Source: Saprospiraceae bacterium (GTDB lineage Bacteria > Bacteroidota > Bacteroidia > Chitinophagales > Saprospiraceae). Taken from it: a stretch of DNA of 64,000 nucleotides. Below, piece after piece: positions 1 to 64,000 of this stretch. The stretch is from contig JALHRR010000018.1 of NCBI GenBank assembly GCA_022841345.1, positions 1-64,000 on the forward strand, given 5' to 3'. The stretch's first letter is position 1. The number at the start of each line of letters is the position of its first letter. A program made the position numbers and the translations under genes. The notes beneath the pieces were generated by a model. The model was not told where the DNA came from, did not search any database, and worked only from the letters and a program-made list of their open reading frames with translations.

Positions 1-2
1 TA

Positions 3-3000
3 GGTAATTACGGCATATGGAATTTGGGCATTTTCAATAACAATGGAACACTTTCAATTGACAATGTCAATGGTATAGGCTTATATTTATATGGAGGGGC
101 ATTTACAAATGCAGGTGAAATATTTATCGGAAACTCAGCCCTGACTGCCCAGGATTGCATCCAAAATAACGGTGGTGTCTTTATTAATACATTAACAGGA
201 GGAATTACCCTTAATAGGTCATGGGGCAATAGTATATGGAATTTGTCGGGTAGCTTCGAAAACAGTGGAAAAATCAATGTTGGTTCTATTGCCAATACCG
301 GAAACGGAATTCTCAGTTACGCTCCTTTTAGTAATTACCTGGAGGCAGAAATATACATTGACCGGGTGCCTAATGGAATAATCAATACAAATGAATTTAC
401 CAATGCCGGCTTGATTCGGATGGGAGAAAACGCGCCTTTGACGGGAAGTGGTATCGCCAACGTACAAGGAGCTGCCGCGGTGTTCAACAACAATGCGGGC
501 GGAGACATCAGCATCAAACAAACGGCGGTGAATGGCGTACTGAATGAGGCCAACTCCACCTTCAACAACAACGCCTGCGCCACGCTCAGCATCTTCGACA
601 ACCTCAACAATAGCGGTACGTTCACCAACGCGGGCTTGTTTACGGTCAATACGACACAAACACATACCAATTCAGCCCTCACCAACAACGGAATCATCGT
701 CTATCCGCAGGGCAATCCCATCCTCAACGTGACCAACAACGAGATCGTCATTGCGCCCACCACAGCCAATACCTGCGATGTCATCAGTCCGGCTTTTGAC
801 TTGGGCAGCCCAGTGGACTTTACGATAATGGGCATCTTCACCGACGAAGCCGCTACGATGTCGGCAGGAACGTACACAACGGCTACCAATACGTTTACGC
901 CTGCAGCATTCCTGGCGCAAGGCGTTCACACGTTTTATGTAAAAATTACGGATGGTATCGGAGGCTGTACCCGCGTCCTGCCCTGGCAACTGACGACGCA
1001 GAATTGTTGCCCCACCATCAATGCCCCCACGATCACCCAACCCACCTGCGCTACCCCCACGGGTACCATCGTGGTGAATGCCACTGGCAACGGGGCGCTG
1101 GAATACAGCATCAACAACGGCAGCACCTGGCAAAGCTCGAATACTTTCGGCGGTCAGGCGCCCGGCAACTACCACATTAAAGTGCGCCTGCAGGCCAACC
1201 CGACTTGCGAAACCACCTACGGAAGCAACCCTGTGGTACTGAGTTCGCCATTTACCGCCTCCACCACTACGGACACCTGGACGGGCTGCGTTTCGACCGA
1301 CTGGGCTACGGCGGGTAACTGGGGGGACGGCAGCGTGCCAACGGCTGCGGATAACGTGACGATACCCAATGTGGCCAATGATCCTGTCATCATGAGCAGC
1401 ACGACGGCGCTTGCCAGGTCGGTGCTGGTGCAGGCTGGGGCCGTGCTTACTATCAACGCGATGGGGAGCTTGACGATCAATAACTCGGCTGTTCATGGCC
1501 TGGATAACTATGGCACCGTGGACAACAGCGGATCCATCATCGTGGGAAATGCAACTGCTATTGGCGCCATAGGCATTGTGCATCGTAATGGAGGCGCTTT
1601 TAATAATAAACCGGGAGGATACATTCAAATTGACCGGGCACTTGGTGGACAAGCATTTTATTCCATTGGCCTAGTAAACAATGAAGGCGCCATTGAAATT
1701 GGAAGCAATGCGGCTATCAGTGGAGAAGGAATCAGAATGGCAGGGAATACATTTAACAACAAATCAGGCGGCTCTATTCAAATTGACCAAACGGGTAATC
1801 AGGCCATGCTTGTACAAGCTGGAGCTTTGCTCAGCATCAATGACATGGGGAGTTTGACGATTAATGGCGCGGGTGTTCACGGCCTTGATAATTATGGAAC
1901 AGTGGAAAATAGCGGCTCCATAATATTAGGAAACACAAGTACTATTGGCGCTATTGGCATCGTCCATCGCAATGGCGGCGCTTTTAATAATAAACCGGGA
2001 GGATTTATACAAATTGATCGCGCATTAGGGGCTCAAGCATTTTATTCTGTGGGTCTGGTCAACAATGAGGGCGCTATAAATATTGGAAGCAATGCTGCCG
2101 TCAGTGGAGAAGGTATCAGACTGGAAGGGAATACCTTTAACAACAAACCTGGAGGGAATATCCAGATTGACAGCATAGGCAGTCACGCCATTCGAATGCT
2201 CAATACCGGTACTATACTGAACAATGAGGCGCTTATCGAGATCGGTAGCCAATCAGAAGTTAGAGGTAATGGAATCAGAAATGGAAATGGTTGCACTTTT
2301 AATAATAGGACTGGCGGGGATATCCGGATCAATCGAATAGGTATTTACGGTACAAATGGCATACCCTGTATTGTGAATTTTGGAACATTCACGAACGATG
2401 CGGAGATTACCGTCGGCAATGGCGTGCTACTTTATGGGCAAGATGGTATTCAGAACGTTAACGGCAGTTTTACAAACAGTGTGACGGGGATTATATCTAT
2501 TGAGAAACCCTGGGGCAATGGTATCTGGAACTTCTCCGGTACTTTCCAAAATGCGGGACAAATCACGATTAGTGACGTCTTCAATTCTAATACTGGAAAC
2601 TTCAGCACGGGTATTCTAAGTACCGCCCCTTTTAGCAATCATGCAGGGGCAGAAATCCACATAGATCAGGTGGCCAGTGGGATTGTCAGCACCAATGCGT
2701 TCACCAATGCCGGCTTGATTCGGATGGGAGAAAATGGGCCCTTGGTGGGCAGTGGTATTGCTAACATACAAGGAGCTAATGCTGTGTTCAACAACATTGC
2801 GGGAGGTGACATCAGCATCAAACAAACGGCGGTGAATGGGGTGCAAAATGACCTAAATTCCACCTTCAACAACAACGCCTGTGCCACACTCAGCATCTTT
2901 GACAACCTCAACAACAGTGGCATATTTACAAATTCCGGGTTGTTGACAGTCAATACCGTGCAAGCGCACACTAACTCAACATTGATAAATAACGGTATAA

Positions 3001-4427
3001 TTGAGTATCCACAAGGTAATCCTATTCCGAATGTTGTAAATAATGATATCATCATTCAACCTATTATGGCAGATTGTATTTCAGTGATGAATGCGCTGGA
3101 CTTAGGTGCAGCAAATAGCTTTACTGCCGGTGCCATTTGGTATCTGAACGAAGGGCTGAGTATGCCTGGTGGATCTTATAATCAGGGAACAAATATTTTT
3201 ACACCGACCAATTTGGCTCAGGATAACCCAACTACATTTTATTTTAATGTAACAGATAATACAAATGCCTGCAGCAGAACAGTTTCAATATTAGTTACAA
3301 TGAGTGATACTACGCCTCCTTCAGTTGAATGCTTCGACCAAACCATTAACTTCAATGGAGAATTAAACATTTCTCTAGTCTCCGAAGATCTGGTGGATGC
3401 AGAAGATGCTTGTGGTATTCAAAGCATTGTATTATCCCCGGCAATTATCAATAGTAGTCAAGTCGGTCAGACGATCCCGGTCCAGGTTACAGTCACCGAT
3501 GTTAATGGTAACTCCGCTTTCTGTACCAGTCAAATTAATACAAGCGGATTGCCTCCGGGCTGGAGTCAAAACATCAATGGTGTCGGATGCTCAAATGGAA
3601 ATGATATTGATTATAATTATAACACTCAAATCTGGACAGCAACAAGCACTAATTGCTACTATAGCTCACCTTTTACAGCTGATGCTATGGCATTTGCTCA
3701 GAGAACTTTATGTGGTGATGGCAGTATCACCGCTCAGGTTACCGGGATCAGCGGATCAGCTTTGGGATGGGCGGGTGTAGTCATGCGCGAAAGCAACTCG
3801 GCTGGGGCAAAGAAAGCACAGCTGACAACAAATATGGCAGGGAATCAAAGCCGCAGAGAATTTAGAGTAATGACTAACGGTTCTGCTATTCCTCAGAATT
3901 TTGCTGCTCAAAACAAATTCTGGTTGAGACTAGTAAGATCGGGGAATCAATTCATCATGTATAATTCTTCCAATGGAGTTCAGTGGGCTATGGTGGGTAC
4001 TCAAACAATTGCCATGGGTAGTTGCATCCAAATTGGCTTAGTGACTACTAATTATACATCCAATAGCACTGTGATTGCCACATTTGCAAATGTATCCTAT
4101 ACCGGAAATGGGCCAATATTGAATGCTACTAATCCTGAAAATGGAATTTTAACAGAAGTGGCTAATTTTCACCCAGATTTCAATGTATATCCAAATCCTA
4201 CTTCAGGAGAATTAAATATAGACTTGCAGGAATTCATCGGTAAAAATGTACAGATCGAGCTTTATAGCCTGGAAGGAAAGCTGATGCAATTGATTCAATT
4301 AGATGAAGTGCTTCAAAACACACAGACCATGCTCATGGACAGGTATGCCAATGGAATGTATTTTGTGAAATTGAAAACAGCCGGATTGCCGGATGTGACG
4401 AAGAGGGTGGTGCTTACGAAAGAGTAA
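3..4427 (+). CDS. T9SS-secreted repeat-rich surface protein, 5' partial
   Basis: The reading frame is open to the left edge of the window, so the N-terminus and signal peptide are missing; a TTG at 24 is only an internal codon. About 1,000 residues consist of Asn/Gly-rich beta-strand repeats (variants of FTNAG, FNNxxGGxI, GIWN) resembling autotransporter-like or beta-helix adhesins. Then follow a HYR-like domain (nt about 3305-3540), a Cys-containing GLPxGWSQN domain (3546-4110), and a C-terminal type A T9SS sorting domain starting at YPNPTSGELN (about 4190-4424). The role is probably surface attachment or matrix, which is inference. The gene contains a 384-bp tandem duplication and a larger duplicated block. 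Base composition changes inside it: about 420-1500 is visibly GC-richer than the rest. The next gene carries the same C-terminal cassette. Confidence 0.85.
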   Translation, partial: GNYGIWNLGIFNNNGTLSIDNVNGIGLYLYGGAFTNAGEIFIGNSALTAQDCIQNNGGVFINTLTGGITLNRSWGNSIWNLSGSFENSGKINVGSIANTGNGILSYAPFSNYLEAEIYIDRVPNGIINTNEFTNAGLIRMGENAPLTGSGIANVQGAAAVFNNNAGGDISIKQTAVNGVLNEANSTFNNNACATLSIFDNLNNSGTFTNAGLFTVNTTQTHTNSALTNNGIIVYPQGNPILNVTNNEIVIAPTTANTCDVISPAFDLGSPVDFTIMGIFTDEAATMSAGTYTTATNTFTPAAFLAQGVHTFYVKITDGIGGCTRVLPWQLTTQNCCPTINAPTITQPTCATPTGTIVVNATGNGALEYSINNGSTWQSSNTFGGQAPGNYHIKVRLQANPTCETTYGSNPVVLSSPFTASTTTDTWTGCVSTDWATAGNWGDGSVPTAADNVTIPNVANDPVIMSSTTALARSVLVQAGAVLTINAMGSLTINNSAVHGLDNYGTVDNSGSIIVGNATAIGAIGIVHRNGGAFNNKPGGYIQIDRALGGQAFYSIGLVNNEGAIEIGSNAAISGEGIRMAGNTFNNKSGGSIQIDQTGNQAMLVQAGALLSINDMGSLTINGAGVHGLDNYGTVENSGSIILGNTSTIGAIGIVHRNGGAFNNKPGGFIQIDRALGAQAFYSVGLVNNEGAINIGSNAAVSGEGIRLEGNTFNNKPGGNIQIDSIGSHAIRMLNTGTILNNEALIEIGSQSEVRGNGIRNGNGCTFNNRTGGDIRINRIGIYGTNGIPCIVNFGTFTNDAEITVGNGVLLYGQDGIQNVNGSFTNSVTGIISIEKPWGNGIWNFSGTFQNAGQITISDVFNSNTGNFSTGILSTAPFSNHAGAEIHIDQVASGIVSTNAFTNAGLIRMGENGPLVGSGIANIQGANAVFNNIAGGDISIKQTAVNGVQNDLNSTFNNNACATLSIFDNLNNSGIFTNSGLLTVNTVQAHTNSTLINNGIIEYPQGNPIPNVVNNDIIIQPIMADCISVMNALDLGAANSFTAGAIWYLNEGLSMPGGSYNQGTNIFTPTNLAQDNPTTFYFNVTDNTNACSRTVSILVTMSDTTPPSVECFDQTINFNGELNISLVSEDLVDAEDACGIQSIVLSPAIINSSQVGQTIPVQVTVTDVNGNSAFCTSQINTSGLPPGWSQNINGVGCSNGNDIDYNYNTQIWTATSTNCYYSSPFTADAMAFAQRTLCGDGSITAQVTGISGSALGWAGVVMRESNSAGAKKAQLTTNMAGNQSRREFRVMTNGSAIPQNFAAQNKFWLRLVRSGNQFIMYNSSNGVQWAMVGTQTIAMGSCIQIGLVTTNYTSNSTVIATFANVSYTGNGPILNATNPENGILTEVANFHPDFNVYPNPTSGELNIDLQEFIGKNVQIELYSLEGKLMQLIQLDEVLQNTQTMLMDRYANGMYFVKLKTAGLPDVTKRVVLTKE
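1428..2195 (+). repeat. In-gene tandem duplication, 2 x 384 bp
   Basis: Two adjacent 128-codon units (1428-1811 and 1812-2195) both begin VQAG and continue through SLTIN, HGLDNYGTV, GAIGIVHRNGGAFNN and FNNKxGG. The reading frame is kept, so copy number could vary by recombination without breaking the gene. Confidence 0.85.
2508..3057 (+). repeat. Second copy of a 550-bp in-gene block
   Basis: This block repeats 204-753 at a distance of 2,304 bp. Both contain GLIRMGEN, GGDISIKQTAVNGV, NNNACATLSIFDNLNNSG and YPQGNP. The upstream copy is GC-richer at synonymous sites than this copy, although the proteins are close. Confidence 0.8.
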
Positions 4428-4659
4428 AAGAGCCTAACTCAACTAACAAATTTTAGGATTACAATTATTTCCAAATACTTCGCCGCTCCAAATCATCGGC
4501 CTTTATTTTTAAATGTAAAAAAACAATACGATTACGTAATTAGTCGGATTAGTTTTATTGAAATAAATTGCGTTCTTTGCTATACGCACAAACTCAGTTG
4601 GCCCTGAAGTTGCTGGACTGCTGGCAACTTTCAAAAGTATCACCTAAAATTTTTATACT

Positions 4660-7182
4660 ATGTCAAAAATTTTACTACCATTAACCCGGCAGATGCAATG
4701 GGCCCTGATTCCTTTGCTTCTTTTGGCATTGACCCGGCAGGTCTGGGGGCAGTGTAACAATGCCTCTCAATACCCCTCTACCCCCATTGATTTGGCGTCG
4801 ACCAATGCTTCAGGCGCTACTACAACCATCACGACCTGTAATTTTTCCGGCGAGTATTCCGTACTTATCGATGCTGTCTCCGGTAATTCCTATCGGTTTA
4901 CCACTAGCATTTCTGCAGATTACTTTACGATTCGTTCCGGATCTCCGGGCGGTCCGGTTGTGGGCTCCGGTACTCAACCCTTAACCGTCACTGCGGGAGT
5001 CAGCGGATCGCTTTATGTGCATATCAACTCCAGTGCCGACTGTCCTTCAGACGTCACCTGCCGCCAGACGGCTGTCCAATGTACCAGTTGTGCGGGAGGC
5101 GGCTGTATCAACAGCACCGTTTACCCCGCGCTCGGCATAAGCCTCAGTCTGACCAATACGACCGGCGCGGTTCAACAGATCACCTCTTGTCAATTTAGTG
5201 GGGAATACTACAGTGTGGCCGATGTGATCGCCGGCAAATCGTACACCTTCTCCAGTAGTGCAGGAACGGACTGGATCACAGTGCGCGTAGGTACATTCAA
5301 TGGAACCATACTTGGCCAGGGCGCCGGCTCTGTGGCGGTCACGCCTTCGACCACCGCCCCCCTGTTTATTCACAATAACGCCAATGCAAGTTGCGGCACC
5401 AATACCATTTGCCGTGTTTCAAGTGTACAGTGTACCAATTGTCTTTGTCAAAATAGCATCCAGTTCCCGTCCTCAGCGGTAAGCCTCAACCCGACAAATA
5501 CTACAGGCGCCACACAGACCGTAACCACCTGCAATTTTGCCACAGAATATTTTGTACTAACGAACGTGCTGGCACTGAAAAACTATACCATAACCAGCAG
5601 CGTTGGAACTGACTGGCTGACGGTACGGGGAGGTAGCGCTGGCGGTCCTGTGCTGTTTGAGGGGACTACCCCGCTGGCCATTACCCCGACCAGCATCACA
5701 GATTTGTACGTACACGTCAATACGAATTTTGCTTGCGGTACAAACTCAACCTGTCGTATCACTGCAGTGCAATGCACCAACTGCGACCCGACGCCGCCCT
5801 GCATCCCAAGCCCGACCTTTCCCACCAACGGTTCTACTGCTTGTCCTACTGCGATGGTGGTGTTATCCTGGCCTGCTTCTATCGGAGCGACCAGCTACGA
5901 TGTTTACTTTGGAACGACTGCTGTGCCGCCTTTTGTTGGCAATGTAGTCTCGAATAGTATGGCTGTCATCACGCCGACTATGGGAACTTATTTCTGGCGC
6001 ATCGCCCCGAGGAATGCCAGTGGGCCAACTACATCTTGTACCACCTGGAGTTTTACCAGGCAGGACATTGCCCCGCCAACCATACAGTGCTTCAACCAAA
6101 CTGTCATCTTCAATGGTGAAACGAGTATACCGCTCGACCCGAATAACCTGGTAGATGCCACAGACAACTGCGGCATACAAAGTATAAGTCTATCCTCAAA
6201 CAGCATCGCCAGCAGCCAAATTGGTCAAACAATCCCGGTACTTGTGACCGTAACAGATGTGAATGGTAATTCAGCTACTTGTACCAGTCAAATAACAGTA
6301 AGCGGATTGCCTTCCGGTTGGAGCCAAAACATTAATGGTGTCGGTTGTGCAAATGGAAATAATATAGTATACAATGAATCCACTGAGGTTTGGACTGCTA
6401 CCAGTACAAATTGTTATTATTCATCACCATTCACTTCTGATGCCACAGCATTTGCACAAAGAACTTTATGCGGTAATGGCAGTATCACTGCAGAAATTAC
6501 AGGAATTGGCGGTACAGCTTTGGGTTGGGCAGGTATCATCATGCGTGAAAATAATGCTCCTGGCGCCAGGAAAGTACAGTTAATGACAAATCTTAGCAAC
6601 TTATTGCGTCGCGAGGTCAGGTCTGTAGCAAATGGTCCTGCAGTTCCACAGCAATCTCAGGCATTTAACAGATATTGGCTTCGCCTGGTAAGAACAGGTA
6701 ATCAGATAGTAGGCTATAGTTCTTCGAATGGAATCAACTGGTTCCAGGCTATGGCAATTAATATGCCGATGAATGCTTGTATAGAAATGGGTTTGGTGGT
6801 GACAAATTATGATCAGTATAGCAGTGTGACCGCCACCTTCGAAAATGTATCGTATACAGGTAATGGACCCGTACCCGCTGCTACTCCAAACGGTAATGGA
6901 GTTGTAGTAGCTATGGACCAGTACCAACCTGATTTCTCAGTCTATCCAAATCCTACATCCGGAGAATTGAATATCGACTTGCAGGAATACATTGGCAAAA
7001 ATGTACAAATTGAGTTGTACAGCCTGGAAGGTAAGCTGATGCAATTGATTCAATTAGATGAAATCCTTCAAAACACACAGACGATGCTTCTGGACAGATA
7101 TGCCAGTGGAATGTATTTTGTCAAATTGAAATCAGCCGGACTGCCGGATGTAATAAAGAGGTTTGTAATACAGAAAAGTTAA
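4660..7182 (+). CDS. T9SS-secreted protein with three Cys-rich repeats
   Basis: 840 residues. A signal peptide ends around VWGQ (residues 28-31). Three repeats of about 113 residues follow (about 32-144, 149-261, 263-375), each starting with a Cys, holding TTC or TSC in the middle and ending QCTxC; the even Cys count suggests disulfides. Next come a fibronectin III-like segment (about 376-468), a HYR-like domain (about 470-545), the GLPSGWSQN domain (about 548-735) and a type A T9SS sorting domain (about 758-840). The last 250 codons are nearly identical at DNA level to the end of the preceding gene. It is likely anchored to or released from the outer surface. The exact function is unknown. 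Confidence 0.9.
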   Translation: MSKILLPLTRQMQWALIPLLLLALTRQVWGQCNNASQYPSTPIDLASTNASGATTTITTCNFSGEYSVLIDAVSGNSYRFTTSISADYFTIRSGSPGGPVVGSGTQPLTVTAGVSGSLYVHINSSADCPSDVTCRQTAVQCTSCAGGGCINSTVYPALGISLSLTNTTGAVQQITSCQFSGEYYSVADVIAGKSYTFSSSAGTDWITVRVGTFNGTILGQGAGSVAVTPSTTAPLFIHNNANASCGTNTICRVSSVQCTNCLCQNSIQFPSSAVSLNPTNTTGATQTVTTCNFATEYFVLTNVLALKNYTITSSVGTDWLTVRGGSAGGPVLFEGTTPLAITPTSITDLYVHVNTNFACGTNSTCRITAVQCTNCDPTPPCIPSPTFPTNGSTACPTAMVVLSWPASIGATSYDVYFGTTAVPPFVGNVVSNSMAVITPTMGTYFWRIAPRNASGPTTSCTTWSFTRQDIAPPTIQCFNQTVIFNGETSIPLDPNNLVDATDNCGIQSISLSSNSIASSQIGQTIPVLVTVTDVNGNSATCTSQITVSGLPSGWSQNINGVGCANGNNIVYNESTEVWTATSTNCYYSSPFTSDATAFAQRTLCGNGSITAEITGIGGTALGWAGIIMRENNAPGARKVQLMTNLSNLLRREVRSVANGPAVPQQSQAFNRYWLRLVRTGNQIVGYSSSNGINWFQAMAINMPMNACIEMGLVVTNYDQYSSVTATFENVSYTGNGPVPAATPNGNGVVVAMDQYQPDFSVYPNPTSGELNIDLQEYIGKNVQIELYSLEGKLMQLIQLDEILQNTQTMLLDRYASGMYFVKLKSAGLPDVIKRFVIQKS

Positions 7183-7220
7183 GTTTTGAGGTAGAGATTA
7201 TAATAATCACTTCGAATTGA

Positions 7221-7259
7221 AAAAAGAAGGTCGTCCGGTATCGGGGGACCTTTTCTTTT
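7221..7259 (+). terminator. Rho-independent terminator
   Basis: A GGTC/GACC-based hairpin is flanked by A-rich and T-rich tracts just after the stop at 7182; it could work in both directions. Confidence 0.6.
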
Positions 7260-7562
7260 AAGCATTTTTGAATCGATCAAAATGTATGTATTGTTCTCTG
7301 AAAAGTCCGAATTTGGATACTATTTGTGTACAACCTTGTAAGTGAGTGTTCTGATAACTATTCAGATTACTATCAGGAATTATTTACAAATTTCGTGAAA
7401 ATTAAATACTACTTTACAGTAGTTTAGTGGAGAGTGTGTTATTTTCGTATTAACGACTTATGTGGCGTTCTTGAAATTAATCAAATTCAAACTGATCAGT
7501 TTTAAAAAGCAATCTATTCTTAAGTATTAATTTTATTTCTTCATTCATAAATATTTTCGCGC
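7260..7562. other. AT-rich gap before the third secreted gene
   Basis: About 300 bp of AT-rich sequence with no convincing reading frame or RNA. A weak -7-like box (TATTTTCG) lies just before the ATG at 7563. Nothing else is recognised. Confidence 0.4.
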
Positions 7563-9641
7563 ATGAATTACAATTACACCAAACTAACATTTCGAACAAT
7601 TATTTACTCGTTATTTTTCCTCACAATGCATAACGGACTTTCAGCCCAGTGCACAGCTGCCCCACCTGTTGTTGTACCCAATGAATATGCTACTACCGCT
7701 GCTGCTTTAACATTTCTCGGGCCATTATCAACTTCTGCAAGAACTTACCAATTGCTGATAAACTCAAATCAAAATACCAATCTGGTAGGTAAGCAATTAA
7801 CAGGAATTACTTTTCGTATTCCGGCCAATGCTACAGGACCATGGCCAACAGCTGCCATAAATTTCGCAAATTTCGACATCTATCTCAGCCAGTCGGTTGC
7901 TCCGGCAGACCGCAGTCTTACATTTGCCGACAACATAGTAGGGCCGCAGACTCAGGTTCGTGATGGAAATTTGGCGATAGCAGCAAATGCATTTCCATCC
8001 GGCACCAATCCCAATGGTTTTGGGGTGAATATCGAATTTGATACCCCATATGAATATACAGGAGGCCACCTGCTGGTCGAAATTCGTCATACCGGATTTA
8101 CAGGCACCAGCCGCAGCGTGGAAGCAGTAGGAACAACAGCAGCACTAGGATATGGGATCAACTTCAGTGCCGCATGGACAGGAAGTTATACCGGTGTTAC
8201 CGGTTCTCAGGGTAATTTTGCAGTTGTACAATTTACATCTCAGACATGTGGACCTGTCATAGAGCTTTGTCCTACTTTGACTGCAGCAGCTCCTGCAGTC
8301 ACTGTTGTAAATAGTTCTTGTGGAGAGGCTTGCTCTTTAAATGCTGGTAGTATTACTGCTCCAACAGCTGCTTGCCCAGCGGGTTCTACGCTTCAATACT
8401 CCATCAATGGAGGTTCCAGCTGGACCACAAGCTTGCCTTCCTATAACCAAAGCGGTCCGGCACAAACTATCATGACCCGTTGCAATTGCATTGTTGATAC
8501 CGGTATATCCAGCCCGACGAGCAGTGTGACAACTGCACCTGCGGGTTGTGCTTTACCTTCTGCTCCCAGTATTAGCATTACAAATAACGTTTGTCCGTCT
8601 ACAAGTGGAAGTATTATTGCTACAGGATGTGGTGCAGGAACCGTATTAGAATATGCTACCTCATCAAATGGGCCATGGACTACAACAGCACCAACTTATA
8701 CCGGTGAAGTATTCACGGTATTTGCTCGTTGCCGCAATACAACCAGTGCATGTATAAGTTCTATCTCTTCTGCTAATACCGCTCCGGAAGAATGTAGTGT
8801 TTGTCCTGATTTGAGTGCATCTGCTCCTCAGGCACAAGTAGTAAACAGTATCTGTAATAATAATTGTACCCTAATAAATGGTTCCATTACAGGAGCTAAT
8901 AAATGTCCGTTTGGATCTACAGTACAATACTCTACTAACAGCGGATCGACCTGGAGCACAACTGTACCCACCTACAACCAGGCAGGACCACAAACCATAA
9001 TGACCCGCTGCAATTGTAACATCGATATTACTATTTCCAGCCCAACCAGCAGCGTGACCACGGCACCAGCTAATTGCAATGTATCAGCCGCACCTTCCAT
9101 CACTATTACCAATAACGTTTGCCCATCTACTTCCGGTGTTATTTCAGCAACAGGATGTGCAGCGGGCTATGTAGTAGAATATGCTCTTACCGCAAACGGC
9201 CGATGGTCAAATACACCTCCTGCGTACACAACTACCGCATTTACAGTATACGCGCGTTGCAGAAATACTACTACTAATTGTGTGAGTGCAGTTGCATCAG
9301 CCACCACCGCTCCCACAGCTTGTCCGGCTAATAATACTTCACCTCTTCCAGGTAATGCATATACCAATATGGTATCGCAGTTGCGGCCTGATTATAGTGT
9401 CTATCCCAATCCCACATCGGGAGAGTTGAATATATTTCTACAAGAATATGCAGGCAGAAATGCTCTTATTGAGATTTTTAGTCTGGAAGGTACTTTACTG
9501 AAATCAATTCGAATAGATGAAGTGCATCAAACTACAGAAACCATTCATCTGGATGCTTATCCTACTGGAATGTATTTTGTGAAATTGAAATCTGCTGGGT
9601 TGCCGGACGTGACGAAAAGAATAGTGCTGACGAAGAATTAA
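7563..9641 (+). CDS. T9SS-secreted protein with paired Cys-rich repeats
   Basis: 692 residues with a signal peptide ending LSAQ (about residues 26-29). Residues 30-235 form a beta-rich N-terminal domain with no family I can name. Two alternating repeat types follow, each twice: one with SSPTSSVTTAP and MTRCNC, the other with ITNNVCPSTSG and FARCRNTT or YARCRNTT. The protein ends in a sorting domain beginning YPNPTSGELNIFLQE. Unlike its neighbours it lacks the HYR and GLPxGW domains. Same orientation and similar spacing as the two upstream genes; the DNA of the sorting domain resembles theirs, pointing to a shared origin of the C-termini. Function unknown, probably cell-surface. Confidence 0.88.
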   Translation: MNYNYTKLTFRTIIYSLFFLTMHNGLSAQCTAAPPVVVPNEYATTAAALTFLGPLSTSARTYQLLINSNQNTNLVGKQLTGITFRIPANATGPWPTAAINFANFDIYLSQSVAPADRSLTFADNIVGPQTQVRDGNLAIAANAFPSGTNPNGFGVNIEFDTPYEYTGGHLLVEIRHTGFTGTSRSVEAVGTTAALGYGINFSAAWTGSYTGVTGSQGNFAVVQFTSQTCGPVIELCPTLTAAAPAVTVVNSSCGEACSLNAGSITAPTAACPAGSTLQYSINGGSSWTTSLPSYNQSGPAQTIMTRCNCIVDTGISSPTSSVTTAPAGCALPSAPSISITNNVCPSTSGSIIATGCGAGTVLEYATSSNGPWTTTAPTYTGEVFTVFARCRNTTSACISSISSANTAPEECSVCPDLSASAPQAQVVNSICNNNCTLINGSITGANKCPFGSTVQYSTNSGSTWSTTVPTYNQAGPQTIMTRCNCNIDITISSPTSSVTTAPANCNVSAAPSITITNNVCPSTSGVISATGCAAGYVVEYALTANGRWSNTPPAYTTTAFTVYARCRNTTTNCVSAVASATTAPTACPANNTSPLPGNAYTNMVSQLRPDYSVYPNPTSGELNIFLQEYAGRNALIEIFSLEGTLLKSIRIDEVHQTTETIHLDAYPTGMYFVKLKSAGLPDVTKRIVLTKN

Positions 9642-9684
9642 TTCTATTGTTGATTTACTTTCAATAATCCTTATAACTATAATT

Positions 9685-9716
9685 AAAGGGCATCCATTCA
9701 GGTTGCCCTTTTTTCT
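9685..9716 (+). terminator. Rho-independent terminator
   Basis: AAAGGGCA pairs with TGCCCTTT, followed by a T-tract, 44 bp after the stop at 9641. Confidence 0.8.
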
Positions 9717-9957
9717 TTATTCGACGATTTAATAAAGTGTGGTTTCAGAATAAGATTGAAAAAATGTGTTATATGAGATAAATGATTTCACTTATTTTTT
9801 AAATTTAAGCTCGAAATTCAAATCCTTCTGTTCAACCTTACCTCACATGCAGATGTCTGTTGGCATTTGTTTTCCTGAAAAACTTCTTTTTCTGTCCGGA
9901 AGTCTCTTGCATTAAATCAAGTGCCAATCATTATTTAATTTCAAAAATATTGATGGT
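9717..9957. other. Gap with no recognised feature
   Basis: With the terminator, the gene-free stretch is 316 bp. No reading frame, RNA or clear promoter box was found. Confidence 0.4.
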
Positions 9958-11586
9958 ATGAAAACTAAGTTAGTTACTGTAAATGCTATTATTATCATTT
10001 GGCTTGGTATAGTCCATAGTTCCCTTGCTCAAAAAGTTGATTTGGATAAATACCTTTTTCAGGATAATTTCAGATCCTGGCCTACTCAGTATCTGGGCAA
10101 TGAATATTTGTCCTATAATGTAACTTCCTATACTGAAGGAAAATCAACTACATACTTTAAGGAAGAAACAATAAAAAAATCAATACACCTTGATTTATGG
10201 ACTAAGATTGAAAGAACCGGAGACATCTCTTTTGATATATTATTTGAGGATTTTTATATTCTTGAACCAAGAGTAGTTAGCAGAAGAAAACCTGTTCAAA
10301 ACAAAGACCAAAAACCGGTTGACGAATTTGCTGTAGAATTACAATTGACATTTCGGGCTACTTGTAAAGTGGTAGACCAAATTAAGAAAGAATTACTTGA
10401 CGAGCGATTATTTAAAAGCAGAAATGATACCATTAGACACCTTCATCCTAATTACTATTCCCAAAGAAATCAGGCCTTGTCAGAATTTAATAAAGTTAAA
10501 GAACAGTTGATTAAAGAGCAAATTACGCTGCATGGTAATAATATATTGAAAAATATTTCTGAGTATTATAATCGCAGATATGGATTCAGTTCCGAAGCCA
10601 GAAATTATTTTTTGTGGCTACTGGATAACAAGAAACATCCCGAACATGTAGCTCAGCAGGAAATTTGGAATTTAATAAAGCCGGATATAAAAACGGTAAA
10701 TAAAAATGGTCTTAGTGATGAAGCTAAAGAACATTTAAGTAAGGCAATCGAATATTTTACGGATGTTAAAAAGAGATTTACTGATGATTCGAAAGACCAT
10801 AAGAAGCTTAGATACGGTGCATTTTACAATAGTGCCAAAATTTATCACCTATTAGAGATGCCAGATGAGGCTGAGGATGAGATTCTTGGTCTGGAGAATA
10901 ATGACTATGACGCTAAAGATGCAAAGCAATTAAGAAAGGAAGTTGAAAAACTAAATGAACAGCTTTTGAAATCAGAATCAGGGACAAGAAGATTTACCCG
11001 TAGTTTAGATCAAATTGTTGACAGAGGCGAATTTAGCAGATCAAGTCTGGATGTTGTTGCACCCAAAAATGATAAACCTGCAGAAATACCTTTAGAAATC
11101 TATCAATACTCAACAGAATCGACGATCACCACTACTGATAATAAGAAAATAAGTGGAAAGATAGACATGGTCTTCAGACCGGGGGAAGACGGGATTTTGC
11201 TGTGGGTCAACATCAAAGAGGATAATGGAGTTACTCATGCGGTTACAGCGAGTAAAGTTCTTTCAGCACAGGTAGGAGACAAGATCTTCTGTGTTGAAAT
11301 GTTACAGGATAAAGTCCCTGTCCTTTTTGAAGTTTTAAAAGAGACTCCCAAATCTCAATTACTCCAACTTTGGGAGAGAACTGGTCCTGTTGAATATGGA
11401 TACGCAGTGGTATTTAACAAAAAAAGAGTACATACAAGTAGTTATTATTTGATTAATAGAGCTCTTTCAAAAATATTCAAAGATGATTGTCCTAAAGTAG
11501 TAGAAATGGCTAAAAAGCGACATTATAAGCATTCTCCCGAAAGCTTGAGTGAGCTTGTAGATCATTTAACAGAGTGTGGTTCATGA
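9958..11586 (+). CDS. Secreted protein of unknown function, TPR-like middle
   Basis: 542 residues. The first 25 form a signal peptide ending SLAQ. The middle is helical: residues about 255-345 look like tetratricopeptide-type helices (AKEHLSKAIEYF, GAFYNSAKIYHLLEMPDEAE) followed by a coiled-coil-prone stretch. The last 170 residues are mixed alpha/beta with a Cys near the C-terminus. No sorting domain is present, so it probably stays in the periplasm or is exported otherwise. It is AT-rich, like the background of the window, unlike the flanking adhesin genes. No family recognised. Confidence 0.75.
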   Translation: MKTKLVTVNAIIIIWLGIVHSSLAQKVDLDKYLFQDNFRSWPTQYLGNEYLSYNVTSYTEGKSTTYFKEETIKKSIHLDLWTKIERTGDISFDILFEDFYILEPRVVSRRKPVQNKDQKPVDEFAVELQLTFRATCKVVDQIKKELLDERLFKSRNDTIRHLHPNYYSQRNQALSEFNKVKEQLIKEQITLHGNNILKNISEYYNRRYGFSSEARNYFLWLLDNKKHPEHVAQQEIWNLIKPDIKTVNKNGLSDEAKEHLSKAIEYFTDVKKRFTDDSKDHKKLRYGAFYNSAKIYHLLEMPDEAEDEILGLENNDYDAKDAKQLRKEVEKLNEQLLKSESGTRRFTRSLDQIVDRGEFSRSSLDVVAPKNDKPAEIPLEIYQYSTESTITTTDNKKISGKIDMVFRPGEDGILLWVNIKEDNGVTHAVTASKVLSAQVGDKIFCVEMLQDKVPVLFEVLKETPKSQLLQLWERTGPVEYGYAVVFNKKRVHTSSYYLINRALSKIFKDDCPKVVEMAKKRHYKHSPESLSELVDHLTECGS

Positions 11587-11764
11587 AACAGATAAATTAG
11601 ATTTAATTTGGGATTTGGTTCAGCTATTTTTACTTCATAGCATGTTATGAATAAAATGAGACTGACATTTATAAAAAAATAACTACGCCAATACATGAAT
11701 GATTTTTGATCTATATTCAACAAATGTTGCCCCCCGGAATATGAATGCTATAATTTGTGAAATT

Positions 11765-11803
11765 GCGGGTACCCGGAGTTTAATCTGAGTACCCGCTTTT
11801 ATT
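11765..11803 (+). terminator. Rho-independent terminator
   Basis: GCGGGTAC at 11765-11772 pairs with GTACCCGC at 11789-11796, followed by TTTT. It lies in the 311-bp gap 11587-11897, which holds nothing else recognisable. Confidence 0.75.
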
Positions 11804-11897
11804 TATACTATCATTGTTTTAGAATGAAAGTCTATTTTTACGCTGCTGAGGTCCAGCTTTGGTGCTAAAATGCGTTATTTTGTGACATCAATGATTA

Positions 11898-14108
11898 TTG
11901 ATTTTTAAATCCAGCGTTTTGAGTGCTACAGTTTTCCTGCTTACTCCACCCTTTACCCAGCTCAATACGCCCTATCCGGCCACATCCTACCTGAAAGGAT
12001 TTCTAAACACTAAAGGAATCAGTTGCTTTCAGGCAGACCTTGGAATAGAAGTCATCCTTCAGATTTTTTCCAGAAATGGGCTGACAGAGATGTTTGAGCG
12101 GGTTCAGGAGCACACTGGCGCAAAGTCAAAAAATGCCCGGCGTATAATAACTATGAAGGATGAATATATTCAGATTATAGATGCCGTCATATCATTTTTG
12201 CAGGGAAAAAATCCTACTCTGGCCCATCTGATCTGTCAGGAAGAATTCTTACCGGAAGCAAGCCGTTTTGCACAATTGGATGATCTGGAATGGGCATTTG
12301 GAAGCATGGGAATCCAGGATAAGGCAAAACATCTTGCTACTTTATTTTTGGAGGATTTATCTGATTTGATTCAGGAGTGCCTGGATCCACATTTTGGATT
12401 CAGCCGGTATGCCGAGCGTCTTGGCAGATCTGCCAATTCTTTTGACGAATTATACGAAGCATTACATCAGCCAAAAACTTTCGTAGATCAACTTCTTGAA
12501 GTCGCACTTGAAAAACATATAGTAAATGCAGCTCCAAAACTGGTAGGTATCTCAGTTCCTTTTCCGGGAAATCTCTACAGTGCTTTTAGATGTGCGCAAT
12601 GGATTAAAAAACAGCATCCGCAAATTAAGATTACTATGGGAGGAGGTTTTCCCAACACAGAATTGCGTTCATTATCAGAGCCCAGGGTTTTTGAATTTTT
12701 CGATTTCATCACGCTGGATGATGGAGAAGCACCTATAGAGCATCTGATAGAACATGCGGACGGAAAAAGGCCGCAGGAATTGTTAAAGCGCACTTTTGCA
12801 TTGTCAGGCGGTAAAGTGGAGTATTTCAATTTTAGCTTGAGTAAAGACTACCCACAGGCAGAGGTTGGTACCCCTGATTACAGTGATTTGTTGTTGGACA
12901 AATATATTTCAGTTCTGGAAATTGCTAATCCCATGCACAGAATGTGGAGTGATGGCAGATGGAATAAACTCACTATGGCGCATGGATGTTATTGGGGGAA
13001 ATGCACATTTTGCGATATTTCACTGGATTATATCAAAGTTTACGAACCCATAGCAGCAGGAATCCTGTGCGACAGAATTGAAACCCTCATTGCGCAGACC
13101 GGTCAGAATGGTTTTCACTTTGTAGATGAGGCTGCTCCACCTGCACTTATGAGAGCCCTGGCTCTGGAAATTCTAAAGCGCAAATTGGTTATTTCCTGGT
13201 GGACGAATATTCGCTTTGAAAAAAGCTTTAGCGCAGATTTGTGCAGATTACTGAAAGCCTCAGGTTGTATTGCAGTTTCAGGAGGTCTTGAAGTCGCTTC
13301 TGACCGCTTGCTGCAATTGATAGACAAGGGCGTAACAGTTGCTCAAGTGGCCAGAGTCACCAGAAATTTTACAGATGCGGGGATTCTGGTACATGCATAT
13401 CTGATGTATGGATTTCCGACCCAGACAGAGCAGGAGACAATTGATTCCCTTGAAATGGTCAGGCAACTCTTTGCTGCAGGATGTATTCAGTCTGGATTCT
13501 GGCATCAATTTGCCATGACAGCTCATGCTCCTGTAGGTATCGATCCTGAAAAATTTGGAGTTGTTTGCAAAAATGAAACGATCGGGACATTTGCAAATAA
13601 TGATCTGATCCACGAAGATCCCACAGGTGCAGATCATGAGTTGTACAGCTATGGATTGAAAAAATCATTGTTCAATTTTATGCATGGAATTGGCCTGGAA
13701 TATCCGGTTCAGGATTGGTTTGATTTTGAGGTAACCCCTTCCAGTGTGGAGAGGGAGTATATTGAATCAGCTCTGGATGATGAGGAATTAGTTTCAATAA
13801 AACCCAGTACTAAACTCACCTGGCTGGGTCCATTGCCTCAAATTAAAAAATCTAAAAAGGAATTGGATCCAAATAAAGTCAAGCTTTCATTTCAGTTAAA
13901 AAAGGAGGAAGTGACTTTCAGAATGGAGACACCAGAAGCAAAATGGCTATTGGAAGTTTTACCTCAAATGTTAGCAGCCTTTGGAAAGACGATGAGCTAT
14001 GAAGATGTAAAGCAGAGCTATGAATCCGCCGGATTAGAAGATTTTGGCCTGTTCTGGCATGCTACGATGATGTATGATCTGAGGGTGTGTGGGCTGTTGG
14101 TGCTGTAA
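11898..14108 (+). CDS. B12-binding-type radical SAM protein
   Basis: 736 residues from TTG 11898, which follows an in-frame TGA; a second TTG at 11919 is equally possible and would put LLTPPF near the N-terminus, as usual in this family. The N-terminal part resembles a cobalamin-binding domain (SYLKGFL, then PKLVGISVPFPGN and MGGGFPNTEL). The radical SAM cluster motif reads CYWGKCTFC (Cys 364, 369, 372), that is Cx4Cx2C rather than Cx3Cx2C. Downstream are SGGLEVASDRLL and YLMYGFPTQT, typical of the SAM-binding barrel. It may catalyse a methyl transfer or another radical step on an unknown substrate. No peptide precursor or biosynthetic partner lies next to it. Confidence 0.85.
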   Translation: MIFKSSVLSATVFLLTPPFTQLNTPYPATSYLKGFLNTKGISCFQADLGIEVILQIFSRNGLTEMFERVQEHTGAKSKNARRIITMKDEYIQIIDAVISFLQGKNPTLAHLICQEEFLPEASRFAQLDDLEWAFGSMGIQDKAKHLATLFLEDLSDLIQECLDPHFGFSRYAERLGRSANSFDELYEALHQPKTFVDQLLEVALEKHIVNAAPKLVGISVPFPGNLYSAFRCAQWIKKQHPQIKITMGGGFPNTELRSLSEPRVFEFFDFITLDDGEAPIEHLIEHADGKRPQELLKRTFALSGGKVEYFNFSLSKDYPQAEVGTPDYSDLLLDKYISVLEIANPMHRMWSDGRWNKLTMAHGCYWGKCTFCDISLDYIKVYEPIAAGILCDRIETLIAQTGQNGFHFVDEAAPPALMRALALEILKRKLVISWWTNIRFEKSFSADLCRLLKASGCIAVSGGLEVASDRLLQLIDKGVTVAQVARVTRNFTDAGILVHAYLMYGFPTQTEQETIDSLEMVRQLFAAGCIQSGFWHQFAMTAHAPVGIDPEKFGVVCKNETIGTFANNDLIHEDPTGADHELYSYGLKKSLFNFMHGIGLEYPVQDWFDFEVTPSSVEREYIESALDDEELVSIKPSTKLTWLGPLPQIKKSKKELDPNKVKLSFQLKKEEVTFRMETPEAKWLLEVLPQMLAAFGKTMSYEDVKQSYESAGLEDFGLFWHATMMYDLRVCGLLVL

Positions 14109-14287
14109 TTTGTTAAGTGGCAGACTTTCGAACTTTTGTATCGAATATGACTTTAATTAAATAGCTTGGAATAAATGATTTCATATTTTGTCTGACCTTA
14201 ACCTGGTGAGAATAATAGTAATCTACCTTTCTGGAACAAAAATTGATAAGAAGAAATTATTCTAAACTGAAGCATTTAAATACAGCT

Positions 14288-17200
14288 ATGGAGAAAAAAC
14301 CCAACACACAAATTTTGCTTTGTTTCAAAATTTTCCTCTTTATAAGTCACTCCATTATATGTTCCGGACCCTTAATCGCTCAGGATTTGATTAAAGAAGT
14401 CCTCCCTTCGAATTCACAGCTAACCGGAAACACATTTACATACAGACTTACATATACATGCAACAATTCCAATGGCCCTTGTGTCGGTGCTCAGGTGATA
14501 GATTTGTTGCCGGCGGAAGTTTCTTTTGTTTCTACATTTCCAGCCTCACCATCGGGTAATGTGACTGCAATTAATATTACGCCAAATTATATGGGTACAG
14601 GGCGCACCAGAGTCAGCTTTACTTTGGTAAGTCCATTGTCTTCCGGAAGTAGCGGAGTTGTTTCCATTAATGTCCGTTTCCCCAATGGTATTACACCCGA
14701 TGGTACCATAGCGTCTAATACTGCTGATGGAATTAATTTGAATACTGTTCCAGGAACATACACTACGCCACTTATTAATGTTACAGGTCAATATGCTGAT
14801 CCCGCAAACGATCCGGTTATGTCCTTAACATTACAAACCGCCCCTGCAAATCTTGACTTGCCGGAAACATACAGAGTAAGTTTGTCAAATCCCAATCTTC
14901 CCGGAACCGGAAACATTGTTGCTGCCGGACCTGTCGTCGTCATCCTTGCCCCCGGAACTGTATTCAACGGATCAACTCCTGCAGCTGATTGCCAGCCGGG
15001 CTGTGTCGGTACCACTCCTGCTACGGTTTCTTTTAGTTCTCCGTTTTCTGTTCCGATTGCACCAGGTAGTAATAGAGAAATTTTGTTAAATGTCATATTT
15101 CCTTCTGCAACATTTCCCTCAGGTATTAATGTCTCTCCATCCGCTACAGCTGAGATCAACGTTTTGGGAGAAGCGTCCCAAATCATCGGTCCTGCTGGCC
15201 TGACACACCCTGTCACAACTTTTGTACCCTCGCCCGGAGCGAGTTTTAGTGTAAATATGGCATCCGGAACGCCGAATCCTCCTGCAATAAATCAGAGTTT
15301 TACTTATGATATCAATGTATTCAATAATGGAAATGTACCATTGGATAATGGCAGAACTATTTTTACTGTTCCAGTGGAAATGAATATTTTAAGTGTGGTG
15401 ACAGGATCATATATAAACCTCAGTGATTTTGCCGCAGGAGAAGGAGTAAGGGTCTCTTATGAAAAAAATACAGCTTTGGGAGTATTTACTTTATGGGGCA
15501 GTTCACCAAACACCACAACTAATACAACATTAACTGCTCCGCCACCCGGTCTTGGAGCAGGTGAATACATCACACGAATAAGATGGGAGTATGGTCAGAT
15601 GTCTCCGGGTATGACTGTCAGCAATCGCCCATTAATAACTGGCAGAATAATAAACCCAAACAATGCCGGGGGACCTGTTTCAATTGGAAATTCAATTCAG
15701 GCATGTGCAGATTTTACTGCTGTATATATAGCAGGCCCGACAAATGTGAATCGTTTTGAATGTGAAACATTCAATGTTTCCGGGCCTTTTGTACAATTTA
15801 ATCCTGCTGTGGATATTTTATCCGGCTCAGACTACTATCTGGAAGGTCAAAATGCCATTTACAGACTTCAAATCAGATCTGCAGAACATTCAAGTACACC
15901 GGTTCCTTTGCAAGACATTCAGGTAATTTTCGAATTAACCGCAGGACAAACTTTTAATAGTTTTACATTTGACGATCAGGGAACAGGGTTACCCGCACCC
16001 CAACAATTTGTACAACAACAAAATTTATTAATTTTCAGGTGGAATGCCGGCAGTGGAAACCTGGGTTCTAACCAGCGTGTATGGATCAATATCAGTTCTG
16101 TCATAAATTCAGAAGCCACACATGGCAATGCAGTCAGCACACTATACATCCAATCTGAATCAGGTGGCATTGCTCAGAGATGTAGTACTTCAAGTATTAC
16201 TGATTCTAAAGATCTTGACACAGATGGTAATACAACTGAAACTTTTTGTACTACAACCGGCCAAATTTTCATTGTAACACCACCAACTGCAATATGCCAA
16301 AGTATTCAGGTTCAACTTTCAGCAGATAATACAACTACTGTATCAGCATCAGCGATCAATAATGGAAGTAATGGAGGCTTTGAAGATTTAACCTTTTTAA
16401 TCAACGGAGAATCATCCCTCGAATTTAATTGCGATGATCTGGGCGAGCAGACTGTCACGCTTTTAGTAACAGATTTTTACGGAGGCACCGGAGAATGTAC
16501 TGTGAATATTTTTATTCTTGATGATGACAATCCATGTTGTGCGGCCCCGCAAGCTGTTTGTCAGTCTCATACAGCTTACCTCGATGAAGATGGTCTCGTT
16601 TCTATAAGCATTCAGGATGTAGATGGTGGAAGTACTTACGAATGTGGTCTGCTGAGTATAGTCATTTCAGAGGAGAACTTTAGCTGTGCAGATACTGGAG
16701 TCAATATAATTACTTTAATCATTACCGATATTCATGGGGATCAATCCAGTTGTTCTGCTGTTATAATCGTTTCAGATACCCTACCTCCAACCATTGAATG
16801 CAACAATTTTTCACTTAATTTTAATGGGGAGCAAAGTATTCCTTTATCTGTGAACGACCTGGTACTTAGTTCAGATGATAATTGTGGCATTTCGGGAGTT
16901 TCATTGTCTCCCGATCAAGTTAGTTCTACACAGATAGGCCAGATAATTATGATTACCGCTACAGCAATTGACTTTTCCGGTAATGAAGCCACTTGTATCA
17001 GCCTCGTGAGTGTGGACGGACTTCCTGCCGGTTGGAATCAGAATGAAGATGGCGTTAATTGCACAGATGGAAATGAAGTTTCTTACGATCCATCGAATCA
17101 GGAGTTTACAGTAAACAGCACAAATTGCTATTATGCATCTCCATTTACAGCTGATGAACTTGCATTTGCTCAATATTCCCTCTGTGGAAATGGAAGTATT

Positions 17201-17881
17201 ACAGCAGAAATTATCGGAATAACAGGAACCAATGCCTTCGCGGGTCTGACTATGAGGGAGAATAATCAGCCAGGTGCTAAAAAAGTCCAGCTATCCACCA
17301 ATCTGAGCAGCAATTTCCACAGAAGAGAAATCAGGACTACCACCAATGCCGCAGCAATGCCTCAACAAACTCCTGCTCAGGGAAGACATTGGCTTCGAAT
17401 TGTAAGAACCGGAAATCAATTTGTCGGATATAGTTCTTCCAACGGAACACAATGGAATCTTTCTTTTTCTGCGAATATTAATATGTCATCCTGCATAGAA
17501 ACTGGATTAACACTTACAAATTACAATAGCAACAGCAGCTCCTTAGCTACGTTTGCCCATGTGAGTGTAGTAACCGCAAATAATCCACTGTTACTACCTT
17601 TTCCAAATGTAGAAGCGCCATCTGCTTATGAGCCGAAATTCGATGTTTATCCCAATCCGGGCAATGGCGAATTTAATCTAAGACTGGATGACTATCTTGG
17701 AAAATCAATAGAAATTCAGGTTTTAAACCTTCACAGCCAAATGGTTCAATTAAAATCTATTGTTCAGGTTATTCAGCCTGCAGATAAGATTAGTTTAAAA
17801 GATCTGACTTCCGGTATGTATATCATCAGGATTATTTGCTCAGACATGAAAACGTCTTCCAGGTTGGTTTTGAAGAATTGA
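14288..17881 (+). CDS. T9SS-secreted multidomain protein, DUF11-like and HYR domains
   Basis: 1,197 residues from ATG 14288; an in-frame TTG at 14243 would place 15 residues ahead of the signal peptide, so the ATG is preferred. The signal peptide ends PLIAQ. Several long beta-sandwich domains of DUF11 or conserved-repeat type fill residues about 33-660. Three HYR-like Cys-containing domains follow (ICQSIQVQLS, AVCQSHTAYL, PPTIECNNF). Then come the GLPAGWNQN domain (about 910-1095) and a divergent sorting domain starting YPNPGNGEFN. The C-terminal cassette order matches the proteins at 3-4427 and 4660-7182, but it is more diverged in sequence, so it is an older paralogue. Probably cell-surface; exact role unknown. 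Confidence 0.88.
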   Translation: MEKKPNTQILLCFKIFLFISHSIICSGPLIAQDLIKEVLPSNSQLTGNTFTYRLTYTCNNSNGPCVGAQVIDLLPAEVSFVSTFPASPSGNVTAINITPNYMGTGRTRVSFTLVSPLSSGSSGVVSINVRFPNGITPDGTIASNTADGINLNTVPGTYTTPLINVTGQYADPANDPVMSLTLQTAPANLDLPETYRVSLSNPNLPGTGNIVAAGPVVVILAPGTVFNGSTPAADCQPGCVGTTPATVSFSSPFSVPIAPGSNREILLNVIFPSATFPSGINVSPSATAEINVLGEASQIIGPAGLTHPVTTFVPSPGASFSVNMASGTPNPPAINQSFTYDINVFNNGNVPLDNGRTIFTVPVEMNILSVVTGSYINLSDFAAGEGVRVSYEKNTALGVFTLWGSSPNTTTNTTLTAPPPGLGAGEYITRIRWEYGQMSPGMTVSNRPLITGRIINPNNAGGPVSIGNSIQACADFTAVYIAGPTNVNRFECETFNVSGPFVQFNPAVDILSGSDYYLEGQNAIYRLQIRSAEHSSTPVPLQDIQVIFELTAGQTFNSFTFDDQGTGLPAPQQFVQQQNLLIFRWNAGSGNLGSNQRVWINISSVINSEATHGNAVSTLYIQSESGGIAQRCSTSSITDSKDLDTDGNTTETFCTTTGQIFIVTPPTAICQSIQVQLSADNTTTVSASAINNGSNGGFEDLTFLINGESSLEFNCDDLGEQTVTLLVTDFYGGTGECTVNIFILDDDNPCCAAPQAVCQSHTAYLDEDGLVSISIQDVDGGSTYECGLLSIVISEENFSCADTGVNIITLIITDIHGDQSSCSAVIIVSDTLPPTIECNNFSLNFNGEQSIPLSVNDLVLSSDDNCGISGVSLSPDQVSSTQIGQIIMITATAIDFSGNEATCISLVSVDGLPAGWNQNEDGVNCTDGNEVSYDPSNQEFTVNSTNCYYASPFTADELAFAQYSLCGNGSITAEIIGITGTNAFAGLTMRENNQPGAKKVQLSTNLSSNFHRREIRTTTNAAAMPQQTPAQGRHWLRIVRTGNQFVGYSSSNGTQWNLSFSANINMSSCIETGLTLTNYNSNSSSLATFAHVSVVTANNPLLLPFPNVEAPSAYEPKFDVYPNPGNGEFNLRLDDYLGKSIEIQVLNLHSQMVQLKSIVQVIQPADKISLKDLTSGMYIIRIICSDMKTSSRLVLKN

Positions 17882-17957
17882 TTTGAATGAAAGAAGTAAC
17901 TTTCATCAGTATTGGTTGAGCGGACAGAATGGTTCTGAACGCTCAAGTTTTTTCTCA

Positions 17958-17965
17958 TAGCTTTG
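17958..17965 (+). promoter_or_regulatory. Putative -7 box of truC
   Basis: TAGCTTTG matches the Bacteroidota -7 consensus TAnnTTTG. It ends only 4 bp before the truC ATG, which suggests a leaderless or almost leaderless transcript. No convincing -33 element was seen. Confidence 0.45.
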
Positions 17966-17969
17966 CCAC

Positions 17970-18659
17970 ATGCTTGAAGTCCTTTACGAAGACGAATATA
18001 TCATTGCCATCAATAAACCACAGGGAATTTTGGTCCACAAAACCTGGATCAGCGAGGACAAAGTATTTTTGCTGCAGCTGTTGCGGGATCAGGTGGGATA
18101 TCGCCTGTACACAATACACCGGCTGGACAGGGGCACTTCAGGAGTAATATTATTTGCAAAATCCGCCGAACATTCAGGCAGACTTTCTGAGCTTTTCATG
18201 GAACACAAAATAGAAAAGAAATATCTGGCAATCGTCAGAGGATGGCTGCCGGAGGAAGACATTATTAATTACCCACTTTCTGACCCCGAAAGTGGTAAAT
18301 ATGAAAAACTGGAAGCGCTTACAGCGTACAAATGCCTGGCAAAATCAGAGATAAATGCCGCAATTGGTCTTAAATACAAAACTGCACGTTTCTCTCTTAT
18401 AGAAGCTTGTCCGCGGTCCGGGAGAAGGCATCAGATTCGCAAACATTTCGCTCATATCAACCACCCGATATTAGGGGACAAAAGACATGGTGACGTTAAG
18501 CATAATACCTATTTTAGAGAGCATTTTAAAATGGACAGAATGTGCTTACATGCTTCAAGCCTGCAATTTAGCCACCCATTCACAGAAGAAGATCTTTTCA
18601 TTTCAGCTAAATATGATGAAGCATTTGAGCACGCTTTGAAAATCACTGATTTGCATTAG
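17970..18659 (+). CDS. truC: tRNA pseudouridine(65) synthase
   Basis: 229 residues, RluA-type pseudouridine synthase that isomerises a uridine in tRNA (U65 in the E. coli enzyme). The catalytic motif HRLDRGTSG is at residues 50-58 with Asp53 as nucleophile. The start (MLEVLYEDEYIIAINKP), the LVHKTW segment, KKYLAIVRGW, GRRHQIRKH and DKRHGD all match TruC closely rather than the rRNA enzymes. There is no S4 domain, as expected for TruC. The ATG sits just behind a -7-like box. It is likely monocistronic; the next gene starts 68 bp later. Confidence 0.88.
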   Translation: MLEVLYEDEYIIAINKPQGILVHKTWISEDKVFLLQLLRDQVGYRLYTIHRLDRGTSGVILFAKSAEHSGRLSELFMEHKIEKKYLAIVRGWLPEEDIINYPLSDPESGKYEKLEALTAYKCLAKSEINAAIGLKYKTARFSLIEACPRSGRRHQIRKHFAHINHPILGDKRHGDVKHNTYFREHFKMDRMCLHASSLQFSHPFTEEDLFISAKYDEAFEHALKITDLH

Positions 18660-18727
18660 CTATAAAAACAATAAGAATCAAAAATTCTATCTTAATTATC
18701 TTAGCTTGAGGGACTAAAAAAAAGCGT

Positions 18728-19198
18728 ATGAGCAGTTCAGACATTATCTTCAAGTTTTATGATGCATTTGTCCATGCAGATGCAAAAACGATGCTGAGTT
18801 ACTATCACGATGAAATTGAATTTGAAGATCCTGCATTTGGAAAATTGAAAGGGGAAGATGTTAAGAATATGTGGAGAATGCTGATCGAACGGAGCAAAGG
18901 GGAGCTAAAAATCACTTTTGATAATGTCGTGGCAGATGAAAAATCAGGAACTGCTGAATGGACGGCAGTATATAATTTTGGTCAGACAGGGAGAGCAGTG
19001 ACGAATAAAATAAAGGCCAGATTTGAATTTAAAGATGGAAAAATATTCAGACATACAGATCATTTCGATATGTGGAGTTGGTCAGGACAGGCATTAGGTT
19101 TGACCGGATATTTATTGGGATGGACCTCATTTTTTAGGAATAAGATTCAAAAACAAACCAGAAAATTATTGAAAAGCTACAGCGACAAACGTATATAG
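18728..19198 (+). CDS. SnoaL-like / NTF2-like domain protein
   Basis: 156 residues, cytoplasmic. The pattern FYDAFVHADAKTMLSYYHDEIEFEDPAF followed by later beta strands (TAVYNFG, ARFEFKDGKIFRHTDHFDMW) is that of SnoaL-like NTF2-fold proteins, small cone-shaped domains that act as polyketide cyclases, isomerases or ligand binders. The C-terminus after residue 120 is basic. No partner gene defines a substrate. Confident in the fold, not in the function. Confidence 0.75.
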   Translation: MSSSDIIFKFYDAFVHADAKTMLSYYHDEIEFEDPAFGKLKGEDVKNMWRMLIERSKGELKITFDNVVADEKSGTAEWTAVYNFGQTGRAVTNKIKARFEFKDGKIFRHTDHFDMWSWSGQALGLTGYLLGWTSFFRNKIQKQTRKLLKSYSDKRI

Positions 19199-19444
19199 TT
19201 TTGGGAGCTGAATATTTGGGTTTGATTTGTCTTTCAAATGGCAGGCAAATTATTCATACGTTCCGGATGTTGTATTTTGGTTTTACTAATTCCATACGCT
19301 CCTTGTAGAAGTTAATCCACCTGTTATTTTGTGCAGCCTGGTACGTTTCAAGGAGTTTGAATTAAAATTTATTATTTCCTTCGAAAAAGGAAATCCATAC
19401 AGGTCAGATTTAAAGAGGTATTTCATGAAAAAGCAAAAACAGAT

Positions 19445-20311
19445 ATGAGGCGCGTTTTGATCACAGGGGCATCAGGTACTGTTGGGTGTGAAGTGATAAA
19501 AGCTATCAAAGCTTTAGATTTACCAATTCAAATCATGGCCGGAGTTCGCGAAATTACTAAGGAACAGTCTCTGTATGCTGATCACAATCTTCAATACGTG
19601 AATTTTGATTATACCAATTTTTCCACATTTACCCCTGCTTTGTTTGAATGTGATACGCTATTTCTGGTCCGTCCCCCACAAATTGCCAATGTGCCAAAGT
19701 ACTTTTCTCCTTTAATCGAAGTGGCAAAAAATATTGGTATTGAGCATATCATTTTTCTTTCTGTACAAGGTGTGAATGCCAATCCTGGTATTCCGCATTA
19801 CAAGATTGAAAAGTGCATTGTCGAAAGCAAAATTCCTTATACGTTTTTAAGGCCGGCTTACTTTATGCAGAATTTCCTGACAACGCTGAAAAGTGAATTG
19901 AAGCTAAAAAGGAGAATTTTTTTACCGGCAGGAAATACAAAATTTACATTGATTGATGTAGAAGATATCGGCAGAGTGGTGGCAAAAATATTAGAAAAGC
20001 CAGAAAAGCATCACAGTCAAAGCTATGATCTTACTTGCGATGAGATGTTAAATTTTAAAGAAATTGCAGAAAAATTTTCCCAGATTCTGGGCACCACTAT
20101 CAAGTATATTTCTCCCAATCTGTTGAATTTTTATATAGCCAAACGCTGGAATAAACTTCCAACGCGATTTATACTTGTATTAATCTTATTGCATTATTTC
20201 CCCCGCTTCCAAAAAGAGCCCTCAATCAGTCCATGTGTAAGCGAAATTACACATCAATCACCCGGAACCTTGAATGCATTCATTGAAAGAAATAAACCTC
20301 AATGGCTGTAA
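19445..20311 (+). CDS. NmrA-like NAD(P)-binding atypical SDR
   Basis: 288 residues. The N-terminus carries the dinucleotide-binding loop TGASGTVG (residues 7-14) after a first beta strand. FLSVQGV and HYKIEK resemble the central region of NmrA/HSCARG-type proteins, and LRPAYFMQNF is a hallmark of the group. These are NAD(P)-binding sensors or quinone/flavin-type reductases with modified active sites; the usual YxxxK is represented by HYKIEK. No operon partner. The gap of 246 bp before it contains nothing I recognise. Confidence 0.78.
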   Translation: MRRVLITGASGTVGCEVIKAIKALDLPIQIMAGVREITKEQSLYADHNLQYVNFDYTNFSTFTPALFECDTLFLVRPPQIANVPKYFSPLIEVAKNIGIEHIIFLSVQGVNANPGIPHYKIEKCIVESKIPYTFLRPAYFMQNFLTTLKSELKLKRRIFLPAGNTKFTLIDVEDIGRVVAKILEKPEKHHSQSYDLTCDEMLNFKEIAEKFSQILGTTIKYISPNLLNFYIAKRWNKLPTRFILVLILLHYFPRFQKEPSISPCVSEITHQSPGTLNAFIERNKPQWL

Positions 20312-20497
20312 TTGGGTAAATTTATCTTTCTGTCCTCCCTTCGCAACTTGAAATAAATTGACAATTCCTTAGCAGAATGCGTGTATTTTCTAATTTATTA
20401 CGTTAATTAGATGAAACTTTTTAGGTCAATTATGAATTCAATCTGCAGTTTTGTAAAATTGAGTGTCGTAAATGGCCAGAATAAACAAAGCGATTAA

Positions 20498-20818
20498 ATG
20501 CAAAAAGCTATCCTTTGTATAACTTTCTTCTTAGCGCTTACCTGTCATCTTAAGGCAGTGGTGAAAACCTTGGATTGGATGAGTCTTGAGGCAGAAGCTT
20601 GCATCCTGGAACATACCATTATAGATTTAGATGAGGAGTTTTTTCCGCTGAAAAATTTGGAGCATAAGGACCCTGAGACAAAGATGCCGGAAATTGGTTT
20701 TTTCAATTCATTTGTCCGCATTCCCATTTCCTATTATTCCAATTTATGTCAACTGACTCCCTATGTCATTCCAATCAATAGCTTCTCAGGATTTACGAAT
20801 CTCGCTAATGCTCCTTAA
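20498..20818 (+). CDS. Small putative secreted protein
   Basis: 106 residues. The first 20 form a plausible signal peptide (AILCITFFLALTCHLKA). The remainder is acidic and hydrophobic without a known motif. Composition and codon use fit the neighbourhood, and no longer frame competes on either strand, but there is no homology argument, so it may be spurious. Confidence 0.4.
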   Translation: MQKAILCITFFLALTCHLKAVVKTLDWMSLEAEACILEHTIIDLDEEFFPLKNLEHKDPETKMPEIGFFNSFVRIPISYYSNLCQLTPYVIPINSFSGFTNLANAP

Positions 20819-20971
20819 ATAGTGAGTAATATTTCAGTGCTTTAACTCATTTGGGTATCTGCCCATATTTAAACCTAAACGAACTATCGTTTTTTCTTTC
20901 AACTTATTTATGATAATAAAGCGCTTTCATCAAGAAGAAAGGCAACATTATCATCTTGTAATTACTGAGCA

Positions 20972-21988
20972 ATGTATAATAACATAGGAAATACCCCACT
21001 CATTTTATCAGACTACTTGTCCGAAAGATATGGGTGCAGGGTTTACATAAAAGAAGATTTTCGGAATCCCGGAGCCTCCTCCAAAGATAGAATTGCCTGG
21101 TATATGATTCATTACGCAGAAAAATCAGGCCAAATCAAACCCGGTGGAACCATTGTAGAGGCAAGTAGTGGAAATACTGCCATTGGATTGGCCATGCTAT
21201 GCAGATTGAAAGGGTATCACTGCAGAATTTATTTGAGTAAAAGCGGAGGTGAAGAAAAAGAAGCTGTTCTGAAATCTCTCGGAGCTGAGGTGATAAGGTG
21301 TAAGACCTCGGGTGGTCCTGATGATCCTCAATCTTCACAATTTTTGGCTGCTGAATATGCAAAAGAAACCCCCAATGCTTTTTATTGCAATCAATATTTC
21401 AATGAGGCAAATAAACAGGCGCATTTCGAAACTACAGGCCCGGAAATTTGGAAACAAACCAATGGAAAAATCTCCCACTTTCTCGCAGGGGCTGGTACAG
21501 GTGGAACCGTAAGCGGTGTAGGCAAATTCCTTAAAAGCCAGAACAGGAACATTCAGATTTCTGCTGTTGATCCTGTAGGTTCGGTTTTGACCCATTATTT
21601 CAAACACGGAACCACTGAAGGCTTCATCCCTCAGCCTTATTTTATAGAAGGCATTGGCCGCAACTTTATACCCGGCGCGCTGGATAATCATCAGATTGAT
21701 CAATTTGTACAGGTTTCGGGTCAAAAAAGCGCTGAAGCTGCCTTCAGGTTTAGGAATCACACCGGTATGGCTCCGGGATTTTCAAGTGGAGCAGTATTGG
21801 CAGCCCTGCATGATATCAGGCATTCTTTGAAGAAAGAGGATCATGTTGTGGTGTTTTTTGCTGACAAAGGTGACCGTTATTCCGGCAAACTTTATAATCC
21901 TGAATGGTTAGAGAAGAATTTGTTCTCTGCCAAAGATTGGCCTTCTTTTTTTAACAGATATTACAATCCGGCAGTAACACATGCATAA
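20972..21988 (+). CDS. PLP-dependent cysteine synthase family enzyme
   Basis: 338 residues of the CysK/cystathionine beta-synthase fold. Lys38 in NPGASSKDR is the expected PLP Schiff-base lysine, SSGNTAIG (65-72) binds the cofactor, GAGTGGTVSG is the phosphate loop, and FSSGAVLAAL is the C-terminal conserved Ser segment. The substrate is not clear: EASSGNT and DKGDRYSGKLYNPEW differ from standard O-acetylserine sulfhydrylases and are closer to CBS-like or special beta-replacement enzymes. Its stop overlaps the start of the next gene by 8 bp, so the two are probably co-translated. panD follows in the same direction. Confidence 0.82.
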   Translation: MYNNIGNTPLILSDYLSERYGCRVYIKEDFRNPGASSKDRIAWYMIHYAEKSGQIKPGGTIVEASSGNTAIGLAMLCRLKGYHCRIYLSKSGGEEKEAVLKSLGAEVIRCKTSGGPDDPQSSQFLAAEYAKETPNAFYCNQYFNEANKQAHFETTGPEIWKQTNGKISHFLAGAGTGGTVSGVGKFLKSQNRNIQISAVDPVGSVLTHYFKHGTTEGFIPQPYFIEGIGRNFIPGALDNHQIDQFVQVSGQKSAEAAFRFRNHTGMAPGFSSGAVLAALHDIRHSLKKEDHVVVFFADKGDRYSGKLYNPEWLEKNLFSAKDWPSFFNRYYNPAVTHA

Positions 21989-23021
21989 AGAAGGTATAAG
22001 TATAGTCATTGCATGGCCGGACACTACTGCCAGAGGAGATGATCGCTGGTATACTGTCTTAAAGAATTTGGGACTTGTTAAGAACCTGAACTTTAAAGTC
22101 GGACACGCTGCAATCATATTAATCGACAAAGCGAGCGGGATCTTATATTATTATGATTTTGGCCGGTACATTACCCCCCGTGGTATGGGAAGAGCAAGAT
22201 CCTGTGATACCGATCCTAAGCTGGAGTTAACGACAAGAGCAACTATAGAAAACGGAAAAATCCTGAACCTGGAAGAAATTCTTCTTGAGATGGATGTAAA
22301 GAAGGAAGCCACACATGGAATGGGCCCAATGTATTTTTCTATCATAGATCATACTGACTTTCGCAAGAGTAAGCAAGAAGCAGATAAATGGGTACTTATT
22401 GGATCCACACCTTATGGTGCGCTGGCTAAAGGCAACAATAGTTGCTCCCGTTATGTTTGGCAGGTTTTCAAAGCAGGAAGGACTCAAAAGACACCTGATA
22501 AATGGACTTCCAGACTCCCGCATGAAACTTTATTTCCCAGCCCAATGAGCAATGTTGTAAATGCTTCCGGAAACAGGGAGGTGTTTATCTATAACGAAAG
22601 AAAGCTGGAGAAAATAGTGATGAACAGATGGCGATCCTTTGTGTTTTTTATTCAGCAGGTGGGACACAGTTTTCATCCTGTTAAAAGTAAAAAACTCCCG
22701 GATGATCAGCATTTGGGTTTTATTAATGAACCATTAAAACCCTTGAATATTCCTGCTGAGGCTCAATGGCTGGGGGGTATTGGAGAAGGTGCATGGTATC
22801 ATCTTGAAATTGAAAAAGACTATTGCTTAACGCACAGATATAACCATAAAGGAGAGCTGGAATACACAAAAAAAGGCGTACTTAAAAATGAGACATTCAA
22901 CTTAGAGTCCCATCAATTTCAGTATGATAGCCATTATTTGTTTACTACATTATTAATACAGGGCCGTGTGATCCGCCTTCACAAAATTCACAGCAAAGAA
23001 TTTATCTTAAACGAACTTTAA
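21981..23021 (+). CDS. DUF6695-like protein
   Basis: 346 residues with no signal peptide. The first 200 residues resemble proteins I know as DUF6695: IVIAWPDT, VGHAAIILID, YDFGRYITPRGMGRARS, TDPKL, then PYGALAKGNNSCSRYVW. The ordered His (GHAA) and Cys (NSCSRYV) recall a circularly permuted NlpC/P60 or papain-like hydrolase, but this is inference. The C-terminal 120 residues are an extra beta-rich domain containing QWLGGIGEGAWYHLE. It starts inside the stop region of the CysK-like gene and lies 17 bp before panD, so an operon is likely. Confidence 0.7.
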   Translation: MHKEGISIVIAWPDTTARGDDRWYTVLKNLGLVKNLNFKVGHAAIILIDKASGILYYYDFGRYITPRGMGRARSCDTDPKLELTTRATIENGKILNLEEILLEMDVKKEATHGMGPMYFSIIDHTDFRKSKQEADKWVLIGSTPYGALAKGNNSCSRYVWQVFKAGRTQKTPDKWTSRLPHETLFPSPMSNVVNASGNREVFIYNERKLEKIVMNRWRSFVFFIQQVGHSFHPVKSKKLPDDQHLGFINEPLKPLNIPAEAQWLGGIGEGAWYHLEIEKDYCLTHRYNHKGELEYTKKGVLKNETFNLESHQFQYDSHYLFTTLLIQGRVIRLHKIHSKEFILNEL

Positions 23022-23038
23022 TCTTAATTTAAATAACA

Positions 23039-23404
23039 ATGAATCTTAGTATTTTAAAATCAAAAATCCACACAGTTAAAGTTACTGAAGCCAATGTCAG
23101 GTACAATGGGTCTATCACTATTGATGCAGACTTGCTTGATGCAGCTCATATTAGGAAATACGAGCAGGTTTATATTAATAATGCAACTAAAGGGTCCCGC
23201 ATCATGACCTATGTATTACCGGGCAAGAGGGGCAGTGGAGAGGTATGTATGAATGGAGGAGCTGCTTTACACGCATCCGTAGGGGATACAGTTCATATAC
23301 TTAGTTTTTGTACGCTCGAAGAGCATGAAGTTGACTCTTTTATTCCGCTGGTGATTTTCACCGATGAAAACAATCATGTCAAGTCGATTGAGGAGTATGT
23401 GTAA
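23039..23404 (+). CDS. panD: Aspartate 1-decarboxylase proenzyme
   Basis: 121 residues. It makes beta-alanine from aspartate for pantothenate and coenzyme A. The self-processing site Gly24-Ser25 lies in RYNGSITID; Ser25 becomes the pyruvoyl group of the alpha chain. Lys9 and His11 (LKSKIHTVKVT), Tyr22 and the VGDTVHILSF segment fit the family, and the length is standard. Seventeen bp separate it from the upstream gene. No panB or panC is in the window. Confidence 0.93.
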   Translation: MNLSILKSKIHTVKVTEANVRYNGSITIDADLLDAAHIRKYEQVYINNATKGSRIMTYVLPGKRGSGEVCMNGGAALHASVGDTVHILSFCTLEEHEVDSFIPLVIFTDENNHVKSIEEYV

Positions 23405-23631
23405 GGAAAGCTGCAAGCTATAAGCAACAAGCTGCAAGTGAACAGCCCACTCACACTCTCTGCTTCCCGTAGCTTTCAGCTACGGCACTCTGACAAAGAA
23501 GCTGCGCCGTGTCCCCGGCCCTTTGCGGAAGCCTCAAACTCAGATTGCAAGTGAACAGCCATCGAAGACCGCACTTTTCACCCAAACAGACCCACACCCC
23601 AAACTCCCCACCCAACCGCGGGCTCCGACCG
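23405..23631. repeat. Gap with CCGTAGCT triloop hairpin and repeat C fragment
   Basis: No gene. It contains a perfect palindrome CCGTAGCT-TTC-AGCTACGG at 23467-23485, in a context (tgcttCCCGTAGCTTTCAGC) also found at 53800 and, degraded, at 57296. The rest is CA- and C-rich low-complexity sequence. Confidence 0.6.
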
Positions 23632-23780
23632 CACATCACCTTGCAACTTTTGAAGCGTAGTTGCAAAAAGTTGCAAGACATCACTTCTTTGCGGCGAAGC
23701 CAAGATGAAACATCACCTTGCAAGCCGCAGGCGCAGAAAGACACTTGTAGCGAGTGAACGCAGTGAACCTCGCTATCACC
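23632..23780 (-). repeat. Hairpin-array repeat A, copy 1
   Basis: Reading the minus strand, delimiters GGTGATAGC (23780-23772), AGTGTCTTT-like (about 23745), GGTGATGTT (23717-23709), AGTGATGTC (23685-23677) and GGTGATGTG (23640-23632) separate palindromic spacers. The spacer at 23641-23676 has an 11-bp perfect stem (TTGCAACTTTT/AAAAGTTGCAA). The array starts 67 bp downstream of the minus-strand GH3 gene, in its sense direction. Confidence 0.75.
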
Positions 23781-23846
23781 TCGCTTCGGACAAATATCGG
23801 TTTTGAAGGACATCCTATCAGCCGGTAAACACCAAAAACTTACATT

Positions 23847-26800
23847 TCACTCAGCAGCCTTATAGACCGCATAATGCATTCTCAGGCGATATTGATAGTC
23901 ATTGAGTTTATTATTATCCATTGTCGGATACACTCTGTTGGAGAGAAATATAAAGGTGACACCGCACTCCGGATCCACCCAGGCACAAGTACCCGTAAAC
24001 CCTGTGTGGCCAAAAGTGCCTGCAGAAGCAAGACCAGTAACATTCACTCCTTTTGTCCTGTCAAGCTGTTGCATATCGAAGCCAAGTGCCCTGCGGGTCT
24101 CTCCCGGATACCTGGTAGTGAAATATTCAATAGTTTCGGGCTTTAAATATGACTTGCCGGCGTAAGTTCCTTTTTGACTCAGCATGGTCATCAGGATACC
24201 CATATCGTTTGCATTGGAAAATAATCCGGCATGACCACTCACTCCTCCCAGCATAGCAGCTGCCATGTCATGCACATAACCTCTCAAAAGCTGTGACCTG
24301 AAGTAATTGTCATCTTCTGTGGGTATGATATGGACCGGATCAATTTTGGTCCTGGGATTGAACATGGTGTGATACATGCCTAATGGTTTATAAAATTCTT
24401 TATCGACATATTCATCCAATGTCTGCCCGGTAACATTAAAAACTAGTTTTGAGAAAAGAATAAATCCAAGATCACTATACCTGTAAGCTTTTGAAGGAAG
24501 GAGTTCACTATCTCTGATTTGTGTCCAGATGTTTTGCATATAGACAGTATCCAGATAAATATTTTCAGCAACCTGAATATAGCCGGGCTGAGGGCTTGTC
24601 TTGTAAATGGTAGAATCAAGCGTTACCTGCCCTTTGCCGGCCGAAATTGTTTTTCTGTAAAATGGTAACCAGGGATACAATCCTGCCCTGTGTGCCATGA
24701 CATCCTTAATCACCAGGTTTTCTTTATTGCTGCCTTTCAAACCGGGAAGGTAGTCCCCCAATGTTTTATCAAGGTCTATTTTACCATCCTCATATAATTT
24801 CATCAGTGCCAGTGTTGTAGATGCCACTTTGGTGACAGATGCAACATCATATAAATCCTCTAATTTCACCGGTCTGCTTCCATCATAAATATGCTTTCCA
24901 AAAGCCTTGTGATAAATAACAGTCTGGTCCTTTATAACCATGATCTGACAGCCTGGAGCAGCTTTAATTTGCATCATTTCTTTTGCAATTCCATCCAATT
25001 TTTCCAGTTCACGAGTGCTGACTCCCATGCCCTCCGCGATTCCATACTTGAGTCTGGTGGTGGTTTTGCTCTCAATACCGGATCTGAATTTCCATTGATT
25101 TCCAACAGATACTGGCAGTTTTCCGGTAAAGCTCCTTGCTCCAAATAATGCCTGTACACACAAATCATGCACCATCAGATCATCCTCATAAGCCATAACA
25201 ACGCTACTCAATCCACCAAATAACTGAAGTGCATATGGGTTTCCAAAAACAGAGATGATTGTTTTTTTACTCTTACTTATCTGCCTGATCAATTGAATAC
25301 TCTGTTGCGTGATGCCAAACTCTTTAGTGGCCAGCCGACTTCCCGGGTGAACAGAAATAAGTAAAAGATCATATTTATCCAGATCTTGCAAAAGCTCATT
25401 CCGCTGGTTGACAGTGAAATTCATACTTAAGCTCATGGTATCCGCAGGAATATACCTTTGCACTGCTGCAGGGAATCCCTGCGCTGCCGGAGACCCAATA
25501 GACAGCACTAAAGTTTTTTGACCACTTGAGTATTGAACAGGAATCAGTCCGGCTGTATCCTTAACCAGTGTCATAGCATTTGCAATGATTTCTTCTTTTA
25601 TCAACAAACCCATGCCATTATTGAGATCATTGGACAAGTTCTCTAAAGCAGGAGTATTATTATAGGTGAGGCCGGTTCTGAATTTGGCTTTCAGAATTCT
25701 TTTTACCGATTCTTCCAGCCTGTACAGAGGAATACTTAAATCTAAAAATCCATCTTTCAAAGCTTTAAATGCTACCTCTATGTCTTCCGGTAAAAGCAGA
25801 ACATCATTTCCTGCCATTATTGCTCTGGTTGCTATTTCAGCTTGTTTAAAGTTTTTTGTAACACCTTTCATCTCCAGAGCATCCGTGAAAACTAGTCCAT
25901 TAAATTGCATTCTCTGTCTTAAAAGGGTATCCACTACAGCCGGAGAGAGAGTGGTTGGAAGATTGGGCGTCGAATCCAGTGCAGGAATATGCATATGAGC
26001 GATCATCATACTCTGCAGCCCATTATCTGCCAGCAATTGAAAAGGAAATAATTCAAATTGCTCTAATCGTCGAATATCATGATTTACCACAGGCAAATCA
26101 TAGTGAGAATCCACCTGAGTATCTCCATGTCCGGGAAAATGCTTTGCGCATGCCATGACTCCCTCATCCTGAAGCCCGATCATGTACATGTAAGACTTGG
26201 TTACAACATTATATTTATCCTCCCCGAATGAACGATCGTTGATGACAGGGTTAAGAGGATTGTTGTTAATATCTACTACCGGTCCAAAATTGATATGTAC
26301 ACCCAGTCTTTTCAACTGTTTTCCTATTTCCCTTCCAAAATTGTATACAATCTGATTATCATCAATGGCACCCATCATCAGACTTCGGGGATAAACAATG
26401 ACAGAATCTTTATTAAGCCGCATTCCAAGACCCCATTCTGCATCCATGGATATCATGAGGGGTACTTTTTGGGATAGCGCCTGATATTTCTGTGTCAGTT
26501 CCAATTGTTTGTAAGGTGTGCCCTGAAAGAAACACAAGCCACCGACATGGAATTTCTTTATCTGATCCTCTACTTTTTTGACATGTTCGGGTCCCAGGTT
26601 GGAATGCGCCCGGATCATAAATAGTTGCCCGATCCGCTCATCCAGTGTCATTGAGTTGTAAACTGAATCTACCCAGACCATTTCTCTGACACCCGGTACT
26701 TTGAGCGCTCTGAAAGCAAGAGCCGGGATGGGCTCAGTCGCATCAGGTACAGGTTTGCGATTGTCCGTGTGTGCAGACAACATTAGCAGGCTACATAGCA

Positions 26801-26852
26801 ATACTAAAAGGTGAAGCGGAATATTATTTATATATAGTGCACGACGGCTCAT
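23847..26852 (-). CDS. GH3 beta-N-acetylglucosaminidase / beta-lactamase-fold serine hydrolase fusion
   Basis: 1,001 residues, exported (hydrophobic stretch at 13-26). Residues about 65-385 are a family 3 glycoside hydrolase of NagZ type: KHFPGHGDT (237-245) supplies the Asp-His loop and Asp324 in TDALEMKG is the nucleophile. Residues about 420-590 resemble a GH3 C-terminal or linker domain. Residues about 605-995 are a beta-lactamase/class C-type serine hydrolase with SVTK (672-675), a YSD segment and HTG. A role in peptidoglycan fragment turnover is likely. The architecture recurs in Bacteroidota. Its ATG overlaps the stop of the upstream gene by 4 bp, implying translational coupling. Confidence 0.9.
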   Translation of the reverse strand: MSRRALYINNIPLHLLVLLCSLLMLSAHTDNRKPVPDATEPIPALAFRALKVPGVREMVWVDSVYNSMTLDERIGQLFMIRAHSNLGPEHVKKVEDQIKKFHVGGLCFFQGTPYKQLELTQKYQALSQKVPLMISMDAEWGLGMRLNKDSVIVYPRSLMMGAIDDNQIVYNFGREIGKQLKRLGVHINFGPVVDINNNPLNPVINDRSFGEDKYNVVTKSYMYMIGLQDEGVMACAKHFPGHGDTQVDSHYDLPVVNHDIRRLEQFELFPFQLLADNGLQSMMIAHMHIPALDSTPNLPTTLSPAVVDTLLRQRMQFNGLVFTDALEMKGVTKNFKQAEIATRAIMAGNDVLLLPEDIEVAFKALKDGFLDLSIPLYRLEESVKRILKAKFRTGLTYNNTPALENLSNDLNNGMGLLIKEEIIANAMTLVKDTAGLIPVQYSSGQKTLVLSIGSPAAQGFPAAVQRYIPADTMSLSMNFTVNQRNELLQDLDKYDLLLISVHPGSRLATKEFGITQQSIQLIRQISKSKKTIISVFGNPYALQLFGGLSSVVMAYEDDLMVHDLCVQALFGARSFTGKLPVSVGNQWKFRSGIESKTTTRLKYGIAEGMGVSTRELEKLDGIAKEMMQIKAAPGCQIMVIKDQTVIYHKAFGKHIYDGSRPVKLEDLYDVASVTKVASTTLALMKLYEDGKIDLDKTLGDYLPGLKGSNKENLVIKDVMAHRAGLYPWLPFYRKTISAGKGQVTLDSTIYKTSPQPGYIQVAENIYLDTVYMQNIWTQIRDSELLPSKAYRYSDLGFILFSKLVFNVTGQTLDEYVDKEFYKPLGMYHTMFNPRTKIDPVHIIPTEDDNYFRSQLLRGYVHDMAAAMLGGVSGHAGLFSNANDMGILMTMLSQKGTYAGKSYLKPETIEYFTTRYPGETRRALGFDMQQLDRTKGVNVTGLASAGTFGHTGFTGTCAWVDPECGVTFIFLSNRVYPTMDNNKLNDYQYRLRMHYAVYKAAE

Positions 26853-28834
26853 TTGCGTTGATTTCTTTCCATTACCGCAGGATCCATTTCTTTGGCTTTG
26901 GCATAAAAGTAATTACCTTTTTCAACATCTCCTGCACTAAAGTATGCAGTTCCCAGATTTAACCAGGCATCAGCCAGATCTGGCTGAACAGATGTTGCCT
27001 TTTCAAAATATTCAATCGCCAGAGTATGATTGCCACCAACGCCGTTTGCTACCCCCAGCAACCTTAAGGTCTCGTAATCATCGGGTAGATAACGTATAGC
27101 TTCATTTAAATATTGAAGTGCCTTCTCCAGATTGCCCATTTTTTCTCCGTACATTTTTCCTCCCTCCCTGTATGCCTTACCCAGATTGCCTTTTGCATCT
27201 TCATAGTTGGGGTTGATAGAGAGGGTTTTAAGATAGGATTCAATGGCTTTATCATATTCCTCATTGTAAAAATAGGCATTGCCCAGTAATAACCAGGCAT
27301 TAAGATACTGAGGATGTATGCTGATGGCTTTTTCGAGATGTGCTTTAGCTGCAGCGATCCACTCTGATTTTTTTGCTGCGTCTTCTTCATTATTGGCAAA
27401 AATCAATTTCTCAGCTCCTGCAGCATTCAGTAGTTTGGCGCTATTTTTTGAAATTTCGACATCTGAGGTGAATAACTTTGAATTGGATTCCCAAACATTA
27501 TTACGGGTGATGGTCTTGAGACTATATAGCCCCAGCAGCGTGAGCAGAATACCAAAGAATATGTTTTGTTTACCCTTATTCCAGACTTCTGTTGTCATCC
27601 AATAAGCTGTCAACAGTGAAAATCCTACAGAAGGCATGAACAAAAAACGCTCAGACATATTGGTTCCTACCGGGAAAAACACATTGGATACTATTGATAA
27701 TGTTGCAATAAAATAAATCAGACAAAAAGCATAATCAGATCTGGATTTCCATTTCAAAAATATAAAAATTCCCATAGCAATGTAAAGTGCCACACTCGCC
27801 AGAACTCCGGGTTGACTCCAGGACATCATGGCAATATGCCTTGGATAGTAATCATGTGTCAATGGATGCGGAAATAGTAAAAGCTGAATATACCTTCCCA
27901 GTGTATATGTAATCGTGGCCATTTTTTCGCTCAGGTTCATAGGAACAAAAGTATCTCCGGCTAATTTCAGGAACGGATTATTCAGCAATTCCATAGGTGG
28001 TTCTGAACCAAACCATTGGCCCAGGACTTGAGCCCTTATCAAAAGAAATATGAAGGTAGCCGCGCTCAACATCCCGATCGGTATGATGGCTGATTTCCAT
28101 TGAAATTTGCGGAAAAAAAGAATTGAAAGCGGAATAATCGCCATAAAAGTTATCGCATTCTCCTTGGAAAGTAGTCCTAAAAAGAAGGTAATCCCGGCAA
28201 GAAAATACCAGAAGATTTTTTGAGTATCCATGCCTTTTAACACAAGTCTTAAACTTAACAGACTTAATAAAAGACATATGATTTCATCTCTTCCTTTGAC
28301 ATTGGCAACGGCTTCTGTGTGAATGGGGTGAGCCGCAAATAACAGCGCTGCGCTGAAAGCAATCAGAGAACTTGTGTCGCCAAAACGGAATTTTAATAAG
28401 GCCAGCAGACATAGATACAGAGCAATGACACAAGCCGCATACCATAGCACAGTCAATAGATGGAAAGCGAAGGGGTTGAGTCCAAACAATTCATATTCGA
28501 TTGCAAAAATCACCAGGGTAAATGGTCTGTACCTGCCTCCTGCAACCAGATTGGCCTTTCCTTCTTCCTTGAAGAAACCAAAGAATGTGTCATACTTTAA
28601 AATGCCAGGAATTCCTTGAACTCCCTGCTGGGTAAACATATTGTCTGTAATGACGATCGCATCATCCTGGGTGTAATCATGACCAAGTGTATTTCCATAC
28701 AGTAAAAAACAAAAAAGAAGGAGGGCAATGGAAGCATTGCGGGATGATTGCAAAAACGACAGGAATGGGTGCAACACATTAGTAGAATGCACTGGTATCG
28801 CTTCCGCAGCAGTTTTTCGAGACGGCTTAGCCAT
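26849..28834 (-). CDS. TMTC-like membrane glycosyltransferase with C-terminal TPRs
   Basis: 661 residues from ATG 28834; an in-frame TTG at 28867 falls within a -7-like box and is less likely. About ten membrane segments are followed by about 200 residues of TPR repeats. The first periplasmic loop has YTQDDAIVI with an acidic pair (residues 57-58), and HPIHTEAVANVKGRDE (about 169-184) matches the signature of TMTC-type protein O-mannosyltransferases (GT-C fold). It probably transfers a lipid-linked sugar to exported proteins; acceptor and sugar are unknown. It forms a 4-bp overlap with the GH3 fusion gene. Confidence 0.75.
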   Translation of the reverse strand: MAKPSRKTAAEAIPVHSTNVLHPFLSFLQSSRNASIALLLFCFLLYGNTLGHDYTQDDAIVITDNMFTQQGVQGIPGILKYDTFFGFFKEEGKANLVAGGRYRPFTLVIFAIEYELFGLNPFAFHLLTVLWYAACVIALYLCLLALLKFRFGDTSSLIAFSAALLFAAHPIHTEAVANVKGRDEIICLLLSLLSLRLVLKGMDTQKIFWYFLAGITFFLGLLSKENAITFMAIIPLSILFFRKFQWKSAIIPIGMLSAATFIFLLIRAQVLGQWFGSEPPMELLNNPFLKLAGDTFVPMNLSEKMATITYTLGRYIQLLLFPHPLTHDYYPRHIAMMSWSQPGVLASVALYIAMGIFIFLKWKSRSDYAFCLIYFIATLSIVSNVFFPVGTNMSERFLFMPSVGFSLLTAYWMTTEVWNKGKQNIFFGILLTLLGLYSLKTITRNNVWESNSKLFTSDVEISKNSAKLLNAAGAEKLIFANNEEDAAKKSEWIAAAKAHLEKAISIHPQYLNAWLLLGNAYFYNEEYDKAIESYLKTLSINPNYEDAKGNLGKAYREGGKMYGEKMGNLEKALQYLNEAIRYLPDDYETLRLLGVANGVGGNHTLAIEYFEKATSVQPDLADAWLNLGTAYFSAGDVEKGNYFYAKAKEMDPAVMERNQRK

Positions 28835-28864
28835 AATAGTATGTGTAGTTTTGTCTGGCTTGTG

Positions 28865-28872
28865 CAAATATG
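28865..28872 (-). promoter_or_regulatory. Putative -7 box of the TMTC-like gene
   Basis: CATATTTG on the minus strand differs from TAnnTTTG at one base and ends about 30 bp before ATG 28834, supporting that start. Confidence 0.35.
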
Positions 28873-28973
28873 AAAAATATCTGCGAATTATATATTATAA
28901 ATAATCATTATTTTTAATTTTCCCCCTGATTCACTTCAAAATATTATTATTTGGTTTGCTTCACACATGACAC

Positions 28974-29048
28974 AAAAAAAAGAGCCCAATATGCATTCAT
29001 ATCAGGCTCCCTTCTCGGATAAATGTTTACGTTGTGCAAACAAACGTA
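28974..29048 (-). ncRNA. Candidate small RNA with own promoter and terminator
   Basis: On the minus strand a -7 box TACATTTG (29061-29054) is followed within 6 bp by a perfect hairpin TTACGTT/AACGTAA (29049-29027), an unpaired stretch, then a GAGCC/GGCTC terminator hairpin (29009-28982) and eight T (28981-28974). The implied transcript is about 75 nt. No gene ends near enough to need this terminator (the nearest stop is 29245). I cannot assign it to a known RNA family. Confidence 0.5.
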
Positions 29049-29061
29049 AGTTGCAAATGTA

Positions 29062-29244
29062 AGAGACATACTACAATATTAAATACACCCATTAAAAAAT
29101 ACCCCGATTAAGGTAATGGCAGATATGTAATAATTCTAAGGAAAGTGCGATGAGAAATCTTCAATTCAAAGAATAGAAAGAATCGCCTCTGAGTAAACAA
29201 AACCGCAGTAACACTGGATGCAATTCAGGATAAAGCAATACCTT
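29062..29244. other. Gap upstream of the candidate small RNA
   Basis: With the small RNA the gene-free stretch is 410 bp. AT-rich; no reading frame or repeat recognised here. Confidence 0.4.
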
Positions 29245-30012
29245 TTAACTTGCGGGAGGTAGGGGCAGGAAAATACTGGTTTTCCTTTTATATTCCTCAA
29301 AGTCAGGTCTTCCGGCATATTTTTTCTCCAGCAGAGGGATCCCTGAAACAAATAAAATAAGCCAGGTAATGATGATGGGTCCAATAATGGATGGCCATAT
29401 AGGGATCGAATGCATGCACATAATGAAAATCCCCCACCATAATAGCACCTCTCCAAAATAATTGGGATGCCTGCTGTATCTCCATAATCCTGAGCAAATG
29501 ATTTTCCCTTTGTTTTCAGGATTTTTTTTGAACGCTGCCAATTGATAGTCGCTTATCGCTTCAAAATAAAATCCAATACACCAGAGCAGCAAACCTGGAA
29601 AATAAAACCATGAATAAGGCTGTACACTGTACTCGTGAAACATCAGGACCGGTAAGGCTATCAGAAATAATAATAAACCCTGAAGCATAAACACTTGCAG
29701 CCAGGAACGCAGATAGAACCATTTGCCCCATTCCATTCTCCACTGTTGATATCGGAAGTCTTCCGGTTTGTTGCGATTTCGCGAAAGGACATGTATAGAA
29801 AGCCTTATTCCCCAGATTGTAATCAGTATAGAAAGTATAATATTTTGAAAATCAAATGCATCTCTTGTAATCACAGATATCCAGTTCAGTAAAACGAATC
29901 CCGGACCCCAGGCCACATCTGCTATATCATTTCGCTTTAGCCATAGAGCCAGGATGAACCCAATGTTCATGTATACAAACAAAATTATAGCGAGCTGAAT
30001 GTAATAATTCAT
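29245..30012 (-). CDS. DUF1295 membrane protein, steroid 5-alpha-reductase-like
   Basis: 255 residues from ATG 30012, which overlaps the upstream stop by 4 bp; a GTG at 30036 would extend deep into that gene. About six membrane helices. [10 protein letters not shown] near the N-terminus and [21 protein letters not shown] in the C-terminal half are the DUF1295 signature, shared with the NADPH-binding region of steroid reductases and ICMT-type methyltransferases. It probably reduces or modifies a lipid. In other bacteria DUF1295 and DUF2177 genes occur with cyclopropane-fatty-acid-synthase-like genes; none is present here. Confidence 0.88.
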
Positions 30013-30407
30013 ATCCCAAATTTTCTTGCAAGCCACCAGGTAATGACTGAAACAGAACCAGCAAGTACCATACCCCAGATCAAATCTACAATGACTACTT
30101 TAAGTGGCCAGTCTTTCAAGGTAGCCAGGTTAGTGAGATCATACGTAGCATATGTGATGAATCCGAACAAAATGCCATAACCCAGCGCATACTGCCATGA
30201 CCCGTTGAGATGAGCCGGAGCGATAACGAAAATGACCATTCCGGCCAGAAAAATCAGATAGAATAATATGGCTGCTGTCCAATTGACCTGTGGCCGCATC
30301 AGATGACCTATCTGTTGGGCATAGAAATTTTTGGCAATCAAACCGAGCCACAATATATCAATAGCGAAAAAGACCGGTAAGGCGATGAGGTAAAGTTTGT
30401 AGTACAT
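30009..30407 (-). CDS. DUF2177 membrane protein
   Basis: 132 residues with four membrane helices. [45 protein letters not shown] and VDLIWG are typical of DUF2177. The gene is translationally coupled with the DUF1295 gene by an ATGA overlap. Function unknown; the pairing with DUF1295 is known from other bacteria and suggests membrane-lipid modification or a stress response. Confidence 0.88.
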
Positions 30408-30796
30408 CTTATAAGATTGAATTAATGAATGGAGTTGGCATGAGCTTAAAATTACAAACAGTATTTAATAGTCTTGCTTTTACATTTCAATTGAATGATA
30501 TTCTGGTTAATTCCTGCCCGACCTTTTATTTCTAAAATTCATATAAACGGGACAAACAATGATGGTAGGGTAACTTTAATTGCAAATACCTTGTTATTTA
30601 GAATATGGAACAACTTCAATGCTTTAAATCAAAATTTGACACTAAAAGATTGTTTTAAAAATAGTAAATAAATAGTATATTTTGTAAATATAATTTAAAT
30701 GTTTGATTTTATTTGATAATTATTGTGTTTGTGATATTATTATAACTCTTTTTGGGGAATAATATGTATCTTTGCTTTCTAAATGTCTAAGACTGA
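30408..30796. other. AT-rich divergent intergenic region
   Basis: 389 bp between DUF2177 (minus) and the AraC-type gene (plus), strongly AT-rich from 30600 onward. On the plus strand TATCTTTG at 30767-30774 matches the -7 consensus, about 23 bp before ATG 30797; no -33 element at the usual distance. No reading frame or RNA seen. Confidence 0.45.
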
Positions 30797-31366
30797 ATGA
30801 ATTTGCACGTAAAACATATGATCAGTAGTAGCTGTATACAGATGGCTAAACAAAAATTGGCGGAGATAGGTATTTTTCCCGATGAAATAATATTAGGAAG
30901 GATAACCTTGAAGGAATTGAAGCTGGAGGAAGATAAACTAAAAGAAATAGAATCAGTGCTGGAAAGCCTGGGGTTCAAACTTCTTGAAAACAATCGAAAA
31001 GTCCTGATTGATAAAATTCAGCAAGTCATAAGGGAGATAGTGCATCAGATGGAAGAACGACCCACGAGCAATTACTCTGAGTTTATCAGTCAAGAGCTGG
31101 GCTATGACTACACCTATATTTCAAATTTGTATTCAGTAGAAACCGGTAAGACAATACAACAAAGTATTATCGAGCTCAAAATTGAAAGAGCCATTGATCT
31201 GATGGATCAGGATATCAGTTTCAAACAAATTTCTTACATACTGCATTACAGTAGTTTGGCTCACTTCTGTTCCCAATTCAAAAAAACTACCGGATTTACA
31301 CCAACAAAATTCAAGGAATTGGATAAGAAGGATCGGGTCTATGCCATAAAAAAAGCAAGTCAATAA
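30797..31366 (+). CDS. AraC-family regulator with degenerate heavy-metal-associated domain
   Basis: 189 residues. The C-terminal half (about 95-185) is an AraC/XylS double helix-turn-helix with IKxxRAIDLM-like spacing, ISYILHYSSLAHFCSQFKKTTGFTPTKF being its second helix-turn-helix. Residues 1-67 have the beta-alpha-beta pattern of an HMA domain (LHVKHM, helix, ITLKEL), a combination known in Bacteroidota. However, the usual metal motif MxCxxC reads MISSSC, so only the second Cys remains. It may therefore sense metal weakly or another ligand. It stands alone; a metal-handling cluster lies 17 kb away. Confidence 0.82.
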   Translation: MNLHVKHMISSSCIQMAKQKLAEIGIFPDEIILGRITLKELKLEEDKLKEIESVLESLGFKLLENNRKVLIDKIQQVIREIVHQMEERPTSNYSEFISQELGYDYTYISNLYSVETGKTIQQSIIELKIERAIDLMDQDISFKQISYILHYSSLAHFCSQFKKTTGFTPTKFKELDKKDRVYAIKKASQ

Positions 31367-31467
31367 CCCTGAAGAACTCAATTGGTAGAAATAAATTTTG
31401 TTAATTCAGCTAAGACTAGGAGCAGCACCGGCAACATAGGCTATATGAATCGGACTGACGATCCAAT

Positions 31468-31498
31468 AAAAAAGGCCTCCAAATTTGGAAGCCTTTTT
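31468..31498. terminator. Bidirectional terminator between AraC gene and tRNA-Leu
   Basis: An A-tract, a GGC(C/T)TCC/GGAAGCC hairpin with AAATTT loop and a T-tract. It can stop the plus-strand AraC transcript and, 9 bp after the tRNA 3' end, the minus-strand tRNA-Leu transcript. Confidence 0.8.
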
Positions 31499-31506
31499 AT
31501 GATCAG

Positions 31507-31588
31507 TGCGGGCGGAGGGACTCGAACCCCCATGCCTCTCGGCGCTAGATCCTAAGTCTAGTGCGTCTACCAGTTTCGCCACGCCCGC
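31507..31588 (-). tRNA. tRNA-Leu (anticodon UAG)
   Basis: 82 nt on the minus strand: acceptor GCGGGCG/CGCCCGC, D-arm TGGCGAAACTGGTAGACGC, anticodon stem CTAGA/TCTAG with loop CTTAGGA (anticodon TAG), a variable arm as in class II tRNA, and GGTTCGAGTCC T-loop. The CCA end is not encoded. Confidence 0.93.
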
Positions 31589-31619
31589 ATTCGGGATGTG
31601 CCTTTCTTCAAAAGCGAGG

Positions 31620-31651
31620 CAAATATACAGAATCAGAATTCATAATTCAAA
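31620..31651 (-). promoter_or_regulatory. Promoter of tRNA-Leu
   Basis: Minus strand: TTTG at 31651-31648, 20 bp spacer, TATATTTG at 31627-31620. This is a full match to the Bacteroidota TTTG/TAnnTTTG promoter, 31 bp before the tRNA 5' end. The remainder of the gap to 31773 holds no other feature. Confidence 0.7.
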
Positions 31652-31773
31652 GCAATAGCCTCAACTATTTTTTTATAATCGTAAAAGAGCGTCATCTAAT
31701 TACTACATTACAGGATTATTGTTTTATTTGCAATTATATTGTTAGTTTTCAATAAAAACCATAATCAAATAGT

Positions 31774-32229
31774 ATGAATACAGTTCAAGCTAGTTCAAAA
31801 AGTATCTTTCTTGCTGATGATGACGCAGATGACTGCACAATTTTTAGAGAAGCTTTAAGAGAAATAAATTACACAACTGAACTCACAATTTCCTACGATG
31901 GCGTAGAGCTAATGAATACGCTGGATGAAACTGTACCTCCCCCTCCTTTTGTCATATTTCTTGATCTTAATATGCCAAGGAAAGATGGATTTGAATCCTT
32001 GTCAGAAATTCGCCAAAATGAACGATACAAAAATATTCCGGTAGTAATCCTCACAACTGCATCTAATCCGGACATTATAGAAAGGACTTTCCATCTTGGC
32101 GCAAATTATTTTGTCAGAAAACCATCCACTTATTCTAAGCTTAAAGATGCCATTCACACCGTATTATCTTTAGATACTGCTCAATTAAATACTCAACCAG
32201 AAAGACAACATTTTGTACTATCGGCCTGA
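31774..32229 (+). CDS. Response regulator, receiver domain only (Rcp1-like)
   Basis: 151 residues, a single CheY-like domain. The acidic cluster DDDADD (15-20), phosphoacceptor Asp64 in FLDLNMP, the Thr in LTTA and Lys in VRKPS are all present. No output domain, so it relays phosphate or acts by protein contact. It sits 16 bp upstream of a hybrid-type histidine kinase gene in the same direction, an arrangement like Cph1/Rcp1-type pairs, and is probably its partner. Confidence 0.92.
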   Translation: MNTVQASSKSIFLADDDADDCTIFREALREINYTTELTISYDGVELMNTLDETVPPPPFVIFLDLNMPRKDGFESLSEIRQNERYKNIPVVILTTASNPDIIERTFHLGANYFVRKPSTYSKLKDAIHTVLSLDTAQLNTQPERQHFVLSA

Positions 32230-32245
32230 AAATCTTTATCGTGAA

Positions 32246-34123
32246 ATGAAAAAGTCAGGATTATCAGTTGTAAAAATAATTTTTGTGCTAGCAATAGTAT
32301 TATTGATTATTTTATCAGTTTTCTCCTATGTAAGAACTCAAAATCTTATTCAATCCTCTGAATGGGTGAATCATTCCACGCGAATAAAACTCAACCTGGC
32401 AAATGCATTCTCTGCTATTATTTCCATGGAGTCTTACCAGCGTGGCTACCTTATTACAAGAGACTCTGTGTTCCTTGAAAATTATAACCTGACCAGGGAG
32501 TATCTAAGTAACTCCATTCAAATGATTGAATCCCTGACATCTGACAATAAGGCTCATAGAGCAAATTTGCTTGAGTTAAAAAAAAATGTTTTTAAAAGAA
32601 TCGGATATCTCGAAAATTTGCTGGTTGAATCCAATACAAAATCAATTACTAATGAGAAAATGTTGAGAGGTAAGCAAATGATGGATGAGATTCAGAAAAT
32701 AATATTATTAATGTCTGATGAGGAAGATCAGCTATTGAAAATAAGGAATGCAAAACTTGAAAAAGAAATATTCTTCTCCCCGCTCATCACAACACTACTT
32801 TTGCTCTGTGCCACTTTTTTTATTCTGATTGCTTACTTTAAAATAATTGGAGATCTGAAGGAATCAGAAGATCTGAAAAGTGAAATTCTGAAAACGAATG
32901 CAATGCTTGAAGTAAAAAATGCAGAGCTCCAAAAAAGTGAAGAGCGATATCTGAAAATTTTTGACTTTAGTCCGGTAGCAATGACGCTGGCAGAGATAGG
33001 CAACAATCAAATTACTTATGCCAATGAAAATTTTTACAAAACTTTTGGCTATTCAAAAGAAGAAATAATCGGATATACTGCAGAAGAACTTAATTTGGTT
33101 TCACCTGAAGAAAATGAACGCTTAATTAAAATCATTCTGAGTCATTTGGATGATGACCGTCCATTGGAAGAGTTACAGAAATTGTCTCCTGAAGAGACGG
33201 AAAAATTGCTGCTCAAACTTCGTCTAAAAATGTTTAAGGATGGTTTTGAGGTTAATTATCAGCGGAAAAATGGTGAAAGTTTTTTCGCATTGGTATTTTT
33301 TGAGATAGTTGAAATTGGTGGAAAAAAAGTTACAATATCTTCCTACCAGGACATCTCAGAAAGAAAAAAAGCTGCTGCTCAGGTAGAAAAGCAAAATGAA
33401 GAGCTCAAAAAAATTAATAAAGAACTGGAATCATTTAATTACATCTCCAGTCATGATCTTCAGGAGCCATTGAGAAAGATTCAGATATTTTCCAACAGAA
33501 TATTGGAAACAGAGAAGGATAAATTGTCAGGTCCGGGACAGGAATACTTTAATAAAATACAGTCCTCAGCATTGAGAATGCAAAATCTAATAAGAGATTT
33601 GCTGGCTTATTCCAGAGTAAGCGCGGATGAGCAGGAATTTGTTAAAACTGACCTGACAAAAATAGTGGAACAAGTTGTCTCAGAGTTGAAAGAAACAATA
33701 GATGAAAAACAAGCCATTGTGGAGATAAGACAATTAGATTCATTGCAAATTATTCCTTTCCAGTTTCATCAGTTGTTTATTAACCTTTTCAGTAATGCTT
33801 TAAAATTTGCCAGAGAAGGAGTCCCGCTTCAGATTTCTGTTGAATCATCTGTTCAAAAAGGGAGCAAATTTTCAAATGATTACCTTAAAGCGGATTTAAA
33901 ATACTGCCACATCATTGTCCAGGATAATGGTATCGGTTTTGAACAGGAATATGCTGACAAAATTTTCGATGTATTCCGTCAGCTCAATGTAAAAGGTAAA
34001 TATGAAGGTTCCGGTATCGGGCTTTCCATCGTGAAAAAAATTGTGGATAATCACAATGGCTATATCACTGCCAGAGGTAAGCTTAATGAAGGAGCCAGAT
34101 TTGATATTTATATTCCGGTCTGA
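32246..34123 (+). CDS. CHASE3-PAS sensor histidine kinase
   Basis: 625 residues from ATG 32246; an upstream TTG at 32213 would overlap the response regulator. Membrane helix 1 (about 8-29), a periplasmic CHASE3-like domain with ESYQRGYLITRDSVFLENY, membrane helix 2 (about 180-202), PAS domain (about 235-355), HisKA with phosphoacceptor His in ISSHDLQEPLRKI, and an HATPase domain with N box (NLFSNALKFA) and G boxes (DNGIGF, GSGIGLSI). It phosphorylates the adjacent receiver protein in response to an unknown extracytoplasmic or PAS-bound signal. Confidence 0.92.
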   Translation: MKKSGLSVVKIIFVLAIVLLIILSVFSYVRTQNLIQSSEWVNHSTRIKLNLANAFSAIISMESYQRGYLITRDSVFLENYNLTREYLSNSIQMIESLTSDNKAHRANLLELKKNVFKRIGYLENLLVESNTKSITNEKMLRGKQMMDEIQKIILLMSDEEDQLLKIRNAKLEKEIFFSPLITTLLLLCATFFILIAYFKIIGDLKESEDLKSEILKTNAMLEVKNAELQKSEERYLKIFDFSPVAMTLAEIGNNQITYANENFYKTFGYSKEEIIGYTAEELNLVSPEENERLIKIILSHLDDDRPLEELQKLSPEETEKLLLKLRLKMFKDGFEVNYQRKNGESFFALVFFEIVEIGGKKVTISSYQDISERKKAAAQVEKQNEELKKINKELESFNYISSHDLQEPLRKIQIFSNRILETEKDKLSGPGQEYFNKIQSSALRMQNLIRDLLAYSRVSADEQEFVKTDLTKIVEQVVSELKETIDEKQAIVEIRQLDSLQIIPFQFHQLFINLFSNALKFAREGVPLQISVESSVQKGSKFSNDYLKADLKYCHIIVQDNGIGFEQEYADKIFDVFRQLNVKGKYEGSGIGLSIVKKIVDNHNGYITARGKLNEGARFDIYIPV

Positions 34124-34536
34124 GAAGAAAGCTGTTGGCTTTTAACGAAAAGCCGGGGTTGAGGTTGGCTGCGCCTTTAGTATCGGGTAGAGATTGTGTG
34201 TTGAGCTGCGCTTTGCTTGCTCAGTGTGCTGCAGCCGCTTGCTTCGCGCGGCTGCGTGATGTGGTTCGCATAGCTCCCGGGATGAATTGTGTGCGGTGAG
34301 TGTGAGTGTGGAGCAGCCGTGTGAGAGTTATGAGTTATGATGAGCCGCAGTGTTACGTGTGTATAAGAAAAAATTAAAATGTGCCTTTGTTTGATCGCCG
34401 ATGGCGATCATTGGCTGTTACACATCACGTGAACGAAGTGAACCACATCCCGCGCAAGCTCACACGAGCCGGGCTTTGCCCGAGCTCATACACCGGGCAA
34501 GGAGCTACCCTCTAACGCGCCTTAGGCGTGCTACTC
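34124..34536. repeat. Gap rich in short palindromes with 3-nt loops
   Basis: 413 bp without a convincing gene, GC- and GT-rich, very unlike the flanking AT-rich coding sequence. Palindromes include GATCGCC-GAT-GGCGATC (34393-34409, perfect), CGGGC-TTT-GCCCG (about 34471) and CGCGCC-TTA-GGCGTG (about 34517). CACATC/GTGATGTGG words resemble the delimiter of repeat A, so this may be a degraded relative. Confidence 0.55.
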
Positions 34537-35604
34537 CTATCGATTCTGATACTGATCCTCGTAATACTGGAGATAAGCTCCTGAAGTCACATGCTCCAGC
34601 CATTCTTCATTATTGAGATACCAGTCAATAGTTTTGCTTAAGCCCTCTTCGAAGGTAAGAGACGGAACCCAGCCGAGTTCTCTTTGAATTTTTCCGGCAT
34701 CAATAGCATAGCGCAAATCATGCCCGGCACGGTCTTTCACATACGTGATCAGATTTCTGGAAGTCCCCTGTGCTTTACCGGTTTTCTGATCTACTAAATC
34801 GCACATGAGATGCACCAAATCAAGATTCTTCCATTCATTATGTCCGCCAATATTATAGGTTTCCCCTGAAGCCCCTTTGTGGAATACCAGATCCAGCGCC
34901 ATCACATGGTCTCCGACGAATAACCAATCTCTGACATTTTCTCCCTTACCATAGACAGGCAGAGGCTTTCCTGTAAGGACATTGCGAATAAACAGCGGAA
35001 TCAATTTCTCCGGAAACTGGTAAGGACCGTAATTATTGGAGCAATTTGAAACTACAACAGGGAGATTATAAGTATGCCCGAAAGCCATCACGAGGTGATC
35101 CGATCCGGCTTTAGATGCAGAATAAGGACTGCGGGGATCATAGGCTGTGGTCTCCTCAAAAAGCCCCTCCTCTCCCAATGATCCGTAGACTTCGTCAGTA
35201 GAAATGTGCAAAAATCTTTTGTCTGACATATTCTCTTTCCAGGATTCTTTTGCAGCCTGAAGCATGGATGCTGTACCCATTACATTCGTATGAACAAAAA
35301 TCAATGGGTCAGAAATGGATCGATCTACATGAGATTCCGCTGCACAATGCATGACACCGTCTACTGCATATGTGTTAAAAACTTCTCTGAGTTGATTAAG
35401 ATCTGTGATATCTCCGCGGACAAACTGATAATTGGGAAGATGCTCGATGTCTCTCAGGTTTTCAAGGTTTCCGGCATAAGTCAGTTTATCGAAATTGATA
35501 ATCCTGTAGTCCGGATATTTTGTCACCATATGTCTCACAAGATGTGATCCGATAAATCCGGCTCCACCGGTGATTAGTATATTCCTTTTGAATTGATCTG
35601 ACAT
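34537..35604 (-). CDS. rfbB: dTDP-glucose 4,6-dehydratase
   Basis: 355 residues, extended SDR. It converts dTDP-glucose to dTDP-4-keto-6-deoxyglucose, the precursor of rhamnose and other deoxysugars. GGAGFIGSH (13-21) binds NAD; STDEVYGSLGEEG and SPYSASKAGSDH (YxxxK) form the active site; NYGPYQFPEKLIPL is characteristic of RmlB. It starts 12 bp after the ugd stop, so it lies last in a glycosyltransferase-ugd-rfbB order. No rfbA, C or D in the window. Confidence 0.93.
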   Translation of the reverse strand: MSDQFKRNILITGGAGFIGSHLVRHMVTKYPDYRIINFDKLTYAGNLENLRDIEHLPNYQFVRGDITDLNQLREVFNTYAVDGVMHCAAESHVDRSISDPLIFVHTNVMGTASMLQAAKESWKENMSDKRFLHISTDEVYGSLGEEGLFEETTAYDPRSPYSASKAGSDHLVMAFGHTYNLPVVVSNCSNNYGPYQFPEKLIPLFIRNVLTGKPLPVYGKGENVRDWLFVGDHVMALDLVFHKGASGETYNIGGHNEWKNLDLVHLMCDLVDQKTGKAQGTSRNLITYVKDRAGHDLRYAIDAGKIQRELGWVPSLTFEEGLSKTIDWYLNNEEWLEHVTSGAYLQYYEDQYQNR

Positions 35605-35616
35605 AGTTTGTAAATA

Positions 35617-36936
35617 TTACCTCGCATCAACGACACTACGGCCGATACTATTATAATAAAATCCTTCTTCCTCTAAATTATGAAGATCATAAAGATTTCT
35701 TCCGTCGAAAATGACAGGTGAGGAAAGCAATTGCTTCATCACTTCAAAACTTGGAGTCCTGAACAGAGCCCATTCTGTCACAATAGCCAGCGCATCCGCT
35801 CCGACAAGCGCTTCGTACTGATCCTTGACAAATTTGATCTTATCTCCATATATTGCCTGCACATTGGGCATTGCTTCCGGATCGAAAGCTCTGATATTTG
35901 CCCCTGCGGCCAATAAATCATCAATAATACTCAATGCAGGAGCTTCACGAATATCATCAGTATTAGGCTTGAAAGCCAGACCCCAAACAGCAATCGTTTT
36001 GCCATTAACATCACCATCGAAGTATTTCAATATTTTATCACTAAGAATCTGCTTTTGGATGGAATTGACATTCATTACAGATTCCAATATCTTGAAATCA
36101 TAACCTTCTCCATGAGCAGTCTTGGCTAAAGCCATTACATCTTTTGGAAAGCAAGATCCTCCGTATCCTACTCCCGGGAACAAAAATCGTTTGCCGATTC
36201 TGGTATCACTACCCATACCAATGCGCACAAAATCCACATTTGCACCAAGCTTTTCGCAAAGATTAGCGATCTCATTCATGAAACTGATCCTGGTAGCCAG
36301 ATAAGAATTAGCGGCATATTTGGTCATTTCTGCAGAGCGTTCATCCATGACAATGATGGGATTACCCTGACGAACGAAGGGCTCATACAATCTGCGCATG
36401 ACAGTTGCGGCCCTTTCGGAGGAAGTCCCGATCACCACTCTGTCTGGTTTCATAAAATCATCTACGGCAACTCCTTCACGCAGAAATTCAGGATTGGAGA
36501 CCACATCAAACAGATCTTCGCTAAGGTTCTCCGCCAGAATGGCATGGACCTTATCAGAAGTCCCTACCGGCACTGTGCTCTTGTCAATGATGACAGTGTA
36601 TTTTGTAATCATCTTACTCAACTGCCTCGCTACACCCATGATGTAGGAGAGATCTGCAGATCCATCCTCACCGGGAGGAGTAGGTAATGCAAGGAAAATG
36701 ATTTCAGCGTGATCGGCAGCTGAGTGAAGATCAGTTGTAAAGTGTAATCTGCCTTGTTTTATATTTCTTTCGAAGATTTGCTCCAGACCGGGTTCGTAGA
36801 TGGTGACTACTCCGGATTGCAATTTTTCTACTTTTTTTGCATCGATGTCAACGCAGATAACATCATTACCGGTTTCGGCAAAACATGTTCCTGTGACCAG
36901 TCCGACATAGCCGGTTCCTACTACTGCCAATTTCAT
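35617..36936 (-). CDS. ugd: UDP-glucose 6-dehydrogenase
   Basis: 439 residues. It oxidises UDP-glucose to UDP-glucuronate in two NAD-dependent steps for capsule or exopolysaccharide. The NAD loop is GTGYVGLVTG (7-16), substrate contacts PEFLREG, and the catalytic Cys is in GGSCFPKDV. WGLAFKPNTDDIREAP is the usual C-terminal signature. Full length. It shares a direction with rfbB (12 bp gap) and with the upstream glycosyltransferase (65 bp gap). Confidence 0.94.
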   Translation of the reverse strand: MKLAVVGTGYVGLVTGTCFAETGNDVICVDIDAKKVEKLQSGVVTIYEPGLEQIFERNIKQGRLHFTTDLHSAADHAEIIFLALPTPPGEDGSADLSYIMGVARQLSKMITKYTVIIDKSTVPVGTSDKVHAILAENLSEDLFDVVSNPEFLREGVAVDDFMKPDRVVIGTSSERAATVMRRLYEPFVRQGNPIIVMDERSAEMTKYAANSYLATRISFMNEIANLCEKLGANVDFVRIGMGSDTRIGKRFLFPGVGYGGSCFPKDVMALAKTAHGEGYDFKILESVMNVNSIQKQILSDKILKYFDGDVNGKTIAVWGLAFKPNTDDIREAPALSIIDDLLAAGANIRAFDPEAMPNVQAIYGDKIKFVKDQYEALVGADALAIVTEWALFRTPSFEVMKQLLSSPVIFDGRNLYDLHNLEEEGFYYNSIGRSVVDAR

Positions 36937-36976
36937 TATGTATGCATTTTAAGATTAAATCAGAACTTCAAGGGCG

Positions 36977-36984
36977 CAAAGATA
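36977..36984 (-). promoter_or_regulatory. Putative -7 box of ugd
   Basis: TATCTTTG on the minus strand matches TAnnTTTG, 40 bp before the ugd ATG, suggesting ugd-rfbB can be transcribed apart from the upstream gene. No -33 box at standard spacing. Confidence 0.4.
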
Positions 36985-37001
36985 GTAAAGACTGAGGCAA
37001 A

Positions 37002-38120
37002 TTATCTGCTTATTAATGAATGAATCTGAGCGGCTGTCTTATCCCAGTTAAAGTCCTTAGCTTTATGAAGACCTTTTTGAATGAGTGATTCCCTCATTCC
37101 GAAATCAGAAGCAACAGATTTCATTGCCAGAGCAATTTCTGGGACATCATAGGGTGAAACCAAATATGATGCATTTGCTCCGATTTCTGCCATGGATGAA
37201 ATATTTGAAGTGATCACCGGGACCCCCGCCTGAAAAGCCTCTACAACAGGCAACCCAAATCCTTCCAGCAATGAGACATAGACCTGCGCCACTGCAGAAC
37301 CTACTAAGAGGTGTATCTCACTTTCCTCAATATGACCGGGTAAAATGATATCGGAGCGAAAGGGTGATGTTTCTATGGCTTGTTTCAATTCATTGGAGTT
37401 CCATGCCATCCTTCCGGCCAGGATAAGTGGAAAATTTTCCGATGTAGAAGATCTGAATTGCTCATAGGCCTTTACGAGCCTGACAATATTTTTGCGGGGT
37501 TGTAACGCCCCCACAAACAAAAAATAAGGTCTTCCGCCGGTCCATTTTTGTCTGGCATCTTTAATCTGATCTTTGCTTAATGGACGAAATACTTCTCTTG
37601 TTCCATTATACACTACGGTTGTTTTTGCTCTGGCTTCAGATCCTCCTGCACGCTCTATATCTGCTGCTGTTGCTTCTGAAATAGCAACAATCATATCTGC
37701 TCTGTTGATGAAAAGCGGCATATACTTCCGGTAATATGACAATTGATTGGCAGGAATACTCTCGGGAAAATGCAGATACGCCAGGTCATGGATCACCAGT
37801 AATGTTTTGCCCCGAAACCTTAGCGAACAAAATCCGTCCGGGGAAATGAATATATCAGGGCGAAACTGATTCAATACGAAAGGAATAGAAAGCTCAAACC
37901 AGGTAGTAAATAAAACAGGATGTCTGGCAGGAGGCGGAACGACCTGAGCTTTCACTTTTTCGGTAAACAAAAAACGTTTGTCAAAGGCTCTGTCAAATAA
38001 AAATAAATACTCATTCTCAGGAAACATCCGGCACATCCGGCTGAATACTTCATAGGTGTACCAACCGTAGCCTTCAAGCCCTTTACGCAATAGAAACCGG
38101 GTATTTACAGCGATTTTCAA
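37002..38120 (-). CDS. Glycosyltransferase family 4 (GT-B)
   Basis: 372 residues, no signal peptide. Donor-binding features: FLFVGALQPRKNIVRLVKAY and the EX7E-type segment EGFGLPVVEAFQAGVPVI; the N-terminal half has GLEGYGWYTYEVF and VIHDLAYLHFPES, as in mannosyl- or rhamnosyltransferases of the group. It probably adds one sugar in surface polysaccharide synthesis, using products of pathways that include the two nucleotide-sugar genes after it. Sugar specificity cannot be read from sequence. Confidence 0.88.
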   Translation of the reverse strand: MKIAVNTRFLLRKGLEGYGWYTYEVFSRMCRMFPENEYLFLFDRAFDKRFLFTEKVKAQVVPPPARHPVLFTTWFELSIPFVLNQFRPDIFISPDGFCSLRFRGKTLLVIHDLAYLHFPESIPANQLSYYRKYMPLFINRADMIVAISEATAADIERAGGSEARAKTTVVYNGTREVFRPLSKDQIKDARQKWTGGRPYFLFVGALQPRKNIVRLVKAYEQFRSSTSENFPLILAGRMAWNSNELKQAIETSPFRSDIILPGHIEESEIHLLVGSAVAQVYVSLLEGFGLPVVEAFQAGVPVITSNISSMAEIGANASYLVSPYDVPEIALAMKSVASDFGMRESLIQKGLHKAKDFNWDKTAAQIHSLISR

Positions 38121-38188
38121 ATCAGATCATAATCTCGGATGGATAAATGTTCCTGCACACTTTCTGAAACTGAACAGGAAAAACTTTG

Positions 38189-38230
38189 CAAACATAAGCC
38201 ATCCTCACACGTTTTACGATAGTATATTTG
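38189..38230. promoter_or_regulatory. Divergent -7 boxes of glycosyltransferase and nadB
   Basis: TATGTTTG on the minus strand (38196-38189) points toward the glycosyltransferase gene; TATATTTG on the plus strand (38223-38230) points toward nadB. Both match TAnnTTTG; -33 elements are unclear. Confidence 0.4.
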
Positions 38231-38269
38231 AATATTGATTTAAATTTGGTCCTCTAAATCACAGAAGCC

Positions 38270-39874
38270 TTGATAAAAACAGATATCCTAGTCATTGGAT
38301 CCGGAGTTGCCGGACTCACTTTCTGCATCAAAATGGCCACTAAAAGGCCTAATCTTAAGATTACGCTGCTCACAAAATCCAATCTGGAAGAAAGTAATAC
38401 TAAGTATGCACAGGGCGGAGTGGCAGCTGTGTGGAATCTCTCGGTGGATTCTTACCAAAAACACATCAACGACACCCTGGATGCAGGTGACGGTTTGTGT
38501 AATCCCAAAGTAGTCAATTTTGTCATCAAAGAAGGACCTTTAAGAGTCAAGGAATTGATTGACTGGGGAACCAGATTTGACAAAACTACCATGGAAACCG
38601 ATTATGATCTGGGCAGAGAAGGAGGTCACTCTGAAAACAGAATCCTGCATTATAAAGATCTGACAGGCTGGGAAATCCAGAGAGCTTTAATTCAAAGGGC
38701 TAAATCCTTTGCAAATGTGGAAATCCTGGAGAATTATTTCGTGATTGATCTGCTGACTCAGCATCACCTGGGGTATACAGTCACGAGAGTAACTCCTGGT
38801 ATTACATGCTATGGTGCTTACATCCTTGATAAAGCTACCAGTGAAATAGAAACATGTCTTGCCCGTATCACAGTCCTGGCATCAGGAGGAGCAGGTCAGG
38901 TTTATAAAAATACAACTAATCCTACAGTGGCTACCGGTGATGGCATTGCTATGGTCTACCGGGCAAAAGGAAGAGTTGAGAACATGGAGTTTGTTCAGTT
39001 TCATCCCACAGCCTTATTCAATCCAAAGGGCGAAAATCCTGATTTTCTGATTTCAGAAGCAGTTCGCGGAGAAGGTGCTATACTGAAAACGCAGGATGGA
39101 AAGGAATTCATGGATGGATACGATCCGAGACAATCACTGGCGCCCAGAGATATTGTAGCAAGGGCGATAGATAATGAGATGAAAAAACTGGGTCATGATT
39201 TTGTGTATCTGGATGGACGGAATATTCCGGCAGATGAATTCAAAAAACATTTCCCAACCATTTATGATAAATGCATGAGTCTGGGTATCGATCCACTGAG
39301 TGAGATGATTCCGGTAGTTCCTGCCTGTCATTATATGTGCGGAGGTGTGAAAATCAATGAGATAGGTCAAAGTTCCATTCTGAATCTCTATGCATGTGGA
39401 GAGTGTACCAGCTCCGGTCTTCATGGAGCGAACCGCCTTGCATCTAATTCCTTGCTTGAAGCTATGGTGTATGCACACAGAATCCATCTGGACGTTCTGA
39501 AAAATATCGATGGCGTTAGCTTTGCTAAAAACATTCCTGACTGGGATGCTACAGGAAGCACAGATCCCAAGGAAATGGTATTGATCACTCAATCCCTCAA
39601 GGAGCTCAAAGAGGTGATGAGTAGCTATGTCGGAATTGTTCGTTCCAATGTGCGTCTTCAAAGGGCTTATGACAGACTGTATCTGCTGTATAAGGAGACG
39701 GAAGAACTATATATGTCTACCACCATTTCTCCCCAATTATGTGAACTTCGTAATTTGCTGACTATCGCTTATCTCGTCACCAAGTCTGCTATGACAAGAC
39801 AAGAGAGCAGAGGTCTGCACTACACAACTGATTATCCGGAGAAGAATGACTTTATAGAGAATTCGATTATGTAA
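38270..39874 (+). CDS. nadB: L-aspartate oxidase
   Basis: 534 residues. FAD enzyme of de novo NAD synthesis, making iminoaspartate. The start is TTG 38270, immediately giving MIKTDILVIGSGVAGL with the FAD loop; no ATG lies close enough. LGREGGHSENRILHYKD, FVQFHPTAL, EAVRGEGA, YMCGGVKIN and GLHGANRLASNSLLEA are diagnostic and separate it from succinate dehydrogenase. Full length. nadA and nadC are not in the window. Confidence 0.93.
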   Translation: MIKTDILVIGSGVAGLTFCIKMATKRPNLKITLLTKSNLEESNTKYAQGGVAAVWNLSVDSYQKHINDTLDAGDGLCNPKVVNFVIKEGPLRVKELIDWGTRFDKTTMETDYDLGREGGHSENRILHYKDLTGWEIQRALIQRAKSFANVEILENYFVIDLLTQHHLGYTVTRVTPGITCYGAYILDKATSEIETCLARITVLASGGAGQVYKNTTNPTVATGDGIAMVYRAKGRVENMEFVQFHPTALFNPKGENPDFLISEAVRGEGAILKTQDGKEFMDGYDPRQSLAPRDIVARAIDNEMKKLGHDFVYLDGRNIPADEFKKHFPTIYDKCMSLGIDPLSEMIPVVPACHYMCGGVKINEIGQSSILNLYACGECTSSGLHGANRLASNSLLEAMVYAHRIHLDVLKNIDGVSFAKNIPDWDATGSTDPKEMVLITQSLKELKEVMSSYVGIVRSNVRLQRAYDRLYLLYKETEELYMSTTISPQLCELRNLLTIAYLVTKSAMTRQESRGLHYTTDYPEKNDFIENSIM

Positions 39875-40019
39875 GCACAAAATATTTCTGAACTTGCTCT
39901 TCAAATAAGCGAACCATAAGATAACTCGTTCCTGGAAATCTATCCTCGAAGTAAAACATTGAATTCCTATAAAAATTCATATATATCTGTGCTTAAGTTT
40001 TTGTTTTTTCGTGTTTTCA
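39875..40019. other. Gap before repeat B
   Basis: No gene or signal recognised; AT-rich. Confidence 0.4.
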
Positions 40020-40318
40020 AAGCTTCTTTTCTTTTGGCTTGATCCAAAAGAAACAAAAGATCAAGGCTGTTTAAAATTTCCTTGTTTTCTACGCTGCTCT
40101 TCACACTGCGCATGCAAAGCCGCTCGCTTATAGTATTTTAACTTTAAAACTGGGAATGGATCCTAAATTTATTTGGAAGAAGATCGAAGCCTATCCTTTT
40201 GCTCGACTTCTGTGCCTGCTTGCTTGTCGTCAAATTCTGCCTGACAACTGTGTTTCGAGCAGCTTGAAAAGCTACAGAAATTTAAAAAGGCCGGGTATAA
40301 CAGCCAAACAGCCGAAGA
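40020..40318 (+). repeat. Dispersed intergenic repeat B, copy 1
   Basis: Shares long blocks with 61220-61594: the hairpin TTTTGG-CTTGAT-CCAAAA with downstream ATCAAG, GCGCATGCAAAGCCGCTCGCT, the word TTCTGTGCCTGCTTGCTTG, GACAACTGTGTT, AGCAGCTTGAAAA and AAAGGCCGG. This copy lacks about 80 bp present in the other. Reading frames inside it are not conserved between copies, so it is not treated as coding. The sequence to 40508 has further short palindromes (AACTCC/GGAGTT, CCCCG/CGGGG). Confidence 0.85.
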
Positions 40319-40508
40319 GAAGAGGAAGCTTACTTTTTGGAATGGCCTTGTTTCGTGGCACACAAACTCCGTATGGAGTTTAACGTGAATAACCCCGTGC
40401 AAGTGCAACGCAGCTCGGGGTAGAAATGACCGATTTCACGAACTCCGAAGGTGTTCAACTTAATGCCTCCTCATGAAATATTCAGTTTCAATAATTGGCG
40501 TGCAGAAA

Positions 40509-40985
40509 TCATTCTTCTTCCTTCCGTAACACCCTTGCAATAACTTCCGACTCAAAGCCTCTGCTGAGCGCAAAAGTGTACAATTTCTGCCTCTCAGGAA
40601 AAGTAAGTTTTTCTACAGGTTTGTGAATCTTACCTGAGATCACTTTCTGCAGTGCCTGAATGTATTCTTCTTCCTTTATTTCATGCAGGGCTTTTCTTAC
40701 ACAGTAATCAGAAATGCCTTTTGCTTTCAGATGATGTTTGATTTTGATTTTACCCCATCGGTTGATTCGCAATTTACCGGTGGCGAAAGCTATTGAATAA
40801 CGTTCCTCATTGATAAATCCTTCAGAGATTAAAGCTGCAATAACCTCTTCGGCATCATCTCCCCACATTCCTCCATCCTGTAATTTTTGTCTCACATCCT
40901 GCTGACAATGCTCATCAAGGGCACAATACTTTTGCATAGCCTTGAGCGCATCTGATATCAGGTAATATTTGACTTTGCTTTTCAT
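40509..40985 (-). CDS. recX: Regulatory protein RecX
   Basis: 158 residues from ATG 40985; a longer frame from 41042 would overlap the upstream gene. RecX binds RecA filaments and modulates recombination. All-helical three-repeat pattern with LISDALKAMQKYCALDEHC, GFINEERYSIAFATGKLRINRWGKIKIKHHLKAKGI and RGFESEVIARVL. It starts 5 bp after the HAD gene, so they are co-transcribed. recA is not in the window. Confidence 0.88.
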   Translation of the reverse strand: MKSKVKYYLISDALKAMQKYCALDEHCQQDVRQKLQDGGMWGDDAEEVIAALISEGFINEERYSIAFATGKLRINRWGKIKIKHHLKAKGISDYCVRKALHEIKEEEYIQALQKVISGKIHKPVEKLTFPERQKLYTFALSRGFESEVIARVLRKEEE

Positions 40986-40990
40986 TTCAC

Positions 40991-41608
40991 CTATAGAAAA
41001 TCTATCATTGTCCGGCTGATATGCTGATCCGGTGAGTGCCATCGTGAGTGTAATCCGGCCTTTGCAGCTCCTTCAATATGCATTTTCCCATCGTCTACAA
41101 ATATAGTCTCCTCTGGTATAATTCCGGCATCCTGTATGACAAACTCAAAAGCAGCCATATCAGGCTTCCGGTAGCCAATCTGATGAGAGTACCAGATCTT
41201 CTCAAACATTTTTTCAAATGATTGAAATGCATCATTGCCCATTTTATCTTTCACACATCCAATATGTATTTCATTGGTATTGCTGAATAAATACAGTTTA
41301 TGTCTTTTGCTCAATGTCTCCAAAAATGAGATGGTTGTATTGGGAATCACAAGTAAAATGGCATTCCAGGCTTGCAGAAAATCCTGATCCGAAAAAGACT
41401 GCTTACTCTCCTTTTTCAACAATTCAATAAACTCAGAAGTATTGATTTTCCCTATTTCAAAATCCCTGAAAAAAGCCGGCATCTCCTGATGATAAGCATC
41501 GTAAGGAATTTTCAAAAGACTGGTCATTGCCTGAGCAGATGCTTCCAGATCCAGCGGCAGTATCACATTCCCAAAATCAAAAATGATATTTTTTATGTCA
41601 GCTCTCAT
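40991..41608 (-). CDS. HAD-like phosphatase (YihX-type)
   Basis: 206 residues from ATG 41608; longer frames run into the tRNA. The first HAD motif reads FDFGNVILPLD: the nucleophilic Asp is present, while the +2 position is Gly, as in YihX-type sugar phosphatases. LFSNTNEIH is motif II, the Lys in GYRKPD motif III and FVDDGKMHIEGA motif IV. Substrate probably a sugar phosphate or small phosphoester, by family. It sits 35 bp downstream of a tRNA terminator and 5 bp before recX. Confidence 0.85.
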   Translation of the reverse strand: MRADIKNIIFDFGNVILPLDLEASAQAMTSLLKIPYDAYHQEMPAFFRDFEIGKINTSEFIELLKKESKQSFSDQDFLQAWNAILLVIPNTTISFLETLSKRHKLYLFSNTNEIHIGCVKDKMGNDAFQSFEKMFEKIWYSHQIGYRKPDMAAFEFVIQDAGIIPEETIFVDDGKMHIEGAAKAGLHSRWHSPDQHISRTMIDFL

Positions 41609-41642
41609 AAAACGGATTAGACGGAAAGGTAAGTATTCTAAA

Positions 41643-41670
41643 GAAAAAAGCCACCCGTTATGGATGGCTT
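41643..41670 (-). terminator. Terminator of the tRNA(CAU) gene
   Basis: Minus strand: AAGCCATCC/GGGTGGCTT hairpin with one mismatch and a TTTTTT run, 8 bp after the tRNA 3' end. Confidence 0.7.
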
Positions 41671-41677
41671 CTTTTGT

Positions 41678-41754
41678 TGGTGGGCCCACCAGGGCTTGAA
41701 CCTGGGACCACCTGATTATGAGTCAGGTGCTCTAACCAACTGAGCTATAGGCCC
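41678..41754 (-). tRNA. tRNA-Ile2 (anticodon CAU), possibly tRNA-Met
   Basis: 77 nt with encoded CCA: acceptor GGGCCTA/TGGGCCC, D-arm AGCTCAGTTGGTTAGAGC, anticodon stem CCTGA/TCAGG with loop CTCATAA, T-arm CCAGG/CCTGG with GTTCAAG. The CAU anticodon is shared by Met and lysidine-modified Ile2; the stem context GACTCATAATC and GGGCCTA acceptor favour Ile2. Confidence 0.9.
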
Positions 41755-42027
41755 GATTAGGGTGTGGGTGTGTGAGTGGGTGAGAGTGTGCTGTGAGTGG
41801 GTCACGGGCTAAAGCCCGCGGTAAGCGAAGAGTTTGGAGAACCATGGCTTTTCACTTGAGGATGCAAAAATACTATTTTGTGTAATGAGAAGACTAACAT
41901 TTTGTCTGAAAAATAATCTTTGACAGGAAATCAGTGGGGATTAAAATATATCCTATTGATCTACAGGCGCTTAGCGCGAGTTAAAATTGTCAATTTGTAT
42001 AAAGTGACGAATATCATCCTCGTGGAA
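41755..42027. other. Gap between tRNA and trhO
   Basis: No gene. GT-rich simple sequence at 41761-41800 is followed by palindrome CGGGCT-AA-AGCCCG (about 41808-41821). A -7-like TATTTTTG on the minus strand (41872-41865) may serve the tRNA. Confidence 0.4.
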
Positions 42028-42060
42028 TTGTCCTGTTTTCAATGGAGAATGCTACTTTTG
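42028..42060 (+). promoter_or_regulatory. Promoter of trhO
   Basis: TTG at 42028-42030, 22-bp spacer, TACTTTTG at 42053-42060 matching TAnnTTTG. Confidence 0.6.
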
Positions 42061-42094
42061 CGTCGATTTTATCAGTAGGCTGGTAACCGCAAGT

Positions 42095-43177
42095 ATGCAC
42101 CTTGCTATTGTTAACACGTACTTTTTCTACATCATGAGACTATATAACCGAATCAACGGCGAGGAACTCAAGCGCCGGATGAAAGAAAGCGATGAGCAAA
42201 GAACAACGCTTTCTTTTTACAAATACTACAAAATTCTCAATCCTAATTTCTTCAGAGATCACCTCTACATTACCCTCGATCAGGTAGGTGTTTTGGGTCG
42301 AATCTATGTGGCCAATGAAGGGATCAACGGACAGATTTCTGTTCCCACTCAAAACCTGGATGCTCTGAGAACTGCATTGGAAACCGTTGATTTCCTGCAG
42401 AAATTAAGACTCAATATTGCCATAGAAGACGACGGAAAATCATTCTTCAAACTTAAAATTCTTGTCAGAGAGAAGATTGTTGCAGATGGTCTGGAAGACG
42501 ACACATTTGATGTAACGGATAGAGGTACGCATGTCAATGCCCGCCAATTCAATGAATTAGCGCAGGACCCTGAGACTATACTGGTCGACATGCGCAATCA
42601 CTATGAAAGTGAAGTGGGTCATTTTGCAAATGCTATCACACCGGATGTTGAGACATTCAGAGAGTCGCTTCCTATCATATCAGATATGCTTTCTGAGAAT
42701 AAGGAAAAGAAAATCCTGATGTATTGCACCGGCGGTATCCGCTGCGAGAAAGCATCTGCTTATATGAAGCACAAAGGTTTCCAAAATGTGTTTCAACTGG
42801 ATGGCGGCATCATAGAATATGCCCGTCAGGTCAATGAGCAGAATCTCGAAAATAAATTCATCGGTAAAAACTTTGTATTTGATGAGCGACTTGGAGAACG
42901 AATCAGCCATGAAGTCATAGCCCATTGTCATCAATGTGGCAACACCTGTGATACCCATGTAAATTGTGCCAATGACGCCTGCCATCTGCTCTTCATCCAA
43001 TGTTCAGATTGCAGCTCCAAATACGAAGCCTGCTGCTCGGATGATTGCCGCGACTTCATTCAGCTACCGGAAGAAGATCGTGTGGAGTTGCGCAAAAGCC
43101 GTGTTTTCAACGGCACCAAGTTTGGCAAAAACAGGTACAAAGCATATAGAAAGTCGGAGGGAGAGGCATTGGTGTGA
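42095..43177 (+). CDS. trhO: tRNA uridine(34) hydroxylase, rhodanese-related
   Basis: 360 residues (ATG 42095; ATG 42134 possible and giving the usual family start). TrhO (YceA) hydroxylates U34 of certain tRNAs independently of oxygen-requiring prephenate routes. An N-terminal acylphosphatase-like domain contains VANEGINGQIS; the rhodanese domain has catalytic Cys211 in CTGGIRCEKAS. The C-terminus is Cys-rich (HCHQCGNTCDTHVNC, CCSDDC), probably metal binding, as in longer family members. A promoter lies 35 bp upstream. Likely monocistronic. Confidence 0.92.
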   Translation: MHLAIVNTYFFYIMRLYNRINGEELKRRMKESDEQRTTLSFYKYYKILNPNFFRDHLYITLDQVGVLGRIYVANEGINGQISVPTQNLDALRTALETVDFLQKLRLNIAIEDDGKSFFKLKILVREKIVADGLEDDTFDVTDRGTHVNARQFNELAQDPETILVDMRNHYESEVGHFANAITPDVETFRESLPIISDMLSENKEKKILMYCTGGIRCEKASAYMKHKGFQNVFQLDGGIIEYARQVNEQNLENKFIGKNFVFDERLGERISHEVIAHCHQCGNTCDTHVNCANDACHLLFIQCSDCSSKYEACCSDDCRDFIQLPEEDRVELRKSRVFNGTKFGKNRYKAYRKSEGEALV

Positions 43178-43207
43178 GGGCTGTGAAGTGGCTATAGTTG
43201 TAGCACG

Positions 43208-43643
43208 GGTGACGTCTTGCGGCGCTGCGCTTGCAAGGTGACATCCTTAGGCTACGCCAAATGGTGAGGTCGAGGTTCGTCCCTCACTATGCCCCAGGCA
43301 TCTTTGCCATCTTCGATGTCAAAGGTGACGGCCCCACAAAAGCAACATTTTTGGACTCAAATTCAGTCTACAGCCACCATTTTGCCTGAGGCAAAATAAA
43401 AGCGCTATTTGAAAATCCTCCTCTCTACTTGCGTCTAGTAAATTTGCCTCAGGCAAAATGGCCACCAGAACGTCACCTCATATTATTTTTAAAGGCTCAG
43501 CCTTTAAAAATAATTTGAGACGTCACCTTTTTATTGCATAGCAATGAAAAGACGTCCCCCCGGCCAGGCGCAGCCGTGCCGGGGCGTCACACTTTTTTGG
43601 CAGCGCCTCCTCTATAAAAGACCTGCTGTCCCAGGGTGTCACT
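43208..43643. repeat. Hairpin-array repeat A, copy 2 (two halves facing each other)
   Basis: Left half, plus sense: delimiters GGTGACGTC 43208, GGTGACATC 43237, GGTGAGGTC 43263, GGTGACGGC 43324. Right half, minus sense: delimiters ending at 43643, 43590, 43559, 43527 and 43477. Spacers in the right half are palindromes filling the whole interval: 43478-43518 (18 of 19 pairs, loop TCA), 43528-43550 (9 of 10, loop ATA), 43558-43584 (10 of 12, loop GCA). In the middle 43377-43395 and 43443-43461 form a 19-bp inverted repeat, each arm holding TTTGCC-TGA/TCA-GGCAAA. The halves face the 3' ends of trhO and the DUF4153 gene respectively. No gene in 43178-43684. Confidence 0.85.
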
Positions 43644-43684
43644 CGCGAGTGGTAGCGCCTATACCACTACACCTCTGCAACTTC

Positions 43685-45514
43685 TCAATACATAAAATAC
43701 CCATTCAGAAAATCAATCTCAGCTTTCCCATCTCTGAAACTTCCTTCTAAAAACGAAATAGAAATTTTTACATCTTCACCATCGATAGTCTTACCCGTCC
43801 AGGTTTGCATGTCCTTTTCAAGCGTATATTTATCCACAGCATCTCTGTTCATTTGTCCGCTCAATTCTTCCAAGGATATTTCTGCCCAGGGGAGATTGTC
43901 CCTTTTGACAATTAACTGATTATTATCTATTGAGAATGAAAGAGCAATTTTTCTGGTACTGTCAGTAAACACCTGCATCGTATTGGAGCGATTCCGGATA
44001 TTATTTGACTGAAATTGTACAATAGAATCGTAGCCTTTTATATCAAAAGCAAACTCTGAAATCTGATGAGATGCATTCATGCTAAAACGATTGTCGAAAT
44101 CAGCCATTTCCACAGGATTACCCATTCCAAAGTCAACTGCAGTGCATTGTCCCAAATGTTGCATGATAGTATAAGTTGAAAAATTACGGTCCGTTTTTTC
44201 TTTTTCCTGCATTAAGGCGTAGCAAGAATCTGGAACAAATTCCTCAATCACACTCAGGCCGTGTAAAGATAATGCATCGGAGAAAGCAGTTGAAAGTTCA
44301 GATAATTGTTCATTCTTTATTTGCAAGGGCACTGATTTTTCAGGAAGTCTTTCAAGAGGTGGCTCCATGTTTGATAATGCTTCTCTGATATGGTTTTTTC
44401 TATACTTTTTATCCAAATCAAAAGCACTCCAGGGGCTGAATAATACCCATAATGTAAATGCCAGAAAGCTCAGTGGAAACCAAATCAAAGTTTTTCGCCT
44501 GATGAATACCTGATAAGCAGTAGTCAGCAAAAGCCAGATTCCGATGCTCAAAACCACAACTCTGTTGAATGTCAATCCATGCTGACTTATCCGCATACCG
44601 ATGCTCATCAATTGAATGATGGTGAGCGGGAGCAATGCAGGAAACAACCATTGACGGGTGAGCCGAACAAATGTCTGACGCTCATCTTTCAATGGATGGC
44701 AGATGATGTAAGTCACTATTGTTAAAGCCGCAGCCGAAAATACGAGGTATGTAACCCAGCCCCTCGGCCATTCACCCAACAGCAACATCCTGACACCGTA
44801 AGCATATAAAATTCCCACGTAAAGTACGGATAAGGGAAGAAATACAAAAACAACTATTGGTTTTATGAATGAAGGTGCCGGGCCGGTTTCATCCTCCATT
44901 TTTTGATCCGGAACAATGGCTACAAAAAGTAAGACAAACAGCGCCACAAGACAGACAATGGCTACATCTTCATAAGTAAAACCGGGATTTTCGATTTGAA
45001 ATAAATTGACCAGTGCTGCTCTTGCCAGAGATAAGGCAATGCAAAGAACCAATGCATATAGTCCGGCCACCACTACTGATGTGATCAGATTCTTCAAATA
45101 AACCCAATAGGCACTTTCTCCTTTCCAGTAACGGATAGGAGCTGCAAGTGCAATTAAAATGCCTGTGACTATCCATCCGGCAAAGTGATATGCGAGTATT
45201 TCTGTATGCTGCGGGATTTCCCAAATTTGCCAGGCAGCCAATCCTGTCAAAACCATCACCAGCAGCCATGAAATCCATTGTATTTTACCTGATACTCTTT
45301 GCCAGTATCCTGCACTATAAACCAGCGGCAATGAAATGAATCCGCAAAGCATTATTTTTAAATATACATTCTTTGATGCATAGTCCTGGTAATCAATGTC
45401 AATATACTTCAGAATGATGGCAGACTGCAAAAATGAAACTATCAGCAGTATCGGATATTTCTTAAATGAGCCGATAATGGCGCTGCTGATTCTTTGGTAG
45501 GAAATCCTTTTCAT
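43685..45514 (-). CDS. DUF4153 multi-pass membrane protein
   Basis: 609 residues: about ten membrane helices in the first 390 residues and a soluble C-terminal domain of about 210 residues. The helix pattern with LLLGEWPRGWVTYLVFS matches DUF4153. Function unknown in the family. Upstream lies a full promoter. The soluble tail has no motif I know. Its 3' end points into the repeat A array. Confidence 0.82.
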   Translation of the reverse strand: MKRISYQRISSAIIGSFKKYPILLIVSFLQSAIILKYIDIDYQDYASKNVYLKIMLCGFISLPLVYSAGYWQRVSGKIQWISWLLVMVLTGLAAWQIWEIPQHTEILAYHFAGWIVTGILIALAAPIRYWKGESAYWVYLKNLITSVVVAGLYALVLCIALSLARAALVNLFQIENPGFTYEDVAIVCLVALFVLLFVAIVPDQKMEDETGPAPSFIKPIVVFVFLPLSVLYVGILYAYGVRMLLLGEWPRGWVTYLVFSAAALTIVTYIICHPLKDERQTFVRLTRQWLFPALLPLTIIQLMSIGMRISQHGLTFNRVVVLSIGIWLLLTTAYQVFIRRKTLIWFPLSFLAFTLWVLFSPWSAFDLDKKYRKNHIREALSNMEPPLERLPEKSVPLQIKNEQLSELSTAFSDALSLHGLSVIEEFVPDSCYALMQEKEKTDRNFSTYTIMQHLGQCTAVDFGMGNPVEMADFDNRFSMNASHQISEFAFDIKGYDSIVQFQSNNIRNRSNTMQVFTDSTRKIALSFSIDNNQLIVKRDNLPWAEISLEELSGQMNRDAVDKYTLEKDMQTWTGKTIDGEDVKISISFLEGSFRDGKAEIDFLNGYFMY

Positions 45515-45535
45515 TTTGCTTCATTTTGTTGTAAA

Positions 45536-45570
45536 CAAAGCTACAGAAAAGAGCAACATGAATTATCAAA
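45536..45570 (-). promoter_or_regulatory. Promoter of the DUF4153 gene
   Basis: Minus strand TTTG (45570-45567), 23-bp spacer, TAGCTTTG (45543-45536). Confidence 0.55.
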
Positions 45571-45673
45571 GAAAATGAAATTGGACTCAATTAACAAGTT
45601 TACATAACCATTTGAAATATGGATAACTTTATTCTTACTTTATATTTGTTTTCACTGTTTTTAAATAAGATGC

Positions 45674-47128
45674 ATGTTGAGCTCAAACTATTTCATTTAT
45701 AAAACCCTTCCGCTCATGTTCTGTCTCTTTGGGTGGTCATGTAAATCACCTCAATTTGCTATAACTGCTCAATTTGATGCAGTCATGCCTTTTCATGAAG
45801 GTGTCGCCCCTGCAAAAAAGTATGATTTATGGGGCTTTATAGACACAAATGGAATCTGGGTGATCCAACCACAATTTAAAGAGATAATTAAAACAGATAA
45901 AGCAAAGGTTTTAATGGTTTTGGAAAATGGAGATCATGCTGAAGTCATTAAGAATAAAGCAAGTGGCGCATGGGAAATCCAAACAGCTGAATTTAATAAA
46001 ATTGAAATTCAATCTTCCTACGGCCCACGCTACATTGAGAAGCAGGGTGGTTTTTATGTTATAATTGATAAAACTGGTTCTCCGATTTCTCCTGAATACA
46101 ATTCTATCCAGTATGCAGGAGAAGATGTATTTGTAGGACAAAAAAATTATGAAGGACAACATCTTATTCACGCTGATGGCAGGATTTTGACACCTTTTTA
46201 TGATGAAATTGATACTATCATTCAGTATGGGCGAATCCGCTTCAGAAAAGATAGAAAATATGGTTTACTCGATCCAGGCGGAAAGGTAATACTGGAGCCC
46301 TGTATGTGGCTTCTTGAAATTGCAGGTTATAATATTGCATGTACCATGGGAGGTAAGTTAGTATTACACACAGACCAATTAGAAAAACTCTCCGACTGGG
46401 AATTCGATCGAATTCAATATTTATCTGCGGACAGATGGATTGGGGTAAACTCAGATACAGGCTTAGGCACAATCTGTGATCTTGAAGGGAATCAGCTGGT
46501 AAAGGATGTTTTTGTTAGCAACGGTGAAATGAAATTCGGCAAACTTCCGGCCAAAAATAAGAATGAAAAATGGGGATATCTCGACCACAATGGAGAAGAG
46601 GTGATACCATTTGAATATGGTTATACAACAACTTTTATGTCTAATGGTGCTGCAATCTTCGAAATGAAGGATCCCATAAAAGGATGGTTTAAAGGTGTTT
46701 TGGATACTACAAATACAATTTTATTACCCGCGGATGAATATGACGAAATCCTTTTTCATGATGACGGAATTTATACCATCGTTCAGGATAAAAAATTTCA
46801 ATTATTTAATGAAAAATTTGAGCCTTTAACCGGAAAATTCCGTCGTCCGGTAGAGTACTCCGGAAACGGCGTGTACATTGTTTATAAATTCAAAACAAAG
46901 CTTGAGTTTGAAAGCTCCAACTGGTATACTGGCAGAAAAGGTGGGTTGAAAATATCAAAAGAAGGTTTTGTAAAAGGAATATATTCTCTGGATGGTCAAT
47001 TACTTGTTTCTGCTTCTGATTATAGTGAAGACGACAATCTACCACAATGCAAAGAAGGTTTTGTGGCAGCAAAAAGTGGAAAACGCTGGGGATTTGTGAA
47101 ATGTACTACTCACAAATCCCCGGACTGA
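45674..47128 (+). CDS. WG-repeat protein, exported
   Basis: 484 residues with a hydrophobic N-terminus followed by GWSCKSP, perhaps a weak lipobox. At least six WG-type repeats (WGFIDTNGIWVIQPQF, YGLLDPGGKVILEP, WGYLDHNGEEVIPFEY, and the final WGFVK) give a beta-propeller or beta-sheet array. Such proteins are common in Bacteroidota, usually of unknown role in the envelope. No partner gene. Confidence 0.85.
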   Translation: MLSSNYFIYKTLPLMFCLFGWSCKSPQFAITAQFDAVMPFHEGVAPAKKYDLWGFIDTNGIWVIQPQFKEIIKTDKAKVLMVLENGDHAEVIKNKASGAWEIQTAEFNKIEIQSSYGPRYIEKQGGFYVIIDKTGSPISPEYNSIQYAGEDVFVGQKNYEGQHLIHADGRILTPFYDEIDTIIQYGRIRFRKDRKYGLLDPGGKVILEPCMWLLEIAGYNIACTMGGKLVLHTDQLEKLSDWEFDRIQYLSADRWIGVNSDTGLGTICDLEGNQLVKDVFVSNGEMKFGKLPAKNKNEKWGYLDHNGEEVIPFEYGYTTTFMSNGAAIFEMKDPIKGWFKGVLDTTNTILLPADEYDEILFHDDGIYTIVQDKKFQLFNEKFEPLTGKFRRPVEYSGNGVYIVYKFKTKLEFESSNWYTGRKGGLKISKEGFVKGIYSLDGQLLVSASDYSEDDNLPQCKEGFVAAKSGKRWGFVKCTTHKSPD

Positions 47129-47485
47129 GTTTTTAACCAACATAGCTGCTAATAGGCTGTTTGTTTTCAAATCTCCTATATAACACTTTTGCAGAACATT
47201 GATATTCAATGATTTAAAAAATTCTAAATTCTACCTTCTAAATTCTAAATTTCAGGCCCCGCCGTGTTATCTTTATCGAATGGTCCCCAAAGCTTTGGGA
47301 CGGGGACTGAAAACTGAAAACTCCTATATAACACTTTAGCACAACGCTGATATTCAATGTTTTATAAACAAGCAAAAATCAAATGATTTTCAAAACTTTA
47401 TTTAAAAAATCGACTTCTTTTCGGCTGTTCCAAATCTTAAATCTGATCCCCAAAGCTTTGGGGACTGAAACCTGAAATCTGAAAT
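47129..47485. repeat. Gap with direct repeat D and CCCCAAAGCTTTGGGG palindromes
   Basis: No gene. A 43-bp segment at about 47172-47215 (TCCTATATAACACTTT...GATATTCAATG) recurs at about 47321-47362. Palindromes CCCAAAGCTTTGGG (47286-47299) and CCCCAAAGCTTTGGGG (47448-47463) are each followed by GACTGAAA. CTGAAA and CTAAATT words are repeated in tandem. Confidence 0.7.
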
Positions 47486-48109
47486 CTACTCTTCCCCTTT
47501 CCTATCATACTGACAACATCCATGCAACTTCTCATACACTTCCTTATCAGCTTTGACATTCGGAGTATCGTGCCCTACTGAAGCTACTTTTTGTTCGATC
47601 TGCAATTGAGTGATTTTTTCTTCATCAAAGCGAACATGCAGCTTTTCAGTTTCCTGATTCCAAAAGGCAAAGAATATACCCGGCAATTCATTCACTGCTG
47701 ATTCGATACGGGTTTTGCACATACCGCAATTGCCGGCTACAGGAAATATGCTCTCTTTGTATTTTTCTGCTGAAGCTGTGACTGCTGCAGCAGGCTTATA
47801 TTCGTCAATCTTGCCATTTGCTCTGTGAATACTGACTTTAGTAGCTGTATAACCGGCCTTATCGACCGTCTTCACAACTTGCTCAGGTGTGTAATTGGTC
47901 TCTGAAGGAACTAAAAACTGCATGGTACCTCCTTCCAGGTCAATATTAAACTGGCGAATTCCCTCTACATTACGGAAGGCCTTTTCAAGACCATTGGCAC
48001 AAAACGGGCAACCCATTCCATCCACTTTAGCACGAATAGTATCCCTGCTCTGTGCGGAAATTTGAAGACTCATTCCAAGTGCAAAAACTAAAACAATTAT
48101 ATTTCTCAT
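47486..48109 (-). CDS. Exported protein with two heavy-metal-associated domains
   Basis: 207 residues, signal peptide ending ISAQ (17-20). HMA domain 1 has GMGCPFC (Cys34, Cys37); domain 2 has AGNCGMC (Cys128, Cys131). Both keep the CxxC pair, so it should bind a soft metal such as copper in the periplasm. The C-terminus has CCQYD. It is the last gene of a three-gene minus-strand group, 18 bp after the barrel protein. Confidence 0.88.
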   Translation of the reverse strand: MRNIIVLVFALGMSLQISAQSRDTIRAKVDGMGCPFCANGLEKAFRNVEGIRQFNIDLEGGTMQFLVPSETNYTPEQVVKTVDKAGYTATKVSIHRANGKIDEYKPAAAVTASAEKYKESIFPVAGNCGMCKTRIESAVNELPGIFFAFWNQETEKLHVRFDEEKITQLQIEQKVASVGHDTPNVKADKEVYEKLHGCCQYDRKGEE

Positions 48110-48127
48110 GATTAAATGATTTAAAAA

Positions 48128-48901
48128 TTAAAGAATAAAACGACCACCAATCAATACTGCAATATCCCTGGTAAAATGAACAGGAACCTTCTCCACAAGT
48201 GGCACCTGCAGGGACAGATCGATGGTATAACTCCTGAATGCAAACTGAATTCCCTGCGCTGCGTACACTGCATGATCATCCGTCGTTGGCATCCATCTTG
48301 CTTCATATTCAAAGTACAACGTCACCTGATTCACAGGATAAACTGGTTTTTTCAGAGGAATTCCGAAGGACATTCTGGATTCCAGGTAATTGGGATGTAT
48401 CTCCGAAAAGTGATTATATCCCAGTTCACCTACAATCCCATATTTCAATGATTCGAATCCGGCCAAAGCACCTACATATGTTTGAAACGCTCCCATTCCC
48501 ACATGGGGTACTTCAGAAGGTCTTCCTGTGGGAAACATTTCACTGGCTTTCACCGCCATTCTGAAAGTTTGTCCCATTTTGTCCTTTCTAAGAAATTGAT
48601 ATTTTGCCTTCAGCATAATATCACCTGGTTTCATACCTTCTCTTCTGTCAAATCCTGTGACAGATGCAAATGGTATTTCGATTCCCAGTTCCAGATTGCT
48701 TTTGACATTGTATTCAAACATCAGGGGTACAATATGGTAATGATTATCGGCATGCTTGAAATATTGATAATATGTTCGGATGGTTCCCTTATTTGCTCCC
48801 AGCATGATGGGTTTATCAGTACGGATGGGAGGTCCCTGCGCCATTGCACTAAAAGCAAAAAGGCTCATGATAACTAACAGTATATAGTGTTGATTTTTCA
48901 T
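48128..48901 (-). CDS. Outer-membrane beta-barrel protein, transporter-like
   Basis: 257 residues from ATG 48901 (a TTG at 48913 is less likely). The signal peptide ends AMAQ. Alternating amphipathic strands (YNVKSNLELGIEIPF, GDIMLKAKYQFL, GIVGELGYNHF, VTLYFEYEARW) and a terminal aromatic/hydrophobic residue pattern indicate a 12-strand-like barrel of the MetA-pathway/phenol-transporter type. Position between an HMA protein and an HYC_CC_PP protein suggests metal export or uptake. Specific substrate unknown. Confidence 0.75.
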   Translation of the reverse strand: MKNQHYILLVIMSLFAFSAMAQGPPIRTDKPIMLGANKGTIRTYYQYFKHADNHYHIVPLMFEYNVKSNLELGIEIPFASVTGFDRREGMKPGDIMLKAKYQFLRKDKMGQTFRMAVKASEMFPTGRPSEVPHVGMGAFQTYVGALAGFESLKYGIVGELGYNHFSEIHPNYLESRMSFGIPLKKPVYPVNQVTLYFEYEARWMPTTDDHAVYAAQGIQFAFRSYTIDLSLQVPLVEKVPVHFTRDIAVLIGGRFIL

Positions 48902-49038
48902 TTTTTGATTCAAAGATTTGATTGTAAAAGGAAGTGCAAAAAGGCAAAATGCCCCTTTAATCCTGTCAATTTATTCCGGTGTATCCATTATAAAAAAAGA
49001 TACCCCTGAGTAACCAACAGATTCTCAGATCAAATCAT

Positions 49039-49506
49039 TCAAATTAAAAATGCCTGTAATCGGACTGTGATATCCGTCCAGATGAGCGGAGGATGATAAT
49101 GAAGAAAATTCCACTGTGTTCCACATAGAGGAATAGAGAATAATACTTCAGCTCGCGGAATGACAATATATGCTAACTGAATCAATTGATTAAGATCCAG
49201 TTGAGTTCCGGGCTTCAGCTCCTGTTTTACTTTTTCAAAGTCTGTTTCATCCTCGCAGCAGGATTTTTTAGCATCCGCCATTTCTTCCAATGCTTTGATG
49301 CAGCATGGTTTCAGATTCTCTCTCGGAATGCTGGTCAGCAAGGCATAAGCATCCTGCATCTCACATCCTGATTCACCGCAACCTTCCACATGCGCCATAA
49401 GCGACACATACTTCAGGTCTCCCTTGCAGTAGTGCTTATTGAGTGCAATCCCTATACCACTGAGGTATATGCTGGTCGCCAATAATATGTGAAGTACTTT
49501 TATCAA
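49039..49506 (-). CDS. HYC_CC_PP family protein
   Basis: 155 residues with an N-terminal signal or membrane anchor. All features that name the family are visible: HYC (25-27), CC pairs (68-69 and 83-84) and PP in HYHPPL (139-140). The family is typical of Bacteroidota and found with metal-handling genes. Eight or more Cys suggest metal binding outside the cytoplasm. It is the first gene of the minus-strand metal cluster, with a -7 box upstream; 137 bp separate it from the barrel gene. Confidence 0.85.
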   Translation of the reverse strand: MIKVLHILLATSIYLSGIGIALNKHYCKGDLKYVSLMAHVEGCGESGCEMQDAYALLTSIPRENLKPCCIKALEEMADAKKSCCEDETDFEKVKQELKPGTQLDLNQLIQLAYIVIPRAEVLFSIPLCGTQWNFLHYHPPLIWTDITVRLQAFLI

Positions 49507-49523
49507 CTTTTAAATTTCTGTCA

Positions 49524-49531
49524 CAAAGGTA
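49524..49531 (-). promoter_or_regulatory. Putative -7 box of the metal cluster
   Basis: Minus-strand TACCTTTG matches TAnnTTTG, 18 bp before ATG 49506. No clear -33 element. Confidence 0.45.
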
Positions 49532-49687
49532 ATACATCTGTGTTCGTTAAGTTCTATATGTGCTCGTGTTTAACAAGTTGTTATAAACTAGCCGCTCTCA
49601 TTAATTACGCCCAGCAAAGAAATAATTCCAAACCATTCGCGTCATAATAGATCGGTTTTTAATTCTTATACAACAATATCAAAAGAC

Positions 49688-50311
49688 ATGAACCAACTTA
49701 AGATCCTGTTTTCTCTGTCGCTTATGTGGTTAGCTTCTTTAAGCTGTTATTCCCAGTATTATAGTCGGGTTCATGAAGAATATAAACTGAGTGGCAAAGA
49801 TTGCAGAATAGTGGTCTACAGCCTCTATTTAAATAATGCCAATTTTGATCCCAGAGATGATAAGTTATTGGGAACTTATTCTATAGTTTTTGGAAATAGC
49901 TGCATTGACTTCAGGAATACTCCTGAAGTATTGGATTTTATTAAAACTGAAAATACATATCATTTAACAGTTGTCACTTCACAAATTGAGCTCAGTCCGA
50001 CACCTGACACCAGCAACTTAGAAGCTGAGAAAATTAACGTATCATGCTTTCTCATAACTACCGATTTCTGGGATAACAATGGCTCTTTTGAGAACCTGAA
50101 GGATGATATAAGACTTGGGAATCATATTGTTACTATATGGACCAATGATGGAGAATTTATTGGAGATGCCAAAATTGTTGATCTACTGAGATCAAAAGGT
50201 TACAATATAGAATATAGTATAAATGGAGCTCATACAGGGTTCGAAATCAAAAAAGATGATCCTCAATACGCGAGAAAAGTAATTGAACATTTGCGAAAGG
50301 TAAGCCAATAG
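49688..50311 (+). CDS. Exported protein of unknown function
   Basis: 207 residues with a signal peptide (about 1-22, CYSQ). Three further Cys; beta-rich, acidic. KVIEHLRKV at the end is helical. It is divergent from the metal cluster and 97 bp before the next gene. No family recognised. Confidence 0.65.
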   Translation: MNQLKILFSLSLMWLASLSCYSQYYSRVHEEYKLSGKDCRIVVYSLYLNNANFDPRDDKLLGTYSIVFGNSCIDFRNTPEVLDFIKTENTYHLTVVTSQIELSPTPDTSNLEAEKINVSCFLITTDFWDNNGSFENLKDDIRLGNHIVTIWTNDGEFIGDAKIVDLLRSKGYNIEYSINGAHTGFEIKKDDPQYARKVIEHLRKVSQ

Positions 50312-50408
50312 CCTTCACTGATTATTCAGTTTTATTGTTTAACTTTTCTATAGTTTATTCGCTGTACTCACGATAAAACCTGAACTTTGAATTCCTGAAA
50401 CCAAAGTT

Positions 50409-50939
50409 TTGATACAGCGAATCGCCATCATATTATTTTCACTCTCCCTTTTTGCTCCTGCAATCATAACCATCTCATGCCTGAAGTATCAGAAGACAAA
50501 AGTCAGAAAGCAGATGAAAAGAATCATCATGGAAGGAGTCGATCCACATGAACTGGTGCATTTTACTTTTCATCTGAAAGATACTGCAACCCTTCTCAGA
50601 TGGGAGCATCATAAAGAGTTTGAATATCTGGAACAGATGTATGATATAGTAGAAAGAACTTATTTTGAGGATTCAGTCACCTATCTGTGTTGGTGGGATC
50701 ATGCTGAGACATCGCTCAATAAAGAACTTTCTGCAACTGTCTTTAATTTGCTAAAACAGAATCCTGGCAAATCCAAAGCTCAGGATAAATTTGTCTCATT
50801 CTACAAATCTTTGTTTTGCACAGAAGAGCCATCTTTCGCTCAAGTGCAATTTTCCAATATAACTGAATCTCAATTCAGGTATGTAAGCCTTTTTTCCAGG
50901 ACAAGCTTACAACCTCCTTTCCCACCTCCGGACTTATAA
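50409..50939 (+). CDS. Membrane-anchored protein of unknown function, upstream of TonB receptor
   Basis: 176 residues, starting at TTG 50409 (no nearby ATG before the hydrophobic segment). One N-terminal membrane helix, then YQKTKVRKQMKRIIMEGV, a basic helix, DPHELVHFTFHLKD and a Pro-rich end PPFPPPDL. I recall similar short proteins beside TonB-dependent receptors in Bacteroidota but have no function for them. The receptor starts 114 bp downstream in the same direction. Confidence 0.65.
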   Translation: MIQRIAIILFSLSLFAPAIITISCLKYQKTKVRKQMKRIIMEGVDPHELVHFTFHLKDTATLLRWEHHKEFEYLEQMYDIVERTYFEDSVTYLCWWDHAETSLNKELSATVFNLLKQNPGKSKAQDKFVSFYKSLFCTEEPSFAQVQFSNITESQFRYVSLFSRTSLQPPFPPPDL

Positions 50940-51053
50940 ATTCACATGTTGATATGTTAAACATGTCTGAGTTAATCCTCAACATTTGGGATCCTTTTGT
51001 ACACCTCTGTACAAGAGCATGACATTTATATTTATAGCAAAGATTTATCTTCA

Positions 51054-53465
51054 ATGAAATCAAGAATTTTATTGTTTCTGATATGGGGCTTTTCTTACAG
51101 CTTGTCAGCTCAAACTATTACTGTCAAAGATCTTGAGACTCTTCAGCCTATTGAAATGGCTGTACTGACAAGTGAAGAACCCCGTCAATCCGCTGCTACA
51201 AATGCCTTGGGACAAGCGGATATTTCTGCCTTTGCAGGTTCAGAAGTGATTGTAATCACTGCACTTGGTTACCAACCTGTTGTTATCAGCTATCATCAAC
51301 TTTCCGCTGATGGATTTATGCTTTCTTTGCAATCCTTTGGCCTGAGTCTTGAGACTGTGGTTGTAACAGGCACCAGATGGAGACAAAAATCCGGAGATAT
51401 TCCTTCCAAAATTATCTCCATTTCTCCTCAGGAAATTGCCATGCAAAATCCTCAGACTGCTGCAGATCTGTTGGGTATTTCAGGCAAGGTATTTATCCAG
51501 AAAAGCCAGCAGGGTGGAGGAAGTCCCATGATCAGGGGCTTTGCGAGCAACAGGCTGCTTTATGCAGTGGATGGTATTCGAATGAATTCTGCCATTTTCA
51601 GGGCCGGAAATATTCAGAATGTAATCAACATTGATCCGTTTGCAACGGAAAGTGTTGAGGTACTTTTCGGTCCCGGTTCGGTGATTTATGGTAGTGACGC
51701 TATTGGAGGGGTGATGAGTTTTCAGACATTGACTCCGCAATTTTCACAGGATGAAAAGCCATTGGTAAAAGGCAAATTTGTTACACGCTATTCATCAGCC
51801 AATGATGAAAAAACCGGTCATTTTGATGTCAATATTGGCTGGAAAAAATGGTCCCTTGTCAGCAGTATCAGTTCCTGGAATTATGATCATCTGCGACAGG
51901 GCAATCATGGGCCCACAGATTATCTCAAACCATATTTTGTCCAAAGACAAAATAGTTCGGATGTTGTGATCACTCAGGATGATCCTTTGCTGCAAATTCC
52001 TTCAGCTTACCGGCAGATAAATGTTATGCAGAAAATTCGCTTTTCTCCCAATGAGAAATGGGATTTTCAGTATGGGTTTCATTATTCCGGGACATCTCCA
52101 TATGGTCGCTATGATCGTCACAACAGAGTGCGCAACGGAACGGCCTGGCATGCTGAATGGAATTATGGACCTCAACTATGGCAGATGCATCATTTGAATA
52201 TGACACACAAAGGCGCCAATGTTGCTTACGATCAGCTAAGTCTGAGAATTGCCCAACAGACATTTGAAGAAAGCCGGATCGACCGCAATTTGAATAGTGT
52301 AGAAAGAAACACACAGGAGGAAAAAGTGCTGGCTTATTCTGCCAATTTGGATTTTACGAAACGCACATCTGCTTCAAATACATTATTCTACGGGCTTGAG
52401 TTTGTCCTGAACAATGTAGAATCCACAGGCATGCTGACCGATATCAACACAGGAGTGAGTGGAGTGGGTGCTTCAAGGTATCCTGCTGCTTCATGGACTT
52501 CAGCTGCGGCGTATATCAATGATGCTTACAAGATCAGAGAAAACTTGACTTTGCAGGGCGGCATGAGATACAATCACATTTTGATAGAGGCTGATTTTAG
52601 TAATAATCTTCCATTCTTTCCTTTTCCATTCAGTTCAGACAGTATCAACAATGGCAACTTAACAGGAAGCATTGGGGCTGTTTACAAACCATCCGAAAGC
52701 TGGGTGATCAGCACTAATCTTGGAACTGCTTTCAGATCTCCGAATGTAGATGATTTGGGAAAAGTATTTGATTCAGAACCCGGAACAGTGACTGTCCCCA
52801 ATCCCGGCTTAAAACCAGAATACGCTTACAATGCCGATCTGGGCATCGCAAAAGTATTCGGCAATCGGCTCAAGATTGATCTTACAGGCTTTTACACCAT
52901 CCTTCAGAATGCATTGGTGCGCAGAAATTATACTTTGAATGGGCAGGATAGTATTTTGTTTGGAGGAGAATTGGCAGGAGTTCAGGCCATCCAGAATGCT
53001 GCAGTAGCCAATGTGTATGGATTACAAGCTGGTCTGGAATGGAAGATTGGAGTCGGTTTCAGTTTCTCAACTGATCTGAATATTCAAATCGGAGAGGAAG
53101 AGCTCGACGATGGCACGACCAGTACTTCCAGGCATGCTGCTCCTATGTTTGGGGTGTCAAGATTGCTTTTCAATACAGGAAAATTGAGTCTTCAATTCTA
53201 CTCCATGTATCAGGCTGAAAGAACATTCGCTGACCTACCTCAGGAGGAAAAGGCCAAAGATGAAATCTATGCCAAAGATGCTGATGGTAACAATTATGCG
53301 CCTGCCTGGTACACCCTCAATTTCAAAGCGATGTATCAGCTCTCCAACACTTTTTCTATCTCTACCGGAATAGAAAATCTGACAGATAAGCGATATCGGC
53401 CATTTAGTTCGGGCATCTCAGCTCCGGGAATCAACTTTATGATCTCCTTGAAAGCAAGTTTTTAG
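51054..53465 (+). CDS. TonB-dependent receptor, heme/hemoglobin-receptor type
   Basis: 803 residues from ATG 51054 (an earlier ATG at 50997 would put 19 polar residues before the signal peptide). Signal peptide ends LSAQ; residues 22-100 form a carboxypeptidase-D-like domain; the plug contains KSQQGGGSPMIRGFASNR, VDGIRMNSAIFRAGN and FGPGSVIYGSDAIGG, close to HmuR-type receptors; the barrel ends in a terminal Phe. It probably imports heme or another iron/metal complex across the outer membrane using TonB energy. Repeat A begins 31 bp after the stop. Confidence 0.88.
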   Translation: MKSRILLFLIWGFSYSLSAQTITVKDLETLQPIEMAVLTSEEPRQSAATNALGQADISAFAGSEVIVITALGYQPVVISYHQLSADGFMLSLQSFGLSLETVVVTGTRWRQKSGDIPSKIISISPQEIAMQNPQTAADLLGISGKVFIQKSQQGGGSPMIRGFASNRLLYAVDGIRMNSAIFRAGNIQNVINIDPFATESVEVLFGPGSVIYGSDAIGGVMSFQTLTPQFSQDEKPLVKGKFVTRYSSANDEKTGHFDVNIGWKKWSLVSSISSWNYDHLRQGNHGPTDYLKPYFVQRQNSSDVVITQDDPLLQIPSAYRQINVMQKIRFSPNEKWDFQYGFHYSGTSPYGRYDRHNRVRNGTAWHAEWNYGPQLWQMHHLNMTHKGANVAYDQLSLRIAQQTFEESRIDRNLNSVERNTQEEKVLAYSANLDFTKRTSASNTLFYGLEFVLNNVESTGMLTDINTGVSGVGASRYPAASWTSAAAYINDAYKIRENLTLQGGMRYNHILIEADFSNNLPFFPFPFSSDSINNGNLTGSIGAVYKPSESWVISTNLGTAFRSPNVDDLGKVFDSEPGTVTVPNPGLKPEYAYNADLGIAKVFGNRLKIDLTGFYTILQNALVRRNYTLNGQDSILFGGELAGVQAIQNAAVANVYGLQAGLEWKIGVGFSFSTDLNIQIGEEELDDGTTSTSRHAAPMFGVSRLLFNTGKLSLQFYSMYQAERTFADLPQEEKAKDEIYAKDADGNNYAPAWYTLNFKAMYQLSNTFSISTGIENLTDKRYRPFSSGISAPGINFMISLKASF

Positions 53466-53496
53466 TTGTGTTCCAACAGGCTTTTGTCGTGGGACG

Positions 53497-53610
53497 GGTG
53501 ACGCCATGCTGCGCTTCGCTTGCATGGTGACATCCTTTGCCTACGGCAAAAAGTGACATCCCCGAATTTACTTGTCTGCTCCGCAGTCAAGTAAATTCGG
53601 AGGTGACAGC
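53497..53610 (+). repeat. Hairpin-array repeat A, copy 3
   Basis: Delimiters GGTGACGCC 53497, GGTGACATC 53526, AGTGACATC 53552, GGTGACAGC 53602: spacing 29, 26, 50. Spacers: 20 bp with ATGC/GCAT ends, 17 bp with TTTGCC-TAC-GGCAAA, 41 bp (53561-53601) that folds in 17 of 19 pairs around TCC. It starts 31 bp downstream of the TonB receptor stop, in sense orientation. Confidence 0.9.
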
Positions 53611-53890
53611 TAGCGCAAAATACCAGCAGGCAAGTCCCTGCTCTCTCTCCGATGGTCGTCCCCAAAGCATTGGGGATCGATCCAATATTTCATGAATTTT
53701 TAATTCATCTACTACATATCCACTTCTTTACTCAAAAATGGCTGTTATCGATTAACCGATTCTCCAATTAGCCGATTACCTTCTGCTCTCTCACACAATG
53801 CTTCCCGTAGCTTTCAGCTGCGGCTCCCACACTCACACACTTCTTAGCTAAATTGAACTTCTAAGGTCGTAGCTGAAAGCTACTCTGAGC
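53611..53890 (+). repeat. Repeat A flank and repeat C, copy 1
   Basis: TAGCGCAAA plus a CAGGCAA segment, then CCGATGGTCG, a palindrome CCCCAA/TTGGGG, CGATCC, ATGAATT-TTT-AATTCAT (53692-53708), CTCAAAAATGGCTGTT and GATTAACCGATTC, then at 53791-53890 the CCCGTAGCT...GGTCGTAGCT block with GTAGCT-GAA-AGCTAC. The same order recurs at 57010-57385. Confidence 0.8.
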
Positions 53891-54131
53891 ATCTAAGGGA
53901 CAAATGGCTGCTAATTGGCTGTTTCATTGGCTGTTCTGGCTGTTCAATCGTAATTCGTAATTCGTAATTCGTAAATAGTATTAACGAGCCATTCTCCAAG
54001 CTACTCTTGTCAAAATGTAAACGAAATGGTTGTTCATTCGGCTGTTCCATTTTCAACTTTCCATCACCTTAAAATCCTCTTAGAATCATATTCCCTTCCC
54101 CCATAGTAAACATCTTAATCTAATTACCCCT
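53891..54131. repeat. Gap with (CGTAATT)n tandem repeat
   Basis: About three and a half copies of CGTAATT at 53949-53973, preceded by repeated GGCTGTT words. No gene. The gap continues into the promoter of the next gene. Confidence 0.6.
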
Positions 54132-54139
54132 TACCTTTG
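54132..54139 (+). promoter_or_regulatory. Putative -7 box of the FecA-like receptor
   Basis: TACCTTTG matches TAnnTTTG, 23 bp before ATG 54163; no clear -33. Confidence 0.45.
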
Positions 54140-54162
54140 CGGCTCCAATCAGATTATGACTA

Positions 54163-56823
54163 ATGAGATATAGATTACTACTGCTCTTTATATTATTCAA
54201 TCTCTTTGCCTTTACCCAAAGTCTGACTGCTCAGCAAATCACAATTTTAGAAGGTCAAATTTTCTCTGCAAATCACAGTGAGCCTATTGCAGGCGCTCTG
54301 ATTTTTACAGAAAATAATAAAGCAAATTATGCAGACGAAAAAGGTCATTTCAAACTGGAAGTACCCAGCGGAAAATTGCATCTGACGATTGAATTTCTGG
54401 GCTTTGAAAGTTATGAATATAAAAATCCCAATCTTGCTCCGGGGAAGTTTGACCTCGGAAAAATTGAATTAAAAGAAAAGCAAACATACCTGAAAGAAGT
54501 CCAGGTGAGCGCTTCACAACTACCATTCAGGAGTTCATTCGAAGGAACTAATTACTATATCAGTCCTAAGCTGCTCAAGGACATGCAGCCTGTTTCTACG
54601 GAAGAAGCCCTGAAAATAATCCCCGGCGTAAATATTCTCGGTGATATGGGTCTTTCAAATCGGCCGAATGTAAGTATTCGCGGATCATGGGGACGAAGAT
54701 CTGAAAAGGTATTGATGATGGAAGACGGTTCACCCATATCGCCTGCACCTTATACCGCACCGGGTGTTTACTACAATCCCATCAGCGATAGAATCGATGC
54801 AATCGAAGTATATACAGGAGCTGACATTCTGAAATATGGACCGAATAATATGTTTGGAATCATCAATTATATTTCCCCCAAACCACCTCAACAACCCGGA
54901 CTTCGCACCAAAATTGTGGGTGGTCAGAGAGGATTTTTTACGGGATTATTATCCTATGGCGGAACATGGAATAAAGTAGGCACTTTGGTCGAGGCTGTAT
55001 ACAAAAGATTTGATGGATTTATTCAAAATTCATCTGTCGATATGATCAATCTGAATGCCAAAATTTTTGCTGAATTGGCTGAAAATCAATCCCTGTATTT
55101 CAAGATCAGCGGACAGTTTGAGGATAATCAGGCCTCTTTGAGTTCCATCACTCCATTGACATTCAAATTAGATCCTACCCAAAACCCATTTGATGCAGAC
55201 AGATTTACCATGCACAGATATGGTCTGGATATCATTCACAAATGGCTGGCTGGATCAGATATGAGTTTGACTACTAAAATATTTGCTTCTGATTTTGCCA
55301 GAGACTGGTGGAGACAGACTACTGCTTTAATCCCTGCAGCAGATGTCAGAGGATATGTTGGTGAAAATATTTTTTCAGACAGATATTCTTACCTGGAAGG
55401 CCAAAGTTTCGGCGAAAATGACTTTGTCCGTGTAGGCAGAATCCGTAATGGCAGAGAATCCACGACGGATAGCCGCTGGCATTTTACCGTAGCAGGAGTT
55501 GAAGAGACTTTTCAGAAGGAGTGGAAAGGCTCTGACAAATGGAGTAATAGTTTGGAAGCACAATTGAAATTACATTCAGAGACTTACAAAGACATGGTTC
55601 TAAATGCTGATTCAAGCAGATGGGCGAGAAGCGGAACATTTACCACGGATCTTGCTTATACATTGCGTTCAATTTCCGGATATATCAGAGATCAATTTCA
55701 ATGGAAACAATTTCATTTGACTCCCATCCTGCGATTTGAGCAGGTGTGGATGGACAGAACTGACAGGCTTGCCGGTTCGATGGACCCTAATGCCAGTGGC
55801 GAGGAATCTGCTTCAAGGGTAAACAGTTATAATATTCTCCAGCCCGGTTTGACATTGGCTTATCAGGTCAATCAGGTCAAAGTATTCGGTAGTGTGTATC
55901 GCGGTTACATAGCTCCATCCAAATATTTCGCATTTTTGGTGGAGAGGGATGGAGTATTGGTTCCACCGGATTTTGGCTACGCAAGTAATATTCAACCCGA
56001 AATCAGTCTTAACTCAGAAATTGGCATTCGCGGCGAATTATTGGATGGCAGATTGAGCGGTCAGTTTGCATTATTTAACAATCGAATCCGCAATTTTTAT
56101 CTCGCTGGCTGGAATGAGTATTTTGATAAACTCGGAGTTATTAATATCCGGGGACTGGAAGCTTCGCTGAGATTTGATCTTTTGCCTAAGTTAAGTGAAC
56201 ACAAAATCAGCGTTCAACCAAATATCACATTGCTGCAGACAGGGATCATCAGCGGAGAAATGATTGACAGACATCTATTTACCCAGGTAGTTCACAATAC
56301 TGCCACCCGGAATGAATTTATTGAAAAAGTAAATGCTAATCCTGCCGGGTATCAGGTATATATCAGAAATGGACAGGGCGCAGAGCAGTTACTGAACCGC
56401 CCCATCACGGAAGCAGATCTTTCTCAAATCAGCAGAACAGTTTACAAATTCGGGGAAGGCGGTATTGAAGATGGAGTAGCACCTTATTCACCGGCAGTGG
56501 CTTTTTTCATGAATGTTTCTTATTCATTCAGAAAATTCACATTTGGCCTCAGCTACAATCGCATTGGAGCACAATATGCAGAATTTGCCAATTTTAGCAA
56601 CGAATCCTCTGATGGCGCCATTGGCAAAATTCCTGCTTATCACACTTTCGATTTCAACATCAACTACGATTTCATACTTGCAAAAACCCGTTGTTCCGTA
56701 TTCATAGTTGGCAAAAACATAGGCAATGACATTTTTCTGGCCTCCCGGCTCAATCGCGGCCAGTCAGGTATCATGCCGGGGGGATTCAGACAGGTTAATG
56801 CAGGGGTTAATATGGTGTTTTGA
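54163..56823 (+). CDS. TonB-dependent receptor, FecA (iron-citrate) type
   Basis: 886 residues. Signal peptide ends SLTAQ; residues about 26-110 are a carboxypeptidase-regulatory-like domain; the plug has SIRGSWGRRSEKVLMMEDG and ISPAPYTAPGVYYNP, PNNMFGIINYISP, corresponding to the FecA plug; a 22-strand barrel follows, ending MVF. It probably imports ferric citrate or a similar chelate. No FecI/FecR pair or TonB-box signalling domain is seen. The gene is bracketed by direct copies of the repeat A/C composite. Confidence 0.88.
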   Translation: MRYRLLLLFILFNLFAFTQSLTAQQITILEGQIFSANHSEPIAGALIFTENNKANYADEKGHFKLEVPSGKLHLTIEFLGFESYEYKNPNLAPGKFDLGKIELKEKQTYLKEVQVSASQLPFRSSFEGTNYYISPKLLKDMQPVSTEEALKIIPGVNILGDMGLSNRPNVSIRGSWGRRSEKVLMMEDGSPISPAPYTAPGVYYNPISDRIDAIEVYTGADILKYGPNNMFGIINYISPKPPQQPGLRTKIVGGQRGFFTGLLSYGGTWNKVGTLVEAVYKRFDGFIQNSSVDMINLNAKIFAELAENQSLYFKISGQFEDNQASLSSITPLTFKLDPTQNPFDADRFTMHRYGLDIIHKWLAGSDMSLTTKIFASDFARDWWRQTTALIPAADVRGYVGENIFSDRYSYLEGQSFGENDFVRVGRIRNGRESTTDSRWHFTVAGVEETFQKEWKGSDKWSNSLEAQLKLHSETYKDMVLNADSSRWARSGTFTTDLAYTLRSISGYIRDQFQWKQFHLTPILRFEQVWMDRTDRLAGSMDPNASGEESASRVNSYNILQPGLTLAYQVNQVKVFGSVYRGYIAPSKYFAFLVERDGVLVPPDFGYASNIQPEISLNSEIGIRGELLDGRLSGQFALFNNRIRNFYLAGWNEYFDKLGVINIRGLEASLRFDLLPKLSEHKISVQPNITLLQTGIISGEMIDRHLFTQVVHNTATRNEFIEKVNANPAGYQVYIRNGQGAEQLLNRPITEADLSQISRTVYKFGEGGIEDGVAPYSPAVAFFMNVSYSFRKFTFGLSYNRIGAQYAEFANFSNESSDGAIGKIPAYHTFDFNINYDFILAKTRCSVFIVGKNIGNDIFLASRLNRGQSGIMPGGFRQVNAGVNMVF

Positions 56824-56895
56824 GTTAAAGCGCAATTACTACCGCTTAAAACAGCTCTCCCCTTTCAGCTTCTTACAAGCTTTTGTTGCAGCCCC

Positions 56896-57009
56896 GGTGA
56901 CGCCATGCTGCGCTGCGCTTGCAAGGTGACATCCTTTGCCTTCGGCAAATGGTGATGCCTCCTGAATAAATTGTTTGCGAAGCAAGCAATTTATTCAGGA
57001 GGTGACAGC
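56896..57009 (+). repeat. Hairpin-array repeat A, copy 4
   Basis: Delimiters GGTGACGCC 56896, GGTGACATC 56925, GGTGATGCC 56951, GGTGACAGC 57001: spacing 29, 26, 50, identical to copy 3. The 17-bp spacer has TTTGCC-TTC-GGCAAA; the 41-bp spacer (56960-57000) pairs at 18 of 19 positions around loop GAA. It begins 72 bp after the FecA-like gene, sense orientation. Confidence 0.9.
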
Positions 57010-57385
57010 TAGCGCAAACTACAGGCAGGCAATTCCCCTGCTTTCACTTTGTCAGATCCGATAGTCATTTCATGAATTTACAATTCATGGATGACAAATT
57101 CACTTCTATACACGAAATGGCTGCTTCACTCATAATTCATCACTCATCATTCATAACTCCCACCTCCGATGGTCGAAGTCTATGACTTCGATCCCATATT
57201 TTATGAATTTGCAATTCATCCACGACACATTCACTTCATGACTCAAAAATGGCTGTTTACGATTAACCGATTCCCTGCAGCTCTGCCACCCAATGCTTCC
57301 CGTAGCTTCCAGATATGGCACCCACACTCACACACTTCTCAGCAAATTTGAACTTCTAAGGTCGTAGCTGAAAGCTACTCTGAGC
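57010..57385 (+). repeat. Repeat A flank and repeat C, copy 2, with an internal duplication
   Basis: Same order of blocks as 53611-53890, but the ATGAATT/AATTCAT unit occurs twice: CATGAATT-TAC-AATTCATG (57071-57089) and ATGAATT-TGC-AATTCAT (57203-57219). In the CCGATGGTCG...CGATCC frame the palindrome is TCGAAGTC-TAT-GACTTCGA (57173-57191) rather than CCCCAA/TTGGGG. It ends with GTAGCT-GAA-AGCTAC (about 57364-57378). No gene in 56824-57395. Confidence 0.8.
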
Positions 57386-57395
57386 AACATGTGCA

Positions 57396-58025
57396 CTAAA
57401 ACTCCATTTCCAGCTGATGAAAATTTTTGTCCCATCGGAATGTCATACGGTGGTGGGCGGTTCTTCCATGTAGAGCAATGGCCCGGACATGTTCTCTGGT
57501 AGGATATCCTTTGTTACTCAGCCAGCCATAATATGGAAATTCATGATGAAGGTTTTCCATCCATTCGTCCCGGTAAGTCTTAGCCAGAATGGAAGCTGCT
57601 GCTATAGAGGCCATTTTGCCATCGCCTTTAATCAGACAAGTGTAGGGTATGTCCTGATAAGGTTTGAATCTGTTTCCGTCGATTAGAAGGCAGGCGGGGC
57701 GAAGAGATAATTGATCCACAGCTCTGTGCATAGCCAGGAATGAGGCCTGCAGAATATTGATCTCATCAATTTCCGCAGCTGTGCAGGTGGCAACCCCATA
57801 GCAAATTGCTTTTTCCAAAATCTGCTCTCTGAGCTCAAATCTTTGTTCTCTGCTAAGTTTTTTGGAGTCATTGAGTCCTTCAATGGGATTCGCAGGATCC
57901 AGTATCACCGCTGCGGCAAATACCGGGCCTGAAAGACAACCTCTGCCTGCTTCATCCAATCCTGCTTCAATTCGATTTTCTTCCAAAAACAAAGCCAGTG
58001 GAACAAAATCATTCTTCGAGTACAT
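57396..58025 (-). CDS. rnhB: Ribonuclease HII
   Basis: 209 residues from ATG 58025; a longer frame to 58103 lies fully inside the preceding gene. It cleaves RNA in RNA/DNA hybrids, including single ribonucleotides. GLDEAGRGCLSGPVFAAAV carries the first Asp-Glu pair, LNDSKKLS and the Asp of LIDGN and the later Asp-bearing IKGDGKMASIAAASILAKTYRD segment complete the site. It overlaps the OmpA-like gene by 17 bp, so the two are co-translated. Confidence 0.93.
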   Translation of the reverse strand: MYSKNDFVPLALFLEENRIEAGLDEAGRGCLSGPVFAAAVILDPANPIEGLNDSKKLSREQRFELREQILEKAICYGVATCTAAEIDEINILQASFLAMHRAVDQLSLRPACLLIDGNRFKPYQDIPYTCLIKGDGKMASIAAASILAKTYRDEWMENLHHEFPYYGWLSNKGYPTREHVRAIALHGRTAHHRMTFRWDKNFHQLEMEF

Positions 58026-59127
58026 GGATTTCGACTCTTCGGTTTTGTCTTCTGCCTTTTTCATTATTATTGGAAGCGATGGGTTGCCTGCTGCCATATC
58101 CACTATGTGTTAATCTTCTTTCTTTAATACCGGCTTCTATTAGATATTCTACCACTTCTCTGGCCCTCTCCCGGGATAACTTTTCATTGTAACTTTCATT
58201 GCCCTGAGAATCAGTATGACCTCTGATTTCAATTTTTAAATCCTTATTGTCTTCCATGATTACAATTAGCTGATCCAATTCTTCAAATGATCTTGGAAGT
58301 AATTCCGCCTTATCTGTCTCAAAATAAATGTAATGCAAGGTAATAATATTGCCTTTTTCAAAACTGGCTTTTTGAATGTCATTTTCTTTAGGTGGCACAG
58401 GTATGATCGGATGCAATTTCCTGACTGAAATATCATCAAAATAATAATATGCGAAAGTAAGGGGATCATCCGAGACCATTCTGATGTGTGTAAGGCTATC
58501 AGGCATGAAATTGCCTATCATAATGTAATCTGCCTCATTTTTTGCTACAAAGGAACCGCTTACTTTTTCCCAGTACTCATCACAATGCAGAACGTATTCA
58601 GAATTGACCTGAGGTTTGAAAAATAGGAGAGCATCGCTCTGAACATCATAAAATCGATTACTGAAGTACACTCCAATATTATTGATCTCATAGGAGCGGG
58701 GCAAATGCCGCACCCAAAAATCTACCTGATATCTTTGGCCGGGGACAAGTGCTTCCATCAATTGTATTTGGGCATATTCCCGACAATGAGGCTTGCCTCC
58801 CAAACAGCCATACATCGTCAAACCGATCATTCCTTTTCCGGATTTTGGCTCCACTTTTCCAAATCCTTTTTGCGCCCAATTGTGAGGGACCTGAATTTTA
58901 GGGCCATATGCGTCAGGAGATGCACCTGTGGGGGAACTCCAGTATTTGAGTGCTTCCGTGAAGTCTTTGCCAAGGTTAAACCAGTTTTTGGGAATGCGAT
59001 CTGAAAATATTTCGAAACCCGGATTAGGAACCAAATTGGGTAACGTATCCTGAGCAGTGATTGAAAAATGACTGTACAGAATAAAGTGAGTAAATAAAAC
59101 GGCTCTTGTAAAAACTTCTCCGGCCAT
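58009..59127 (-). CDS. OmpA-family protein with N-terminal jelly-roll domain
   Basis: 372 residues from ATG 59127; a TTG at 59151 lies in the -7 box. Signal peptide ends SITAQ. Residues about 30-240 start LVPNPGFE and resemble a carbohydrate-binding jelly-roll. Residues about 265-372 are an OmpA C-terminal domain that binds peptidoglycan: HYIYFETDKAELLPRSFEEL, IEIRGHTDSQGNESYNEKLSRERA and GYGSRQPIASNN...NRRVEI. It likely links the outer membrane or an exposed domain to the cell wall. Confidence 0.88.
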   Translation of the reverse strand: MAGEVFTRAVLFTHFILYSHFSITAQDTLPNLVPNPGFEIFSDRIPKNWFNLGKDFTEALKYWSSPTGASPDAYGPKIQVPHNWAQKGFGKVEPKSGKGMIGLTMYGCLGGKPHCREYAQIQLMEALVPGQRYQVDFWVRHLPRSYEINNIGVYFSNRFYDVQSDALLFFKPQVNSEYVLHCDEYWEKVSGSFVAKNEADYIMIGNFMPDSLTHIRMVSDDPLTFAYYYFDDISVRKLHPIIPVPPKENDIQKASFEKGNIITLHYIYFETDKAELLPRSFEELDQLIVIMEDNKDLKIEIRGHTDSQGNESYNEKLSRERAREVVEYLIEAGIKERRLTHSGYGSRQPIASNNNEKGRRQNRRVEIHVLEE

Positions 59128-59148
59128 ATTAATGATCTGCAAAACATT

Positions 59149-59156
59149 CAAATATA
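59149..59156 (-). promoter_or_regulatory. Putative -7 box of the OmpA-like gene
   Basis: Minus-strand TATATTTG, 22 bp before ATG 59127. The rest of the gap to 59403 shows no other feature. Confidence 0.45.
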
Positions 59157-59403
59157 ACGAAATCAGTTACTAATAGTCTGATAAGCTCCAAAAATTAACA
59201 AGTTTTGCGCACAATTAAGTTGCATAAGGTACTTATTTAGATTGATTTTACTTATGTAATTGAAAATGAATTGTTTATTGGGAGAAATAATCGATCATGA
59301 ATTCCAATTTCTCTCAGATTTATGGGCTACAGTTTCTATATGTTTTTCTTTTATAAATGAAAAGAAAATGCTGGCCGGGCTGAGTGTCACTTATTGGAAA
59401 GAA

Positions 59404-59435
59404 TTGCATTTATAGAGGACATTTGCTTACTTTTG
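59404..59435 (+). promoter_or_regulatory. Promoter of the ALDH7-type gene
   Basis: TTG 59404-59406, 21-bp spacer, TACTTTTG 59428-59435, 18 bp before the ATG. Confidence 0.6.
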
Positions 59436-59453
59436 CACCTCAAATAAAAAATC

Positions 59454-60980
59454 ATGCAAAAAGACTTTTTAGATACACTCGGCTTGCAGGCTAAAAATGC
59501 AGGTACGGGAACCGGATTAGAAATGATGGATTCTGCAAAATGGATAGATTCTTACTCACCGGTAGATGGCACAATCATCGGTTCTGTCAGCCAGACTACA
59601 CAGGAACAGTACGAAACTGTAGTGTCAAAAGCTCAGGAAGCTGCAGAATACTGGCGCAATATTCCCGCACCCAAAAGAGGAGAAATCGTTCGTCAGTATG
59701 GGGATAAACTTAGAAATTATAAAGAGGCGCTGGGTAAACTTGTTTCTTATGAAATGGGAAAAAGCCTGCAGGAAGGATATGGAGAAGTTCAGGAAATGAT
59801 TGATATCTGTGATTTTGCAGTAGGTCTTTCCCGTCAATTATATGGACTTACGATGCATTCTGAGCGTTCGCAGCATAGAATGTATGAGCAGTGGCATCCG
59901 CTGGGAATCGTCGGCATTATCTCAGCTTTTAATTTTCCGGTTGCAGTATGGTCATGGAATAGCATGATTGCTATGGTTTGCGGAGATGTCTGTATCTGGA
60001 AGGCTTCAGAAAAAACGCCATTGTGTTCTGTAGCTTGTCACAATATCTGGAAGGAAGTTGCAGCTGAAAATAATTTGCCGGAAGGAATATCTGCCATCAT
60101 CAATGGTGATTATAAAGTCGGTGAATGGATGACAAATGATCATAGAATTCCACTGATTTCAGCAACAGGAAGTACAAGAATGGGTAAGATTGTCGGAGCA
60201 GCAGTAGCCGGAAGATTGGGCAGGAGTTTGCTGGAATTGGGAGGTAACAATGCCATAGTCATCACGCCGAATGCAGATCTGAATTCAGTGCTTATCGGCG
60301 CTGTTTTTGGAGCGGTAGGAACAGCAGGGCAACGTTGCACCAGCACCAGAAGACTGATCATTCATGAGTCGATTTATGAAGAAGTAAAAAACAAACTGGC
60401 AAAGGCTTATACTCAACTGAGAATCGGAAATCCTCTGGATACTTCTATTCATGTAGGTCCGCTCATAGACAAGCAGGCAGTCGAAGCATACTCTAATGCA
60501 ATTAACGAAGCGAAGTCTCAGGGCTGTAAAATTCTGGTCGAAGCCGGAGTCCTTGAAGGACCTGACTATGAAAGCGGATGCTATGTAAAACCTTGTATCA
60601 TCGAAGCAGAGAATCATCTCCCAATCGTGCAAAAGGAGACATTTGCACCGATTCTGTATATCATGAAATACAGCGATTTGAAGGATGCTTTGGCACAACA
60701 AAATGGCGTTCCTCAGGGACTTTCTTCTGCTATCATGACAGACAGTATTCGTGAAGCGGAATATTTCCTGTCTGCCAATGGTTCAGATTGTGGTATCGCA
60801 AATGTCAATATCGGTACCAGTGGAGCTGAGATTGGTGGGGCATTTGGCGGTGAAAAGGAAACCGGTGGAGGTCGTGAAAGCGGATCTGATGCCTGGAAAG
60901 CTTATATGCGCAGACAAACAAATACTATCAATTATGGAATGAGTTTGCCATTGGCTCAGGGAATTAAATTTGAGTTGTAG
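59454..60980 (+). CDS. ALDH7-type aldehyde dehydrogenase (probable aminoadipate-semialdehyde dehydrogenase)
   Basis: 508 residues. NAD-dependent oxidation of an aldehyde, by similarity to ALDH7A1/AmaB of lysine breakdown. Features: FNFPVAVWSWN (nucleotide-site loop), LELGGNNA with catalytic Glu, GQRCTSTRR with catalytic Cys, ETFAPILY, and GAEIGGAFGGEKETGGGRESGSDAWKAYMRR, typical of the ALDH7 group. The length is right. Other lysine degradation genes are not in the window, so the substrate rests on family similarity. Confidence 0.9.
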   Translation: MQKDFLDTLGLQAKNAGTGTGLEMMDSAKWIDSYSPVDGTIIGSVSQTTQEQYETVVSKAQEAAEYWRNIPAPKRGEIVRQYGDKLRNYKEALGKLVSYEMGKSLQEGYGEVQEMIDICDFAVGLSRQLYGLTMHSERSQHRMYEQWHPLGIVGIISAFNFPVAVWSWNSMIAMVCGDVCIWKASEKTPLCSVACHNIWKEVAAENNLPEGISAIINGDYKVGEWMTNDHRIPLISATGSTRMGKIVGAAVAGRLGRSLLELGGNNAIVITPNADLNSVLIGAVFGAVGTAGQRCTSTRRLIIHESIYEEVKNKLAKAYTQLRIGNPLDTSIHVGPLIDKQAVEAYSNAINEAKSQGCKILVEAGVLEGPDYESGCYVKPCIIEAENHLPIVQKETFAPILYIMKYSDLKDALAQQNGVPQGLSSAIMTDSIREAEYFLSANGSDCGIANVNIGTSGAEIGGAFGGEKETGGGRESGSDAWKAYMRRQTNTINYGMSLPLAQGIKFEL

Positions 60981-61010
60981 TCTCTATAGCTCTCAAGTTA
61001 AAAAAATTCA

Positions 61011-61050
61011 AAGGCCTCTTCTGAAGTGATTCAGGAGAGGCTTTTTCTTT
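61011..61050 (+). terminator. Rho-independent terminator
   Basis: A GCCTCTTCTGAA/TTCAGGAGAGGC hairpin with one non-Watson-Crick pair, followed by TTTTTC, 30 bp after the ALDH stop. Confidence 0.8.
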
Positions 61051-61219
61051 AAGTGATTTAATTTTTTAAGACTTTCAGTTTTAAAAAAAATGTCATTAAC
61101 AACAACATCTGAGGACTGACAAACAAATAGCTCCAAGAGAGTAAATAAAAAGAGCTTTAAAAAATAAAAATTGCTTGAGAAATGATGTGTACGTGGTTTT
61201 TGTTGTGTGCCATATGTTC

Positions 61220-61594
61220 AAGCTTCTTGTACTTTTGTCTTGATACAAAAGTACCAAAAAATCAAGGTTCATTCTATCAAGGTAATATAGAGTAGCCTCG
61301 CACCGGCGTTCGGCGGGGCTCTCTTGCTGCTCGGTTCGCTTCCTTGTAAAGTACGTTTAGTACTTTCCTGCGTCACTCATACTCAGCGCATGCAAAGCCG
61401 CTCGCTAACTTTATGAGTTTCTCAAGCAGAAAATATGTATTGAAAATTTATTCATGAGATGGTCGAAGCTTATTCTTTGGCTCGTCTTCTGTGCCTGCTT
61501 GCTTGTCGTCAAATTCAGATTGACAACTGTGTTACCAGCAGCTTGAAAACTACGAAAATTTTAAAAGGCCGGATTGAACAGCCAATACAGTCGG
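61220..61594 (+). repeat. Dispersed intergenic repeat B, copy 2
   Basis: Counterpart of 40020-40318. Stem 61229-61238/61245-61254 around CTTGAT, downstream ATCAAG at 61261-61266, exactly 16 bp after the stem-side of the loop, as in copy 1. Carries an extra segment with CACCGGCGTTCGGCG and AAAGTAC/GTACTTT palindromes. Confidence 0.85.
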
Positions 61595-61960
61595 TCTAGC
61601 CTGGATTAATTTTTAACTTTTAAATACCATGACATCTAAATTGCTGTATTAGCATAGTTTACAAAGAGAGAATTTTAATAAATTAACATAAATATTTATA
61701 TGTAAGCATAGCATATATGTATATATGTTAATATATTAGCGCAAGAAATAAGATAAGCTCCATTAAATCCTGAAATCAGGCTCACCGGCCATTGAATGGA
61801 TTTAGTAGCGCTTGACTAAGGAATGTCTCTTTAAGAAAACTATAAATTCAAGCAATTGAATACTCATACCGCACTGTTACAGGTGGTACTGCACTCATGG
61901 TGTAGTATTTCATCATGTATTCGTAAGATCGGCAATCTGCCCTGGAATTGCCGGCCCCGG
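61595..61960. other. AT-rich gap upstream of the SBBP gene
   Basis: No gene. Contains TTAACATA (about 61682) and TATGTTAA (about 61726) as inverted arms around an ATAAATATTTAT palindrome and (TATA)-rich sequence, perhaps an operator or a promoter region. The frame of the next gene is open back to 61835. Confidence 0.4.
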
Positions 61961-64000
61961 ATGATTCCATTGTCGTTCCTTCTGCATTCACTTATCTTTA
62001 TCACTTCTGTGAATGCAGCATATGTTGAAGGCGACAGCATAACAGATCCTTTTCAATATTTCAAAGACAAACTTTATTTTGAACCGAATGCAGGAATTTG
62101 GGATTCTGATATTCGGTATCAAATGTCAGGCCCCGGCAAGCTAATCAGATTCAAAGACTCCGCCATAATATTTACCATTTACGAATCTCCCGGAGCAGGA
62201 AACAAGACATCAAGTTCAGAATCCAGTCCTGATTACAAAACATATGTCGAATCTTCTCTTGCACACTTGCGCAGCAGATATGAATCGCAGTCTTCATCCA
62301 TCTCTCCCGAAGATGAACTCAATGGCCATACATTTCAACTTGCATGGAAGGATGCTCAGCATAGCGGGGGATGGGAAACTTTGCGACCTTATCCGGATGT
62401 ATTTAACCGATACCGCCCGGACAAGCAATCACCTTCATGTCCTGCATATGCAGAACTTTGGAAAATGGGCTTGTACAATGGCATAGATATCCGCTATTAT
62501 TCTTCAGAATCGGGGGATCTTGAATACGATTATGTACTGAAGGCCGGTGCAGATTGGCGCCAAATCATGATGATGTATGAGGGAATTGGCGGCATGAGTG
62601 TGCTTCCTTCAGGAGAACTTTCACTGGAAACGTCCCTTGGTACAGTTACTGTTGGAACCCCCTTTGTATATCAGGTTATTGATGGAATTAAAAAGCAAAT
62701 CCCATGTACATATAAGATTCATCCTGATGGAGCAATAGGATTTGAGATGAATGATCAGGATATTGACCCATCTGAAATGCTGATTATCGATCCAGTTGCG
62801 ATCAAATGGTCCACCTATTTTGGAGGGACGGACAATGATGTAGTAGTAAATATTCAGGAAGATGACAGATTTATTTATGTCCTCTTTGGCACGCTAAGTC
62901 TTGATTTTCCCACTACGCCCGGAGCTTTCCAGACTTCATTGGCAGGTAATCAGGACCTGGCTGTGGCTTGTTTTACGCAGGATGGGCAGAGATTATGGTC
63001 TACCTATATTGGCGGTTCAGAATTTGAATCAGCTAATTTGATGATTGTAGATGAAAGCTATGTATATATTTTGGGTGAATCCAGTTCTTCTGATTTCCCG
63101 GTAAGTCCCGGAGCTTTCCAGACGGATTTGCCGGGTTTCTCTAACCTGATTCTGACAAAGCTCAATAAATTCAACGGACTCAGAGATTGGAGTACCTATC
63201 TGGGGGGTGATGCATTTGAGTTTGGAGGAACATTATTACAGGATGAATCAAACCTTTTCATATTTGCATATTCAGGCTCTCAGGATTTTCCCACGACACC
63301 CGGAGCCTTGCAGGAAACTCCCACCGGACTTTCTGAAAATCCGGTTTTGGCAAGTATAAGCAAAGAGAGCGGGTTTCCGGTTTGGTCCACTTATTTTGGG
63401 ACGACAGAGCCTATATTTAGTTTGGTATTTATTGCTGATGCCCTGATAGATGACTCGCAATTGGTGGTGAGTGGATCAGCACCTGAGGGCTTACCTGTAA
63501 GTTCAGACGCACTAGCTCCTGACAATTCAGGGGTATTTGGCGGTTTTTGGGGAACATTTGATAAAAATACAGGTGCATTGACTTATTCATCTTTTTTACA
63601 GGATGCAGGAGAATATACACTCAATCAAATCGTGGCGACTCAGGATTCTTATATTTTTTATGGGGAAACGGATGCTCAATTTGTACCGGAGCCTGGAGCT
63701 TTTCAGCCCGGTTTTGGCGGTGGAAGTTCAGATCTGTTATTGACCTCTGTTGATAAATCAAGCAAACAAATTAAGTGGTCAACATTTCTTGGAGGATCAT
63801 CCGAAGAATCCATGTCATTTTCATTTCATTCTTTAAGAACACTGGTATATGATGGAGAAAATGTAATGCTGGCCGCCAAAACCGGATCTGCAAATTTTCC
63901 AACTTCCCCAGGTGCATTTCAGGAAGAAACAGGTTTTCCTCCCGGACAAAAGTTCATTTTGGCTTCTTATTTGGCTGCAAGTGGTCAGCAAAACTGGAGC
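61961..64000 (+). CDS. SBBP-repeat beta-propeller protein, 3' partial
   Basis: 680 codons without a stop, running off the right edge. Start ATG 61961 gives a signal peptide ending SVNAA; TTG 61856 or GTG 61883 would also be in frame. The N-terminal 280 residues (YFEPNAGIWDSDIRYQ, LWKMGLYNGIDIRYY, DYVLKAGADWRQI, LIIDPVAIKWSTYFGG) resemble the DUF7948-type domain. Then SBBP-type repeats: each has WSTYxGG, FxYxxG and DFPxTPGAFQ variants, at least six. In Bacteroidota such proteins usually end in a T9SS sorting domain, which would lie outside the window. Confidence 0.85.
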   Translation, partial: MIPLSFLLHSLIFITSVNAAYVEGDSITDPFQYFKDKLYFEPNAGIWDSDIRYQMSGPGKLIRFKDSAIIFTIYESPGAGNKTSSSESSPDYKTYVESSLAHLRSRYESQSSSISPEDELNGHTFQLAWKDAQHSGGWETLRPYPDVFNRYRPDKQSPSCPAYAELWKMGLYNGIDIRYYSSESGDLEYDYVLKAGADWRQIMMMYEGIGGMSVLPSGELSLETSLGTVTVGTPFVYQVIDGIKKQIPCTYKIHPDGAIGFEMNDQDIDPSEMLIIDPVAIKWSTYFGGTDNDVVVNIQEDDRFIYVLFGTLSLDFPTTPGAFQTSLAGNQDLAVACFTQDGQRLWSTYIGGSEFESANLMIVDESYVYILGESSSSDFPVSPGAFQTDLPGFSNLILTKLNKFNGLRDWSTYLGGDAFEFGGTLLQDESNLFIFAYSGSQDFPTTPGALQETPTGLSENPVLASISKESGFPVWSTYFGTTEPIFSLVFIADALIDDSQLVVSGSAPEGLPVSSDALAPDNSGVFGGFWGTFDKNTGALTYSSFLQDAGEYTLNQIVATQDSYIFYGETDAQFVPEPGAFQPGFGGGSSDLLLTSVDKSSKQIKWSTFLGGSSEESMSFSFHSLRTLVYDGENVMLAAKTGSANFPTSPGAFQEETGFPPGQKFILASYLAASGQQNWS

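Follow-up and report, generated by a model that had tools for sequence, protein, structure and literature searches.

The arrays at this locus raise two questions: what kind of element is built from a short GGTGAYRYC-type delimiter alternating with palindromes, and by what means it has spread. The window (the whole stretch of 64,000 nucleotides of Saprospiraceae DNA that was analysed) contains four such loci, and their coordinates and spacings agree with those of the preliminary description: copies 3 and 4 both show intervals of 29, 26 and 50, while copy 2 opens with 29 and 26 and has 50 at the end of its opposed arm. The copies and the hairpins next to them are as follows.

23632-23780, minus strand: copy 1, a type C arm (GGTGATGTC type), with HP3 at 23641-23676, HP2 at 23686-23708 and HP1 at 23718-23739; a 32-nt insert (23744-23775) interrupts the first linker, and arms of the same type occur elsewhere.
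43191-43332, plus strand: left arm of copy 2, a full (two-arm) element, with a leader, HP1 at 43217-43236, HP2 at 43246-43262, a split linker, HP3 at 43303-43323 and the last delimiter at 43324-43332.
43268-43298, plus strand: 31-nt palindromic insert whose core is GAGGTTCGTCCCTCACT and which interrupts the linker GGTGA^CATC; related inserts occur in other arms.
43377-43461, no strand assigned: centre of the copy 2 full element, with two ATTTTGCCTnnGGCAAAAT-type hairpins.
43469-43608, minus strand: opposed right arm of copy 2, with HP3 at 43478-43518, HP2 at 43528-43550, HP1 at 43560-43582 and the leader at 43592-43608; a truncated extra head reaches 43643.
53480-53645, plus strand: copy 3, a type A half element, with the leader at 53480-53496, delimiters at 53497, 53526, 53552 and 53602, HP1 at 53506-53525, HP2 at 53535-53551, HP3 at 53561-53601 and the tail from 53611.
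53646-53712, plus strand: hairpins next to copy 3, GATGGTCG...GATCGATC and TTCATGAATT-ttt-AATTCATC, which by eye resemble the RAYT-flanking family of locus L034.
56879-57045, plus strand: copy 4, a type A half element, with the leader at 56879-56895, delimiters at 56896, 56925, 56951 and 57001, HP1 at 56905-56924, HP2 at 56934-56950, HP3 at 56960-57000 and the tail from 57010.
57171-57192, plus strand: hairpin GGTCGAAGTC-TAT-GACTTCGAT of the L034 RAYT-flanking family, with 16 copies in the genome.

Each arm consists of a leader, hairpins HP1 to HP3 set on a common linker, and a tail, and is roughly 150-160 bp long. The delimiter was at first taken to be 9 bp long, but its last base and the first base of the following delimiter form a pair (C-G in 213 and T-A in 38 of 268 units), so the unpaired linker is the 7-nt GTGAYRY. 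The supposed delimiters at 23772 (copy 1) and 43263 (copy 2) also had to be reinterpreted, as linkers split by an insert of ~31 nt; palindromic inserts of about this length, related to each other, split the same linker position (GTGA^YRTC) in several arms. The intervals had been described as near-perfect palindromes with 3-nt loops. They are indeed palindromes, mostly with 3-nt loops, but HP1 is imperfect and carries a bulge or internal loop. Half elements have a single arm (type A and some of type C), and full elements comprise two inward-facing arms around a short centre (types B and C; 136, 155 and 158 bp for the three centres measured). Within a full element the opposed arms differ from each other in hairpins and leaders. 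Type C arms have four hairpins instead of three. The 29/26/50 spacing is restricted to type A, other subtypes showing 32/32/50, 32/30/46 and so on. The only place containing GTAG is the leader, which carries a variable GTCGTAG; none was found at each hairpin foot.

Approximate unit ends emerge from 519 pairwise alignments. Measured from the terminal delimiter, the right end falls at 0 to +49 in 450 of them and the left end at -130 to -101 in 289; a further group of left ends (-90 to -71 in 100 of 519, and -60 to -41 in 71 of 519) reflects homology confined to HP2/HP3. The hairpins behave as exchangeable modules: an HP3 of the TCCGAAATAAATTG type is found on three linker types, and HP2 and HP3 are both missing between the linkers of L442. 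Hairpins like the ATTTTGCCTnnGGCAAAAT type in the centre of copy 2 are also present in L006, L076, L083, L086 and L090. Tandem partial heads occur in L083, L084 and L090.

A scan of the window's genome with the pattern GGTGAYRYC-N8-38-GGTGAYRYC gave 67 forward and 67 reverse matches, compared with none on either strand for the same pattern read backwards. Single delimiters with at most one mismatch number 91 in the window versus 57.2 +/- 8.8 expected. A covariance model (R1) built from 20 arms gave at least 148 matches in this genome, 112 of them running end to end from the first to the last model position; the count is a lower bound, with 150 of 1957 first-pass candidates scored. Some of the end-to-end matches are without one or more hairpins. 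The 143 chains reported by a chain parser are not a copy number and include a few chance or overlapping chains (e.g., at window position 36042). Copies 3 and 4, both part of the model, match at 53480-53636 (173.4 bits) and 56879-57035 (170.1 bits), the boundaries of copy 3 being taken from pairwise-alignment ends, and the left arm of copy 2, which lies outside the model, matches at 43191-43363 (54.5 bits). The pattern is real, the family is larger than first described, and the view of it as a repeat family more ordered than the usual REP/BIME stands.

R1 had no match in the 198 other genomes sampled from the family, under stricter filters and with 15 candidates scored per genome. Relatives contain 0-3 paired-delimiter matches per genome, and 3 of 33 of their intervals fold as single hairpins versus 65 of 94 distinct intervals in the window's genome. 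Because the closest unlinked arms are only 94-95% identical (94.9% over 98 nt and 94.2% over 120 nt), the family may be inactive, as judged from sequence divergence. No empty site was seen, and the orthologue in a same-genus genome (G001) shows no synteny on the flanks compared. The GC skew of the window's genome, a draft of 310 contigs, is too noisy to reveal a replication-strand bias of the arms.

The stems covary. Fifteen pairs show two-sided changes, compared with 5.7 in shuffles (0 of 500) and 3-7 with slid partners. Pair 16 of HP3, in contrast, is formed in only 8 of 46 distinct copies, while its neighbouring pairs are formed in 36 and 41 of 46; the mismatch takes several identities across copies. 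For the E. coli REP-associated transposase TnpA-REP, PMC8266576 reports that the unpaired state of the stem is required more than its sequence. When distinct states are counted, leaving out hairpin classes with fewer than five distinct members, G.T (19) and A.C (20) mismatches are balanced. A raw asymmetry on the array strand (88 A.C versus 28 G.T) was discarded, because inherited copies of a few hairpins enter that count and the asymmetry is gone in distinct states. Gene context, based on crude ORF calls, was evaluated for 66 arrays lying between two called ORFs, after two false arrays inside coding genes (window positions 46523 and 5184) had been removed: 21 arrays are codirectional with both flanking genes and 22 run opposite to them, and convergent sites (17) exceed divergent ones (6; p = 0.035).

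These counts bear on an RNA-level explanation, in which the arms would be hairpins of 3' UTRs, terminating transcription or shielding mRNA ends, and the two-arm form would serve convergent genes. Copies 2, 3 and 4 of the window begin 30-72 nt past a stop codon, its one full element sits between convergent genes, the arms have stable predicted folds, and arrays on a phage-type contig (see below) share one strand with a terminase small subunit gene and a major head protein gene. However, the neutral direction of the arrays, the absence of a G.U-type asymmetry and the lack of a T-run 3' of the last hairpin in type A arms all speak against it, and we regard this explanation as unlikely. Since neither mismatch types nor gene orientation show a strand preference, DNA hairpins are favoured over RNA, and we infer that single-stranded DNA is the working form of the hairpins. 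Rfam families were also discarded as candidates: only two tRNAs reached gathering score in the window.

A RAYT-type transposase had been suggested as a possible mover, and three RAYT ORFs above the NF047646 cut-off were indeed identified in the window's genome. All three have HIH, YIHxNP, an SS pair near the C end and an HuH-Y distance of 85, and each is flanked by its own 3-nt-loop hairpins, which have copies elsewhere. In the RAYT loci read (excluding two weak RAYT-like matches), no GGTGAYRYC arrays lie within ~1.5 kb on each side, and one RAYT flank (L033:2010-2182) gives a weak end-to-end match to the arm model (22.1 bits; a rough E-value of 1.7e-4 over ten RAYT-type loci, which would be marginal genome-wide) and has an HP1 arm sequence in common with the arms. 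Triloop palindromes whose stems reach >=7 bp number 38 at the RAYT loci of relatives (4.14 per 10 kb; in 14 of 29 loci) and 10 at control loci (0.83 per 10 kb; in 9 of 37 loci); raising the minimum stem to 8 bp reduces the enrichment (14 versus 6). Some of these palindromes are paired by 5-8-nt linkers (L395, L397 and L405). TNY triloops were rejected as a RAYT signature, being not specific (26 of 38 at RAYT flanks versus 7 of 10 in controls). A search for a reverse transcriptase as copying enzyme found no RVT_1 match in the window's genome. A RAYT is the presumed mover of the arms.

Comparison with known systems places the arms close to REP/BIME sequences. They are short, imperfect, small-loop palindromes with an unpaired mid-stem position, high in copy number, mostly intergenic and more frequent at convergent than at divergent sites, in a genome that contains RAYTs. 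REPs are generally viewed as single hairpins or mirrored pairs, and group 3 REPs are perfect. Unlike these single hairpins or inverted pairs, the arms consist of three to four different hairpins in fixed order, with a common 7-nt linker, a leader and a tail; the linker is GTGAYRY instead of the GTAG/GTGG tetranucleotide at the REP foot, and no RAYT was found adjoining the arrays in the loci read. The arms are REP-like because they are imperfect small-loop DNA hairpins in intergenic regions of a RAYT-bearing genome. BOX elements of streptococci are likewise modular repeats with different sub-units in fixed order. A resemblance to CRISPR is limited to a short direct repeat alternating with other sequence; CRISPR was dismissed, in agreement with the preliminary description, as the intervals are palindromes of recurring families instead of non-repetitive spacers, and arrays of 3-4 units are dispersed over the genome. 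The family looks more like an unusually elaborate form of REP than like a CRISPR or some novel immune system.

The claim that no described family has this layout could not be upheld, given these REP-like kin and a record on Bacteroidetes RAYTs: in PMC6006769, subclass 2.6 / group 5 RAYTs are said to be flanked by 'atypical secondary structures' without the GT[AG]G tag. The genome's own RAYTs resemble this subclass in HuH-Y distance (85 versus a median of 82) and in the SS pair, and the hairpins beside them likewise lack the GT[AG]G tag of REPs; the RAYTs differ in the Y motif (YIH[FL]NP versus YIH[QN]NP), and the GGTGAYRYC arrays do not adjoin such a gene, the structures being compared by description. 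CGTC-tagged REPs have a CGTC tag, a stem of 8-9 bp, a loop of 4-5 nt, a CCA tail and no adjacent transposase (PMC3733652). The complementary strand of the linkers similarly reads CGTC, TGTC or CATC before a hairpin, but the arms fall outside that definition, with mostly 3-nt loops, stems of about 7-20 bp and several hairpins.

Three-delimiter scans were extended to genome and viral contigs, and 229 stretches from the matches listed were tested; they include at least 30 overlapping matches, and the same test gives 53 distinct arrays in the window's genome. L366, on a viral contig, is a true hairpin array, whereas the others of the 25 matches listed resemble tandem repeats; the best 40 intervals, from 189 of the 229 stretches, are tandem, mostly codon-like repeats. 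Narrower scans recovered the viral contig of L366 and one further contig, L450. BLAST gave no match for the L366 array among phages and plasmids or for copy 3 among phages. On the phage-type contig IMGVR_UViG_3300028832_000052, the linkers GGTGATATC/GGTGAAATC alternate with 3-nt-loop hairpins in several arrays, so the linker-hairpin layout is not confined to the window's genome. All 11 of its units lie on one strand, which also encodes the terminase small subunit and the major head protein. Compared with the genome's arms, these arrays are simpler, with perfect, short GC stems (3-6 bp), no recognised HP1-HP3 order and 61.5% GC. The likeness of the linkers is partly due to the search pattern and is one of layout, not of tested homology.

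We consider it probable, though well short of certain, that the arms constitute a dispersed, non-coding, composite multi-hairpin REP-like family, most likely dispersed in trans through a RAYT-type HUH enzyme. The hairpins would act as folded single-stranded DNA, and a RAYT-group HUH (Y1) transposase would recognise the arms and copy or insert them in trans during replication, reading the loop, the mid-stem mismatch or bulge, and the linker. Common linkers would let hairpin modules swap, drop out or be interrupted as cassettes. Several observations count against this reading: the absence of GGTGAYRYC arrays beside RAYTs in the DNA read together with the weakness of the L033 match, the lack of a GTAG per hairpin foot, the failure to observe any empty site, the possible inactivity of the family, and the viral arrays on one strand, because these fit a transcript-level role there.

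Other routes of dispersal appear less convincing. A MITE mobilised by a DDE transposase, its long terminal inverted repeats rich in hairpins, would suit the type B and C full elements with their two opposed arms and short centre, but many copies consist of a lone arm that has ends of its own, and opposed arms within an element are dissimilar, which makes it improbable. Nor do we give much credence to spread without a dedicated enzyme, with template switching keeping the palindromes and recombination or gene conversion spreading them. Such a process agrees with the exchange and loss of modules between linkers and with the tandem partial heads, yet palindrome correction should remove the fixed HP3 mismatch, which persists with varied identities, and >100 arms at dispersed sites require a dispersal mechanism. 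The imperfect, bulged hairpins in intergenic DNA also recall attC sites of an integron integrase, which likewise acts on folded single-stranded DNA; this origin is very improbable, since none of 13 TIGR02249 matches in the genome exceeds the cut-off (best 127 versus 265 bits), and all 14 control genomes likewise give sub-cut-off matches.

Within the favoured reading of a RAYT-spread REP-like family, the arrays lend concrete form to the 'atypical' repeats of Bacteroidetes RAYTs, of which little has been described. In one genome, >100 arms retain three to four different hairpins in order, with a fixed mismatch and a linker, while their sequences drift and swap. Loop, mismatch and linker persist instead of stem sequence, which makes an HUH/RAYT recognition code testable from sequence. 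It is possible, if rather doubtful, that the arms are a mobile element built as a string of cassettes, i.e., ordered, interchangeable single-stranded DNA hairpins in which GTGAYRY serves as a recognition tag, as the point where modules are exchanged or lost, and as the target of the ~31-nt hairpin element. If true, this would define a class of multi-hairpin HUH substrates, reaching beyond one lineage, whose different hairpins are read jointly; the substrates known to date are single hairpins or pairs. The linker-hairpin strings on a phage-type contig make the layout worth a wide search.

Re-examination of the window sequence bore out the layout of the preliminary description, in which copies of a 9-nt delimiter (GGTGACRTC type) separate palindromic intervals at four loci:

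23632-23780, minus strand: copy 1
43208-43643, both directions: copy 2
53497-53610, plus strand: copy 3
56896-57009, plus strand: copy 4

In the source genome, a 5.87-Mb draft in 310 contigs, a pattern scan detected 67 pairs of the delimiter GGTGAYRYC 8-38 nt apart per strand, on both strands; the reversed pattern, used as a control, gave 0. A profile search for further copies, as the preliminary description had proposed, was successful: the covariance model R1, built from 20 arms of type A (see below), matched at least 148 sites in this genome, a lower bound with 150 of 1957 first-look candidates scored. At least 112 of these matches span the model from first to last position, a few of them without some hairpins (e.g. 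the stretch L442; L numbers denote individual DNA stretches examined), and at least 36 are partial. The hairpin-array family is real and large. Across 199 genomes sampled from the bacterial family, searched with stricter filters and 15 candidates scored per genome, R1 matched in the source genome only. The nearest unlinked arms reach identities of 94.9% (98 nt) and 94.2% (120 nt); in L133, one pair of arms reflects a local duplication. The arm family is dispersed, though not recently.

To parse the arms, DNA surrounding the listed delimiter-pair matches was extracted and then split into linkers and hairpins. An arm consists of a leader (approximately GCTTTAGTCGTAGCACG), a linker, hairpin HP1 (mostly 18-24 nt), a linker, HP2 (about 16-24 nt), a linker, HP3 (about 20-43 nt), a last linker and a tail. 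Type A arms (linkers GGTGACATC, tail GGTGACAGCTnGCGC...GCAGGCAGGTC) are found singly; type B copies (GGTGACGCC/GTC) and some of type C (GGTGATGTC) are two inward-facing arms about a centre, and copy 2 of the window is likewise a two-arm element with its arms facing inward. Because the last base of one linker pairs with the first base of the next (C-G in 213 and T-A in 38 of 268 distinct units), the unpaired linker is GTGAYRY. Of 162 symmetric odd-length units, 101 have TNC and 7 have GNA as their centre triplet. When 52 single arms, each with 300-bp flanks, were compared by BLAST, there were 874 pairs in all and 519 alignments of 90 nt or longer; of the latter, 450 stop 0 to 49 nt past the point where the terminal delimiter starts and 289 start 101-130 nt ahead of that point, which places them 0-25 nt ahead of the first linker. 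Other left ends lie at -90 to -71 (100/519) and -60 to -41 (71/519), with homology restricted to HP2/HP3. The dispersed unit is therefore roughly 150-160 bp.

A covariation test on 20 type A arms, using a hand-drawn structure of 35 pairs, revealed two-sided changes in 15 pairs, compared with 5.7 in shuffles (0/500 reach the observed value) and 3-7 with slid partners; the covariation score was 0.193 versus 0.061. The hairpin structure is under selection. Across the 46 distinct sequences of the main HP3 class, most stem pairs are kept by compensatory change. Pair 16, four pairs beneath the loop, is formed in only 8/46, with many mismatch identities, compared with 36/46 and 41/46 for its neighbours, and in several other hairpin classes a mismatch or bulge lies at about the same stem height. 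The HP3 mismatch parallels the unpaired stem position of the E. coli REP (a scattered hairpin repeat), whose unpaired state counts more than its sequence according to PMC8266576. The HP3 stem arms are swapped in L073:1414-1571 (minus) and L089:1431-1586 (minus), which read CAATTTATT...AATAAATTG or similar, elsewhere AATAAATTG...CAATTTATT.

An RNA working form would be expected to give more G.U pairs than A.C mismatches on one strand; counted as distinct states at mostly paired positions, G.T occurs 19 times and A.C 20 times. The raw copy count on the array strand (A.C 88, G.T 28) was set aside, as a few inherited hairpins are counted many times in it. Gene context was examined with crude ORFs as gene calls for the 66 of 78 kept arrays that lie between two called ORFs. 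Array direction is neutral relative to the flanking genes (same as both in 21/66, opposite to both in 22/66), and 17/66 arrays lie between convergent and 6/66 between divergent genes (p = 0.035), in agreement with the convergent-over-divergent placement of REPs reported in PMC3733652. Also in the window, a 1001-aa ORF (23847-26852, minus) combines a glycosyl hydrolase family 3 domain with a beta-lactamase-type domain.

Arms are modular and carry inserts. An HP3 of the TCCGAAATAAATTG type was found on three linkers (GTGACAT, GTGACGY and GTGATGT), and L442, where the terminal linker and tail come directly after HP1, has lost two hairpins between linkers. An insert of roughly 31 nt whose core is GAGGTTCGTTCCTCACT splits some linkers past GTGA (ahead of CATC, CATT or CGTC), and this core recurs in stand-alone palindromes:

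Window 43263, L076, L091, L096, L129, L142: linker split by the GAGGTTCGTTCCTCACT-core insert
L029, L069, L094: GTGA^TGTC split by a related insert
Window 23744-23775: linker ahead of HP1 split by another related insert
L074:1258 (minus), L108:983 (plus), L134:1414 (plus): stand-alone palindromes of type CGCGAGGTTCGTTCCTCACTGCGCGA, core as in the linker-splitting insert

We read the linker-splitting insert as a second small palindrome that probably uses array linkers as its site. In L083, L084 and L090, tandem partial heads are repeated up to three times ahead of a full arm; in each head, a new leader comes after a linker and HP1's left half. These heads may mark an insertion or copying mechanism. 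The intergenic filler beside arrays (window 53948-53974 and 57126-57159; L092; L125) is rich in GGCTGTT heptamers and holds short tandem runs, e.g. of TCGTAAT and TCACTCATAATTCA.

Outside the source genome, one true hairpin array was present among the matches listed (229 stretches, two pattern scans), on the 37.8-kb viral contig IMGVR_UViG_3300028832_000052, where PHROGs identified genes for a terminase small subunit and for a major head protein. Its GGTGATATC/GGTGAAATC linkers alternate with short perfect GC hairpins whose loops are mostly 3 nt long (CGCC-ttc-GGCG, CGC-tgc-GCG, TGCCGC-gtg-GCGGCA); this contig has 11 linker-hairpin matches, every one of them on the reverse strand, against 0 for the control. 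A second viral contig holds a small array. Runs of GGTGACACCTC-containing repeats have a similar delimiter and different intervals (period 28 in L210).

L366 (contig IMGVR_UViG_3300028832_000052), L451, L452; L450 (second viral contig): viral linker-hairpin strings
L149, L210, L218 (Bacteroidetes MAG Ja1_bin-1389), L177, L163: GGTGACACCTC-repeat runs

The linker-hairpin layout thus occurs beyond one genome, a likeness that may be in layout only, and the linker shared by viral and own arrays is partly a search product because the viral-contig scans required GGTGAYRYC. The confinement of the viral arrays to one strand is compatible with an RNA role there.

A RAYT (REP-associated Y1/HUH transposase) that could move the arms had been suggested as a search target. 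Four Y1 transposase ORFs were found in the source genome (PF01797 profile search), and three of them are RAYTs that exceed the NF047646 cut-off (scores of 93.9, 87.1 and 96.2 bits); these lie at L032, L033 and L034. The L034 RAYT shares 50% and 47% identity with the other two. All three have a HuH-Y distance of 85, near the median of 82 for subclass 2.6, the Bacteroidetes RAYTs, which PMC6006769 associates with 'atypical secondary structures' without GT[AG]G. Every one has its own 3-nt-loop hairpins on both sides: the L034 family (GGTCGAAGTCnnnGACTTCGAT) has 16 genomic copies, all with TNY loops, and is also present near copy 4, with a look-alike close to copy 3; L032 hairpins start with GGTCGTAGC, resembling the arm leader; and the L033 flanks hold the HP1 arms, CATCCTGCTGCGC...GCTTGCAAG. 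No GGTGAYRYC array was seen at the three RAYT loci, the IS200-type L031 or three weaker RAYT-like matches, with two weak RAYT-like matches outside this set. On ten RAYT-type loci, R1 gave a weak end-to-end match at L033:2010-2182 (22.1 bits, E = 1.7e-4; E = 1.3e-5 for the locus alone) and no other below E = 0.2 except at the same place in L390; these E-values are rough, and the L033 match would be marginal at genome-wide scale. The L033 RAYT could be the cognate enzyme of the arms, or a cousin of it, which is a lead, short of proof. In relatives, distinct triloop palindromes with stems of 7 bp or more number 38 at 29 RAYT loci (4.14 per 10 kb; present at 14 of these loci), compared with 10 at 37 control loci (0.83 per 10 kb; present at 9 of these). 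When stems of 8 bp or more are required, the counts are 14 and 6. In L395, L397 and L405, a pair of adjacent, different hairpins with linkers of 5-8 nt adjoins the RAYT.

No description of ordered multi-hairpin arrays was found among the matches listed in searches of the open-licence PubMed Central literature. When tested, the array hairpins proved to be without the GTAG foot, a defining feature of REPs, and the ordered multi-hairpin arm also sets the family apart from them. For a second such feature, a RAYT next to the hairpins, the signs are mixed: no GGTGAYRYC array at the RAYT loci examined, and a weak R1 match at L033. In its workings, the array family looks REP-like.
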